A stretch of DNA of 64,000 nt from Branchiostoma floridae. Taxonomy: Eukaryota; Chordata; Leptocardii; Amphioxiformes; Branchiostomatidae. The notes under the pieces were generated by a model. It was given only the letters and a program-made list of their open reading frames with translations. It did no database searches and was not told where the DNA came from. A program made the translations under genes and the position numbers. Below, piece by piece: positions 1 through 64,000 of the stretch; the stretch's first letter is position 1; every line of letters starts with the position of its first letter. The stretch spans positions 16,398,189 to 16,462,188 of the forward strand of contig NC_049992.1 in assembly GCF_000003815.2 (NCBI RefSeq). The letters are read 5' to 3'.

Positions 1-2042
1 AGGAACTGTCTGCATCAGGGTTTGTGAGGAAGCGAGTGCAGCGGGCAAGTAGCACACACACTCAGGAACACTTCTGGGCCACCGTTATGTCAGAATGATT
101 TGTACTTAGTGTCACATGTGAGATGAAAAATTGTAAGCCAGCAAACAGGAACTCACAGTGCATCATAGGTCAAATGCTTGGAAACATTTCTTGCAGTGTT
201 CACTGAAACTACCTCAAGAAACTTATTTGAGGTTTAAAGTATGTTATTGGATGTAATAATCCTGAGATTCAGAGAGCAGGAACTTCAGTTATTCCTTAGC
301 AATAGCCGTCTATACAAGTTTTTGTTTACAAGTTGGTAAGGCCCTATTTTTAAGCTGGAAACGTGATACAGTAATTTGTTATGAAGCTTGGTGATGCTAG
401 GCTCACCTTTATAGTGACTAGTGGCCTTGGTTGTAAAAGGACAATGACTTTGACTTAGCAAGCTGGGGTCACACCGGTTCGTAGTTGAGAGTAGCTCAGA
501 CCAGGTCAGTTCTCGGCCAGTGAAAGCACAGCTTAGCTTCTTAGCACAATCCCTCTTCAAACAGAGCAAGCTGCTCAAATGTTTTGTGTTGGTAAAACGA
601 TCGATATCCCACGCTAGGGCGACCGATTTTAAGAGCTCTCTGCCTTTAAAAGGACTGGGCTAAAGCTACAGCTATTTCACAGGCTGTACTTGAGTTGGAA
701 ATGTAAAGAAAAAATGTTTTGAATTCAGACAACAGGCTAGCTTTGTATTTGATGGCTTGCGATGTTAACCCCATATATTTTCTATACTTCCTTTAAAATC
801 TTTGCTGAATTAGGTGCTTGGTATTTTCAGAAATTTGACAGGTTTAATTAGGATGTAGAATTGTCACGGGGATTCAGGTAGAAGGATGCAATAGATGAAA
901 TGGAAGATTAGATTATTTCTATGAGGGACGTAATTTACATACAAAGTTTTGCTCGCAAAGGTGCATTGTATCAGCTTTGCTGCCAATCCAACTTTCTCAA
1001 ACAATTATCAAGAATTCCATCCGAGAGGAACGATAACTGAATGTACTTTGATTTTCAACACTTTAGCTTGAGAGATTGTTTCAAGTGAAAGGAGGTGCAC
1101 CACTCTCAAATGAGGAGGTACATATCGTTCATTACTATAGTTAAACTTGCATCCATTTTCTTGACTTCTCAAAGTGAGTATGTCTATGTTCAGCTTGGCT
1201 TTTTGTAAATGGTCAAATTCACGCACTTTGTATTTGCTTTGTTCTACTTTCTGCTATCTCTGTAAAACTAGAATTTAATCAAATTGAATGCCATTGGACA
1301 CCCTGCAATTTTTCTCTGACTTAACAAGTTTCTTTCAAAGTTATTCAATACCAGTAGAGTAGCATGATTTTATTGATCCTTTTAAAAGTTTGTGAATTTT
1401 TTGGTTGCTGTGAACTAACTATGTGTGAACTCTTATTTAATTCACAATGCATTGCATGCCATAGTTGGAACAGGAAGGCTTGGAGACATGGGAGAACCCA
1501 TGGGAGAAAATTTCCACGGTAACCGTCGCCATAGCAACAGCATAGATACTGCATGTTTCAGAAATGCGGTAGATTTAGGCCATAGGTCGCATGAGCATGC
1601 CAGAAAGTTTTGAATGACAGCTGCAATTCAAAGTTGATAATGCACCAATAGTTACCATTGACTGTCGACAATGTTTAGTGTCTATTGTGATTTTAAAGTT
1701 TTGCATGACAGCTGCGATTCAAAGTTAATATTCATAATAATTTAAAGACAAATTCACCAGTAATTTCCGTAGGCCAGTTTGACATCTTTTAGATGATAAT
1801 TCTTAGTAGTTCAATCAAAGCTGAATTTTTTGTTGCAAGTTAGATTCAAATTAGGAAAGAACTGCATGGTTATTGGATTGCTTATAGACTATTTGAAATA
1901 TTAGCACCTATAGTCACATCTTATACTAGATTTAGTATTTATTACCTTTAGCCAGCCATTTGCATCCAGTAACATTAGTGAGACTATAAATTATAGACAA
2001 CCATCTTCTAATCCTTTCTCCTCATTTCCCAATGAATTCTAG
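1..2042. other. Upstream or intronic sequence with no firm coding exon
   Basis: AT-rich sequence before the first recognised rootletin exon. I see no convincing coding exon. The first recognised exon (2043) starts in phase 0 without an ATG, so a start exon must lie either here unrecognised or upstream of the window. The region contains a strong RFX-type X-box (1525-1538), annotated separately, which could mark the promoter. A weak Leu-Glu-Gln-Glu exon-like stretch at 1465-1518 was noted and rejected. Confidence 0.5.
1525..1538 (+). promoter_or_regulatory. Candidate RFX X-box of a ciliary gene
   Basis: GTCGCC-AT-AGCAAC fits the X-box consensus GTNRCC(0-3N)RGYAAC with no mismatch, and is preceded by GGTAACC. 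RFX factors bind X-boxes in promoters of ciliary genes, and rootletin is a ciliary gene. The site lies about 500 bp before the first recognised rootletin exon. Seen: the motif. Inferred: that it drives this gene. It would be intronic if the true first exon is upstream of the window. Confidence 0.5.
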
Positions 2043-5000
2043 CTTGAAAAAGCTTTGGAGTTCGAAAGTACCTACCACAAGAAGGCACGAGACCGGATTT
2101 CAGCGGTAAATAGACTCATGAAAACTCCATTAAAAATGCATAGCGCTGGATTTTCCCATCTACTTTCTCTCTGTGATGCCTTGTGAATGCAGGGATTAGT
2201 GGGTCAAATCCACCAGTCTTGTGATGTTTACTTTTTGCCTTAAAATAAGTTAAATAGCAGTGATGATGTTGTTGACTTCTAGATTTTGAGTGTTGATAGC
2301 CTGTCCTTGCATGGTCGTATACTTGCATAGAATTTTGGGAAGAAATATATATGATTGTGGCAGAATTCAATTACTAATAGATAAAATGGAATGATTTGCA
2401 GATAACATTTTAACATTACATCGAAGGCTATGGCACAAAGCTCTTCAAAAATACTAGGTTATATCGCTAGCAGTTCAAAGGAATTAGGTTGGCTATTTGA
2501 CAAGAGTCCTTGTTTTCTCCTGACAAGTTGAGTGAAGTATTGAAGGAGATGGAAAAAGAGTCACTAGACAGAACTATCCTGGATCTGAGGAACCAACAGT
2601 TACAAGAGATGCTGGCTGAGGTAAAGGACTAAATTCCTGTTGCAGAAATCCTAAACTTGTCAAATTGTTAGACCTATAGTCTCGCAGTTACTACAAGACT
2701 TGTAAAAATGTATTTTTGCAAGTTGTTTGCAAATCAGAGCATCAAATTATCTAGAAAACTAATTGTGGACTTATTGCCCTTGTCCTGTGGACAGTTGGAA
2801 AAGGAATACCTGCTTGTCTGTGATGACAAGAGTCAGGAGTGTGCAGCCCTGACAGAAGAGAACACAATGCTACTAGAACAGGTACTATAGCACTCTTCTC
2901 CACTGGATTGGCTTAGTCGTGAAGTTAGTTCAAATAGTGTATTTTTTTAAACAGACTCAGACTACACTAGCTTACAGTACTTACAGTGGCAACACATAGA
3001 TTATCTCGAAATGAAGATTGATAAAGTCCCTGTAATTTTGATGGTGATATGACAGAAATTTGAGAAAAAACAACAATTTCCCTTATTGACTGACTTCTAC
3101 TGTTGTACTGGTAGTTAGAAAAGGAACACAGTGATAAGAAGATGTTCCAACAAGAGTGCAAGAACCTCACCACTAAGGCTGCACAACAGCAGCAGCAACT
3201 TGAGGAGGTAAACGACCAAGATTTCTTCCCTTAATTCCTTCAAATGATGATTTTCCCTTTTCCTTATATCTGTGCTGTCTTTCTGTCAGAAATATTCAAC
3301 AATCTCTCCCTTCTCTTAGCTGAAAAAGAAGTTGGAGGACTTGGAAGATGAAAGACAGGAGTTAGAAACAAATAAATTCCAGCAAGGTGTTCTGGAAGAA
3401 AGAATACGAGAGGTACATGCATGCATTAAACGATACATAATATCAACGCACCTCCTTTATCATTCATCAACATTTTTAGCATTTTAGGATACAATTGTTC
3501 GTTTAAATGCATTGAGGTTGTAGTGCATACCCTAATGCTGAATGGTCTTGGATCTATTTTAGTTGGAACATGACTTGGAGAGTGACAGAAAAGAGATGGA
3601 TGAATCAACAAGACTCAATAAAGAGTTACAGGAAAAAGTTGAAGAGGTATCTCTAATCAATGACCTTAGGCAATATAGTCTGGCTGCTTTTACATCTCCA
3701 TTTGCTATAGTTTGACAATTCTAGAAATCCCCAGAGTTAATTGTAGGTTCCCAGATTATCTCTAATATAACCAAGAATGATGCCAACCTCAGTATTGAGC
3801 TGCTAAGGCCTCATGGTCACAGTAGAAGCACAATGTAGGCCCAGTCTATATTTAGAGCAAGGCTGCCCAACACAGGCCAAAGCAAAGCATGTTGTCCTCC
3901 CTTGGCTGGGTCTCAATATCCCATAGACACTGGGCTTAGAAGGACTTTAAAGTCACGCCTCAAGTAAAGACACCCTTGTGCCTCTACTATGTCAAAGGCT
4001 TTAGTTTAAGCTATGGTTCAAAGCTGTAGGATTCAATTTAAAGGCTAGAGCTTTAAAGAAGAGGTCCTCTGCAGGAATGTAGTGTAGTTTTTACAGCTAA
4101 ATGTGTAGCATTTCCGACCCTAACATGCATGGGCAGAACACAACCAATTGTTAGTCCCACAAATTCAGTGAAACATGTATAAAGTGTAACCACAAACTTT
4201 ATAAAACTGGTCTGTAGACCTCCAAAATTGAAGAAACACTCCAGTAGGCTACGAGGGGCGTGCAAGAAGTAATGGCCCTGACCCATTTCCCATAGCAGGA
4301 GATTAATGAAACTTGGCACAGATATTAGTCATTCTCTTCATAGGAATCACCCAGAGTTATGCATTTCTCCCATCGTTTGATGCAGCTCTGAACACCGTTT
4401 TTGTAGGACACCCCAGGTTGGTCCTCCAACAGATGCCTCATCAATGGCAGAAGAGGAACAACCAGGTCTGGGAGCTGTTTCCACAGACTTCCGGCCACGT
4501 TTGAATTCAGGATGCCAGCGTTTTACAAGGTCATATGATGGGGCATCATCACCATAAGTTTCATTTATTTCATCAAAAGTCTTCTTTGGTGTGCGTCCTT
4601 TCAAATACAAAAACCGGATCACTGCGCGACACTCAACTGGTTCCATTTCACACCTGGTCCATTTCGCACCTGACTAAGTTCATACACCGGTAAATCAGAA
4701 ACCACAATTAGTTCAGAGCTGTCTTTCGCAACATAACCCATAGAGATATGAATCATTATACATACAAAATTTCATTTAGATCAGACGACTGGAAGTGGGT
4801 CAGGGCCATTACTTCTTGCACGCCCCTCGTAGTTCGATGTATTGTACATCTCTTAAGATCTTTCTTCAACTTGTCTTAGTCCACTAAGAACCAGTCCTTT
4901 GCTGCTATCATTACTGTTTTTGTGTGTAATCTCCGAACTGTGTCCTAGCTGGAGCATGACCTCAGGCGCAAGACACAGGAGTGCTGCAACATGGAGTTAG

Positions 5001-8000
5001 TCAACTCTGAGATAGAGGAAAAATTGGAACAGGTCAATGTTATTATCCAGTCATCCATTCAGCAGTTTTCTTCATTTCTTAAAACATTTCGCTTTGATCT
5101 TCTAGTAAGCAGGCAAAAAGCATTGTAACTATAGATCAAATAATAGTAGCTGAAATAAAAAGTTAAAGTTAGATTTATTGGAAATAATGATTGCTCTTAT
5201 CTCTTAAATTCTGAAATACAGATCACATATGTTGCTGTTAGTTTTCTCTTGAATCTACCTCACCTCACCTCACTGGTCCCATAGCCTCACCGGCCGTAGG
5301 GGCAGCAATCCCATCAACATAAGTCTTGAATCTACAGTAACTCGAATATAGGACTGTTTTTCAGTGGTAAAACTGTTAGAAGTCGCTGTCTTTTCCCCTC
5401 ATCATCTCTTGTACTAATGCTGATGACTTGTGTGATTGGACCTCTAGGTTCAGGAGAGTTTTGCAGTCAGTAAGAGACAATGCCAGTCTTTGGCAGCACA
5501 GAAATCCCAGCTACAGAGTGTTGTAGAAGAGGTACTAACATTGCATGACTGTACTACTTTATTCTGACTAACAGTGCATGGGTAATGTCAAGGCATACCA
5601 TATCAGTTTGAAAGGATTTTGATTCAAAAATACAAAGTCAAGGTTTTGATACTGTGAAGCTTTCATGTTCTCAAAAGTTGGAGCGCAGTTTACTTTTATT
5701 ACTGCTGATATTTGATGCCTTCACATTAGCTTGTACACTTTGATCTCTCGTTATACTTTTATCTGTCTCTAAATCTACAGACTGAGGTATATTGTAGAAG
5801 GCTTAGGACTCGTCACTTGTCAGATTTTCTGTTTAACTATAAGACTAAGAACATACATGGATCTTATTCATCAAAAGTAGACTAGCTCGAACTAGGTCAA
5901 ATCACTGAAGCCTAGATTAGGTTATGTTGATTAGTTGTTGTTTTGTGTTGGCACATGTTTGTGATAACCGAGGCACCTGTATTGCCGTCCCACCCAAGCT
6001 AGAGGTAAAAGTGGAGGAGTCTCCCCGCCAGGCCACTCAGAAGATGCTAGAACAGTATGAGGAGCTCGAAAATAGGTTACAAGAGGTGACTGGATCATAC
6101 TCATTATACTTGTGACATGGTCATGGGCCCTATTCCCTGCCCCCCACCCCACATGGAACTTTTGCCTAAGTTCTATTGTTATGGTGTTTTCATTATTTGT
6201 TAGTGGAGGGATAAATGAAAGTTTGTTATAATGCCTTGCAGCAAAGTTTCCCAACCCATATATGGGCTTATAAGGCATCATGATCAAAAGAATATAAAGA
6301 TTTTTATCTCTTTGAATCATTCTCTGCTGTAAAGTTCAGGGCATAAACTGATAACTTTGTACATTGTAGGACTGGTAAAATCCACAAGGAAAAGGGCCCA
6401 TTGCCATGTTAATTACAGTTGTTGTAGATATATGTGTCTATTAGTAATCATTTATGTTGTGGATATGGTAGATTGTTTGCAAAGTAGACAGTTTTTCCAA
6501 AGTTGTAGAATTATATCTTACAATGGTAATAAAAGATTTCGTTTCGGGTTTTTTCTGTGAGGATTTTACCCTTTTAAATCTGTTGTAGATCTTCAGTCAC
6601 TTTCTTTGCAGTAAGACGTGATAATACTTAGCAGGTATCTTGTAAATGGCAAAACACATTTTGAATCTCTTTATCAGATAAATATAATAACCTCCTCAGC
6701 AGATTAATGATTATGTTTGATCAGTTATATATACATAGGATCAATGCTTAAGACAAAGTTTAATCGCATAAAACAACAAGCATATAATATGCTTGATGAT
6801 ACAAACAACTTAAAGCTGGCCTCATGCATCATAGCTGCGAATATCAAGTGCTCATTCTGGTCATCCTTGCTATGGAGATTCTGCGCATGCAAAACAGCGA
6901 CTCCCCACACTATCACAGCGTCCTCCCATCTCCCAATGCCTTCCTACGTTCCCGCGCTGGCAGCAAACGTGTGCGACGTTTCCCGGTTTCCCACACAACC
7001 CTCCCCCTTCCTGCCGCAAAGCTGGAGCAGGTGCTCAAATGGGAGGAGGAGGTTCGGGCGCAGGAGGCCGCCAAACGGGAAGAACTCGAGGTGGAGAACG
7101 AAAGACTCTCCAACAAAATCAATGAGGTGAATATGGTGTGCTGTCTGGGACATAAGAAATAATGAAGACGTCAATAATGTTTCAGGCGTCTCATATAAGA
7201 GATTGGCAACACACTATATGTACTACTGAAGTCCTGACTTGTACGCAGTTTGGTATCCGGTGTGATATATCTTCATGCTAGGAAAATAATACACTGGAGG
7301 AAATATTCTTGAAATCACTGATCACAGACCACAATATAACAATGAAAAGAATTTGCAATCATTTAGACTTTCAACCATTTAATTAATGTTCTGAAATGAC
7401 AGCACTTGGTTTGTACAACAAGGTGTTTTTTGCTGTTTGGTATTGAGGACTTTTCTTCACACAATACAGTAGAATGCACCAATTTCTGAATGTTTTTCCT
7501 ACCAGTTGGAGTCCCAACTAGACTGGGAGCACAATGCTCGGGAACGAACCGTTTCCGAGCTGCGCTTTGCACAAATGACAGTCGAGAAGAAACAGCTCAA
7601 AATACAAGAGGTATTCTCGTCACCACACTTGTGTGCTGTTCTGTGTGTCTCTCTTCAACATTAATACAAAAACATACTTATTAAGTAATAGATAATGATA
7701 TGATAATTTCATAACTTAAATACAGAACATAATTAGACATTTCCTTGTCCAATCTGAAAGAACATCATGGTACCTTGACTTGTATTTTGTCACTTGTAGT
7801 ATAAGGCTTAAGTATAAGTGTTTCTCTTCCTAGTTGGAAAAAATCATTGACGGACAGAACAAGGAAAACCAGAGGAATGTACGAGAAATAAACTCCATGA
7901 GACATGACATCGAGAGCAAAGAGGAGGAGGTTAAGGAGGTATCCAAGAAAACTTACCTTACACTTTGCAATCAGAGCAAAAATTCCTTAAAGTGACTGAG

Positions 8001-9892
8001 TGTCTTCTTTGTATGATACTAATAAGTGATGCAGCTTTATTTGGTGCTGTGTGACAACTAACATTTTAAGATATCCAGAAAAACAACATAGCATTGTTAA
8101 AGTCAATATTGAAGGCTAACATTTGAAGTCTTACTTGGAAGTACAGTAGAAACCGTTTATTTGCACACCCCATTGCCAGCGTATTTTGTGCAATTATCCG
8201 GTTGGTGCAACCATGCAAAGTTATCCAGCTGGACAGCACCAGTATTCCTTGCAATTAACAGAAGTATACCTTAATCCGTTGTGCAATTAACTGACTTCTA
8301 CTGTACTGGTAACTCGTGATTGTCCTGCCCGAACCCCCTGTAGTTGGAACAGCAACTTTCCCAGTGTGGACAGGAGATTGAGAAGGGGTCTCGGGAAATC
8401 AAGGCCATGAACTTTAGGAGCAGCAAACAGGAGGACCAGATCAAAGAGGTGCAATATCATAAAAATCATGATGACAACAATAACAAATCATAATGATTTA
8501 CCATCACTAAAATCCCTCTAGGTATCACCTAGAAATTAAAGGCTATTCCATCTTAAACTTTCAGGTGGTTGGCCAGAACATTTTACAAAAATCAAAATTC
8601 TAAGAAACAGGAAGATCTGTATCTTGTTATTGCAATAACATCAAGAGGAATATCATATTTGAACCACCACCTGAGTTTTTTTAGATGGAATAGCATACTC
8701 TTAATCATAATTAAACCACATCACCAGTTTTTGTGCAGTGTCTGTTTCTCCTTTGGCTTTCCCTTTGTCAAAAATAAAACTTGAGAATACACAGTTATTT
8801 CTTTGTGTGCTGTGGCCTTCTTTTTCCCAAGCTCTACTTAAAGTGTTGCGCGTCATATTAAGAGCTAAGTGATTAAGAAAACGTATGTCTTTCCTTTAAT
8901 TGTAGCTGGAACATCGCACCAAGAGGGATTCACGTGAGATCCAATCCCTCAATCTCAAAAATGAAAACCTTCAAAAACAGATTGAAGAGGTATAATAAAA
9001 AGTGTGTCTTGTGTCTGTGTGTCTTTACTCTAATCCAAATAGTTTATGTCTTCAGTCTAAGAAATCTTTTTTAAACCTTAACAGTTAATTTTCTTGCATC
9101 CAAGCTATTCTGATGCAGTATGCAAACGCATGTTGAGAAAATGACATCAAAAGTTGAAAACATCTTTTGATGTCAGTTTTCTCCTATCTCTTCTGTCAGC
9201 TGAAACAATATCTGGCAGAGGAAAAGGGAGAAAAGGACCAGAAAACACGCGAGGTCCAAGGGCGCGACCAGGATATCAAGCGCAAGAATCGTGAGATTTC
9301 AGCCTTGAAAGCAGAGAAGCAGGAACTGGAAGCAAAAATAGACGAGGTATCATAGATTCTGATAGCGCAGAAAAAAATCAGGACATATCTTTTGTTATAT
9401 TTCAGTTTGTTTGGTTTTTTTAACATTATCTTTTTGGAGACAACAACTTTCTAGTAGTCTTTACCAGACGTCTTGGTTGCTACAGAAATGCTGTTTCGGC
9501 AGTGATGATTGGCCAAATACAGAGAACTATAATATGCCAGCTTATTCCTTTGGCATATCATCTCTCCGTGTTTGACCAATTTCTGTAGCAAACCAAAGAG
9601 TCTGGTAGAGACTATTTTGCTAAGAAATCATGTAAGACTCAAGAGATGAAGTTAATCAGTTTGCAGAATCAGCACGTTTTTATCTATCCCACTTCCGTAG
9701 CTGGAGCAGCTTCTGAAGCACGAGACCGGCGAGCGCGAGCGCGAGACCACGGAGAGCAAGAGCCTGGCCTCGCAGAACATCGAGCTGCGCCGCAAGCTGG
9801 AGGACGAGCACGCCAACTACAAGCGGAAGCTGCAGGCGTACCAGGATGGGCAGCAGCGCCAGGCACAGCTCGTGCAGAAGCTGCAAAGCAAG
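2043..9892 (+). CDS. CROCC: Rootletin exons 1-16: N-terminal array of phase-0 coiled-coil mini-exons
   Basis: Exons: 2043-2105, 2528-2620, 2795-2881, 3115-3207, 3320-3412, 3563-3646, 4949-5032, 5448-5531, 5999-6085, 7022-7126, 7506-7610, 7834-7938, 8344-8448, 8906-8989, 9200-9346, 9701-9892. Lengths are 21, 31, 29, 31, 31, 28, 28, 28, 29, 35, 35, 35, 35, 28, 49 and 64 codons. Every exon begins and ends in phase 0; most start Leu-Glu (LEKE, LEHD, LEQQ, LESQ) and most end in Glu just before GT. Ten of sixteen are whole numbers of heptads. The peptides are charged coiled coil with no Pro-rich breaks. Only exon 16 has a clear match in vertebrate rootletin; the rest looks like expansion by exon duplication. 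Limits are by eye; exon 9 (acceptor at 5997-5998) is the least certain. Confidence 0.82.
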
Positions 9893-12800
9893 GTTGGTTT
9901 CTCATTGTCATGTTTCCACATACTAGTCTGTGTAACACAAACTCTGCCGTCCAGGGCTGTAACTGGCCCGTCCCCGCAGAAACCGGCCAAATGTTGGACG
10001 ATCTTCTTCTTTTTGTACTGCTCAGCCCCCTTGACGGGGATTAATAGCAGTGCGCATGTTTGTTAGTTACGGGTGATAGTGCCTTAAAACACAGGGAAAA
10101 TAAAGGCAAAACACAAAAGGAACATAAACAACTGATGGGTGCAAGGGACAAGACAAGTGAGTGCGGTGAGTTAGTGTTATTTACATATATACAAAGACGT
10201 GTAGGGGCGACTCAATGCAGCAGGGCCCTCCCCAGTTCGGTTTTGAACTGGGAGAGAGACCCCGCCTCCGCCACACCAGGCTCAAGTTCATTCCACTCCT
10301 GGATGGTACGAGGGAAGAACGAGAGCCTATAGAAGTTGGATTTGCTCGCGATGGCCTGCAGCTTGAAAGCGTGGTTGGTGCGGCGGGAGCATCGAGTCGC
10401 CAGGACCAGTTTGGATGCATGTGGGACAGAGATGTTGTTATGGATGATTTTGTACATGGTAATGAGTCTGGCGTTCTTCCTTCTGGATTGCAAGGACTGC
10501 CAGCCCAGTTGATTGATTAAAGCAGTGACAGAGCATGAGTCTCGTTGGTAGTTGTTTGTTACATACCGGGCCGCTCGTCGCTGGACCATCTCGACCTTCC
10601 TCACCTGATCTTGGGTGTGCGGATCTGCTACAAGCAAGATTTCATCAGGATAGTTTAAATACAGGGTTCAAAATACTTGTTTACCATTGCTGAGAAGCTT
10701 ATGTTTTCGGTGCTGTTTGTAGGACCTGGTGTGTTGGTGGATAGATCTTACTCGTGTCACTGTCAAAAGATAGGGGATGCTGTCTGAAATGATTGACCAT
10801 TTCCTAACCTATCCAGTTGCTTTAGTAACTGTTACCTTGGGATATTGAGTTATTCCAAAGTGTCCATGGTTACTCCTCCAAGTATAGCTAGTAAGCCCAG
10901 ACCATTGTAACATTGCTACATTCAGTCAGTTTGATTGCTTCCCCAAAAATTCTCCTAATCCTAGAAACCAGAAGTATTCCTCTGATTATTTCCATCTGAC
11001 AAACAGAAATGTGAAAGTATGTTTACTGCACATTCCTTTATATTAACAAGGAATGTAAAAGAACACAATGTGGCAATAATTTTTGGCTTAGATCACTAGG
11101 TAAAACAGTTGCCAATCTTTTTTAGTATTGAAAATGATAATCATTTAAAAGAGACACGTGCAAGATTTGTTGCATAAATATTCACTGTTACCATGATGGT
11201 ATGTCTTTTGACTATTTCTGTACTTTGTTCTTTATTATAGTTACACGTATAGTCAGAGTGAAATGATCCTTGCCTTGTTTTTCATCCAAACTGAACTGTT
11301 GTGAAGAGTCTTTCTCTTTCAAACCATGGAGTGTTGTCAGGGCGGGAGCATGAATGAATACCTCTGTGAAAATTCAAGCGTCTCAGACGGCGAAACGCCG
11401 TTTGCGACAACCGTCCAAGGCGTCTTGAATTATTGGGACGCTTTGGACGGTTACGGCGGCGGACGGCATGGGACGGGCTTTTGAACGCCCGACGAAACGT
11501 CCAAGACGGTCCGAACGGCATAACAAACGCTCGGACGCGTCTAGATTGGCACTTTAGACGCGTCCGGTCGGACGTTCGGGACGTCCGAGACGGCGTCTGA
11601 AAGCGGGCAGCCGGACGCTCCCGCGCTCCGTCGGGCGGGCCCCCCGCTGGGAACAGACGTCTCTGCGGACGGACCAGACGCCGATTGCGACGGACGTAAA
11701 TGACGTAATCCAGGCTGCTGGGACGGATCGGACGCCGATTGCGACGGGCATAAACGGCGTAATCCAGGCCGCTGGTACGGGCGGTAGCCTCCACCACGCC
11801 TTCCCACGGAGGGTACAGATCGTAAAATTGGACAGAAAATGGAATGAAAGGCCAAGAGGCAGTTATCGCTATATTATTAAAGGTTAATATCTGGGCCAAA
11901 CTCCTAGCAAAATATTTTTTCTTCAAGACACAGTTTTAGTTAGTCAGGCAGTACAGTAGAAACTCATAACGGGCCGGTGCATTTAATTTGGAACGTGTGC
12001 AGACGGCTGTCCGGACGCCGTTTCTGACGGCGTCCGGTCACGGCTATGATTTTATGGCCTCTAGGGATAAGCGTTCCCACATACCAAACAAACAAATATT
12101 CAGCCAGGCAGTGAATTGTAGAAGACCACCCACCACCGGGCCGTCAGGTTTAGCTAAAATCAAACACAACTTGAACAAATTTCTTCGTAAATTGTTTACA
12201 CGTACTCCGCGGCGTTTAATCAACTTTGCTACATGTACGAAATTCAATACGGCCTTCAATCACGTCCGCGGCTTTTTGTGCCGCCGTGCCGACACGTTAC
12301 ATCAGAATGGACGAGCCCACATAACATCAAGGGTAAATACAGGACGTTTGAAATTTTCTATCGTAAATTTTAATTGCACCAGTATTTGCTAAAGACTGGA
12401 TATATAAATGTGAAATAACGTTAAATTTTCTACAAGATCATAAGTCATTTTTTTTTATTTCGAGGTAGCGAAATAAAGTCTTCCGTTTCATAAGTTCCTA
12501 ACCCCAAGTAGTTGGAAGAGCCGACTAAGATTTTGATTGGCACCGGCAAAATCGGTAGGTGCTATCTCATTATCTGTTGTCTAAATCTACATTTTAACAG
12601 CATTATCATTCTTAATAGAAACAACAGATATTTTTTACAAGTATTCTACAACGTGTTCATAATTCTTTTTATTTTGTGGCATCAAAACAAGATCCTAAAT
12701 TTTATCATTTCTTCGCGTATGTGGGGAGGGCACCCGTAACAACAAGTCGTCGGTAAACTTTGCAACAGATGAATGTACAAAAAATTAGAATAAAATGCGA

Positions 12801-15800
12801 AGTATTCACTTACCGGCGCCTGCAAAGTATCGACAATCAGCTAACGGAAGAATCGCTGCTTCTTTTGACGTCTGTCACATCTGTGATTTCTGCTGTCCAA
12901 GGTTTGCTGCTTCGAGTAAGTAGTATAATTTTTCCCCCTTGTCGGCGCACGACAAATAATTTTTGTACATTCTTTTTAGTATAAATAACGGATACAGTCA
13001 TCGCCGTAAACCCAACCTCAGCACAATGTCGTACAAACATCAGCTGCTACGTCTAGACGTGAAGTCCTTGGTCCAAAAGTGCGCAAAATTTAACAAACGG
13101 ACATGAAATCCACAGAAATAGTCACCTTCTGAACATAAGTCCTGCAACCGCCGGAGTGTTCAACGGTCTGAAATTCGAATTCACCCGCTGAAATTGGCGC
13201 ATGTGCAGAAGTTAAAACGTCGTGTTTCCCGTGGGGATCATAAGAAAAGACGCAGCCGTCTGCCGGCGTCGGGTGACTAAGTATTTTATAGCCCCATCAG
13301 TGGCCGTCTCCGACGGCAGTGGAAGGTCTTTCAGCCGTTCGGGCGTTCACCATAAAAACTGACAGAACGGCACGGACGCTCACGATGTGTCCGCGGCCGT
13401 TTCGGACGGCAATGAACGCGTCCAGAACGTCTGAAACGCGCTCGGGCGCCATTGGGCGCTTGTAGACGCCGTCCGGGCAGTTTCGGACGCTTGAATTTTC
13501 ACAGAGGCAGCCTTGGATGTGTTCAAGTTTGGCGTCTGTTTGTCTGTGTCTGTGTTGGTTTGATTCCGCATTTTGTTTTCTTTTGGGTCACGACATGGCT
13601 CATTGTAGCATGCTTCAAATCATGCCAAGCGGGCTTTTATCACGAACCTTGCTTTTCAAGAAGTTGTGTTTTCTCAAAACATCTCAAGCTTTGAGGTACT
13701 TGAAGAAACAGCTTGACCTCACAAGTGACCTTTCTTCTGTTGTTGTCCATGGTTTTGCACATAATGCAAAGTGCAAGCAAAAACTGTGCACAAACTTGTT
13801 TTCTGTGACCTCTTAACAATAGGATAGCAGGAAACTATACAATGAAAACCATTTAAGGACAACATGCATATCTTCTGCCGCTATCATCAATATAACATAC
13901 AAATTGTTTTCTGTAACATGTAGCTAATCTTGGTCCAAGCAGAAAACTGTACTCAAACATTCCATCTAACTGACAGCCTCTCAGGTGGTCCTAGTTGCCA
14001 AGGAGACCAAATTGTTTACTGTTGCTAGGAGACAGACTCCCCAGCAAACAGGTGGTTTCTTTGTACATGCATTTTTCCCTGCATTTTTCAAGGCAACTAA
14101 AAAAATGACATGGACCTCTTCTATATTTTCAAGAAGAATGTTCTGAAATTATGCTGACAATTATTGTGACTCAAATTCTTTCCCTTATGTATCATTAACT
14201 AAGTAATGGACAATTCATATCTGAAACATGGCACAATACAGAAGATTTTGATAAGATAAGATAGAAATGTTTTCTTTGGCAGCCCAAATGCTTGCACAAG
14301 CTGATCAAAATGCCTGCAAGTGATCTGACTAATTACCTCGGCAACTGGTAGCAAATTTGCAGAGTAACGGCAAAATTTGACAAAAAGCATTCAAAAAGAC
14401 AACACCTACAAGAAATACTGAATCTACTTTTGGAATTCCGTGGTCTTATTTTGACATAATGGTCTTACTGTACATCACCTCGTGATTCAGTAATTCTAAG
14501 CTCTCAGAGTAAACTTTTCTGAAGTAGCCTTTTGTAGCATGGTATCAGCTGCTTGCACGTGACCTGTGTTTGAAAAGATCCTGGTTAGCGGGATGTCAGA
14601 GGTCAACGTTCGGTGGACATACATGTGATTCAAGCAAAAAGGTTCGAATGAGGACAGCTTGGAAAGCCTGCCACACCAGTCTTCAAGGTCATTTCATGTT
14701 TGCTGTGTGTCCTAAAGTTTGATTTGTCATTTTAAAAGTTGCTTAGCAAAGTAAGATTTAGAACTTGATAGAGAATGAATGGAAGGAATTGTTCTGTACT
14801 CAGTTGTAAGGAGTTGCTTCAGGCCCAGCTTTGGATGCTTGTTTCCTACCATTTTTATGACACATTGTAAGCATAGATAATATATTTTTTCCCCTTTACG
14901 GCTTTAGCAAGGTACATTGTCCATGCATGTTTGCAGATTTGGAGTATTGGGATGTCTACAGCACTTTGATAGTTCATGAAACTGGTTAGAAAGTTCATCA
15001 TGAAGTGTAGTCATGTTAGGTTAACACTCTCCCTGACTTGACAGAAAGGAAAAACAAGGTTGAGAGTACCATAGTGTAGTGTTGAAGACTGGAGTATTTC
15101 ACGAGGAAGACACAAATCTACTCTGTGGCAGGTTGTTGTGTCTACTACTTTCAGTCTTGACCTGGAGCAAGTCAAATGGAGACAGTGTTCCTGACAGAGT
15201 GCATTCATCTTGAACTAGAATACTCCTTGTGCATCCCTCAGAGCAATCTATGTCATTACACGTATGTCTACCTTTAAGTTGACAAACAGAATTCACTGAT
15301 TTAGAAAACAGTTTTCAGCTACCTGAGTTAGCTGATTTTTGTACATTTTGCAAAATTTATTGCCTTTACTTCAGTGTAGCCATGATATGTGTGACTTGTT
15401 GGGGAGCTTGGTTGATTATTATAGAAAGGATTTGATGTGTATCTTGAAATTGATGGATGTCAAGTGACTTGATTCCATAATTCTTACAACAAGACTTGTT
15501 GAAAGCCCGCCAAAACGTAGATCTGGCTTCCTAAATTTGCTAAACAAACAGGACACTTGTTGACGGTTAGATAGGTCTGTTTGCAGTGTGTTCAATAATT
15601 AATGAAATGGTGCTTCAAATCTTCGACCACCCAGGCTATCTTCACTGGACACGTCTACGCTTTTTCTTGAACAATTACATCCGACCAAAAAAAAACAGAC
15701 TGTTAAAAACAGAGTCTGACACACCTGTTAAAATGAGTCAGGTTCAACATCAAGGAATTTGAATTGTGAGTTCAAGTCTACAAAGACTTCTGGGACCTAG

Positions 15801-18800
15801 TGAGTTTCACCCTATTTGTAATGGTGTGCCAGACAGTTTAGCAGTAATCCTAGCCAGGCCCAACAAAACGCCAGCTTGCGGGTCAGGGTAATGCGATACC
15901 GCAGTCTGCGGCGTGCTTTCTGTACTCCCGCTCTTGACGTCGGCTGCAGTCTAGCCCTTCCCGACAATGTTCCCGGGAACCGCGTACAACCCCCGTCTGT
16001 CCGCCCGCCCTCCACACAAGCGATGTGAGTGACACTTCCCAGGGGATCTTGTGAAATATTTGTAACTTGTCCCAGTTGTTTGTGACACCAGGTGGTACAA
16101 GATAACTGTCACCTGCTGAAATTGTTTGGTAGTGGGCGGGGAGTCTTTTCGGAAGGACCTGCGAGAGCACGGCACTTGTATAGCCTCTTGTTAAGTGGTC
16201 TTTCAGTCTATTGTTCGCCGAGACAGTACCTAATTTTACAAGCCAAAGTTTGCCACGTTTTCCCATCAATGGGCGACCAGCAGTCCGTTACATTAAAGAC
16301 AGGAGACCTTTTGAAAGGACAGTTAGGATTGGACTGGACAACACAATAGGTGATGTTGCCTCAGCACCGGCTCCGGGGTAAATGTTCTGCCCAGTGTTTG
16401 CCATGCAAATGGGAGGGGCAGGCTGGCACCAAAGGGGGGACGCTACCTTTTCATTTACCGTGAGCCAAAGTTTGTGAAACGGTTGAGTGGTGCACGGTGG
16501 CCGTCACCCGGGTTTTACTCCAGCCATCCAAGGATTAACGCAATGTGGCAACGTGTTATTACGGACTGTATGATGGAAACGTGATAGTTTCGTACAACAA
16601 GCTGCTATTTTTGGCCACTTTGGGCATAACGGGGGAGTTGAATGAAGATCTAGATTGCAGCAACAACCCAAACAGTGAGCGGTAAGGTTTAGTGTTCGGT
16701 TTCACTCGCCCTCCCCACCTGTTAGAAGGATGGAACTTTGCCATCTGCACTGACGTGTCTCAAACTTCCTTGTTCCGACTTTAGGATAGGAGTGCCCGAA
16801 GGCTCGACGACTCCCCTAACTGGGAAACGTTGCTTTCACTTGATTGACAGTCAATGGGTTTAGGGTATCAGGTGACAGGCAGGTAGAAGTTGTCCCGGGG
16901 ACAGGTATGTTGTGTGGACGGCGTGCGTGTTGTGGAATCTTCAGTCACCTGGAACCCCAGGGTGACAGATAGCGTCCCTAGCGCTATTGTCACCGCTCCC
17001 AGCTACCAAGAATGTGTGGCTAAGGGTAGGATATAGATGTTAGTGAAAGGGTAATTAAGAAGATCTCCAGAAGTGGTCTGAAGAGGATTTGGGGTTAGAG
17101 GTTTGTGTTTTCTTGAGGTGTTTACCTTGTGATTACCTTGTATGGGTAGCTGTAGGGATGTTAGCTAGTTCTGGTTGTGGCCCATGTCTGTGTGCTTTTG
17201 AAGGGTCTATGATGTGGGGTTGTTTCAAACAGTTCATGTTGTTTTCATCGATCATTAATGACAGCTGTCTTATTGTGAAATGAAAAGGTATTGACTGACA
17301 GGAGCAACATTAAGCACTTTGTGAAAACATGAGTCTTGGTTTCATCCACTGTGAAAACACCTGAGTTACCTGTTGTTAAAGGGATATTCTGTGGTATCTG
17401 TTTTGTCTGTCACTAGGAATGTAACATCCTTTTAAAGAGTACCAAATTGGAATTGTTCAAAGAGCTAAATTGTGTGTACCTACATGATTTTCAATTATGC
17501 CAAGGCAAATATAGTTACCCCATGTTTGACTACTCTTTCTACCATGTATTTGTTGTTAAGAATGATTAACTTTAAAGTAAGAGATTAAGATTTGAGTGTA
17601 TTACAGTACATTACTGTATGCGAAACCCTGTTGCCATACAATCTTGCAAATTTGTTTCCCATAGTAACACTGTTCCTCTGTTATGTTACAAATTTGTTGC
17701 ACCTGAACACAGCAACCCTACAACAATGTATCATGTGTTCCAAAACAGTGGATCTCTTGTCGGGTTGTGCACTATTGAGATTAACTTCAGGTCTTACTTC
17801 CAGCTTGTGTTAATGACCGACTCTAACCCTATTTACATGTATATTTAAGAGAGTCTATCACATTACCTGGGTGATTAAGGTGTTTGCTTTTGTGTTGGCA
17901 GGTCCTGCAGTACAAGAAGAAGGTTGGTGAACTTGAGTCGTCCATCAACGAGCGCGAGAAGGAGAGCGAAGCTGCCAAGCTCGACGTAAGTCTCGCAAGA
18001 GGCGATGTAAGTATGCTCAGGGTTTTTCCCAGCCAATGGGAGCACTGTACTCAGCCTGCCTTGCAGATGATTGACAGTCAGCATCAGCAGAGAGAGTGAT
18101 GATGTAATGCTAGTTCACCTTTATCCACGGGTTAACCTATATCCGTTGTATGTAGAAAAAAAACAAGGTATTTGGGGATAGCAAGTTGATAGACGGTGGT
18201 TTCAAACCGTAAATTAAAAAAATTAAAACTTGATGCTGTATCCCAAATTACCTTGTTTTTTTAACAACGGATATAGGTTACCCCACAAATAAGGGTGAAC
18301 TAGCGTTAACCTGAAGAAAAGTAGAGTGTCTTTTTTGTTGGAAATTTTATTTGAGTGACAAGCTTCAAAATTGATTAATGTTAGTATTAGTGTCATCAGT
18401 ATAGACATTACTCAAAATTTTCCCACAAGCTGCCACATCTGACAAGATAATGATTTAGTATAATTATTGGCTTCTCCAAAACTTTAACTCTAGAATTGAC
18501 AAGTATTGATAAAGTTCGGTATGAGTTTTGACCGATTGGTGGACTTCTGTATATACAATGTATATCGGATTCCACAACCCATTGTTGAGAACAGTTGAGT
18601 TACACATCATGTTCTTCTCTGCTGTGCTGCTGTTGGACTGTGCAAAGGTGGGATTTAACAGTGCTTCTGGCAAGTTTGAGGCACACATCAATGAAAGAAA
18701 TAGAATCTTCACCTTTAAGAAAGCAGAGTGGTGATTGGCTGCTGCTTTGTATTGTGTCAAGTAAGCTGCACGTCTGTCCAATAGTGCCTCTGGTTTTAAT

Positions 18801-21800
18801 GGTGGTTTGGGCAAAACTGCTGCTTTTATTCTTTGCTGATCTGTGTGGAAAAGTGAAGCATTTTCATTGAAGGATATTGCCAATGTTGCTTTAATTCATA
18901 TTTATTGTATCAAATTTTCTGTCAGAGTCTACCCTCAAAATTTGATCTTATAAAAGACACTTCTACAAAAGATTATAATTCGATATAATATTACCCTTTT
19001 TCTGCAAGAAATTGACCATACTTCATGTCAAGTTTAAAATAAAGTGCCCAACTACCAGATTTTGAGAAAAACCCTGGGTTACTTACAATTTTTTGAAACT
19101 ATCAAAAGTTACTTTTATAACCAAGTAAATGTTCTGAACTTTTCTGATTTTTAGTTTCACTAACAGCTTTTTGATTTAGATCTTTATCGACTTATTTTTT
19201 GTTCTAGTACCTGACTTTTTTTCTATTCATGAGAAAAAATATCTCATTGCAGTGAGAATAATGCTTGGAGTGTTTGTGTGTTTTCTGTTCATTTTCTGTT
19301 GCTCTACTCATACTCATTGCTTCACATTTGACTCTTCCTTCTACTGATGCACCATTGATAATAGTTCATTATGAAGGTAACTCAGGTAAGTACAAATGTA
19401 GATTTAGTATATGTTGTTGTTGTTTGTCATTGTTGAAAGAAAGTACAGAAAATCAATAATCTTATATGTGTCAACATTTTTAGTAGAATGAAGTACAATG
19501 TACAATATGCGGTATTGCCGACTTTGTTGTGTACATTGTTTGTGAGAGATCTATAAAAGTTACTGCAAATGAACATAAGACTAAATAAGAAACGGTGTTG
19601 AACAAATTTTGAATAGAAAATGTTAGAGTGGTGACAGAAGAGAAAAATAGTTTGCAAGCTTTCAAATTTGCAAATATCCCTGCCTCAATACACTGGCACA
19701 CAAAGTTTGGACCCACTGTGATATTTGTATTGACTTATGCAGTGATATACGTCAGTCTACAGTGACCGAAAACAGGTGAAACAAACATTGGGACTCTCCC
19801 AAGCAAGTTCACAGTCATTGGCTGCAAAGAGTTCTCTTCTAATCTTAGCTTGCAAGTAGGCAAATTTGCCGTCATCATTGTTGACTAGGTTGTCTGAGAG
19901 TCATCGACTTGAAAGTATAAAGGTGAACATTGTTCAGGAAAAAGTGAACTTGCATGTTGACCCAAGTTTTAGCATAGTCACTTAAATCGATTGTAGAATG
20001 TGTTGGTTCCCCAGAATTAAGCCAGACTATCGTGAAGTCATCACTATTTGCCATTTTAAGATTCCATGTACACATTCTTTATCTGGGGCTATATTTGTTC
20101 CTTCCAGTTATTGCTTAGCAATTGTCCAGCTGACAGAAATGTCAGAAACGTCTGGCATCCACTGACAGGAAGGGTGACACGTTACCTGGCTTATGTGCCA
20201 CACCATCTGAAATGCCCCCTTTTTTGCCCTTTCAAGTTACAATGAGCAAAACCTCTTGTGCAATTGTTTGCAAAAAAATTTCTACACGCTCCTTGTAATA
20301 GTTCAGATAATGAAGTCACTGTGGGGCAAATAAAAAAAGTGCCTCCATTAGACTTTTTAAGAATTTATTTCAATATTCTGAAGCATAACTGAAAATACAA
20401 CACTAGTCTTTTTTAAGAAAACTAGCTACTCACACTGTAAAAAGTAAGGATGTGTATAGTACCTTATTTGGTCAAATACCTGCACGTGAAAAACAGCTAG
20501 GTGCAAGGTTCAAGTCTAGGAGTTGTCCACAGTGTTATTTTCAGTCATATAGATGTTATAAAAGCTATGTAAATCAATCAGCTGTTAAAGTTAAGATAAC
20601 GTTGGCTGCAAGTTATTTGTTGAAGACTTTGGAAGGTGGGATTTATATTGTAGTAATAACATATGACCTTGAATTGGAGTAGTATTTTAATCCTACCTTC
20701 TATATTGATCTAGCCTAAAAGGGTACATTCATCAATTTGTTTACCTGACATGGTTTAGACATTACAGTTTTGCCAGATATATTGAGGAATACTTTACGTA
20801 CATGTTACTTATCATGTTGTACGACTCTGCTAGGATGGACATTTGCTCCAAAACCTTACCTCAAAATTGGCCTGCTAATCGATATACTGTGCTATATTGT
20901 TTACCAAATTCTATTGACTCTGTGCAATTGTAACATTTCTACTGCGAGTCCATATCCTTAATATATGAACTGGACCAAAGCGAATGACTGCCTCTCCAGC
21001 TATTCTCGAGTGACGTATTGACACATCTGTTGACTAGCCGTCAATGCTGTGTGCAGAAGTACAACTGATTGCATGCTAAACATTTCAAAATTTAACGGAC
21101 AAAGTGAAGGCTGAGTCGTAACCATGTAGCCGCGGCCAACATGAGTTCTTGCAAGGGATTATGTTCACTCTCCTGATGTTCCTTTCTCAAGCTCTACCTC
21201 AACCGAAGGTTATTACATCTATTATAAGATTCCCACTTACTTGTGTGCATAACTTTTATAAGTGCTTAACATTTAGCATTGAATTTGTATAAGAGTGGTA
21301 AAGGTCATTCAGAGGTTTGATTGTATATTTTCAACGTTTTCGAGAACACAAATGGCATATTTTATTTATGGTAAAATTTAAGCAGCATCGCCATATCTAT
21401 GGCAGTTTAACTGACTGGATAAGATCTTACTGAGCTTGTCCAAGAAGGAGATGGATCAATTACTATATAAGTGTGTAAACTGATTTCATTATAATTGTAT
21501 ATGGCCGTTTGATTGGTGAATTTACATTGTTCTAAAACATTTGACAATTTGTTAATGCAATGCTGTTTTCTTTAGGACAAATTGGACGTTTGGTTCTGTT
21601 ATTGAGAGCAATAGGTTGTTCAAACTTTTGCAGTTTTTGAAACAAAAATTGCTCTGGATGAAGTGGTGTTAAGTCTTTTTTTACATTTGGACATTAAGTT
21701 GATGACTATTCGTTAATGGCATACCTGATAGCTTATTTTTCCTGTTATCGCAAAAAACAACAATGAACTAAAGACTTCATTGGGCGTGGCTGAAGTACCA

Positions 21801-24800
21801 AAAATATTTTGGAGTGGTGTTTTTAAGTTTAACTTGGTCTTTTTATTAGATTTGGACATAAGGTTGATGACTTGCCATACGTGGCATACCATGCAGATAG
21901 CTTATTTTCCGTGTTATTGCAAAAAACAACAAAGAACTGAGGACTTAATTGGGCGTGGCCTGAAGTACCAGAAATATTTTGAAGTGATGTTTTAGTCTTT
22001 TTGAAGTGGTGTTGTAGTCTCTCTTTTTCGATTTGGACATTAAGTTGATGATTTTCCATACATGGCATACCAGAAAGCTTATTTTTCCTGTTATTGCAAA
22101 AAAACAACAATGAACTGAGGACTTATTTGGGCGTGGCCTGAAGTACCAGAAGTATTTTGTCAGTATGAATTTTTAAAGAGGAAATGACAAGAATGGAGAA
22201 TGGGACCTGTTTGCCATTATAGGACAGAGAATTACCAGGTTATAGCCCTTGTACAGACGCACAATTTCATTAAGCTGTCTCTTGTGAGACAAGATGGATG
22301 CCGTGCTAGATACAGACGCTGTTCGTGCCATCCTTTCTTTATAAAAATAACCAAAATTTACATCTAGCTTTGGCTCAGGAAAGCGAAAAGCTTATTTTGC
22401 TAACAAACAGTGAAAAAGATGACTATATACTCCTAGTTTATGCATTATGTAGGAGTGTCAAGAATAGATCTTTTTTTCAAGATCTTAACCTTTGAATTCA
22501 TTTTTCAGTTGGAGTCCACCCGAGACAACTTGTCTCGTTCCCTGGAGTCGTCGGAGGCACGTCTGCGTGCCACTGAGGAGGAACACAGCATGGATCTGGA
22601 GAATGCCCTGATCAAGCTGGAGGAGGAGCAGCAGAGGTACAGAGCTCTGACACTTTATCTTGCATTGTCTTTAGGCCCAATCTATACACAGTTTTTACCG
22701 ATATCTGTGGATGTGTCAGGAGGGATCTGCAACGTTGGCTGCGGGACAGCGTGGCGATTGCAGTCACAAACAGCTATATAGCCTAATGAGCCCGCGTTGT
22801 ATGCTAATGAGCCTTCCCAAAGTCGGGACACATCTACACACGCGCGGAAGCTGTCGGGGACCCCTGCTAAGCTATCGGGGACCCCTGCTAAGCTATCGTG
22901 CGAATGGTCCGGACCTTTCGGGAGAAATTTTCCCGATATCTTTATGGCGATATTGCACTTCCATCTAGACGCTGAAAAAAAGCTGTTGGCGAGAGGTTGT
23001 TGGCTCGCCGATATCGGGAAAAACCGTGTCTAGATCGTGCCTTAGATAAAGCCTTGTATGAATAAACAGCATATTGTTACTCTAGAAGAGGACCGCTCTA
23101 CAGTTTGTTCAGTAGAATCATCCGTAGACTAGTGTAACAGTTACACAGATAAGTTTGATGAAAGTCATGAGTCTATATTTACATAATTCCATGGAAATTT
23201 TAAGAGATCTTTCCGCTCTACACTTGTTTTATTGTAGAACCATTAGTAGTGTAAAGTTTAATTGTAGATAGCTTCGAAGAAAGTCATAAGTCTGAATTTA
23301 CATAGCAGCATTGAAAGTTTTAAACAGTAACGGAAGTTCTTGCAGTCTTGCTAAAGGGGGACTGCAGTGCAAAATATTGGTTGGCTTGAATGAAAAGTTT
23401 GCCATATACAGCATGGCAAATTTTAGTTCTTTTTTTGCTGCATTGCAATAAAGAGTCCGCCTTCATTGAGTGGTCGTTATGTTTCCTGACATGTTACTGT
23501 TGATTGACAGGAGTGCTAGCCTGGCCCACGTGAACGCCATGCTGCGTGAGCAGCTGGACCAGGCCACGCAGGCCAACCAGCAGCTGACCGCCGACATCCA
23601 GCGCCTGACCCAGGACTGGACACGCGCCCGCGAGGACCTGGAGAACAAGGAGGCTGAGTGGAGGGAGGAGGAAGCCGTGAGTACCCGGATTTTACTCCTC
23701 TAAATCATCACCATTTCTTAAACAAAAGTCCAGTGCTTGGTTTGATCTTTGTAGCTGTTTGGAGATGCCAACAGAAAATGTTCTCTCCTCAAAACTGTCA
23801 CCATTTCATAAACAAAAGTCCAGTGCTTGGTTTGATCTTTGTAGCTGTTTGGAGATGCCAACAGAAAACATTCTCTCCTCAAAATTGTCACCATTTCATA
23901 AACAAAAGTCCAGTGCTTGGTTTCATCTTAGCTGTTTAGAGATGCCAAAAGAAAAGCGTTTTCTTATCAAAGTTGTCATCATTTCACAAACAAAAGTCGT
24001 ATGCTTGGTTTGATCTTAGCTGTTTAAAGGTGCCAACAGAAAAACTTTAATTTAATTTCATGCAACGAAATAGTCTTCATTTCAGAAACCTATGCTTGAT
24101 TTTATTTGTAGTAAATCTTTGTAACTGTTAGGAGATGTCAACAGAAATACTTCTTTTAACTACAGACATTGATGGTTACTCCTGTATACATATTGAAGGA
24201 TGTCAAGCATCTAAACAATACATGTGATATTAAGTTGATACATATATCGATCTTTAAGATTTTGCTTTGGGGAATATACATGTAAAATTTGTCTCTGACA
24301 TTATTGAAATTGCCTAAAAAATGTTGATTTGTTTCCACAGTCCTTCAACAGCTACTTCAGTCAGGAGCATGGTCGTCTGCTGGGCCTGTGGCGTACTGTC
24401 ATGTCGCTGCGCCGCCAGTTCGCTGAGGTCAAGTCTGCAACCGAGAGGTCAGGATTTGTTGTCTCAATCTGACCCAAGTTGTCTGACCAAAGTGGACTAT
24501 GCAAACATGATTTACATTTGAGTTACTTTTGCATACCATCATTGGCAGTTAGTGGTTCAACCAGTTTTTCTAGTTAGCTGTACTTGTATTGAATTGTGCT
24601 GCCAGTTCATTTTAGTGATGCTGAAGAAGAGTGATGGATGTCATTCAAAATGTCCAGAAGTAAATCTCTGTTTTTTATCCAGTTGTAGAGATTAAATTGT
24701 ATTTTAATATTGTTTAGTTGGATGTGCAACCTTCATAAAAGTAGAGTTATGATGTTATCAGCAATCAGACTTTGTATCATCCAAGTCATTCGATTTTAAA

Positions 24801-27800
24801 GTATTTTTGAGTTCAGCATTCTGGCATGGCTTACTGATACCATGTTGACATGATATGCTGTTATGATAAAAAGGAGTGATGTAATACATGCAAATTGTCC
24901 TGTATAATAATGGATAGTTTTATCATACACTTCACCTGATGTGTAAATCCTGTTGTTTGTTTCCTACAGGGACATGTCTGGCATCCGTGCCGACATGACG
25001 CGTTCCTCTCGCTCTCTGCACTCTGCCTGCCTCAACCTCCAGGCCAACACGCGCATGGCGGACTCCACCACGTCCGTGCAGCTCGACAAGGAGCGCGCCG
25101 ACCGTTCCGAGATGGAGAACCAGCTGCGCGACAAGGTCAAGGAGGTCATCACGCTCCAGTCCAGGCTGGACACGGAGCGCTCGGACCTCAGTGGCAGGAT
25201 CAACGAGCTGTCCGTGCAGAACGAGCGCCTCAAACTGCAGGTTAAGGACCTCAACAAGACCATCGAGAACCTGGTAAGTAGTCTGACCTGACATTTGTAG
25301 GCTTACTTCATACATGACAGGCTTTATCAGTGGGCAAATTTTAATCTACATTCCTCTTCTTGCAAATCTGTTTATTTTGAGTGAGTTTATGACATAGTTT
25401 GGCTTAAAAAAGAACCTTTCAGTGATGTTTTAAGTCTGCGTGGTGATAACAATGTTTTTTGTTAACCTATAAAGGAGGATATGATGGATTTCATTTTTTT
25501 TATATCTTGGGGTAGTCTTAGGCAATAATAATTAATGTAACATGGTACATGTTTTTAATTCCTGTCAAAGACACAAATCTGTTTAGGATTCCCAGAACCC
25601 CACCATTGAGAGATGGGCCATTCTGTTCTGGCTAAGTTCTAGGCTGTCTGAATACTGGCAGTGATGAGAACGTTTCCTTTATGCTCCTCCAGGAAACCAT
25701 AAATGTAACATGATGGTACACTTGTTTAACTTCTGTCAAAGACATAAATCTGTTTAAAGGATGCCTGGATCCCCATCATTGTAAGGGTTTGCCATTCCGT
25801 CCTACATGTAGCTAAGTTTAAGGCTATCTGAATACTGGTAGTAACCAAGATGTTTCCCCCGTGCCCCTCCAGGAGACCAGCCGTGCCGAGGCCACTCAGG
25901 AGCTGGAGCGCTCCCAGGCCGAGGCCCTGCGTGATGAGACCGAGGCTCTGCACCAGGCTTTGCGCGACATCGCTAACGTTGTCATCACCGACGCTGACGG
26001 TGTCGGGGAGAAGGATGACGACACCATGGCTGATGCTGACCTGAGCCTGAGGTACATGGTTGTGTTTTCTTCTTTGTTCTCTGTAATATCTGGAATAAAG
26101 AAACATTGTGGTTATTTTACTGCAAACTGAAATAGACATGGAAAGTCATCCTTCACCGCAGTTTTTATGTATGAATCAATTCATACTGATTTTCTGGACT
26201 GTGTCATGTTATACCCCTTTGTTTTTGCACCTGCCTCTTTTTTCATTGATGAAAAATAGGTTGAATGCAAAAAGCAAGGGTCGCTTGCAAATCTAAATGA
26301 CATTGTTTTCATACGTGTCACATTTTTCAAAGACCAAGCACCCAGCACACTTTTGAGCTGTGTTAGGTTACTTTCTTGAGGGATCCTTATCATTTCTCTT
26401 TATTGCTTCTTTGATTCTTTTGATTTCATTTCTTGGTATTTCCTGTTCCTGTTGGGATTGAGAATGATCCATCTGCTCTCTAAGTTATTTTCTTGGATCT
26501 GTTTTTTTTGCTGTCTTCTCTTCCCTTATTGCTGGGGTTGTGATCCCTGTGTAGGGCTGTAGCCTGGGAATCCTGGAGATTCTTCAACAGGCTCACCATA
26601 CAGTAAGTCTCCCTCTCTCCCTCACCTCTCTGTTTGCTCTTCTTTCCTTCTTTCTCTCAGCTTCATCTGCAATAGATTATCAGCTGCATGGTAACACGAC
26701 AACTTTTTCTTCTCTCTGCTCTCATTGCATGTTTGTTACACATGCTTGAGGATTTTGCATAGTTTGGATATCAAAATGAGGAAAATGTCGCTGAATTGAA
26801 AATACCATCCTTTTTATACTTCATTATATATATAGACATTGACATAATCACCTGAGTTAACATACTTGTACAGGCTGTAGTTAAGCAAGAAACATCCTTG
26901 TTACTAACACAGCTTTTCTAGAAATAGAGTTCACAGAGCTTGCATTTTGCAGTTCGGGAGACCTTAGAAAATGTTTTTGTTGTCTCCAAGATGTTTTCAC
27001 GAAACTATACTACATTCAGTAGAAATTGTTTGTATCCATGGTGTGATTGACATATGTTTGTGTCGTTTTCACAGGTCGACCTCTCCCAGCCGTCTGCGTT
27101 CGACCTCTCCCAGCCGCCTGCGTAGCCCGTCTCCCTCTCGCCGCTCGCCCAGCCGCGGCCGGTCCCCGGCCCGCACCTTCTCTCCCGCGTTTGCTGAGTC
27201 CACCCTGGGTGCCGTACAGGCTGCACTGCAGAAACGTCAACTCCAAGTCCAGGTACAGAAAACACTACGTGTACATCATATCATATATGTCAAACATGCT
27301 AGACAAAAATAACTAATTTTTATGTAAATGAAGCAGGAACGTCCATGTCCATGTACAGACAACACTATCATAATGTAGACAAAACATGTCAAACATTCTA
27401 GACAAAAATTACTATCAATTTTATGTAATTCGAAGCAGAAACGTCAAGTCCATGTACAGACTATACTATCATAATGCCAAACATACTAGACATGAAATTA
27501 CTTGAATTCATTTCTATACAAATGATGCAATGTATATTTGTCCCCCTATGACAGTAATCTACTGATTACATTCTCTGAGCAAGAAACTTTCTGTCAAATC
27601 AAAATATAAAGGCTAAAGCTAAACTTGAAATTTGGCCAGAGTAATAATAGTTTGCATGCTTACAATAGTTTCTGACAGAGGTAAAACTAAACTTGTCCAC
27701 AATTGTCATATCTGCAAGAAGGTCACCAGTATTGAGGACAAGTCCCATGGGAGTTTCTTACATGTGTCCTTTGGCTTTAAAGCCATGCATACAATATGTA

Positions 27801-30800
27801 TGGTTAATAATAGCCTGACACACCAATTTGCCTTTTAGGACAGTGAATTTTAGATGCTGTTTCAAGTTGTAATTGCCCTGTGCTGCATTGTATTATGGAC
27901 CTTTGAGTCATAATTTTTCTGTAAAAATAGTCTCACATGAAATACAGTGTAAAGGGTGAAATGTTGTCAGCATTGTTTGAAAGAAAATGTATAAACCACA
28001 GAAACGGCCAATTTCATGATTGATTGATCGCCACACACTGTTACTCCTTTGGGACCTGCATCAGGTATATAAGATGGTATCTCCTGGCCTTGCATTGCTA
28101 TTTGGTGCTAGCTAACCCTTTGTGGTAGGCCTATGATAATGTGCTATCAAACAGTGTAAGATATACAAATGTACCATGATACGAGCAACATCGTTGACAC
28201 ACTGTTACCTGGTTATACAGGAGCTCAGGGCCAAGCTGAACGCCCAGCGCGACCAGGGCGGCTCGCTCAAGAAGCAGCTGGATGATGCAGACAACGAGAG
28301 GCGTCGCNNNNNNNNNNNNNNNNNNNNNNNNNNNNNNNNNNNNNNNNNNNNNNNNNNNNNNNNNNNNNNNNNNNNNNNNNNNNNNNNNNNNNNNNNNNNN
28401 NNNNNNNATGGTCATACTCATAGTTGTTTTGAACAAGAGTTGTAAAAACACAATAGTTACATGGTTATGATGTAAATGTAAGGTATTACATATGGCAAAA
28501 AAAAATTGGTAACACTCCTTTAGGAAAGCATAATGCTACTAGGATGTGCAAATGTTAGGTGTGACAGGTTGTTGAGTGCAATATAACCAGCTGCTGCCGT
28601 GCCCCGTCCCTGTGAAGCTGGTGTGTTACGACGAAGGGCGGTTATACCGGCTATATATATACAGATACAGATACAGGTATACCAGCTGCTCATTTGTGTA
28701 ATATCAATTCACAATGATTCGTTATCACAGGAGTCGCTCCAAGGACGATGCAGTCCGTGATGCCAACAGGTTCAAGAATGCTCTCGACCTGACGGGAAGC
28801 GAGAAGTCTGCGCTGGAGTCCATCCGTTCATCTCTGAATGATGAAATCGAGGCCTTGAACGCGGAGAACCAGAAGCTCCAGGCTGCCAACGCTGACCTTC
28901 AGCACCAGCGTGACAGCCTTGAGGACGAGAAGGATGATGTCATCAAGGACAAGGAGCGTGGGCAGAAGGAGATCGAACGATGGTAACAAATCGATTAGAG
29001 ATGTAACATCTTAGAAAGTATGATGCTTCAAACTATTGCAAAGATTCTAAGAACATAAAATCCTGGTATCCAATACAACTGTTGTATAGTTAGTCATTTG
29101 GGTTATACATGTACAAGTAATCATTAAAAAATGATTATGAGAGATGAAGTTGTGAAGATGGTCACAATTGCAGTAAGTCTTTCAAGAGAAACAGTTTTTT
29201 GCTTCAAAAATGTTGTCAAGAAATTTTTTTCATTCCTTTTACCTTGGCTTTCCTTTAAAAACTCTGTAGATGATTGTATAGTGCCAGTATTTTGTGCATG
29301 AAAGTAAAGAAAATATATTTCATTCCTTATGTCTTGTTTTTCCTCAGCAACCGTGTGCAGGAGCAGATGGAGATGAAGAACTCTGCGCTGCGTGAGGAGA
29401 CTGTGACTCTGAAGGAGGCCCTGAACCGGGCTATCCTGGAGAAGGAGGTCCTCGATCAGGAGAAGGCAGAGATTGCTGAGTCTCTCTCCAAGGTACTGTT
29501 CCTGCCGCATTTTGCTCCTTGATGTTTATACAACACACGTTCTTCAATGTACTTCATTCATACAGCAGCATCTTAAGTTTTGCCGCTTAATGTTTCTAAA
29601 ATGCATTTTCCATGCAATTTTGCAACCAAAGCTGCTGTAGTTTGAGTTGAGCATCAATTATCATGATGGTTTTGTGGTCAGTAGTTTCACAGTATTGGAA
29701 AGATGTTGGTTTTGTAAGAGGTAACGCAACACATTGACTGAAATTGAGTCAAGATTTAGAGTTCAGTATCAGTTGTCATGATGGTTTTTAGGTCAATAGT
29801 TTCAGAATATTGGAAAGATGAAGGTTTTGTAAGCCGTATTGCAACACATGGACTGACCTGCTGTATAGACATGAGTCCTTGTTTTGGTCAAGAAGTTTGA
29901 AGCAGTTTGTCCTTGAATCGCCAGGTGGAGCTGCAACGTGCAGAGCTTGAGCTGGAGATCAGCAAACTGAAGACCGAGGAGGCCGGCCTCAGGGACTCAC
30001 TGCTCAAGATGCAGGCACTTAACGAGGGCCTGGGACAGGTAAGAACATAATACATTTCTTTATATCAAAACTCTGCATTTCTTTCTCCCCAAACTTCAGT
30101 ATAACAGGGATTTTGAAAGTTCTTGCATATGTTGGACCCATATGTCAGTGAGAGTTAAAGATGATCACACAGCTAGAAACGAAAGACACGTGATAACGTT
30201 TAGACCTTAGAGTTAGAACCAGGGCCTGGGACAGGTAAGAACATGATACATTGAACTCAACAATTCATTTGTAAGTTGATTCATTTGTATCCACTTCCTT
30301 GTATAAGTATAGCTGTCTAAATTGCTGTACTTTTGTTGCGTTGATAAAGATTATTGTTTTCACTGATGATGACTGAAGTCAGATAAATGCTGCACAATGT
30401 TGATGTCATCAGAACTAGTTGTCTTTTTCTCTGGAGGAGCTAAACTTGTGTTCATCCCTTTTCCCAAGGACAAGATTGAGCTGAACAAGATGATCATGCA
30501 GCTGGAGGCTGAGAAGGCCTCCCTGATGGGTGAGAAGGGAGAACTGGAGCAGGAGAAGTCCAGTCTCAAGGACGAGCTTGTCAAGACTGAACAGGAGAAG
30601 ATGGAGGTGGAGAACATGAAGAGCGGTGAGTTAACCACACGATTTTATCAATCCCTGTACTAACTTTGAGTTGTCTGTGGACAAAATATATGTGCAAATT
30701 GGAAGCTTGTGCTGGAAATGATCACAATCCCCAACTTTCAAGAGGATGGGACGAGCAAAGCAAAAATTTGAGCTTTGTTTATAGAAAGAACTTACACTGT

Positions 30801-33800
30801 TTACGCAAGTCTACAAAGCCAGTATAGGGGATTGCTCTACGTAATAGATATTCTTAGGCTATAGATACAGACAAGAAGCCCAATATGACTGAGTTTTGGG
30901 TTTAAGGTGTACCTACAAGGGTCTTTCTATGAGATGTATTTTGATGGCATTGAGGGAAATTTCATGGCCATTTAAGTTTTCTTTGTTGTCACCGACTGTA
31001 GTTGTGGATTCTGTAGGCTTGACTTGAGCAGCCACAGAACAAGATGTTTGTGAAAAATTGTTACATCTGACTATAAGGTTGTAATTTCTAAGCTGTAAAG
31101 CCTTTTGTGAAGGAGACTTTCCTGTTGTTTCTGCAGGCCTGGACCAGTCCCTGGTGCTGACAGAGCAGACCAGGGAGAAGCTGGAAGAGGACCTCATGTC
31201 TGTCCAGCGGGAGAAGGCTGAAGTCTCCGAACAGCTGTCTCAGGTAAGAACCAGAAAACATCATTCTGTACAAACTTCCCTAACATAGGAACAAATGATG
31301 CATGCAGAAATAAAGTTGTTTTTTATACTGTACAAAACACCAGATGAGTCATATCATTAGGATTAAGTACATTTTACCTTGTGCCCCTTGGATGCCCTAA
31401 TTCCAGAAAAGTGGTTGTCCAAGATATTTCATTTGCCATTCATCTTGTTTGTGTATCTTTGTCCTGGATGCAATAAAAATGATTTTGAACACTTCTATGT
31501 GACAATTAGATAAAGTTGTTTCATCATATCAATAAAAATTAGTGTCTATTTGACTATATCTAGTGGCATACACCATCCAAAATGAACTCGTCAATTAAGG
31601 CAAAAATTAAGTCAACACTTAGTCTATAACAAATTTTATGTCATACCTGTGACGCGAAAACGTTCGATACGGGTGTTCTGGACCGGGCTGTACGCTTCCG
31701 TATCGCACAGGTTCAAAAGGCGTATCACACAGGCTACATTTGAATAAATTGAACTGTTTCGAGCGGGCCGAATACGGCACGGTTAGCAATTCGAATACCT
31801 GATTTGGACGTTGGAACATTGCTGTTGCAACACTTTTTTGTTTGAGGGCACCAAAATCGTTCATCTTCTGGCACATTTTGCATCAAAACATGGTTTTTTT
31901 CAGGTGAGTATGACATACATAAAATACAACACGGTGTATTCCGCATCACCCTCGGTCTCAGCCCTCCCGCGGGTCGGATTACCCTCTGGCCTTCGACCGT
32001 CGGTCGATCCGACCCGCGGTCGGGCTGATACCTTGGGCGATACGGAACACACCGTGTTGTATTCTATATATTTATGATTTAGAAAGTTTTTCTATGATGC
32101 AAAATGAGCATTCAGTAATGTTGTGAATATCTCGTTTCCAGACGACTCGCCATAAGAACGCGCTGGCGGAAGAGCTGCTGCAGTCTCGGCGTGAGGTGGA
32201 GCGGCAGAGCGACACCGTGGTCCGTGTGGCCAGGGAGAAGGAAGAACTGACCAAGGAGAAGGCCAACCTGGTGGTGCAGCTGACCGCTGCCGAGAGGGAG
32301 AACAGGGCTCAGGTCAGCTGGATTTCTTTCTTTCAATACAAACAAACAAACAAATAAACAAACAGTGACTACAAATGACAACTTATTTTTATAGGCAGCA
32401 AAATCATCTAACTGTCTCCCTCAAAAGTGTTTTCCTCTAAAATATATCCCACAAACCTTCAAAATCTATATTTGCTGTTATCTCCTAGCGTACCTCCAAG
32501 CTACATCTCCCATCAGTTTAGTTCAGTGCTAAGAAGTGGTCCCTTTGCCTTGCAATTTTTTTTTTTACAAAATTTGATTTTTACAATGTTGGTAGGCTTT
32601 GTCCCAATAGTGGCAATCTTTTTTTATGTTATTTTGTCAAATCTGAAGAAAATTCTAGACAGATTTTATAAATTTTCCACGTAGGAAAGAAAAGTTGTAC
32701 AGACCAAAGTCTTTAAACTAGTCCAGGAGTAGAAAAAAAAGAAGCTTCTCACCATAAAGAGACCACTGTTCCTAACAATGTTTCTCTACATAAAGTCAAT
32801 GGCCTTCTGTTTCCCTTCATAACAGCAGAATTCCCCAACTTAACAGTGAAGTTAATGAGAAAAAAGAATTTATATGCTAACAAACCTACCCTATTTGTTG
32901 ATTTATGGATGTGGTCAGGTACAATAGTAGCACAGTAAATGTTAAACAGTAATTGTATCTAGTGACATATTGTAGCTACATTATGCCAAGCTGTCCAACG
33001 TTTCCCAGTTACAACACTTGAAATACACCTGTTATTTGAACAGGTTTGCTGTATATCAAACCTTGACTACAACATTCTGCTAAGCTGCCAATGCTTCTGC
33101 TTAACACTGCCAAGGTAGCTGTGACAGAACTGTTATGTAAACCCCTGCAAACCCGGCCATTGTTTAGCAGCTGTGTCTAGCCCTAACCACTGCATACTTT
33201 TCACTGCCATTAAAACATCCATTATGAATGACAACATTTTGAGATAAGCATAATCTTGTTGTGAAAATCTGAGAAGTATACACAAGCAGAGAGCGATGTT
33301 TACATATCACTTGTGAGAGAAGCGGTCATACGGGCCACCCCTTTTTCCGTGTTTATATTTTGGTTAAGACTATTGTAGCAGAACCAAAACCATTAGTCAG
33401 GGAACCATTCATACCCCCAGGGTTTCAGAACCATCCAGAACAGAGCATACGTCTCTGATTCTCCATGTTGTAACAGGGGAATACTGCAGTATGTAAACTT
33501 TATCTAGATTCTGCGATGTCATGCACAAATTATACCTACATCGTTGCCTGTAATACAGCTTCTGTTGTTGAGTGTAAGCAGTAGTTTCAGGTGTGTGGTC
33601 TTGTACATTTTTGTGGCTTCTAATGCCCCCCCCCCTCCCAAATGAACGTCAATTACCTGCTTGGTTGGTTATACAGTTTTGAACTAAACCAGGTCAAATT
33701 CTATATCTGTATTGGAGACTTTAACCCCATGAAAAAGCTCTTTTGTAAAAGTATAATATGTCGTGTCTTCTGAAAGTCTGAAATAGTTGTCTACAAGAGG

Positions 33801-36800
33801 TAAAGTTGTAGCAACAATTGGGTCAGTGTATCAGTTTGCAAATGACAAATGAGGACCACATTCAACTAACAGCATTCCTAGGTTGGCCTTGAGGTTATTT
33901 TTCAGGGAATTAGAAATTTTCTCTTTGGTCTGTCTCAACACACTTATTGCTTGGTACTGTTGTGTAGTTTCCTAAAGGTTTGTGTTAACAAAACTTCACA
34001 AATGTTTTCCAGTCTGAGGAGATTGCCACCTTGCGTGCAGACAAGGAGAGCCTGGAGACCCAGCTGTATGACTCCCAGACTCTGGCCTCCGAGCTGCAGA
34101 CCCGTAAGGAACAGCTAGAGGGCGAGAACCAGACCATCCTGCTCAACAAGGAGGCACTGCAGGGTCAGGACTTATTTCTTTTTCTATTATTTCCAATGAC
34201 CTCAACATGTTCTTTCAGTGGAAATGTATCAACTTTTATTTCTTTCAGGGATATTCTGTCAAACATCAATTGTTTACATGTGTAAAGTCAGTGATCCTCA
34301 ACTCACTAGTGGAAATATTTTGCCCTCTAAGACTTGAAATACAAAAGCATGCTTTTGTAATGATTGCATCTGCATGCGTCTAACTCTTTATATGAAATCT
34401 GTATCTGTATAAGACAGTATAATTGGCCTTTGACATAACACACTGCCAACAAATCAGACAAAGTCTTATAGTATGCCTATCATTTGTAAAGATTTATTTT
34501 TGTCAACCAGTTTCACAACATAGGAATAACTCTTAATACTTCTACTGACATTTCACATTAATATTAAACTCCAGTTGAGATCTGGCATACTAGTATATGC
34601 ATAAGAAGATTAAGATTGAATCACTATTGCCGTGCTACTAATTCAGGACTAACTCTTGTTTGATCAAGCCGCTGTCTAACTTTTGACTGTTTTTGAACTC
34701 CAGTTGAGATTGGGCGCGTGCGTAAGGAGATGGAAATTGAGATCACCAAGTTGGAGCGCGACAAGGAGGCCCTGAACCAGAAGCTGGCGCAGCAGGAGCG
34801 CGACAGCTCGCTGGCGCTGAAGAACGCCCAGCAGTCGCACGAGGAGGACGTGGACAGGCTGATGCGCGAGAAGGAGACCCAGCGGCTGGACCTGGAGTCT
34901 GAGCGCGAGGAGATCATCCACAAGAACACTCAGGAGAAGGTGCGGACTTCTTTTATTTCCTGTAGGGCTCTTTGTGTCAATAGACAGTGACTCACAGTCT
35001 TTTTTTTTTCAATATCATTGTCCCATATAAAAGCACAACATGACATGAAAAATGCACCAAAACTAAAGCTTTAAGCAAAGTCAGACAAAATCTTTGAAGG
35101 TAAAAAGAAACTGAATGCTAATCAAGTACATGGATTGAAAATGTTAAGCTTAGATAAAGAGAAACTAGTATCTGACAAACAATGAAAATGAACAAATAAT
35201 AAAGAACTGTGAAAACTAGCATGTTGATAAAAATGTGGTTGGCCTTTTTTTCCTGCATCAACAGCTGGTCTGTTGAAACAAAGTAGAATTTCGAATTTGT
35301 TTTGATAGCTGCAAACAGCATTTTGCATATTCATAAGTTCACACGCCACATTTTATATCTTTGCAGGATGAGATGCTAGCCAGGTTTGACAAGGAGAAGG
35401 AGGAACTCAACGAAGAGCTGGAGGCCCTCGCACAGGACAAGGATGAGAGTCTGCTGCTCGCAGAGAATGACAAACAACAGGTTTGTTTACTTGATGTTTA
35501 CTCTTTCATAAGGTAAAGGCTTCAGCGGCCATTGCTTCTAACAGTTTCATTTCTGTGCAGATGGTGTGAAGATTTGGACCAAGAAATCTTCACAACAAAA
35601 TAAGGAGATCTTTGCTTATTATTTGAGTTTAAAAAATATTTTGTATTCGAGCATTGCTCTACTGTTAGTATCTCTTCCTTTTTTGCTAACCTTTCTCCCT
35701 GAAGACAGGCTGAATAAAAGTTTAGAACTTGAACTATGTGACTCCAGATGTCTGACTGAGGGATGATGCTGTGTGCAAAATGTCGGTAGCTTGAGGAATG
35801 AATCCACTCTACTATATACTCTTTTCCTGAAGACAGAGAGATGTTTTCTTGTTATTGAAGTTGACTAAGTCTCTGTCCAAGAGCTGTTCTTATAATGTAT
35901 ATTTCTCCTTGTTTTGCCAGGCCCTTTCCCTGAAGGAACAGGAGAAGCAGACTGTGGTGGAGAAGCTTGGCTCGGCCCAGCGTGACATCGCTAATGCCAG
36001 CATGGAGATGGAGCGTATGAAGAGAGACGCCTACAGCAAACAGGAGCAGGACAAAACCACCATCAACTCCCTCAACCAGGAACTCAAGAACTTCAGGGCT
36101 CAATTCGAGGAGGCAACGTGAGTAGATGTCAATAGTGATCTTACTTCTCTAGAAAAGACCAAAGTAGTGAGTCCTAGCAGAGACTTCAATGGTGTGAGAG
36201 AAGTTTGCTAACAAAAATATTTTATTGGGAAACAATCCATGGGAAATTAACCATTGTAATAGCCAAGTGAGTGTTTGCCTTGTATTCTGTAAGTCATAAG
36301 TTTGATCCCTGGCCGAGTCTACTTAAAGACTTTTAGAATAGTTTCTCTGTGTATTACTCAGCATTTGGAAAGATATCTTAGTTGAACACACACAACTACC
36401 TGTGGAGTAGTGCCCTAATGTAATGTAAAGTTATTCTGTACAAGAGCTACATGTATTGATACAGAGATGCTCTATGCATCATCTGGAGCAGGGAGGACTG
36501 TAAGATTGTGGTACAGATTTTGAACAAGTTGATTCTCTGTTACAGCAATGCCCATGAGCGTGAGATTAAGGACCTGAACGGGCAGATAGCCGAGGTCAGG
36601 AAGCAGCGGGAGGCCGCTCACAAGGAGGTGGCAGAACTCAAGACGCAGCTCAAGATGGTGGAGGAGACACGCGACGGTGTGCGTCGTGACCTGATTGAGG
36701 CCCACCGCAGGATACGTGAAGGTAAGACTCCCCGCATTTGTGCTACAACATTGTGTTGTTTTGAATGCTTTTTTTCAGTCTATAAAAAGAGATAGAAAAA

Positions 36801-39800
36801 ACACAAAATAACAACAAAATAGATACACCTACCCTTTATTTGCAAATAAATCATTCCAGATTCCGGATATGTGAAGTCTTGATGTATTTCTAATCATTTT
36901 GAACCGTTTTATGGTTCAAATTGCATGGATTGAAGCTCAGAATTATCAATACTTAGTTGATCTACACCATCTTAACGATGCTAGTTTTACGTCAATGAAG
37001 ATTAGGCATCCAGGTAATAGACTAAAGATACGCCAAAAAGCAGCTACTCAGTCACTGACGAAAAACAACAGATGTTGTTTGAAACGTCTGAGCATATGCA
37101 TTTTCCAAAATCATATCCAGTTGCTTGTGTAACTGCTTTTTGGCGTAATGCAAGTTTTAGTTCAAGACTCAAGGATTAGTGTACACCTTGCATCTTGCCT
37201 AATTTGAAATGTCGCGCCCAATCAGGTGACGAGGACCGTGAACTGAAGCGTAAGGAGATCATCGACCTGAAGCGCATGAACAACGACGAGATCCGCGAGA
37301 AGGAGGCCATCAACAAGACCAACGAGGAGCTGCGGCAGAAGGTGAAGAAGACTGAGGGAGAGAAGAGCAACCTGGGCAGGGAGCTGGGAGATGCCAGGCA
37401 GAGGATCAATGGTGAGGATAGAGGGAAGAAGGGAAGGGTGGATAAAAGGAAAGATAGCTGGATGGATGGTAGATAGAAGGAATAAAAGAGCAATGGATGG
37501 GAGGAAGGAATGAAGGAAGGAAGAAAGAAACAAGTAAATGTAAGGAGCGAAGAAAAAACATGAAGGGAGGAAAGGAAGGTGGGATGGATGTATGAAAAGA
37601 TGGACAATTGGGTACATAGATGAATGACCACATACAGAAGCTGTTTATATCGTGATGGGATAACTCTTGCAATCAAAACGGTCTAGTTGGTCAGACCAAG
37701 CTGTATATCTCTCAAGGTTAAACTGGTGACTGAATGAACAAGATAAATATTAGATATCGTGATAACTCCAATAATACTTTTCAGAAAATGTTACCATAGA
37801 TTTCCAGTAGAAAAATTTGTTGATAACTTTGTCATTGTTTTTTCACGCAGTCCTGAGTGAGAAGTTGGATGCTGGTGGCAAGGAGAACTCAGACCTGCGT
37901 AACAGCCTGCGCGAGGTGGAGAAGAGCCGCCTGGAGGCCCGGCGTGAACTGCAGGAGCTGCGCCGACAGGTGAAGATGCTGGACAGCGAGAGCAAGAAGA
38001 AGAGCAAGGAGGTTGAGGAGCTGCAGAACCGCGTGTCTCGTGACGAGGAGAAGGAAGAAGAGGCGCGCCGTGAGTCGTACGGCCTGAAGCAGAAGGTCAT
38101 GGAGACCGAGGCCAGCCGCGAGGCAGCGCAGAAGGAGATCGCTTACCTCCGCAGGAAACTGGCTGAGCTGGACGATGATAGCAAGCTCAAGGAGAAGGAC
38201 TATCTGGTATAAACTTTACTTTGTCCATCGCTGTGAAAGTAAATGTTGAATATCAAAAGACATGGAAGCCTTCAAGCTGGTGTGTTACGCCGAACAGTGG
38301 TTATACTGGCTATATAGATACAGATACAGCTCTTAGATTTTCTATTCATGCTAACTATGATAGGTGTTTTTTTGTATCATTTTCCTGTTATGTGTAGTTG
38401 ACACTATTGTTATGACTGTTTTGCTGATGCTAGTCCATTATTTGTTGCTTTACAACATCTTAATGAATTGAAGAAAGAAAACAGTCTACTTTGGCGAAAC
38501 TGAATCTGATGCAAAACTCCTTTCTTCATTTGCATGAAAACAGTCTACTTCAGTAACAATGAAACCGATGCAAAACTCCTTCGTTCACTCATTCCTCCCT
38601 TTGTTCCCTTTCCCTACAGGCAACTATCGAGGAGGGCCGTGCCAACGAGAGGAAGATGAACGACCAGATGCGTAACCTGGAGATCGCGCTGGAGAACACC
38701 AAGGCTGACGCCGCCGACCTCAGCCTCAAACTGAGCGCTGCTGACGGCAGGGTCAACGGCCTGGAGGCCGAACTGTCTCGTCTGGAGGGTAGGTTTGATT
38801 CTACATTTGAAATTTGTGAAAAGATAGACGAGCATTTTAATAGATGTAAATGGATAAGGACAACCCCAAATCTTTTATATCGTCCACTATAACATAATCC
38901 ATTCAATCCTCCGAACTTTCAGGTAGCAACCTATTTGTACCTCCTGCAGTAGACCTATTTTATTAATGTACAAAGGCCAATTTAGTAGTCTGGATAAGCT
39001 GATAGTGGTGTTTGATGCAGTGCACAAAACTGAAATTTTTACCAGCCAACATTTTGGCAACTAGCCATCTTCCTTCATCAAGGCATAATGTCAGCATTTG
39101 TAGGTGCAAAACTTTGGTTGTGTCACCTTCAAATGACTTACTAACCTGATGAAGCTATTTGTGGAGTGAAGAATAGTAATGCCTTGGTAGAGCAGGTATT
39201 TGCAAGTTTGTAACATCCGTTTTTGTTACCTCTCCTTACAGCCCAGAAGCGTGACACTGAGTACAAGCTGGGCAGCCTGCACTCTGCCCTGCGCCGTACC
39301 CTGGGGATCAGCCGCATGGGTCGCTCCCCCAGCCCCGGCTTGATGAGGACACGCTCGCGCAGCCCCAGCCCGACCCGTCGCGGCAGACCTACCTCCCCCA
39401 CCAAGGGATTCGACAGCACCTTCGCCACCACCACGGACGGCATGGGTGAGATCATCCCCGACACCGGCTCCCCCGGCGCGCTGGAGCGAAGCCTCAGCCC
39501 CGCACGCCGCTCCATGACCCCCACGCGACTGGAGACCTCCGCTCAGGACATTGACCCCGAGGTCGTCAGAGGTGCTCTCAGGGACTTCCTTCAGGAACTC
39601 AAGGAATCACAGCGCGACAAGGTACGGTTGGATGTTTGAGATGTCTCAAGGGCTAGTATGGTATACTATATTCAATGGTTTGATTCTGAAGAAGGCAACA
39701 GTGGGCATAAAAAATTAGACTCGTGTATACCTTTGTGTGGGAAGAAAGTTAAGCATTGTACTATGATTACTACCAACACAGATGAGCTTCCATGACGATA

Positions 39801-42800
39801 CTCTCTTATGTTACGAGTACAAGCAGAGTTACCGTGTTCAAATGTGTGGACTTTTTCTAGAGCAGTTGTAGAGTGGAATCTATTGCCACAAAGTACAGTA
39901 GTGACCTAGAGTTAGCATTGTGCCAGTTCAGATACATATGTCTTCATGTTCCCCTCTCTGCCCCCCTCCCACAGGAGGATGCCCAGATCAATGGAAAGAA
40001 CCTCCAGCGCCAGCTTGTGGAGATGCAGAGCCAGAGGGACCTGTACGAGCAGCGTCTGCAGCAGCTCCAGAAAACTCTGGGAGAGACAGAAGAGGGTGAG
40101 GCTACAATGCTACATCTACATATTCTATATCTACATAGCCAGTGTATTAACGCCCTTGGAAGTAACATACCAGCTTCAACACAATAATATGTGTTGGTGG
40201 TGGTGGTGGGGGGGGGGGGGTGGTAATACAGTCCTTGTTTCTTTGTTGGTAGACAAAAGAAATAGGGTACTCAAGTCTTAAATTTCATTAAAGTTACAGA
40301 AAATCACTGTATGACTTGCACGTTCTTATTGGTAAAAGCCTTTCTTATCATGACTGAACATTAAAAGCTGGCTTTATTGTGTAATCTTTAACATACAACA
40401 ATGTAGGCAGCTGAACATTTCTTATCATGGTTTCCTTGGATCTCCTTGAACCCACTGCTTGATACTACTAAATGATATCATTTGTTCATCTCCACTCTGT
40501 CGAGAGCTGGAGAATCAATAAACAAAGACTGACGGGTTGCCTTGGTGATGTTCTAGGTAAGAGAGGTTCCGACGGCCGCCTGAGCGCCGCACAGACCGCC
40601 CTGATGTTGCAGGAGGAAACCATCCGCCGCAACGACCGCGAACGGAAGGGTCTGGTGGAGAAGGTGTCCACCCTGGAGCGCGGCCTGCAATCTGCTGAGA
40701 CAGAGAAGAGGCAGCTGGAAGTGAGTACGCTTTTGGACTTCTATCATTTCACACAATGAAAGATAGTAAAGGAAAAGCGATCTCTATCCAGTTCAACTCA
40801 CTGAAGAGCTATTCTTCAACTGGGGCAGAAAAGTATAGTGATGACACAAAGAAGAAGAAGAACAGGTGGTAACAGGGAAGGCAGGTTCTTTGTACAGTAT
40901 TGACAATTGCATTGTACCAGAAGTTTTCTGAACAAGCACAGTGAACAATGGACCACAGATTAACCCATCCTTGGAACTGCAACCCTCTCCAGTATTGTTG
41001 TCTCAGATGTAACAGCAGCAAGCATGTGTCCAACTTCGTTCAGTTTAGCATCTATGGCTGTATGCTATGTTACAAACAAACTTGTGAAAATGATCTCACA
41101 CAATTTCTTTTGATTGTCCATCACAGGATAAGATCAACAAGATGAAACAGAAGGAGGGCAGCCTGGAGTCTGACAAGAAGAAGCTGAAGGAGAACTGGGA
41201 CAATGCTGAGAACCGCAACACCAAGTCTGAACTGTCACGGCGCTCGCTGGAGGGAGACCTGCAACGCATGCAGCTGGCATTTAATGACAAGGAGACAGAG
41301 AACCAGGTCAGTAATCTTGTTACATATCCAGATAATGTCATCAGGCAAGGCCTAGCATGCCTTATGGGGCCTTGGACCGAATCACTCTCAGTCAAATCAC
41401 TGCCCTATTTTTGTATCACTACACTAGCACATGGAATCAGAGTAGGATGTTAGATTAAAGTTTTCAGCTCAAACATCAGTGTTTCCCGGGCGTCAATCGT
41501 TGTCAACAGAGCACTACAAGGAGTCAGGGAACACAACACAACAAATCTCCTGGCCTGTGATACACAATCTTTTTCATTGGCTGATTAGGCCTCCTCCCCT
41601 TTAGGAGCCTGACCAATGGAAGGGCTGGGTGAAGATTGATTGAGTCAGTCTATCTTCTATAGTTGCTAGACATTTTTTGATGAGGTGCTGTTAGGTTTTA
41701 ATTCAGTCATGATTTGCGAAGCATGACTATGAACTTTGCATAAGGACCACCTGGTCATTGTGGCCACCTTTTGAGGGTCCCCTAGATTATTTCCCATTGA
41801 CCCAAGCATTAATATGATCACCTTTCTACAGTGACTGTTTTCTTCAAGTCCCTTGAGTGGTGACTATAGACACAAATGTGACGTAAAACTTCTACAACTA
41901 GCACATTAGATTTGCTCCCCGTGTCACAGTTCTTAACATAGTTGGTTTCTATCTAGAATAGGCTACTGGACCGTATAACAGTTCTTGATTCAGCGTTTGT
42001 TTGTATCTACTACAGGTGCTTCAGGACCGTATTGACAGCCTGACCAAGCAGATTCAGGACCTGGAGGGTAAGGCCACCTCCCTGCAGCTGACTGTGGACA
42101 GGCTGTCCATGGCACTGGCCAAGACTGAGGAGGGAGAGAGCCAGCTCAAGGATAAGGTAAGGGACTGTACGATATTTATCAGGGGGGGAGGGCTGGTGCG
42201 TTAGGGGGGGAGGGCCATGTTAATTTTTTTTGAGGTGGGGGGAGGGCCATGTTAATTTTTTTTAGATAGGGGGGAGGGCCATTTTAATTTTTTTGAAAGA
42301 ATTGTTTATACTCTTTTTGTTTTGATATCTTGACATGGCCCTAAAACTGATAAAATAAGCCTTCTGAATAGCCTAAAATGCAAGAGCTTCCGGGGGGCTT
42401 TGCCCCCCTAGGCCCCCCAAAGTGGCGCTGCCCTGGACCAGTGTTCCCGCCAGGCATACGTCATTCCGTCTACAGACTTATTTTTTTCTGGAAAGACGCA
42501 CTCGGCTCGGCTGAGTTTCCCAAAATATTTAAGTTACAAAAGCGGTGCACGGTAAATACGTGAAGAATCCAAAACTATACACTTTATTTTTTATTTAAAA
42601 CATTTCTTTTGTTTCAAAAAGACAAAATTTGCGGCAGAAAAAGGGGCCGCAATATTGTTGTCAAGTGTCGATCGAGTCGGCTGTGCACTGGCATTGGCGT
42701 CCGTAGCACATGCCGCGGCACGCCCCCCTCCCCAGACGGACTGTCGATCGCAGCGCCCAGCACGTCTTTTCTGGCTACTCCTTCAAGACTACACCGGCAC

Positions 42801-45800
42801 TGATCACTGCCAAAGATGCAGCAGATCGCCCTCCTTCGTATAATGTATAACGTTCTTGGTCTACTCTACTCTATGTAAAAAGAAATCCAGCGGTGAGCCA
42901 AAGATTTCACGCCGAAAACGGGGTTACCTGAGGTCGCACGAAACAAACGCACGCTCGTGGAAAATGACGTCGCGGCCTTGTAAAACCCGACCGATTTGAT
43001 AAATTTGAGTAAAATCATCGGGCAAAATAGAAAAAAAAACACAAGGTGTGATGGCGCCGTTTATTCTATCCTCTGGAAAAACTACTAGCATTTGATGCGG
43101 GAGGGCGCAACATCGATCGCACGAGGTAGGCATTCTTTTAATATTCAATGCCGGAAAAAAATTGGCAGGATTTTTTTCCATGGGCTGACGAACTCACTGG
43201 CTAGAGCCCTGTTTGGAAGCATCAAAACCCCAAAATTTTCATATAGACATGACTGGACAAATAATACCCGGGCCAGATCACGGACTGCTGATTTCCCGAG
43301 CTTATAATTATAACGTATTTTTGGGGAGAGGGTGGACGTCGATTACTGAAAAACGGGAGTAAAAAAGGCAACCGGCATCCAATCTCAAGGGCGTAATTTT
43401 CCTCTCAAGTTGCAGGAAATTCTGTTTTAGAGGGTTTGAAAATCCAAATTTTCCCTGGGGAGCATGCCCCCAGACCCCTGCCCCGACGCTGTGAAAAAAT
43501 CCTGGCGAGAACACTGGCCGGCGCCCTTGTGCCCTGACGTCTATACATGTTGTATTAAGATTATTTTATCGGTTGTTTGTCTACCTGTTTAATGATGCCT
43601 GTCGGGGGGAGGGTCATGTTGATTTTTTTTAGGTGGAGGGGGAGGGTCACGTTAAATTTTTTTGAGATGGGGGGGAGGGCCATCAAAAAATTTTTTGATC
43701 CGACTTCCAATGCACCAGCCCTCCCCCCCGATAAATATCGTACGGTCCCTAAGAAACTCTTCTCCAGATAACAGACTTAAGGTTTCTATTCCTCAAGGCA
43801 TTTCACATTAGATTTTGTATCTTGCAGTGAATATCCCCCAGGGGGCTTTGAAAATGCCGTCAGGTGATATGCTTTCACACTGGTTAAATAAAGAATAAAC
43901 TAAACTAATATTAAAGCTGCAGTATAAAGTTCAAGAGTCTGTGCTCTGAACTTAGATTGATCTTCAGGTAACTTACAAGATTCTTTTTATTCATTACTAG
44001 TATGAATTGTGAAAACATCAGACTGTGTAACACAAACTCTCACCAACCAGGATTCTATGGAGCCCTTGGAAGGGCTGCTACTAGTGTGATTTTCTCAGGC
44101 TTGGAGAAAATGTTCTTAGTTTGACTTTACTTTCTTGTACAGCTGCTCAGATGAAAAGCATATTTGACTGATTTCAACCAGATTGTGTTAGAACAGAAGA
44201 ACGAAAAAGAACCACCACACCAAGTTTGCAAACTGTGTTGCTAACCGGTGTTTGTTACCCCTCTCCCCACACAGGTGCAGAACCTGTCCATGACCCTGTC
44301 GGACAGTAATGCCACATCACAGACCCTACAGGAGAAGATCCAACAGGTCCAGAAGGCTGTCACCAACAGCGAGCATGACCGTCGCGTGCTTCAGGAGCGT
44401 CTCGACTCCACCAGGTACGATGTCACCATGGCAACAAACAGTATTTCATAGTAAACATTCTGCTGAAAGCATATGCCTATCTATTTTACACGTCGAGCAT
44501 ATGTGCAGCGGAGAACGTTTATTATGGTCAACGTAACTGTAGTCTCATGTATCCAACCAAAGCATGTTATTAGAAATAGGCTTTGCTTGCTGATCTTACA
44601 TAGTTAAAGAAAAATTGTACAGTTGTGCCCAAGACTTCTTTCTTCTTTGGAACATTCCTTTCTTTGACTTGGTATTGGTTTCTGAAGAATGTAGTCTTAT
44701 CACTGTTTTTTGCTGTGACGCTTTAACCCTGCTTTCCTCCCCTTTCTCTCACTCTACTACCTCTCCATTCCCTCTTCTTCTCCACACAGGCTTAGTCATG
44801 TGTGCTGTGGGTAGGTCTCTTCTTTTGGTTTTTATTTTCTGTTTTATTTCACTTCTCGAGTTACAGTTTTCTTTCTTTTTTTTAAATACAATTTTACACA
44901 ATCATGCATCCTCCTCTCATTCCTTCAGAGCAGGGCTCTAGCCAGCTCGATTTTTTTTCCGTCAGCCAATTCCCATTGTCGCGAAAACACTATTCCAGGA
45001 GTTAGAGAGACTGAACTGAGACCTTGAAAAACGGGTTTTAATGAGATTATCGTATGCGAAAGGGCACCGACACACATTGTCAACAATCATAACAATAGCA
45101 AAACAAACAGTGTGTGGCTTTTACGGCCGTGGACAGCGTCCCAAAGCCACCTGTAACTTCCACCAAGGAGCTTTTATCAGATTTTTGTCTGTCAAGGTTG
45201 ACGGATTGGTTTCAAAATTTTTCCGTCACACGCAGCAAATTTCCGTCAGTTGACGGAAAAACGGACGCTGGCTAGAGCCCTGCTTCAGAGTCTAACTGCT
45301 TTATCAAATGTTTACTGATATCTTATCTTATGTCAGGAGTGTTCTGCTTAGTACTAACAGTTCTCTCTGCACACATCAGGCAAGCCTTGTCGGAGGCTAA
45401 GAAGAGTAACCAGAGCCTGGCTGAGCGTGTGCAGCTGCTGCAGAACGAGAACGCCGAGGCGGACGTGCGCCGTATGGAGCTGGAGGGACAAGTCCGCCAG
45501 TCGCAACAGGTGCGGATCGTTTTTGTTTCAATTCTGACACGGTGGCCTTGTGGTTAGGGTTGTTCACTCAGAACCTGGAGGCCCCAAGTTCAAATTCCTG
45601 ATGGTTCCCTGATGTTGTGCCCTTGGGAAAGGCACTTAACGACAATTTCCTCATTTGACTCATAGCTCCAACTAGGAACACCCTTCAGATTGAAAATTTT
45701 TGAGAATAGCCACACAATGCTCATCAAAAAAAGAAAAGGGGACAAAAGACCACAAAGTATAATACTGTGCATGCATTTAAGCTTGCAAGGATTAAGTTCC

Positions 45801-48800
45801 GTGCTAGCGGGAAAGTGGAGTGTTGATTTTAAGTTTGCGGTGGCGGCATAGACTGTAGTTACATACTATTTGAAATGTGATTAGTGGCCACCAGCAAAAC
45901 TGCAAACATAAAACCACCGCAAACATTTGTACATTTACAGTAATCTAGTGAGAAAAGGCCCACACTCTGACTTACCATTTTGCGTGTCCCCCCCAGATGG
46001 TGCGTGAACACAAGAACTCGGAGGACGAGGCCCTACAGAGGATCCAGAAGGTGCAGGAAGACAAGCGAGTCCTGCAGGAGCGTATCACCGGGCTGCAGCG
46101 CGTCATCGCTCAGCTGGAGACTGAGAAACGCGAGACGGAACGTTCCGCCGTCCGTCTGGAGAAGGACAAGTCTGCACTGAAGAAGACTCTCGACAAGGTG
46201 GGTTTAAAACGGAAAATTGATATCTTTGTCTTTCATTTGTATCTCTTTTTTTATTAATGGCCAGTTTTAGAACTATGAACATTCATGGGGGGGGGTGTAA
46301 CGACATAGATATGTTTAGACACCAAGAAAGGCATAATGCTCAAGTATCAAATAAATATAGCTCCACAAAGTAAGGGTACTGTACATATTGTTTTAGGCTA
46401 CCTGCTGAAGTTTTGCTCCTTAGGCCATGTTGATTTGATTATATGGATGACATCCTCCGGGAACTCCAAAACTGATGCGAGCGAGCGAATAAAAAAAAAG
46501 TTTGGCAAAAAAAAAAAAGTTGCCTTCAGTATGAAATCAAAGTGGCCAGGAAGGTTGAACATAGGACTAAACACACATAGTATGGTATACCAACAGTTAG
46601 GTGTAGGGACCAGTACATCATACGGGTGCAAAACATTTTTTTCTTCTTGGACCAATCCGAAAAAAACAGACCTGAAAAAAACAACAGAGGAACAGGTTTC
46701 GCCAATTACAAAATGGACACACTATGTCGGCAGCCATTTGGGGTCTAACTGGGGGGCCAAGAAGACAACAAGAGCGAAGTCAAGTAGAGTTTATAGTCAA
46801 TTGCACCAAGTTTCTACAGTCAAAGGTACAGAGACAGTTAGCCTTTATTACATGGAGATGGGATTTTAAAATGCAGTGGGAGTCCAATAATCCACCAAAC
46901 AGATTCCTTTGTAGCAAAATTGACCAATTACCATTGTTTTGAGTATTGCCAGTTCTCAAGTTTCCACAGACAATCAGGTCCAGGTTCATGTCCGGACGTG
47001 GAAATGATCCTCTGGACCTGAATTTTCTGTACTGGTATCTCCCCCAACCAACAATAGATTTTTTTCTTTCTGTCCTTTCACATCTTATTCTTTGACTTTA
47101 GATTAATTTTGGCAATCTATGGCATTAGTTATCTGTTTTCTGGTACTTTTTTTTCAATCTACTGAATATTTGTGCTCATTTTACAGCTGCTTTGCATAAT
47201 TTATTGCGTGGTTGAAAACTTTTTTTTTTTTTGGAAATGGCCGAAAATTGGTGCGAGCGCGGATGTCATCCATATAATCAAATCAACGTGGCCTTACCAT
47301 TAATATCTTCTGCAAAATTTACGTACTGTAAACGTACATAGACTGACAAGTCAGTAGGGTCAAGACTATGCAGATAACTATGCAGACAAACTGTGCAGAT
47401 AGCAGTTTATTAGACAACCAATCATTTGCTTCATGTTGCTTTTTTAAAATGTGCAAATAAATGAATAAATCAAATCAAGTTTAACTAATGTCCGTTTGAA
47501 TTTTGGATAGGTTGAGCGAGAGAAGATGAAGACGGAGGAGACCACCCTGCAGCTTGATAACGAGCGCTCCACCATTGAGCGACAGATGGGCCAGCTGGAG
47601 TCAGAGAACGTGGAGATGCAGCGCCAGATCCAGGCACTGCAGGCTACACTGGCTGAGACTGAGCAGCAGCATGCACAGAGGTCAGTATGCAGCCGTAGTA
47701 CTGTGCAAAAGCTCCCTCTAGCAGCCAATGCTTAAAATGCAGCACTCCCTTGTCCTTGATCCCAAAATTTGAACCTTATAATGGAAAGGTTTTCCCCATT
47801 CTAAAACGAACTGAAAAGACCTCAAAAATTACTCATATGGCTAAATCTCTTGTAATAGTGTGGCTAGATCTCTTAATTAAAGACTTCAGCATTAAACAAA
47901 ATGAGTCCTTGATACAAAGCTTGTATTGTATCATAAAGTGTTCCCCTGCCATTCCAGGTTGATTGAGCTGACCACCCGACATCGCCAGGAGACAGAGATG
48001 GAGACTGAGCGCCTCAGGACCGCCCAGCTGCAGGCCGAGCGTACGCTGGAGGCGCGGGAACGCGCTCATCGTCAGAAGATCAAGGGACTAGAGGAGCAGG
48101 TGTGTTTCACATATTTGTTTCAGTCGCAAAATAAATGTGCTTTCTTTCCTCTAAGAATTCTACTATTCCAGTTTTTATCTTATAGAAATTTAATGCTTCC
48201 TGTCTTTAGTAGTCCATGATAAATGATGATTTCAAGATAGCATTCGTCTAATCAAAAACAAGCTGGCTATATTTTGTGCTAGCTGTAGTGAACGCGATTA
48301 ATGGAAAGCTTTCAAATCTTGACATGTCTGTAATGTTTGCCTGCCCAAGTTGGCTTGCAGAAAGAGTTTGTGAAAACCAGTGTTTTAATATTTTCCAATG
48401 CTTGTGCTCTTGTTTTCCTGTACCTTTAACCATGTATTTCTGTGCCTATTGTCAGATTGCCACCCTGAAGGACCAGCTTCGTCAGGAGATGCAGAAGAAG
48501 CAGCAGCTGCTGACCCGCTCTGCTCGCGCCCTGGAGGAGTCTCGGGACATCCACGGCGTGCTGGGAGACTCTCTTCGCTCCGTCGCCCGCGACACCTCTC
48601 TCGACCCACTGCTCCTGGAGCACGAGACCAAGAAACTGGACGACTCAATGGACTACGCGACGCGCATAGGAGCGACCTCCCCGCCTACGAGTCTCGGGCG
48701 GCGCAACGGCGGGCGCAGCACCTCCCCCTCCAGGATTGGCCGCCCCTCCTCAACATCCACCCCTGCTGCAGCGGTCCGCCGCTCGCCAACGGCCAGCATC

Positions 48801-48854
48801 GCTCGTCGTTCCAGCCCAACACCGAGCTCCCTTCGCCCGTCTTTCAGGAAGTAG
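2043..48854 (+). CDS. CROCC: Rootletin (ciliary rootlet coiled-coil protein), 49 exons seen, 5' end not seen
   Basis: Structural coiled-coil protein that polymerises into the ciliary rootlet below the basal body and, in vertebrates, links centrosomes with C-Nap1/CEP250 under NEK2 control. About 2,500 residues are covered here, against about 2,017 in human rootletin; the excess is in an expanded N-terminal exon array. Recognition rests on long collinear similarity, for example RKLQAYQDGQQRQAQLVQKL (exon 16), NAMLREQLDQA (exon 19), ARRELQELRRQVKMLDSE (exon 37), RGALRDFLQELKESQRDK (exon 39), VLQERLDSTRQALSEA (exons 44-45) and RTLEARERAHRQKIKGLEEQ (exon 48). Coiled coil is interrupted by Ser-Pro/Arg-rich linkers in exons 23 and 39, and a Ser-Pro-rich tail ends the protein (TAG 48852-48854). 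All exon phases agree. Part of exon 24 falls in an assembly gap. Exon coordinates are in the four block entries. Confidence 0.93.
4252..4829 (-). mobile_element. Mariner-family remnant with TIRs and TA target duplication
   Basis: Terminal inverted repeats of about 38 bp begin CGAGGGGCGTGCAAGAAGTA at 4252 and end with the complement at 4829, flanked by TA on both sides (4250-4251, 4830-4831), the Tc1/mariner target. On the minus strand, 4347-4646 encodes the N-terminal helix-turn-helix of a mariner transposase: IRFLYLKGRTPKKTFDEIN, then YGDDAPSYDLVKRWHPEFK and GRKSVETAPRPG. The DDE catalytic part is missing, so this is an internally deleted copy of 578 bp. It lies in the intron between exons 6 and 7. 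Confidence 0.85.
10070..10637 (-). mobile_element. LINE fragment: C-terminal end of reverse-transcriptase ORF2
   Basis: Minus-strand ORF 10637-10212 (141 codons) reads like the region after the RT domain of CR1/L2/Jockey-type LINEs: VEMVQRRAARYVTNNYQR, then LGWQSLQSRRKNARLITMYK and FFPRTIQEWNELEPGV, ending in FKTELGRALL. The matching 3' tail probably continues to about 10070. There are no RT catalytic motifs, so this is a 5'-truncated dead copy, antisense to rootletin. Confidence 0.8.
10816..10829 (+). promoter_or_regulatory. X-box-like site in intron 16
   Basis: GTTGCT-TT-AGTAAC differs from the RFX X-box consensus GTNRCC(N)RGYAAC at one position (the sixth base). It lies in the rootletin intron and could be a second RFX site. 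One such near-match in 8 kb is not strong evidence alone. Confidence 0.25.
11361..13507. mobile_element. CpG-rich 2.1-kb DNA transposon with TIRs and GGACG-rich subterminal arrays, unclassified
   Basis: The ends are inverted copies of CCTCTGTGAAAATTCAAGCG (11361-11380, complement ending 13507). Just inside each end, roughly 400 bp on the left and 200 bp on the right are packed with CGGACG/CGTCC words in both orientations, like subterminal transposase-binding repeats. The middle (about 11850-13200) is AT-richer with no convincing transposase. No clean target duplication was found at the edges. Long minus-strand ORFs at the left end are by-products of the CpG-rich repeats, not proteins. Probably a non-autonomous element. 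Confidence 0.75.
13994..14033. promoter_or_regulatory. Clustered RFX-like and FOXJ1-like sites in intron 16
   Basis: GTTGCCAAGGAGAC (13994-14007) and GTTGCTAGGAGAC (14021-14033) are imperfect RFX X-box-like motifs. Between them TTGTTTAC (14012-14019) is the complement of GTAAACAA, a forkhead site of the type FOXJ1 uses. RFX and FOXJ1 act together on motile-cilium genes. Seen: the three words within 40 bp. Inferred: an intronic ciliary enhancer or alternative promoter. Confidence 0.35.
17902..27252 (+). CDS. CROCC: Rootletin exons 17-23
   Basis: Exons: 17902-17985, 22509-22636, 23511-23676, 24341-24447, 24970-25273, 25873-26051, 27075-27252. Phases run 0, 0/2, 2/0, 0/2, 2/0, 0/2, 2/0 and all fit. 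Exon 17 starts VLQYKK and exon 18 ends KLEEEQQR, both hallmarks of rootletin; exon 19 carries NAMLREQLDQA; exon 20 carries FNSYFSQEHGRLLGLWRTVM; exon 21 is about 101 codons of charged coil; exon 22 includes ALRDIANVVITDADGVGEKD. Exon 23 is not coiled coil: it has repeated TSPSRLR/SPSPSRRSPSRGRSP motifs, then returns to the coil with ALQKRQLQVQ. Vertebrate rootletin has a Ser-Pro-Arg linker at the same place. Exon 17 has a second donor 21 nt downstream, and a 48-nt cassette lies between exons 22 and 23. Confidence 0.92.
17986..18006 (+). other. CROCC: Alternative one-heptad extension of rootletin exon 17 (tandem donors)
   Basis: Exon 17 ends at GAC before GTAAGT (17986). Exactly 21 nt later a second GTAAGT (18007) follows GAT. 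Using the second donor keeps the frame and adds seven residues (VSLARGD), turning 28 residues into 35, which are the two commonest exon sizes in the upstream array. Both donors match the consensus fully through +6. Which one is used cannot be told from sequence. Confidence 0.5.
18109..18304. mobile_element. Palindromic MITE, about 196 bp
   Basis: GCTAGTTCACCTTTATCCAC at 18109 is repeated inverted at 18304 (complement begins GCTAGTTCACCCTTATTTGT). Each arm also contains AACCTATATCCGTTGT and an AAACAAGGTA word, giving arms of about 70 bp around a short AT-rich centre. No coding capacity. It lies about 100 bp after the exon 17 donors. Confidence 0.75.
18305..22508. other. Rootletin intron 17, remainder
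   Basis: AT-rich intron with no coding exon found. It contains the roughly 170-bp tandem repeat at 21660-22165. The exon 18 acceptor follows a clear pyrimidine tract (TTCATTTTTCAG). Confidence 0.6.
21660..22165. repeat. Three-copy tandem repeat of about 165-181 bp
   Basis: The words ATTTGGACAT(T/A)A(A/G)GTTGATGA, GCTTATTTTCCGTGTTATTGC, AACAACAATGAACTGAGGAC and GGGCGTGGCCTGAAGTACCA recur in the same order three times (anchors at 21685, 21850, 22031). The copies differ by scattered substitutions and small indels. No coding function. Confidence 0.85.
22674..23041. mobile_element. MITE of 368 bp with TTA target duplication (PIF/Harbinger-like)
   Basis: Left end GGCCCAATCTATACACAG and right end, read as complement, GGCACGATCTAGACACGG form TIRs of about 32 bp reaching an inner GATATC. 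TTA flanks both sides (22671-22673, 23042-23044). A 3-bp TWA duplication is typical of PIF/Harbinger. The interior has a direct repeat of GTCGGGGACCCCTGCTAAGC-type sequence. The element starts 38 bp after the donor of rootletin exon 18. Confidence 0.8.
23085..23335. repeat. Two-copy tandem repeat of about 120 bp
   Basis: CCGCTCTACA, GTAGAA(T)CATT, GATGAAAGTCATGAGTCT and TTTACATA-type words recur in order from 23090 and from 23212. Diverged intronic duplication with no further function seen. Confidence 0.7.
23700..24055. repeat. 90-bp minisatellite, about four copies
   Basis: CACCATTTC(T/A)TAAACAAAAG, then CCAGTGCTTGGTTTGATCTT and GGAGATGCCAACAGAAAA, recurs at 23709, 23799, 23889 and about 23977. 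The first three copies are nearly identical; the fourth and a trailing fragment are diverged. It begins 24 bp after the exon 19 donor. Confidence 0.9.
25545..25880. repeat. Tandem duplication that copied the acceptor of rootletin exon 22
   Basis: The last roughly 170 bp of intron 21, including the real acceptor and first bases of exon 22 (CCCCTCCAG|GAGACC, exon starts 25873), has an upstream copy ending GCTCCTCCAG|GAAACC (about 25684-25698). Shared words include GTCAAAGACA(C/T)AAATCTGTTT and CTGAATACTGG(C/T)AGT. Splicing into the upstream copy would add a few codons and then a stop. Confidence 0.8.
26555..26602 (+). CDS. CROCC: Candidate 48-nt cassette exon of rootletin
   Basis: A strong acceptor (pyrimidine tract ending CCCTGTGTAG) and a perfect donor (GTAAGT at 26603) enclose 48 nt that enter in phase 2 and leave in phase 2, exactly as needed between exon 22 (ends AG) and exon 23 (starts G). 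Inclusion inserts 16 residues, AVAWESWRFFNRLTIQ, into the start of the Ser-Pro-Arg linker without breaking the frame. The Trp/Phe-rich peptide is unlike the surrounding coil and has no counterpart I recall in vertebrate rootletin. It may be an alternative exon or chance. Confidence 0.45.
27229..27480. repeat. Three-copy tandem repeat of about 100 bp including the end and donor of exon 23
   Basis: The end of exon 23 and its donor (GCAGAAACGTCAACTCCAAG, TCCAG|GTACAG) recur in the intron at about 27331 (GCAGGAACGTCCATGTCCAT) and 27436 (GCAGAAACGTCAAGTCCATG), each followed by GTACAGAC..ACTA and a CAAACAT(G/T)CTAGACAAAAAT-like word. The intronic copies have lost the AG|GT junction (now CATGTACAG), so they are decayed duplicates. 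Confidence 0.8.
28221..36117 (+). CDS. CROCC: Rootletin exons 24-34
   Basis: Exons: 28221 to about 28308 (3' end in gap), 28731-28982, 29348-29492, 29925-30038, 30469-30625, 31137-31243, 32142-32312, 34013-34163, 34704-34939, 35367-35480, 35921-36117. Phases agree throughout; exon 24 must end in phase 2 inside the gap. Continuous charged coiled coil follows vertebrate rootletin: LQAANADLQHQRDSLEDEKD (exon 25), KAEIAESLSK (26), LELEISKLKTEEAGLRDSLL (27), LNKMIMQLEAEKASL (28), LVVQLTAAEREN (30), RKEQLEGENQTILLNKEAL (31), SHEEDVDRLMREKE (32), EELNEELEALAQDKDESLLL (33) and MERMKRDAYSKQEQDKTTIN (34). No hinges in this stretch. Confidence 0.92.
28308..28407. other. Assembly gap inside rootletin exon 24
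   Basis: 100 N. Sequence enters the gap in frame (ending DNERRR) and leaves in intron. Compared with vertebrate rootletin, a short stretch of coiled coil is missing before exon 25. The gap is an assembly feature, not a broken gene. Confidence 0.95.
28612..28684. repeat. Dispersed repeat with GATACA tail, copy 1
   Basis: AAGCTGGTGTGTTACGACGA, then CGGTTATACCGGCTATAT and a (GATACA)n tail. The same sequence occurs at 38272-38330 in another rootletin intron. It looks like the 3' end of a SINE or LINE family; no coding part is present. Confidence 0.65.
29640..29860. repeat. Two-copy tandem repeat of about 120 bp
   Basis: TCATGATGGTTTT, GGTCA(G/A)TAGTTTCA, ATATTGGAAAGATG, GGTTTTGTAAG and GCAACACAT(T/G)GACTGA recur in the same order in two adjacent blocks. 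It lies just before the exon 27 acceptor but does not include it. Confidence 0.75.
30018..30256. repeat. Duplicated end and donor of rootletin exon 27
   Basis: Exon 27 ends AGGGCCTGGGACAG|GTAAGAACATAATACATT (donor at 30039). About 200 bp into the intron, near 30220-30255, AGGGCCTGGGACAGGTAAGA recurs, followed by ACATGATACATT. The copy keeps an intact consensus donor but I see no acceptor and coding exon in front of it. Confidence 0.8.
31630..31925. repeat. Possible small inverted-repeat element
   Basis: ATTTTATGTCATACCTG near 31630 faces a loose inverted copy (CAGGTGAGTATGACATACAT) at about 31901-31920. The interior is locally CpG-rich (CGATACGG, CGTATCGCAC). It abuts the palindrome at 31923-32064. 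No target duplication was confirmed. Confidence 0.4.
31923..32064. mobile_element. Foldback palindrome of about 142 bp in intron 29
   Basis: The left arm starts ATACAACACGGTGTATTCCG and contains TCAGCCCTCCCGCGGGTCGG; the right arm, read as complement, starts ATACAACACGGTGTGTTCCG and contains TCAGCCCGACCGCGGGTCGG. Arms are about 60 bp with a short loop, giving a strong hairpin. The high CpG content contrasts with the AT-rich intron. Most likely a MITE. It ends about 77 bp before the exon 30 acceptor. Confidence 0.75.
32313..34012. other. Rootletin intron 30
   Basis: 1.7 kb with no ORF, transposon end or coding exon that I can support. Contains a run of C at about 33628. Confidence 0.6.
34564..34720. 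repeat. Duplicated acceptor of rootletin exon 32
   Basis: The real acceptor GAACTCCAG|TTGAGATTGGGC (exon starts 34704) has an upstream near-copy AAACTCCAG|TTGAGATCTGGC at about 34568-34588. The upstream copy keeps AG and the first bases of the exon but then diverges. Another duplication across a splice junction in this gene, although here the shared block is only about 20 bp. Confidence 0.6.
36258..36335 (+). mobile_element. Decayed tRNA-derived SINE
   Basis: AGCCAAGTGAGTGTTTGCCT followed after a spacer by CATAAGTTTGATCCCTGGCC resembles tRNA A-box and B-box promoter words (B-box like GTTTGATCCC). It is too diverged and short to be a functional tRNA gene. Confidence 0.5.
36546..48854 (+). CDS. 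CROCC: Rootletin exons 35-49, C-terminal part and stop
   Basis: Exons: 36546-36721, 37226-37411, 37851-38206, 38620-38788, 39242-39621, 39975-40095, 40557-40720, 41127-41306, 42016-42156, 44275-44414, 45380-45509, 45997-46197, 47511-47680, 47958-48099, 48456-48854. Phases agree throughout. Exon 37 (119 codons) and exon 38 are classic rootletin coil (RRELQELRRQVKMLD, LSLKLSAADGRVNGLEAEL). Exon 39 contains a basic Ser-Pro linker (GISRMGRSPSPG, RSPSPTRRGRPTSPTKG) and then DPEVVRGALRDFLQEL, as in vertebrates. Exons 40-48 return to coil. Exon 49 ends with about 60 residues of SPSR/SSPTP-type low-complexity sequence and SFRK before TAG. This tail is longer and more Ser/Pro-rich than the human C-terminus as I recall it. 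Confidence 0.93.
37400..37610. repeat. Purine-rich GGAA/GAAGG low-complexity tract
   Basis: Strong strand asymmetry: AGGAATGAAGGAAGGAAGAA-like sequence over about 200 bp, starting at the exon 36 donor. Minus-strand ORFs here are Ser/Phe/Leu-rich artefacts of the tract. Confidence 0.8.
38272..38330. repeat. Dispersed repeat with GATACA tail, copy 2
   Basis: CAAGCTGGTGTGTTACGCCG, GTGGTTATACTGGCTATATA and GATACAGATACAG. Same family as 28612-28684, with point differences. Confidence 0.65.
38462..38590. repeat. Two-copy tandem repeat of about 60 bp
   Basis: GAAAACAGTCTACTT, then GATGCAAAACTCCTT and (C/T)GTTCA-like sequence, occurs twice in a row. It ends just before the pyrimidine tract of exon 38 and does not contain the acceptor itself. 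Confidence 0.75.
42161..43749. mobile_element. Harbinger-like element (1.59 kb) inserted at the exon 43 splice donor
   Basis: TIRs of about 43 bp: GGGACTGTACGATATTTATC at the left, GGGACCGTACGATATTTATC as complement at the right, each followed by a G-rich run and GAGGGCTGGTGC. TAA flanks both sides (42158-42160, 43750-43752), a 3-bp TWA duplication typical of PIF/Harbinger. Both ends carry repeats of GGGAGGGCCATGTTAATTTT type, in the same orientation. No transposase is visible, so it is probably non-autonomous. The left TAA is bases +2 to +4 of the intron after exon 43, so the donor reads GTAA|GGG with the element supplying +5. Confidence 0.88.
44941..45282. mobile_element. hAT-family MITE, 342 bp, with 8-bp target duplication
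   Basis: TIRs CAGGGCTCTAGCCAGC at both ends, flanked by a perfect 8-bp direct repeat CTTCAGAG (44933-44940 and 45283-45290). The 8-bp duplication and CAGGG-type ends are typical of hAT elements. Inside are repeated CCGTCA(G)TTGACGG words. No transposase. It lies in the intron before exon 45. The intact duplication suggests a fairly recent insertion. Confidence 0.92.
45537..45690 (+). mobile_element. tRNA-derived SINE
   Basis: GGTGGCCTTGTGGTTAGGGT (A-box like) and CCAAGTTCAAATTCCTGATG (B-box like) at tRNA-like spacing, followed by TGTGCCCTTGGGAAAGGCAC and TTAACGACAATTTCCTC, a body motif shared by many marine-animal SINEs. It starts about 30 bp after the donor of exon 45. It is not a functional tRNA gene. 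Confidence 0.75.
46433..47293. mobile_element. Harbinger-like non-autonomous element, 861 bp, TTA target duplication
   Basis: TIRs of about 30 bp: GGCCATGTTGATTTGATTAT at the left, GGCCACGTTGATTTGATTAT as complement at the right, both followed by ATGGATGACATCC. TTA flanks both sides (46430-46432, 47294-47296). ORFs spanning it resemble nothing I recognise and there is no transposase. The same terminal sequence occurs alone at 58212, so the family is repeated in the window. Confidence 0.88.
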
Positions 48855-50710
48855 AGTGTGACTGGGCGCGTTTATTATGACCTTTGACACAGTGTTAAGC
48901 TCACGAGCCAAAGCAAACAAGTCCCTCTAAGAACAAGACTAGTTATTCTGCCGGTTGTAGCTGACAAACAATTAGACATCTGTGCTTCTTGATATTTCAG
49001 GAATTTCTCCGCCATCTTTTGATGAAATTTGAATCTCGTGCACTGAAATTCTAACACGGTGTTTTGCACCTTTAACTTCCCACTGCAGGGAAAAATTATA
49101 TATATATGTATGAATTATAGGTAGCACTTTTGAGGCAATAAGAGACTTGTTGATGTCCCGATATATGCAAACATTCATAGCAGACTGTAGCCGAGCATAG
49201 AAAACAAGAAAACATTTTTGCACAGTACCGTAGCATTGAAAACCAGTAAACAAGGAAGGTGCTTTTTTTATGCGATCTGATCTTTGCAGTGTGCCTTTCT
49301 CTTTGGTGCAGCAAAGACCCATGTGTGCAGCTAAGAAATAAACTTAAGAATCATCTAAGAAACGTAGCGTACTATTGTGACAATGATCATTCCACAAGGT
49401 ACTCAATTTTTACAAAATAGTCGAGGAATTTACTCCAATCTATTCCATAGGGCTGTAGAGAAAGTTTGGGAACAGTAGACATATCAGGATTTTCTGAATG
49501 ATTCGGTAGAAAACTGGGAGCAACTATATCATGTGGGCAGGGAGACTTAGCTTTATCTATACTATAATTTGCACCTGTTTGTGATGTATAGAGTGATACG
49601 TGATTGAGATATTTTCCAATATGCGCAGTGTGCAAAAAAATATAGCATAGAGGATGATATTAATTATAATCAAAAGGGAAGAGTTTGAGTTTATTTGAAA
49701 AGTGTGTGCGATAGGATTCGGATGTTGACACTTGACACAGTTAGAAATCAGGTTGTGCTTGTCTTTTACTAATAGCGTGAAGAACAACGTGTGAAAGAGC
49801 ATTGCTAGCATGCTGTTATTAACTTTCATGTAGTTTGGATGAATCATTACTTCTCAAGTGTAGTGTGGAAGGAAGGCAATAAGAGTTGAATGGTACTGGC
49901 AGACATTGTGACAGAATGATTTTATGACAGAAGAAGTAATGAAGAATGTTTATATATTGATATATCGATTGTGTGAAAAGCCACTTGTATGGCAATCTTT
50001 GACTTAGTGTAAAGCTTGTGTGTATGTGAGACGTAAGGTTGTGGACTTGTCCTCCCCCGCCCNNNNNNNNNNNNNNNNNNNNNNNNNNNNNNNNNNNNNN
50101 NNNNNNNNNNNNNNNNNNNNNNNNNNNNNNNNNNNNNNNNNNNNNNNNNNNNNNNNNNNNNNCGAACCGATCGATGATGTAAAACATTTCTATGACAATA
50201 TTTCCACCTGGATTGGTATGTAATAGAAGCAGTGGATACCGTGACAAAGTTTTTTTGCATTGCCTACTGATAAAGGATGTACATGATTTGCTAAGTAAGA
50301 GGAGTGGGTAAGAAATTATAACGTCTGCAGTGAGATCAGTTTGTAGTGTTCTGTACCCTTCCATACGTTTTGATGTAGCTTTATATTTGTGTGTAATGAA
50401 GTATTAGTATGTTCTGATTCCACTTTGTTCTCAATGTAGTCATTTGCATGTAGATCATTTCTAAAGGTAGTAGCTTGTAGAAATATGTGTCTCCAACTGA
50501 TTGGAGGGTATTTTTCAGCATTTTTTGCACAAATCATCAATGTTGATGTCTTCACAAGTCCGTCCGTTGTGAACTTATTTTTGCCTTTCTGCAATTTTGG
50601 TTGTCAGGGCTGAGAGTATGAAGAAGATTGTGAATTGTTTCTGTATGTCACCTTGTGCACCAAATGGTTTTACTAACGGTTGGGAACCAATAAAGAGTGT
50701 ATTTTGGTGT
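48855..50710 (+). other. CROCC: Probable rootletin 3'UTR with two poly(A) signals
   Basis: AT-rich sequence after the stop codon. AATAAA occurs at 49337-49342 and at 50689-50694, the second followed by a GT-rich stretch. The second end (from about 50388) is duplicated at 61254-61722, AATAAA included. A 100-N gap lies at 50063-50162. There is no ORF of substance. That the 3'UTR reaches the distal signal is inference. Confidence 0.5.
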
Positions 50711-50869
50711 GGAAAATTCTCTTGTGCTTTGTGATTATTACTTGCTTCTTGTTAGTGTTGTATATATACTATTTTTTCAAATGCGGAAATACAGAATATA
50801 GCCAAGCAAAGCATCGGTCTGAGGAAGACCTAACCACAGTAAAGAAAAGAAAACTGAAGGGGTATGGGC

Positions 50870-52545
50870 AATGGAAAACTTATAGGAACAAAACAACCGA
50901 GAAAGTTGGAGTCAACTAGTTGCCGGACGTTCTCTGGTACTCAAACGGTCAAATACTAGTAGACTAAGGGATAGATGGGATGACCATGATATTCAGTTAG
51001 TATAATGGCCCTGTGTAACTTTTGAGTGGAGATTCCGTGAGATTCACTCTACGAAAATTCTTGTAAAGAGGACATGCAGAAACGTTTCTGCTAGTTTCGG
51101 GACACTGAAGAAGTCTATGTATGAATAAATGAATGATAGCCTTCATAAGTTTATTGTACATCCATTACTTCCCCTATCGGTATAAGCACTGGCATACACA
51201 TACAAAAGTCGTAACAAATTACACATACTGTCAGAACTGATACTAATCTAAAACATGAGTTCAAATAGGTTGGTTCCACTTTCCTATTTTACTCCCGTTT
51301 GATCGCATCTAGTGATGTTAGAAATATAGAATGAAATGTAATTGTTGTACATATAGTTTGGTCAAATAAATGAAACGATTTTTCAGTACTAGACGTAAAT
51401 TCAGAGAGAGGAAACTTTCTTATAATGATTAAAATAATGGTTTCTATAGTTACTGTGTAAGCTACAATCTACATTGGGCTGAATGAAAAAATACCCAGAC
51501 GAGAGACATTTAAAACATAATAGGTGATAATGGGGACACAATACACATCATCATCATGTAGCAGAAAAGGCGGGCCGACTGTCGGATAATTACACGATTT
51601 CCTTTTATCCCAGGAAACGTCTAGAACAGTAGGGATGAAAGCTGCTTTGCATGATTGGTACATTCATGGACCTGATAGTAGCAGTACAGTCGCGCGACCC
51701 CCCAAATTCGATAGATATGTACGGTAAACTTTAAAAAAGTCATCTGTGACGTATTCAACCAATCGCATTAGACAGTAAACTCGGGGACAACACAGAACAC
51801 ATTCAACATACTATAGTATATCAAACTTGCCATGTAGAACAACATCTCATCACTGCTTTAAGTTAAAGTAAAGTAAACTAAAACTGGAATACTACATACA
51901 CATTCAAGCAAAGAACATAGCTTTACAGAATCGATACGACTTCTATGGAACAAATACAAATTTTACGGAATGCATGCGCATACGACCCTTACGCGTAAGA
52001 AACACGTAAAATTCACGTTTCTTAGAGTGGATCGTTTGTAACGTTGTAGATTCCGTAAAATTCGTACAATGTATAAACTTTGAACTCAAAAGCCATAAAT
52101 TTGCACACAAAATGATATAAAAGAAATCATCGCGTTTTTATTTCCAATCGGGGTTGAAAAGGGATTATCAATATCAGAGAGCGGTTACCCCTTAAAACAA
52201 AACTTTTCCTAAGATTGAGAAACGAATTTAGTCACTATAAAGGTAACCAAACAATGTATGAAATCAATCTGTTTGTGCTGATACAATTTTTTAAAAAGTT
52301 TTGTGATTAACCCTGAATTTGCACTTTTAGTATATTGTTTATAAATGATTATGTAGGATAATGTTCAACCAGCTTGGGAGATTTTTCGTTTGGTCTTAGT
52401 CCTTAGTCAGAAGTTAATCTTTTTTTGAGAGACAAAGTTAATTGTATCATTCTAGAAGCTTGAAGACTCTTGGAGGTTGGCGTCGGCTTTCTGAAAGAAC
52501 AAAAGGACTGGTGATGATCAAAACAGATCAGTGGCAATTCCCTTT
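50870..52545. other. Intergenic sequence between rootletin and FoxE-a
   Basis: AT-rich, no coding or mobile element recognised. It could hold FoxE regulatory DNA, but nothing specific can be supported. Confidence 0.5.
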
Positions 52546-52799
52546 CGAACAATAACTACAACAACAAACCCTTTACCTGCCCGACCAAGCTGGAAAAGAT
52601 GCGCTCCGATTGTTTACACGTTCATTTATTACCTGTATTGTTTGTTTCTATGTGTCGGCATGTCACAATAAGAACAATAGACGAAGGGAAGTCTTTGATG
52701 CACAGTTTAAAAACGCCACGCGCTAAATTCAAACCACAGTTCGCTACTGACTCTTGGCAACAACGCGAGCACGTTCTCTCTCTACGATTTACTATCAGC
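52546..52799 (+). promoter_or_regulatory. FoxE: Conserved upstream block of FoxE-a with TATA-like box
   Basis: From about 52546 to the start codon this sequence matches the 5' flank of FoxE-b (58327-58572) closely, for example ACAACAACAAACCCTTTACC and CGCTAAATTCAAACCACAGT. TTTAAAAA at 52706-52713 is TATA-like and kept in FoxE-b (58486-58493), 87 and 80 bp before the respective ATGs. A frame open upstream of the ATG in FoxE-a is broken in FoxE-b by a 7-nt length difference, which favours non-coding. Confidence 0.5.
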
Positions 52800-54527
52800 A
52801 TGACTGGAGAAAGCTTCTCGGCACAGATGAGCGGATCACCGGACGACAACCTCCCCCTGCACCGCTACGACACCGAGGGCATGCCGCAGGACGACCCGCC
52901 TCAGACCGGCAGCTTCCCGCCTACAGACCACAGCGGGCTCGGCACCACGTCTCCCTCGGACAAGGCCCAGCCCGATACCGAGAAGAACACCGAGTCAGCC
53001 AGCGCCAACCGTCGGCGCAGGAAGCAGAGACCCGCCGGCAAGCCTCCCTATAGCTACGTGGCCCTCATCACCATGGCCATCGTCAACTCTCCCGAGCGGA
53101 AAACCACCTTGGCGGGCATCTACAAGTTCATCATGGACCACTTCCCCTACTACCGGGAGGCCGACAAGAAGTGGCAGAACTCCATCCGCCACAACCTGAC
53201 GCTGAACGACTGTTTCGTCAAGCTGGCCCGCCATCCCAACCGTCCCGGCAAGGGCAGTCTGTGGGCGCTGGATCCCGGGGCAGAGGGCATGTTCGACAAC
53301 GGATCCTACCTCAGGAGAAGGAGCAGGTTAGAAACATTTGTTTGAAATGTTATTCATTTGTCCTTTTTCAAGCGTTGTGATTTAGACGCTATCCTGTTTT
53401 TCTGCGTTTTTTGTTTGTTCTGTTTGGATTCAAGCCATAGAACGACCTTGGAACTTGTACATGTATTGTAAACAGTGTTATTCCTGGCGGGTGCATTATT
53501 TTGCTTTAATAGACAGTCATGCTAAATACAATGTTTGCTTGTTTGTTTGTCTAGATACAAGAGATCGCACCAGACCAACAACAACCTCCTTCCCGCCAGC
53601 TACCCGCCCCAGGTCCCCGTGCCGTCCTACCCACCGCCGCCCTACCCCAACATGGCCCCCGTCACCGGCACCACCCCGCTCTTCCTCTCCACGCCCTACC
53701 CACAGACGACCTCGGCCCAGCCCTCGGCGCACCTCGGCACGTCGTACCGAGGGTCTCCGTCCAGTACCGGCGTGATGTCGGCCAGTCCGGACAGCTCGTC
53801 CACAGACGGCAGCGTGAGCGGAGGGTCGTCACCGGGCGGACAGACGTTAGGTGAGAACACATACTCAAGTAATTAATTCTTACCCTGTAAATAATACTAT
53901 TACTCTTCTTTATCTCAATGTCTGATCTGTGTTCTTTCTGATTTTAGCTGCCATATCTTATTATTTTCCCTATTAATAGTATTCAAACATGATGATCCTA
54001 GTCCCTACACAGTTGTCTCTGGGCGTATGTTGATTGCATCTGAAAAATGTATTCACTATGCTTAATTGCGCACGCTACAGTATTTTCTAAATATTTACTG
54101 ACCAAATGTCTAAATGTATTTTTATCTTTCTCCATCTTCAGGATTGTCTCCGGTTGACAGCAAAGCCTTCCAGCAAGGACTCCTCGCCACTGCGCCACCT
54201 AGCGGCTACAACAGCAGACCCACCCCCTTCACCAGCACAGCGGCCGCCGTGACGTCATACTCTGCCACATCCAACGCCAACCCCGCCGCTCTCTACCAGA
54301 GGTCGACCCCGCAGACACAGCCGCTCGCCAACAACTCGTCCTACGGGCCGCCTCACAGCGTGTACCGACCGTCTCCCTACACAGCCGCCGGTGCCGGAAA
54401 CAGCTACCCGCAGACGGGGATGTACAACGGCTACTCCGCGCCTCAGGGAAACAACGGCTACTATAACATGAACTCTTTGTCTCACTTCCAAGGTGGTAAC
54501 ATGGAGATGTACGCCAACTGTCTGTAA
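52800..54527 (+). CDS. FoxE: FoxE-type forkhead transcription factor, intact copy (FoxE-a)
   Basis: DNA-binding transcription factor. Three exons: 52800-53326, 53555-53850, 54142-54527 (TAA), 402 residues. The forkhead domain spans about residues 81-178, starting [14 protein letters not shown] and including [33 protein letters not shown] and [20 protein letters not shown] and HNLTLND point to the FoxE class, which has thyroid and lens roles in vertebrates and an endostyle/pharynx role in amphioxus. A basic stretch (RRRRKQR, 71-77) precedes the domain. Exons 2-3 encode a Pro/Ser/Tyr-rich C-terminus ending NMEMYANCL. Start chosen at [13 protein letters not shown] because it is shared with FoxE-b. 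An intron just inside the domain's C-terminal wing is unusual. Poly(A) signal at 54819-54824. Confidence 0.85.
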
Positions 54528-55860
54528 AACTACATTGCACTGTAAAATTCTGAAACATAGACTGAAGCTTGTGTCTGAGTAAACTATGGTGGCTAGGAGA
54601 TACATAACTGTGTTAATCTCCCATTGCAGTGATTCTCATGATAAAGCATAATTTATGTAGTATTTATTTTGCAACGGTTGTTCTGCTTTTGTTAGCGATC
54701 CGTACCGCACGCCATTTGTAAATGTTCTGTAAAATATTATGTAAATGAGAGAATGTTATATAGATATTTGTCATTGAAAACGTTTTGCAACTTTGATGAT
54801 GTTCATTACTGGACACACAATAAAGACATTGACGATGAATCCTTATGTCTGATATCCTTCTTGTATAAATGTAAATAAAAACTCTTGAACAACGAATTCT
54901 GACGTCTTGTTTGTGCTATTCCACTGATCACTTTTATATGAGAAACACCTTTCTCCAGGTGGCAAAGTCTATAAAGTCTAGTTTCAATGTATCCATACAT
55001 ATCGACTGGTATGTCACAATACATGTACCTATACTAGTATATATATAGGTAATACAGTTCGTCTAGGTTTGCAATGCCAATGACATCTCACTCAATACAC
55101 TACTAGCTAACAAAACAGAGCGTGTGCTTACAACATTTAGAAATAGAACAAAAGAAACGGAAATACAGCGTTATGTGCATTAAATAAGTAATTAAGACTG
55201 GTTTATTGAGTAGCCACCTTAGAATACACAAAGCCTAGTATCAACCATGATTGTGCTTTTGTTTACAAAATTCTCTATACATCATATAAATTCCTAGCCT
55301 AGCCATTCGACGCCACATAAGTAGTTATTATCGGCCGAATACGACCACGCAACAGAAAGAGATGACAGAGTCCATGACGAGATATCAGCACCAAGGACAG
55401 GCCCACGTTGCTCCGTTTGGCACATACAGTTTTGTTTAACTTTTTCCGTTTCTTACACTTATGTGATAGGCAAGAGAAGCTTTATCGCGTGGTCTCTCTA
55501 TAATTTAAGGAGGGCATCGTCAACGCATTTCAAAATTGAAACAAACAGGTGCAAAATATGTCTAATGTCTTCTTTTCCCAAACGTACGTGAGGAGGAAGG
55601 GTATAGATAAAGTCAGCCATATGACATGATAAACTATAAGTCGGTTAAATTGCCATTTCATTAGGTTGGTAGAATGTTTGAGAAGACAGTGAGATTACGA
55701 GAATTCCGCAAACCGGCTCCCCTGGCATCAAAGGTTATAGTGCACCAATGATAAAAACGATATTACACCGACATATCCTTTGGAAGTTAGATCAATTAGT
55801 AAAAACAGACAAAACAACAACTACGTTTGTTCAAAGCTTTCTTGTCTCACAAAATCGGAT
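54528..55860. other. FoxE-a 3' flank and intergenic sequence
   Basis: AATAAA at 54819-54824 likely ends the FoxE-a transcript. Beyond it the sequence is AT-rich with no gene seen. Confidence 0.5.
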
Positions 55861-55866
55861 TGACAT

Positions 55867-56150
55867 TTGGGCATAAGCTCCTGATAGTATACAAGACTCT
55901 ACATAACATGCTACCAATACACATGTAAGAACTCTTTGTGACTTGCCGTGACAACTCAAACAAAAGTATCAGGCAATCCTCAACTCTCAAGCCGATTGTA
56001 CCTCGAATAAGCAAGGAATATGTAAGAAGATTGCTGGCTGGCAGGTCCGGCTACCTAGAATGACATCCCGGAAACCGCACGTAGTGCCCCATGTTTGAGG
56101 ACTTTCAGACATAAATTGGTGGTGAGCTTTGAGTTTGAATTAACAGCTTA
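55867..56150 (+). mobile_element. Possible decayed LINE fragment
   Basis: HKLLIVYKTLHNMLPIHM followed by a stop, then ELFVTCRDNSNKSIRQSSTL and VPRISKEYVRR, resembles the region after the RT domain in CR1-like LINEs (VYKTLHNM..P, then R.LRSS, then VPR). It is interrupted by stops and short. Recognition is by pattern only. Confidence 0.35.
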
Positions 56151-56339
56151 GATTGGTTTTCGGACCGGACTACCACGGCAATTTTGAAATTTAAGTTATC
56201 ATGATGTAGATTTATCATGATTGTGAAGTACTCAGTGTTTAGTGTTTACTTACCTTGTACTAATTAATTAATCTATTTATTTTTCCCGGGAACCCCCTCC
56301 CATCCCACTAGACCTTTGGGAAGAACAGCTAAGGCCGAC

Positions 56340-56420
56340 AGGACTATCAAGGTTACTAGAAGGTTATTGGTTGATTGATTAATTGATTGATTGATTGATG
56401 TGCAGCCCTTCAGAAAGGGA
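56340..56420. repeat. ATTG/GATT microsatellite
   Basis: TTGATTGATTAATTGATTGA-type run near 56367-56400, a common tail of LINE 3' ends. It is followed by GCAGCCCTTCAGAAAGGG, which may be part of the same element. Confidence 0.6.
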
Positions 56421-56814
56421 CACTCCGACACTTCTACAGATAAAGTGCAAAGAAACCCATTTGTGAAATGTCTGGAATAATTTATTTATCTTAAATGGTT
56501 GCATTCTTGGAAACAAAGCTATCTTGTTTCTAAACAAGAAATGTTGTTAAACAAAGCATATGACGTTCAAACCCCTTTGCCAGCCTTTTATGATTTCCCC
56601 ATTTCCGCAATGACTTGAAATAAAAACAAAAAATTGACAATTTTGCGGTCATCTTCACCACTTATCTCGTGACGACCGAACGAGGTACTGCAGATTCGGT
56701 ACACATTTCGGACTGGTAAAAATATGAAAGAAACCAAGAAATTCGGCTTCAAGCCGAGAAGCCCTTCCCCAAACGGGTCCATATGTCATCACATATACAT
56801 AAACTAACTTGACC

Positions 56815-57455
56815 TAGTCACCATCTACACTTGCTACGCGCGCCCCATCTGTGAGTATGCTGTCCCGGTTTGGAACCCTGGACTTACTAAAAACCAGTCA
56901 TCTCGCCTAGAGACCATTCAACGTCGTGCTTACCGCATTATCCTGGGCAACAACTACACTCACTACTCAGAAGCCCTCACTCAACTCGGACTACCCACCC
57001 TTGAATCCAGGAGGGAACAACTATGCAAGAAATTCGGACTGGAACATCTAAACTCGGCTTTCAGAGACTGGCTTCCCTCATCCCGGGGTGAAGCCAGTGG
57101 GTGACTCACGCGGACTAGCCACAAACTGAACTCTTATATACACACGAACTGAGCGCTACCGCAACAATCCGATACCTTACGTATACATTACCACTGTTTT
57201 GAATAAGGAATTGTGACAGTTAACACGAATATCTTGTTGTTGATTTTAATGTTGATATATTAGATCATATGATAGATTTTTAACGATTCCTTACCAATCT
57301 AAAGATTTTTATTCGCAATAATTGTCATGTTTTAATTTATTGTGATGTAAAGCCCTTGAAATGTTATACTTTTAACTTGTTTGTAAAGTCTGAAACAATT
57401 CAGCCTCGGCTGCTATTTCTGAACTATTTGTATGCAATAAACCAGTATTGATTGA
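56815..57455 (+). mobile_element. LINE fragment: C-terminal RT ORF and 3' tail
   Basis: RPICEYAVPVWNPGLTKNQS then LETIQRRAYRIILGNNYTHY and LGLPTLESRREQLCKKFGLE is a typical post-RT segment of CR1/Jockey-type LINEs, ending in a stop at about 57104. An AT-rich tail follows, with AATAAA near 57439 and an ATTGATTGAT end near 57455. 5'-truncated. It lies between the FoxE copies. Confidence 0.85.
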
Positions 57456-58211
57456 TAACTTTAACGGTGCACGCGGTAGTGCGCGACAAAAAGAAGTGAC
57501 GAAAGGCTTCCGAGGGTCTATGTTTAAGTTCACGTTTGTCATTTTTTAAATGACATTAAACGCTAACATGGTTGAAAAGCGTAGGAAATGGTGTGTTTTG
57601 GGTGCAAATTGTGTTTGGCCCGACTCTAATTTCCATATATTCTTGCGCCTTCAATGTAAACAGGCACGTGACCTAGATTGACCTCTGAAGCGCTGCAATG
57701 CCGCGCGCCGTGGATGATTAAAAAACTGTAGTATGTACTAGAATTTTCTTTATAATTGGCTGAAATTCTCGTTAGGTTTTCCTCTTTCTGGCAGTGTCAG
57801 TCGTGTTTGCCGGAAAAATCTTCTTCATGTGTTTTTTCAATGCAAAAATGTCTGATTTTTTTGGTATTATTTTTATATGAAAATAATGTTTTGTCCCTCT
57901 AATTTTCTTTTTAATTAGAGAAGTTGAAGGACCGAAACTCATTTGGTCTCGTAGCTGAAGGAATATCCTCTCATCCTATGTACAGTTATTTTGCTGCAGG
58001 ATAATTCCCTGGTAGAGCTGGTCGCTAGACTTTAGGGCGTGCCGCCTCCAATTGAAACCCGGAATAAACTGGGATGTGTCCCCTTAAAAGTTAAAGCATT
58101 CTAGAAAGACAAATTGACACAAAAGGATATATTTCTATAACCTGGACAAAAACCCCAATGGAAGCACCGCCTGTGTTCAAATTTACATCGACATTCTAGT
58201 ATTTGACGTAA
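57456..58211. other. Intergenic sequence before FoxE-b
   Basis: No gene, inverted repeat or tandem repeat recognised. A Harbinger-like end begins at 58212. Confidence 0.5.
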
Positions 58212-58310
58212 GGCCACGTTGATTTGATTGTATGGATGACATTATCTTAGAACCCCCAAACTGATATGAGCTAATAAACAAAAGGTTGGCCGCATGTGAA
58301 TAGAATCCAG
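58212..58310. mobile_element. Solo end of the 46433-type Harbinger-like element
   Basis: GGCCACGTTGATTTGATTGT followed by ATGGATGACATT, ACTGATATGAGC and AATAAACAAAAGGTTGGC-like words matches the left end of the element at 46433. TAA precedes it at 58209-58211. The right end is not found. The sequence stops matching close to where FoxE-b homology begins (about 58327), so the element may mark the duplication breakpoint. Confidence 0.75.
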
Positions 58311-58326
58311 ACAGGTGAATCACTTC

Positions 58327-58572
58327 CGACAATAACTACAACAACAAACCCTTTACCTGCCCGACCAAGCTGTAAAAGATGCGATCCGATTGTTTACACG
58401 TTCACTTATTACATGTATTGTTTGTTTCTTTATGTCGGCATGTCACAATAAGAACAATAGAGGGAGGGGTGTCTTTGATGCGCACTTTAAAAACGCCACG
58501 CGCTAAATTCAAACCACAGTTCGCTACTGACTCTTGCCAACAACACGAGCACGTTCTCTCTCTACGATCAGC
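58327..58572 (+). promoter_or_regulatory. Upstream block of FoxE-b, duplicate of 52546-52799
   Basis: Near-identical to the FoxE-a 5' flank, including TTTAAAAA at 58486-58493. It differs by scattered substitutions and a 7-nt deletion just before the ATG. The transcription start is not defined. Confidence 0.45.
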
Positions 58573-59881
58573 ATGACTGGAGAAAGCTTCTCGGCACAGA
58601 TGAGCGGATCGCCGGACGACAACCTGCCCCTGCACCGCTACGACACCAAGGACAACCCGACTCAGACCGGCAGCTTCCCGCCTGCAGAACACAGCGGCCG
58701 CGGGCTCAGCACCACGTCTCCCTCTGACAAGGCCCAGCCCGACACCGAGAAGAACACCGAGGCAGCCAGCGCCAACCGTCGGCGCAGGAAGCAGAGACCC
58801 GCCGGCAAGCCTCCCTACAGCTACGTGGCCCTCATCACCATGGCCATCGTCAACTCTCCCGAGCGGAAAACCACCTTGGCGGGCATCTACAAGTTCATCA
58901 TGGACCACTTCCCCTACTACCGAGAGGCCGACAAGAAGTGGCAGAACTCCATCCGCCACAACCTGACGCTGAACGACTGTTTCGTCAAGCTGGCCCGCCA
59001 TCCCAACCGTCCCGGCAAGGGCAGTCTTTGGGCGCTGGATCCCGGGGCAGAGGGCATGTTCGACAACGGCTCCTACCTCAGGAGAAGGAGCAGGTTAGAA
59101 ACATTTCTCATCTTGTTATTTGCAATTGTTTGCTTTTATAAAGCTCCTTGGTTTATCCTTGAAAAACTATGTCTGCCATAGCGTTGTGATGTAGAAAACT
59201 ACCCTGCGCTTCTGCGTCTGTGTTTTTGTTGCATGTGTGCTNNNNNNNNNNNNNNNNNNNNNNNNNNNNNNNNNNNNNNNNNNNNNNNNNNNNNNNNNNN
59301 NNNNNNNNNNNNNNNNNNNNNNNNNNNNNNNNNNNNNNNNNNNNNNNNNCAGGAGATCGCACCAGACCAACAACAACCTCCTGCCCGCCAGCTACCCGCC
59401 CCAGGTCCCCGTGCCGTCCTACCCACCGCCGCCCTACCCCAACATGGCCCCCGTCACCGGCACCACCCCGCTCTTTCTCTCCACGCCCTACCCACAGACG
59501 ACCTCGGCCCAGCCCTCGGCGCACCTCGGCACGTCGTACCGAGGGTCTCCGTCCAGTACCGGCGTGATGTCGGCCAGTCCGGACAGCTCGTCCACAGACG
59601 GCAGCGTGAGCGGAGGGTCGTCACCGGGCGGACAGACGTTAGGTGAGAACACACACTTTTTACTGCTTAAAAACATAACTATTGCTCTTCTTTATCTCTT
59701 CTATATCATTTTTGTCCTATTATTCGATCATGATCTATATTGTCCCTACACAGTTGTCTCTGTAAATATAGTAGTGCTAGTTTCTGAAAAATGTATACAG
59801 TGTTGTGTAAGCATTACCGACTACAATGTCTAAATGTGTTTTCCTCTTTCTCCTTCAGGTTTGTCTCCAGTTGACAAATGA
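58573..59881 (+). CDS. FoxE-type forkhead factor, truncated duplicate (FoxE-b)
   Basis: Tandem duplicate of FoxE-a. Exon 1 58573-59093; exon 2 from inside the 59242-59349 gap to 59642; exon 3 59859-59881. The forkhead domain is identical to FoxE-a in protein, and the readable part of exon 2 differs from FoxE-a at about two bases in some 285. The N-terminus differs ([12 protein letters not shown] for [16 protein letters not shown]). Exon 3 begins like FoxE-a (GLSPVDK versus GLSPVDS) but after about 18 bases changes into RRM2-derived sequence and stops at TGA 59879-59881. The protein would be about 279 residues, with an intact DNA-binding domain and without the last 120 or so residues of the C-terminus. 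It could be a functional short form or a decaying copy. Confidence 0.75.
59242..59349. other. Assembly gap in FoxE-b intron 1 and exon 2 start
   Basis: 108 N. The first bases of exon 2 (the codons before RSHQ) lie in or at the gap edge, so the FoxE-b acceptor cannot be checked here. Confidence 0.95.
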
Positions 59882-60821
59882 CGAAGCGTCTGGAGTTTTT
59901 CCCATCCAGTACCACGACATCTGGCACATGTACAAGAAGGCCGTAGCATCATTCTGGACAACGGAGGAAGTTGATCTCTCCAAGGACTTGGAGCATTGGG
60001 AGAGTCTGAATGACAACGAAAAACACTTCATCAAACACGTCCTGGCATTCTTTGCAGCTAGTGACGGTATCGTCAATGAAAATCTGGTAGAGAGATTCAC
60101 CAAAGAGGTGCAGGTGACTGAGGCCAGGTGCTTCTATGGCTTCCAGATTGCCATTGAGAACATCCATTCTGAAATGTACAGTCTCTTAATCGACACCTAC
60201 GTGAAGGATCCGCATGAGAGAGCGCATTTGTTCAGTGCCATTGAGACCATACCTTGTGTACAAAAGAAGGCTGACTGGGCCCTAAAGTGGACCGGAGACG
60301 AGAAAAGTACTTTTGGGGATCGTGTAGTTGCGTTTGCCGCTGTGGAAGGGATCTTTTTCTCTGGGGCCTTCGCAGCAATCTTTTGGTTGAGGAAGAGAGG
60401 GCTCATGCCCGGGCTGACTTTCTCAAATGAGCTGATCAGTAGAGACGAGGGTCTGCACACCGACTTTGCCTGTCTGATGGTCAGCTACCTGATCAATAAG
60501 CCTAGTGAGGAGCGCATTCACCAGATTATTGACGACGCTGTTAAGATTGAGCAAGAGTTCCTGACTGAAGCTCTTCCTGTAAAGCTGATTGGGATGAATC
60601 AAGACCTGATGAAGCAGTACATTGAGTTTGTCGCAGATAGGCTGCTGGGAGAACTCATGTGTAGTAAGCTTTACAACAGCGAGAACCCCTTTGACTTCAT
60701 GGAGAACATTTCTCTGGAGGGAAAGACCAACTTCTTTGAGAAGAGGGTGGGGGAGTACCAGAAGATGGGGGTGATGTCTTCCTCTGAACAGCAGAAGTTC
60801 ACGTTGGATGCTGACTTTTAA
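59826..60821 (+). pseudogene. RRM2: 5'-truncated intronless RRM2 copy (ribonucleotide reductase small subunit), open reading frame intact
   Basis: Class I ribonucleotide reductase R2 subunit, which carries the di-iron/tyrosyl radical used to make dNTPs. Homology starts near FPIQYHDIW (59896) and runs without an intron to FTLDADF and TAA (60819-60821). The uninterrupted frame opens at ATG 59826 inside the FoxE-b intron. Numbering from that ATG, metal ligands D80, E111, H114, E174, E208, H211 and radical Tyr118 are all present with the spacing of human RRM2 (D138, E169, H172, E232, E266, H269, Y176). About 80 N-terminal residues of normal RRM2 are missing, including the KEN-type degradation region. 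It joins FoxE-b exon 3 sequence at about 59877. AATAAA follows at 60830-60835. Most likely a retrocopy, though no poly(A) tract or target duplication is visible. Confidence 0.85.
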
Positions 60822-60977
60822 AAGTACAGAATAAAAGAACGGAAAAATCAGACGTTGTCAAGTTTTTATTTTGTGACTTAGAGACTTAACCAGGCCAAAT
60901 AAGGGCATGTCTTTCACGATTTGGGTGGGGGAGGTTCATTTGGGGTGGGGGTGTGTGTGTATCAAAAGGGCACATAA

Positions 60978-61195
60978 TATCTGACCTCTGACCCACGCCT
61001 GAATACATATATNNNNNNNNNNNNNNNNNNNNNNNNNNNNNNNNNNNNNNNNNNNNNNNNNNNNNNNNNNNNNNNNNNNNNNNNNNNNNNNNNNNNNNNN
61101 NNNNNNNNNNNNGCTCCGCCTGAATACACAATATGTGACTTCTGACCTCTGACCCGCGCCTGAATAAATAATATCGGCAGGCGATGACCTTTAAC
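60978..61195. repeat. Minisatellite around an assembly gap
   Basis: TGACCTCTGACCC(A/G)CGCCTG followed by AATA(C/A)ATA(A)TAT occurs on both sides of the 61013-61112 gap, in at least three copies with partial units (CGCCTGAATACACAATATGT). The gap is probably a collapsed tandem array. Confidence 0.7.
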
Positions 61196-61253
61196 CTGCA
61201 CCACCTTGCACCGCCAGAATAATAGGACTCAGCGTGTCCCTACTATACTACTT

Positions 61254-61722
61254 TTGTGTGTAATGAAGTATTAGTATGTTCTTATTCCACTTTGTTCTCA
61301 ATGTAGTCATTTGCATGTAGATCATTTCTAAAGGTAGCAGCTTGTAGAAATATGTGTCTCCAACTGATTGGAGGGTATTTTTCAGCATTTTTTGCACAAA
61401 TCATCAATGTGGATGTCTTCACAAGTCCGTCCGTTGTGAACTTATTTTTTGCCTTTCTGCAATTTTGGTTGTCAGGGCTGAGAGTATGAAGAAGATTGTG
61501 AATTGTTTCTGTATGTCACCTTGTGCACCAAATGGTTTTACTAACGGTTGGGAACCAATAAAGAGTGTATTTTGGTGTGGAAAATGCTCTTGTGCTTTGT
61601 GATCATTTATATACTTGCTTCTTGTTAGTGTTGTATATGTACAATTTTCTCAAATGCGGAATCATTGGTCCGCAGGAAGACCTGACCACAATAAAAGAAA
61701 GAGAACTGAAGGGAAATGGACA
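61254..61722 (+). repeat. Duplicate of the distal rootletin 3'UTR
   Basis: Matches 50388-50868 almost base for base at first (TTGTGTGTAATGAAGTATTA, GTCTCCAACTGATTGGAGGG, CAAATGGTTTTACTAACGGT), AATAAA at 61557-61562 included, then with small deletions to the end. Same orientation as the original. It lies downstream of FoxE-b and RRM2 and ends about 30 bp before the satellite. No coding exon of rootletin accompanies it. Confidence 0.9.
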
Positions 61723-61751
61723 CTTTTACTGTCGATTGGCCGGGTATCCGG

Positions 61752-64000
61752 ATAACCGCTAACCGCTAAGCGAACCCTTCGGTAACCGCAAAAAAGCGAC
61801 GCCTTACGATCGGACTTCCGAAAAATCAAACAAAATGTGCGTTACTTTCAACACTTGAGTATCATAGCAAAACCCGTGGGCAAAAGATAAAAAGTGATTT
61901 GAGTACCCAAAATTACTTTGTTACTTTTCTATATACGAATTTTGGCTCACCTGGGGGATAACCGCTAACCGCTAAGCGAACCCTTCGGTAACCGCAAAAA
62001 AGCGACCCCTTACGATCGGACTTGCGAAATTTCAAACAAAATGTGCGTTACTTTCAACACTTGAATATCAAAGTAAAACCCGTGGGCAAAAGGTAAAAAG
62101 TGATTTGAGTACCCAAAATTACTTTGTAACTTTTCTACATACGAATTTTGGCTCACCTGGGGGATAACCGCTAACCGCTAAGCGAACCCTTCGGTAACCG
62201 CAAAAAAGCGACCCCTTACGATCGGACTTCCGAAATTTCAAACAAAATGTGCGTTACTTTCAACACTTGAGTATCATAGTAAAACCCGTGGGCAAAAGGT
62301 GAAAAGTGATTTGAGTACCCAAAATTACTTTGTAACTTTTCTACATACGAATGTTGGCTCACCTGGGGGATAACCCCTAACCGCTAAGCGAACCCTTCGG
62401 TAACCGCAAAAAAGCGACCCTTTACGATGGGACTTGCGAAATTTCAAACAAAATGTGCGTTACTTTCAACACTTGAATATCAAAGTAAAACCCGTGGGCA
62501 AAAGGTGAAAAGTGATTTGAGTACCCAAAATTACTTTGTAACTTTTCTACATACGAATGTTGGCTCACCTGGGGGATAACCGCTAACCGCTAAGCGAACC
62601 CTTCGGTAACCGCAAAAAAGCGACCCCTTACGATCGGACTGCCGAAATTTCAAACAAAATATGCGTTACTTTCAACACATGAGTATCATAGTAAAACCCG
62701 TGGGCAAAAGGTAAAAAGTGATTTGAGTACCCAAAATTACTTTGTAACTTTTCTAAATACGAATTTTGGCTCACCTGGGGGATAACCGCTAACCGCTAAG
62801 CGAACCCTTCGGTAACCGCAAAAAAGCGACCCCTTACGATCGGACTTCCGAAATTTCAAACAAAATGTGCGTTACTTTGAACACTTGAATATCAAAGTAA
62901 AACCCGTGGGCAAAAGGTCAAAAATGATTTGAGTATCCAAAATTACTTTGTAACTTTTCTACAAACGAATGAAGGCTCACCTGGGGGGTAACCGCTAACC
63001 GCTAAGCGAACCCTTCGGTAACCGGAAAAGAGCGACCCCTTACGATCGGACTTCCTGGGGGATAACCGCTAACCGCTAAGCGAACCCTTCGGTAACCGCA
63101 AAAAAGCGACCCTTTACGATCGGACTTCCGAAATTTCAAACAAAATGTGCGTTACTTTCAACACTTGAATATCAAAGTAAAACCCGTGGGCAAAAGGTCA
63201 AAAGTGATTTGAGTACCCAAAATTACTTTGTAACTTTTCTACATACGAATGTTGGCTCACCTGGGGGATAACCGCTAACCGCTAAGCGAACCCTTCGGTA
63301 ACCGCAAAAAAGCGACCCCTTACGATCGGACTTCCGAAATTTCAAAAAAATGTGCGTTACTTTCAACACTTGAGTATCATAGTAAAACCCGTGGGCAAAA
63401 GGTAAAAAGTGATTTGAGTACCCAAAATTACTTTGTAACTTTTCTACATACGAATGATGGCTCACCTGGGGGATAACCGCTAACCGCTAAGCGAACCCTT
63501 CGGTAACCGCAAAAATGCGACCCCATACGATCGGACTTCCGAAATTTCAAACAAAATGTGCGTTACTTTCAACACTTGAATATCAAAGTAAAACCCGTGG
63601 GCAAAAGGTGAAAAGTGATTTGAGTACCCAAAATTACTTTGTAACTTTTCTACATACGAATGTTGGCTGACCTGGGGGATAACCGCTAACCGCTAAGTAA
63701 GTGAACCCTTCGGTAACCGCAAAAAAGCGACCCCTTACGATCGGACTTCCGAAATTTCAAACAAAATGTGCGTTACTTTCAACACTTGAGTATCATAGTA
63801 AAACCCGTGGGCAAAAGGTAAAAAGTGATTTGAGTACTCAAAATTACTTGTAACTTTTCTACATACGAATGAAGGCTCACCTGGGGGATAACCGCTAACC
63901 GCTAAGCGAATCCTTCAGTAACCGCAAAAAAGCGACCCCTTACGATCGGACTTCCGATATTACAAACAAAATGTGCGTTACTTTCCACACTTGAGTATCA
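61752..64000. repeat. 206-bp satellite array with alternating monomer types, runs off the window
   Basis: Units start at 61752, 61958, 62164, 62370, 62576, 62782, 62988 (truncated to 74 bp), 63062, 63268, 63473, 63679 and 63888 (cut by window end). The period is 206 bp with rare 1-4 bp indels. Each unit begins ATAACCGCTAACCGCTAAGC and contains CCCTTCGGTAACCGC, TGTGCGTTACTTTCAACACT, AACCCGTGGGCAAAAGGT and TTACTTTGTAACTTTTCTAC. Two types are told apart by TTGAGTATCATAG (A) and TTGAATATCAAAG (B). No coding capacity. Confidence 0.97.

Follow-up and report, generated by a model that had tools for sequence, protein, structure and literature searches.

A predicted tandem array of phase-0 coiled-coil exon cassettes ahead of the Rootletin domain in an amphioxus rootletin gene

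Locus and gene features

The window analyzed here is a stretch of 64,000 nt from the genome of Branchiostoma floridae (assembly GCF_000003815.2, contig NC_049992.1, positions 16,398,189-16,462,188, forward strand). It holds a predicted gene for rootletin, which is the chief component of the fibres anchoring cilia. Between positions 2043 and 9892 of the plus strand lie sixteen exon-like segments, each of them open, bounded by AG and GT, and phase 0/0 within its predicted limits. An initial annotation of this DNA had described sixteen small exons that all share this phase, and the observation holds for all sixteen predicted segments. Exon limits here and throughout are predictions from the genomic sequence. 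The features, numbered by position in the window, are as follows.

2043..2105, +, array exon 1, 21 aa, 3 heptads, phase 0/0; preceded by further, unlisted sequence of the gene
2528..2620, +, array exon 2, 31 aa, phase 0/0; register shift of +3 inside
2795..2881, +, array exon 3, 29 aa, phase 0/0; matches the array profile weakly
3115..3207, +, array exon 4, 31 aa, phase 0/0
3320..3412, +, array exon 5, 31 aa, phase 0/0; register shift of +3 inside
3563..3646, +, array exon 6, 28 aa, 4 heptads; resembles exons 7 and 14
4949..5032, +, array exon 7, 28 aa, 4 heptads
5448..5531, +, array exon 8, 28 aa, 4 heptads, VQ start; alternative in-frame start at 5454
5999..6085, +, array exon 9, 29 aa; register shift of +1 inside
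7022..7126, +, array exon 10, 35 aa, 5 heptads; alone among whole-heptad exons, its best register does not place d at +1
7506..7610, +, array exon 11, 35 aa, 5 heptads
7834..7938, +, array exon 12, 35 aa, 5 heptads; last 21 residues 7/21 identical to exon 13
8344..8448, +, array exon 13, 35 aa, 5 heptads; last 21 residues 8/21 identical to exon 14
8906..8989, +, array exon 14, 28 aa, 4 heptads; top match to the array profile
9200..9346, +, array exon 15, 49 aa, 7 heptads; last 21 residues 7/21 identical to exon 14
9701..9805, +, residues 1-35 of exon 16 (64 aa in all); array-like, fused with the conserved domain
9806..9892, +, remaining 29 residues of exon 16; the Pfam Rootletin match begins here (about exon residue 41)
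17902..48557, +, remaining rootletin coding region, approximate; 33 mixed-phase exons in the blind gene model, some of them decoys

The listed exons open at an acceptor without a start codon, and the gene must therefore extend upstream of them. Two candidate exons were set aside, one at 1067-1117, which is without a hydrophobic residue at -3, and one of 18 residues at 1465-1518, which has Gly at +5; the latter was added by the blind gene model and may still be real. No additional exon of array type came up at E<=0.3 in a profile search of the window, and the next match, at E=0.35, was a downstream coil exon. The acceptor tract of exon 4 is similar to the terminus of an inverted-repeat element located in intron 12.

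Two gene models were used. The first scores donors by the usual consensus; of the sixteen exons it retained seven, exons 1-6 and exon 16. The second, blind to donor positions +4 to +6, retained all sixteen, with exon 8 two residues shorter (26 residues, through use of another in-frame AG 6 nt further along). Both took the array's own composition as their seed and therefore provide no independent proof of the exons.

Rootletin identity and exon 16

A Pfam query composed of exons 1-16 and approximate pieces of the next exons matched the Rootletin family (PF15035) at query residues 514-618, with 78.4 bits against a curated cut-off of 36 (E=9.4e-22, profile positions 1-84 of 188), and the identity of the predicted gene as rootletin (CROCC) is supported. 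The array itself gave only weak, generic coiled-coil matches below the Pfam cut-off (crescentin rod, tropomyosin), and no solved structure matched a 190-residue query starting at exon 16 with E<=0.01. Coil-like exons extend to 48.6 kb, and one ORF ends in ..SSLRPSFRK; the C-terminus may be like that of other rootletins. The open frame downstream continues to about 48.85 kb.

Only the last exon of the sixteen had been thought to match vertebrate rootletin well. The Pfam match does start in that exon, at about residue 41, but its first 35 residues resemble an array unit. By array column score, residues 8-35 rank at the top of the 37 windows of exon 16, and they outscore 776/776 windows of downstream coil and 32269/32269 windows of ORFs outside the array. 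A profile HMM aligns residues 11-34 in the array register with 7.1 bits, a score exceeded by one of 2327 non-array ORFs; the same HMM did not report the unit at E<=5. These comparisons show the predicted 64-residue exon 16 to be a 35-residue array-type unit fused with the beginning of the conserved Rootletin domain. Since such a unit opens the exon and runs into the domain, the predicted array is continuous with rootletin's own coil.

Heptad lengths, phase and register

Ten of the sixteen exon lengths are exact multiples of 21 nt, as the initial annotation had stated (binomial P=1.2e-5), and when exons 1 and 16 are dropped, 9 of 14 lengths are multiples of 7 residues (P=2.5e-5). Among the downstream phase 0/0 exons the multiples of 21 nt number 1/10 or 2/9, depending on the gene model, and the share of whole-heptad exons differs between the array (10/16) and the first of these sets (Fisher P=0.014). 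Phase 0/0 is itself found in 16/16 array exons versus 10/33 downstream (P=1.7e-6). The description of most exons as starting with Leu-Glu and ending in Glu was also correct: twelve of the sixteen begin with Leu-Glu (the others with LS, LK twice and VQ), and twelve end in Glu (the others in Q twice, A and K). Position +1 is Leu or Val in 15/15 array exons, compared with a core residue at 7/16 downstream starts, and position -3 is Ile, Leu or Val in 15/15, compared with a core residue at 4/13 downstream ends.

For nine of the ten whole-heptad exons the best register places d at +1 (P=2e-7). The five array exons that are not whole heptads best fit a register counted from their end; those of 29 and 31 residues share their end positions with the rest, and the register shift is internal. 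Within their predicted limits, the cassettes are shown to begin at heptad position d and to finish three residues past an a, with phase 0 on both sides, and subsets of them would therefore join in frame and in register. A check of register across junctions, proposed with the initial annotation, agreed with this arrangement, as 105 forward skip junctions carry a mean of 3.42 of 4 core residues versus 3.40 for the 15 native junctions. Ten exons had been held to be neutral in frame and register; the neutrality stands, but not the limit to ten, as the register data extend to all 15. Judged from their predicted ends, all 15 array exons look removable in frame and in coiled-coil register. Exon 1 fits the array by phase, register and splice class, and not by sequence profile.

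Evidence for exon duplication

The proposal that the array arose by exon duplication was upheld in part. Neighbouring exons are more alike than their column composition allows (P=0.00075), and the eight most similar exon pairs also exceed expectation (P=0.0065); the top pair taken alone falls short of significance (P=0.076). In exons 2-15 residues -24 to -4, in the exon interior, carry a position-specific signal when compared with heptad rotations (P=0.0005). Mutual similarity is evident among exons 12-15 (P=0.002), where the pairs 12/13, 13/14, 14/15 and 13/15 share 33-38% identity across the final 21 residues, with about 50% DNA identity and 24-38% identity at third positions. Exons 13, 14 and 15 differ by whole heptads (35, 28 and 49 residues), exon 14 being exactly one heptad shorter than exon 13.

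A leave-one-out profile placed exons 13, 14 and 15 above all 2327 non-array ORFs and exons 6, 7 and 8 above all but one. Exon 5 was outscored by 32 ORFs and exon 12 by 36, exons 9, 10 and 11 were missed, and 633 non-array ORFs scored higher than exon 1 against the array profile. By column score exon 3 is ordinary coil, 314 of 776 downstream coil windows scoring as well, but the scores of exons 9, 10 and 11 are equalled by only 11, 2 and 11 of the 776. No interior similarity beyond heptads was found for exons 2, 3, 4, 5, 9, 10, 11 and 12 together (P=0.37) or for exons 9-12 (P=0.22). Thus exons 6, 7, 8, 13, 14 and 15 and the exon 16 unit are more like each other than the rest of the coil, while such closeness does not show for exons 1, 9, 10 and 11 by HMM or for exon 3 by column score. 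Serial duplication is supported by these sequence similarities for about half of the predicted exons (6-8, 12-15 and the exon 16 unit), and for the remaining exons it is unproved.

Splice sites, codon composition and introns

A G at donor position +5 is found in 0/15 array exons versus 23/33 downstream exons of the blind model (P=3e-6), a set that includes decoys and is the fairer control. In a sieved downstream set +5G is found at 17/19 donors, and +4A with +5G at 11/19 versus 0/15 in the array; this 19-donor control, which also underlies the U1 energies, is biased to +5G, since one of its two source models scores +5. If any base is allowed at +5, the 0/15 count has P=0.013. Fourteen of the 15 array exons have AG at -2,-1 of the donor. 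Array acceptors are mostly TAG, with C at -3 in 3/15 versus 26/29 downstream, where the models favour acceptor -3 C and one of them favours +5G. GC3 is 0.56 in the array versus 0.79 in 11 downstream exons. By predicted donor class, acceptors and GC3, the array forms a stratum distinct from the rest of the gene.

With AG at -2,-1 and an intron side that lacks GURAG, the array donors fall in the AG//GU (U5-type) class as defined in PMC11732430, an ordinary class accounting for about 45% of human sites. Weak donors were considered as proof of alternative splicing and rejected for that reason. Comparison of the 15 introns with each other by blastn gave only matches of 17-29 nt and no longer shared intronic element, and nine splicing-factor patterns near the exons showed no clear difference. 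The UG-rich hexamer TGTGTG, a simple repeat, occurs 7 times in array flanks versus 0. Net charge per exon part showed nothing regular.

Proposed function of the array

We favour, with modest confidence, an explanation in which a tandem array of symmetric exon cassettes, formed at least partly by serial duplication, lengthens the N-terminal coiled coil of rootletin. The splicing machinery would include some or all of them. With every one of exons 1-15 included, the protein would gain 473 residues, or a coil of about 70 nm, in front of the conserved rod, and the N-terminal extension could be adjusted up to that length in steps of ~3-7 nm. Because it lies ahead of the conserved rod, the extension would set N-terminal reach at the rootlet A-band, for cross-links or membrane contacts, and not the rod stagger of ~80 nm; a change in array length would more likely alter N-terminal overhang than rod stagger. 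The uniform splice-site class and low GC3 suggest that the block may be handled as one unit, probably optional in some cell types.

That such cassettes are duplicated but always all included, with heptads and register kept by selection for an unbroken coil and no splice tuning, is a serious possibility, if short of probable. Purifying selection on the coil alone would yield heptad-sized changes and a register lock, no common regulatory element was found among the 15 introns, and no paper on such rootletin isoforms was among the matches listed (20 of 29 and 12 of 303). Yet a constitutive extension needs only its total length in register, and a lock at every exon, including those of 29 and 31 residues, exceeds that need, although inheritance from one founder exon would also give a lock per exon; moreover, the block stands out by its uniform donors and low GC3. 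A further alternative concerns history and is compatible with the cassette-array explanation: the long N-terminal coil may be old among animals and shortened in vertebrates, not expanded in this lineage. We consider this plausible, though less likely than not. The copies appear old because of the low protein and third-position identity among exons 12-15, and one unit is fused to the conserved domain in exon 16.

It is improbable that a long coil in one or a few exons was split repeatedly by introns gained at a Glu/Leu-Glu site, the exons not being duplicates. The consensus is indeed strongest at junction columns -3, -1 and +1, and exons 2-5 and 9-12 have little else in common, but the interior columns are specific to exon position, neighbours are alike beyond their columns, and the introns are without the common sequence expected of a spreading intron. 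Given that the exon limits are predicted, that the array is unlike the gene body in codon bias and splice class, and that the donor-scored model omitted exons 7-15, the array might also be a gene-model artefact or an adjacent coiled-coil gene that only seems to join rootletin. This we consider very improbable, as phase and register carry through from exon 15 to exon 16, exon 16 opens with an array-like unit, and all 15 array exons are open, while end register was no criterion in either gene model.

A bolder version, which we regard as unlikely, would make the array a splice-programmable ruler, with amphioxus isoforms whose N-terminal coil differs by whole register-neutral cassettes and long forms that build the large rootlets serving as fin rays in the larval tail. 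Mammalian rootlet spacing is reported as 76-80 nm, and rootletin is given a predicted coiled coil of about 265 nm and the rootlet a repeat of 80 nm (PMC11623930); the ~70 nm from exons 1-15 is near the mammalian spacing, so the block could add about one repeat. Amphioxus larval tail-fin cells with large or long ciliary rootlets are reported to express Rootletin (PMC5247814, PMC7296684), and the title of Flood 1975, as cited in PMC5247814 and PMC8435291, names these rootlet fibres tail fin-rays.

Coiled-coil proteins set distances in cells, and length variants are seldom easy to obtain without breaking the coil. This gene carries at least 15 units, each apparently removable in frame and register, adjoining the conserved region of this principal rootlet protein. 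What sets the rootlet repeat and N-terminal reach becomes testable through a single gene, and the cassette layout makes variable rod length easy to test.

Comparison with known systems

From exon 16 on, the gene body is like Rootletin/CROCC (PF15035). In vertebrate rootletin the N-terminal stretch before the Rootletin domain is much shorter, whereas here at least 473 residues of predicted cassette coil precede it. The variable domains of kinectin are short, optional, in-frame segments of a long coiled coil, and the array exons are likewise short in-frame segments in a long coil, putatively optional.

Adjacent homologous exons within one gene also occur in Dscam, SNAP-25 exon 5 and the tandem exons of insect Mhc (likewise PMC9741552). 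Those are mostly mutually exclusive swaps, whereas the units described here would add coil length. Dscam-type clusters have a shared intronic selector or docking sequence; here blastn, as a search for sequence similarity, gave only the 17-29 nt matches among the 15 introns. The 5' exon cluster of Troponin T is alternatively spliced and of one phase class, opens a gene that likewise encodes a filament protein, and has been proposed to derive from exon shuffling (PMC2447309). In that account, unlike here, the 5' exons are not called heptad units and the heptad domain is placed in the 3' exons.

Gene structure

Sixteen open segments lie on the forward strand between positions 2043 and 9892, all of them preceded by AG, followed by GT and in phase 0/0. 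The following divisions are used here:

2043-9346, forward strand: the array, predicted exons 1-15 of the rootletin gene
9701-9892, forward strand: exon 16

Exons 1 to 16 encode 21, 31, 29, 31, 31, 28, 28, 28, 29, 35, 35, 35, 35, 28, 49 and 64 residues, and ten of the sixteen lengths are whole numbers of heptads (P=1.2e-5). The initial annotation had described sixteen phase 0/0 exons with ten heptad multiples, and both its counts and its exon coordinates hold; exon 8 begins at 5448 with Val-Gln. Its assignment of the gene to rootletin is also supported, as the protein from exon 16 onward matches the Pfam Rootletin family (E=9.4e-22). The array itself gave weak generic coil matches to Pfam, all below the cut-off, and coil-like exons extend to ~48.6 kb. 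Exon 1 begins at an acceptor, and therefore more 5' exons must lie upstream, most likely outside the window. Two in-frame acceptor AGs 6 bases apart (5448-5454) allow exon 8 to have 28 or 26 residues, with the heptad length kept only by the first.

With usual-consensus donor scoring, the gene model retained exons 1-6 and 16 and lost exons 7-15. A model blind to donor positions +4 to +6 retained all sixteen, with exon 8 shorter by two residues and 1465-1518 added; both models were seeded with the composition of the array itself. The segment picked by the blind model is a candidate upstream exon of 18 residues (LEQEG..EKIST) in phase 0/0, with Ile at the third residue from its end, and is kept outside the array count. 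Among the literature matches listed, which lie outside subscription journals and gene databases, no title or opening of an abstract described this array or rootletin cassettes, and rootletin isoforms may already be present in automatic annotations.

Splice sites and composition

Array donors have AG at -2 and -1 in 14 of 15 cases and G at +5 in none, compared to +5G in 23 of 33 downstream donors of the blind model, decoys included (P=3e-6), and in 17 of 19 donors of a sieved downstream set that is biased towards +5G. Among AG donors only, the counts are 0/14 for the array versus 13/14 in that biased set, relative to which computed U1 pairing is also weaker (mean -6.1 versus -8.25 kcal/mol, P=0.0005). 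Acceptors carry C at -3 in 3/15 array exons versus 26/29 downstream, where the models reward this base. Of the array exons, 14/15 open with C or T; of the downstream ones, 19/29 open with G. The array has a GC3 of 0.56, compared to 0.94 for exon 16 and 0.79 for a set of 11 downstream exons. Sequence common to the array introns is limited to matches of 17-29 nt. These splice-site and composition differences mark the array as a stratum of the gene. AG//GUNNN is a normal donor class comprising ~45% of human sites (PMC11732430), so the splice-site bias serves as a marker of that stratum and is no demonstration of alternative splicing.

Coiled-coil register

A single register is common to both ends of all 15 array exons. 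Counting residues from the exon start, Leu occupies +1 in 14 exons and Val in one, and 12 exons have a core residue at +5; counting from the end, all 15 have Ile, Leu or Val at -3 and nine have a core residue at -7. Downstream exons of the same gene have Leu at +1 in 0/16 and a core residue at -3 in 4/13. The best register of the whole-heptad exons places d at +1 in nine of ten (P=2e-7), the exception being exon 10. Among single registers, the five exons with 29 or 31 residues best fit the one counted from their end, with the shift inside the exon. Over 105 forward skip junctions, 3.42 of 4 core residues are found per junction, versus 3.40 at native junctions. Because the end register is shared and skip junctions match native ones, all 15 array exons look register-neutral. 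Thus the property that the earlier proposal gave to ten exons, skipping in frame and in register, appears to extend to all 15.

Descent of the exons

Compared from their ends, exons 2-15 have a mean pair score of 16.3 versus 4.2 (sd 1.3) under whole-heptad rotations, and their interiors only (-24 to -4) score 7.9 versus 0.7 (sd 1.0; P=0.0005). Against a null in which each column was shuffled among exons, neighbouring exons resemble one another more closely (P=0.00075), and expectation is exceeded by the variance of the pair scores (P=0.0012) as well as by the eight highest-scoring pairs (P=0.0065); the single best pair is not significant (P=0.076). Exons 12-15 stand out as a foursome (P=0.002).

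When each exon was left out of an HMM profile and ranked against 2327 other ORFs, exons 13, 14 and 15 scored above all of them, exons 6, 7 and 8 above all but one, and exons 2, 3 and 4 above all but 4-8. Exons 5 and 12 were outranked by 32 and 36 ORFs, exons 9, 10 and 11 were unreported by this profile, and exon 1, never part of it, was outranked by 633. On a simpler column score, each of exons 2 and 4-15 is equalled by no more than 11 of the 776 windows from the downstream coil, and exon 3 by 314. The interior-only signal resides in exons 6, 7, 8, 13, 14 and 15 (P=0.0065) and is absent from the remaining eight (P=0.37). Exon duplication, which the initial annotation had extended to the whole array, is therefore supported for about half of the exons, namely 6-8, 12-15 and the array-like start of exon 16, the rest being candidate duplicates. 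Exons 13, 14 and 15 have 35, 28 and 49 residues, differing by whole heptads. The pairs 12/13, 13/14, 14/15 and 13/15 share 7-8 of their last 21 residues, with third codon positions near chance; given this low identity, these are old copies.

In exon 16, residues 8-35 form the top of its 37 windows and score above all 776 downstream coil windows and all 32269 scored ORF windows outside the array (forward strand outside 2000-9900, reverse strand anywhere). The HMM alignment covers residues 11-34, keeps the same register and scores 7.1 bits, with one of 2327 non-array ORFs ranking above it; an earlier profile search at E<=5 did not list this exon. The best window stops exactly 35 residues past the exon start, the exon length being 35 + 29 residues, and the Pfam match starts after it, at query residue 514 (approximately exon 16 residue 41). 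Since an array-like start is followed by the Pfam match, the array, judged from sequence, seems to run on into the conserved gene and not to be a foreign insert.

Proposed role in the rootlet

Rootletin is modelled as a ~265 nm coil with an 80 nm stagger and its N-terminus proposed at the A-band (PMC11623930). With 0.1485 nm allowed for each residue, exons 1-15 would lengthen the coil by ~70 nm if all are included, in units of ~3-7 nm. Because they precede the conserved rod, their main effect would likeliest be on N-terminal reach. Two studies place amphioxus Rootletin expression in columnar larval tail-fin cells with a large rootlet (PMC5247814, PMC7296684), and the array could be linked to these large tail-fin rootlets.

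Other features of the window

4249-4832: Mariner-like relic in intron 6; its inverted ends of 66 nt are 83% complementary, and a fragmentary ORF carries the Mos1 HTH_48 domain (E=1.1e-10)
8140-8174 and 8273-8307: arms of an inverted-repeat element in intron 12
11667-11780: tandem repeat inside the 8-kb intron after exon 16, made of 2.1 copies of a GC-rich 54-nt unit
50063-50162, 59242-59349 and 61013-61112: N gaps
52539-53865 and 58320-59657: a tandem pair of forkhead genes (PF00250, E=5.3e-37 and 4e-37)
59811-60818: long uninterrupted ORF, ribonucleotide reductase small chain (PF00268, E=3.1e-116), right after the second forkhead copy
61750-64000: satellite-like tandem repeat, period ~206 bases, copies ~93-96% alike

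Over 29 nt, the exon 4 acceptor tract (3085-3113) has an 86% match with the end of the intron 12 element (8286-8311). As a lead only, this splice site may have been supplied or replaced by a mobile element; a search across the window using a 21-base query from the intron 12 copy (<=3 mismatches) returned the self-match alone. The forkhead genes, which we take to be FoxE-like, share stretches of DNA that are 93% and 98.7% alike; the pair represents either a recent duplication or a two-haplotype assembly.
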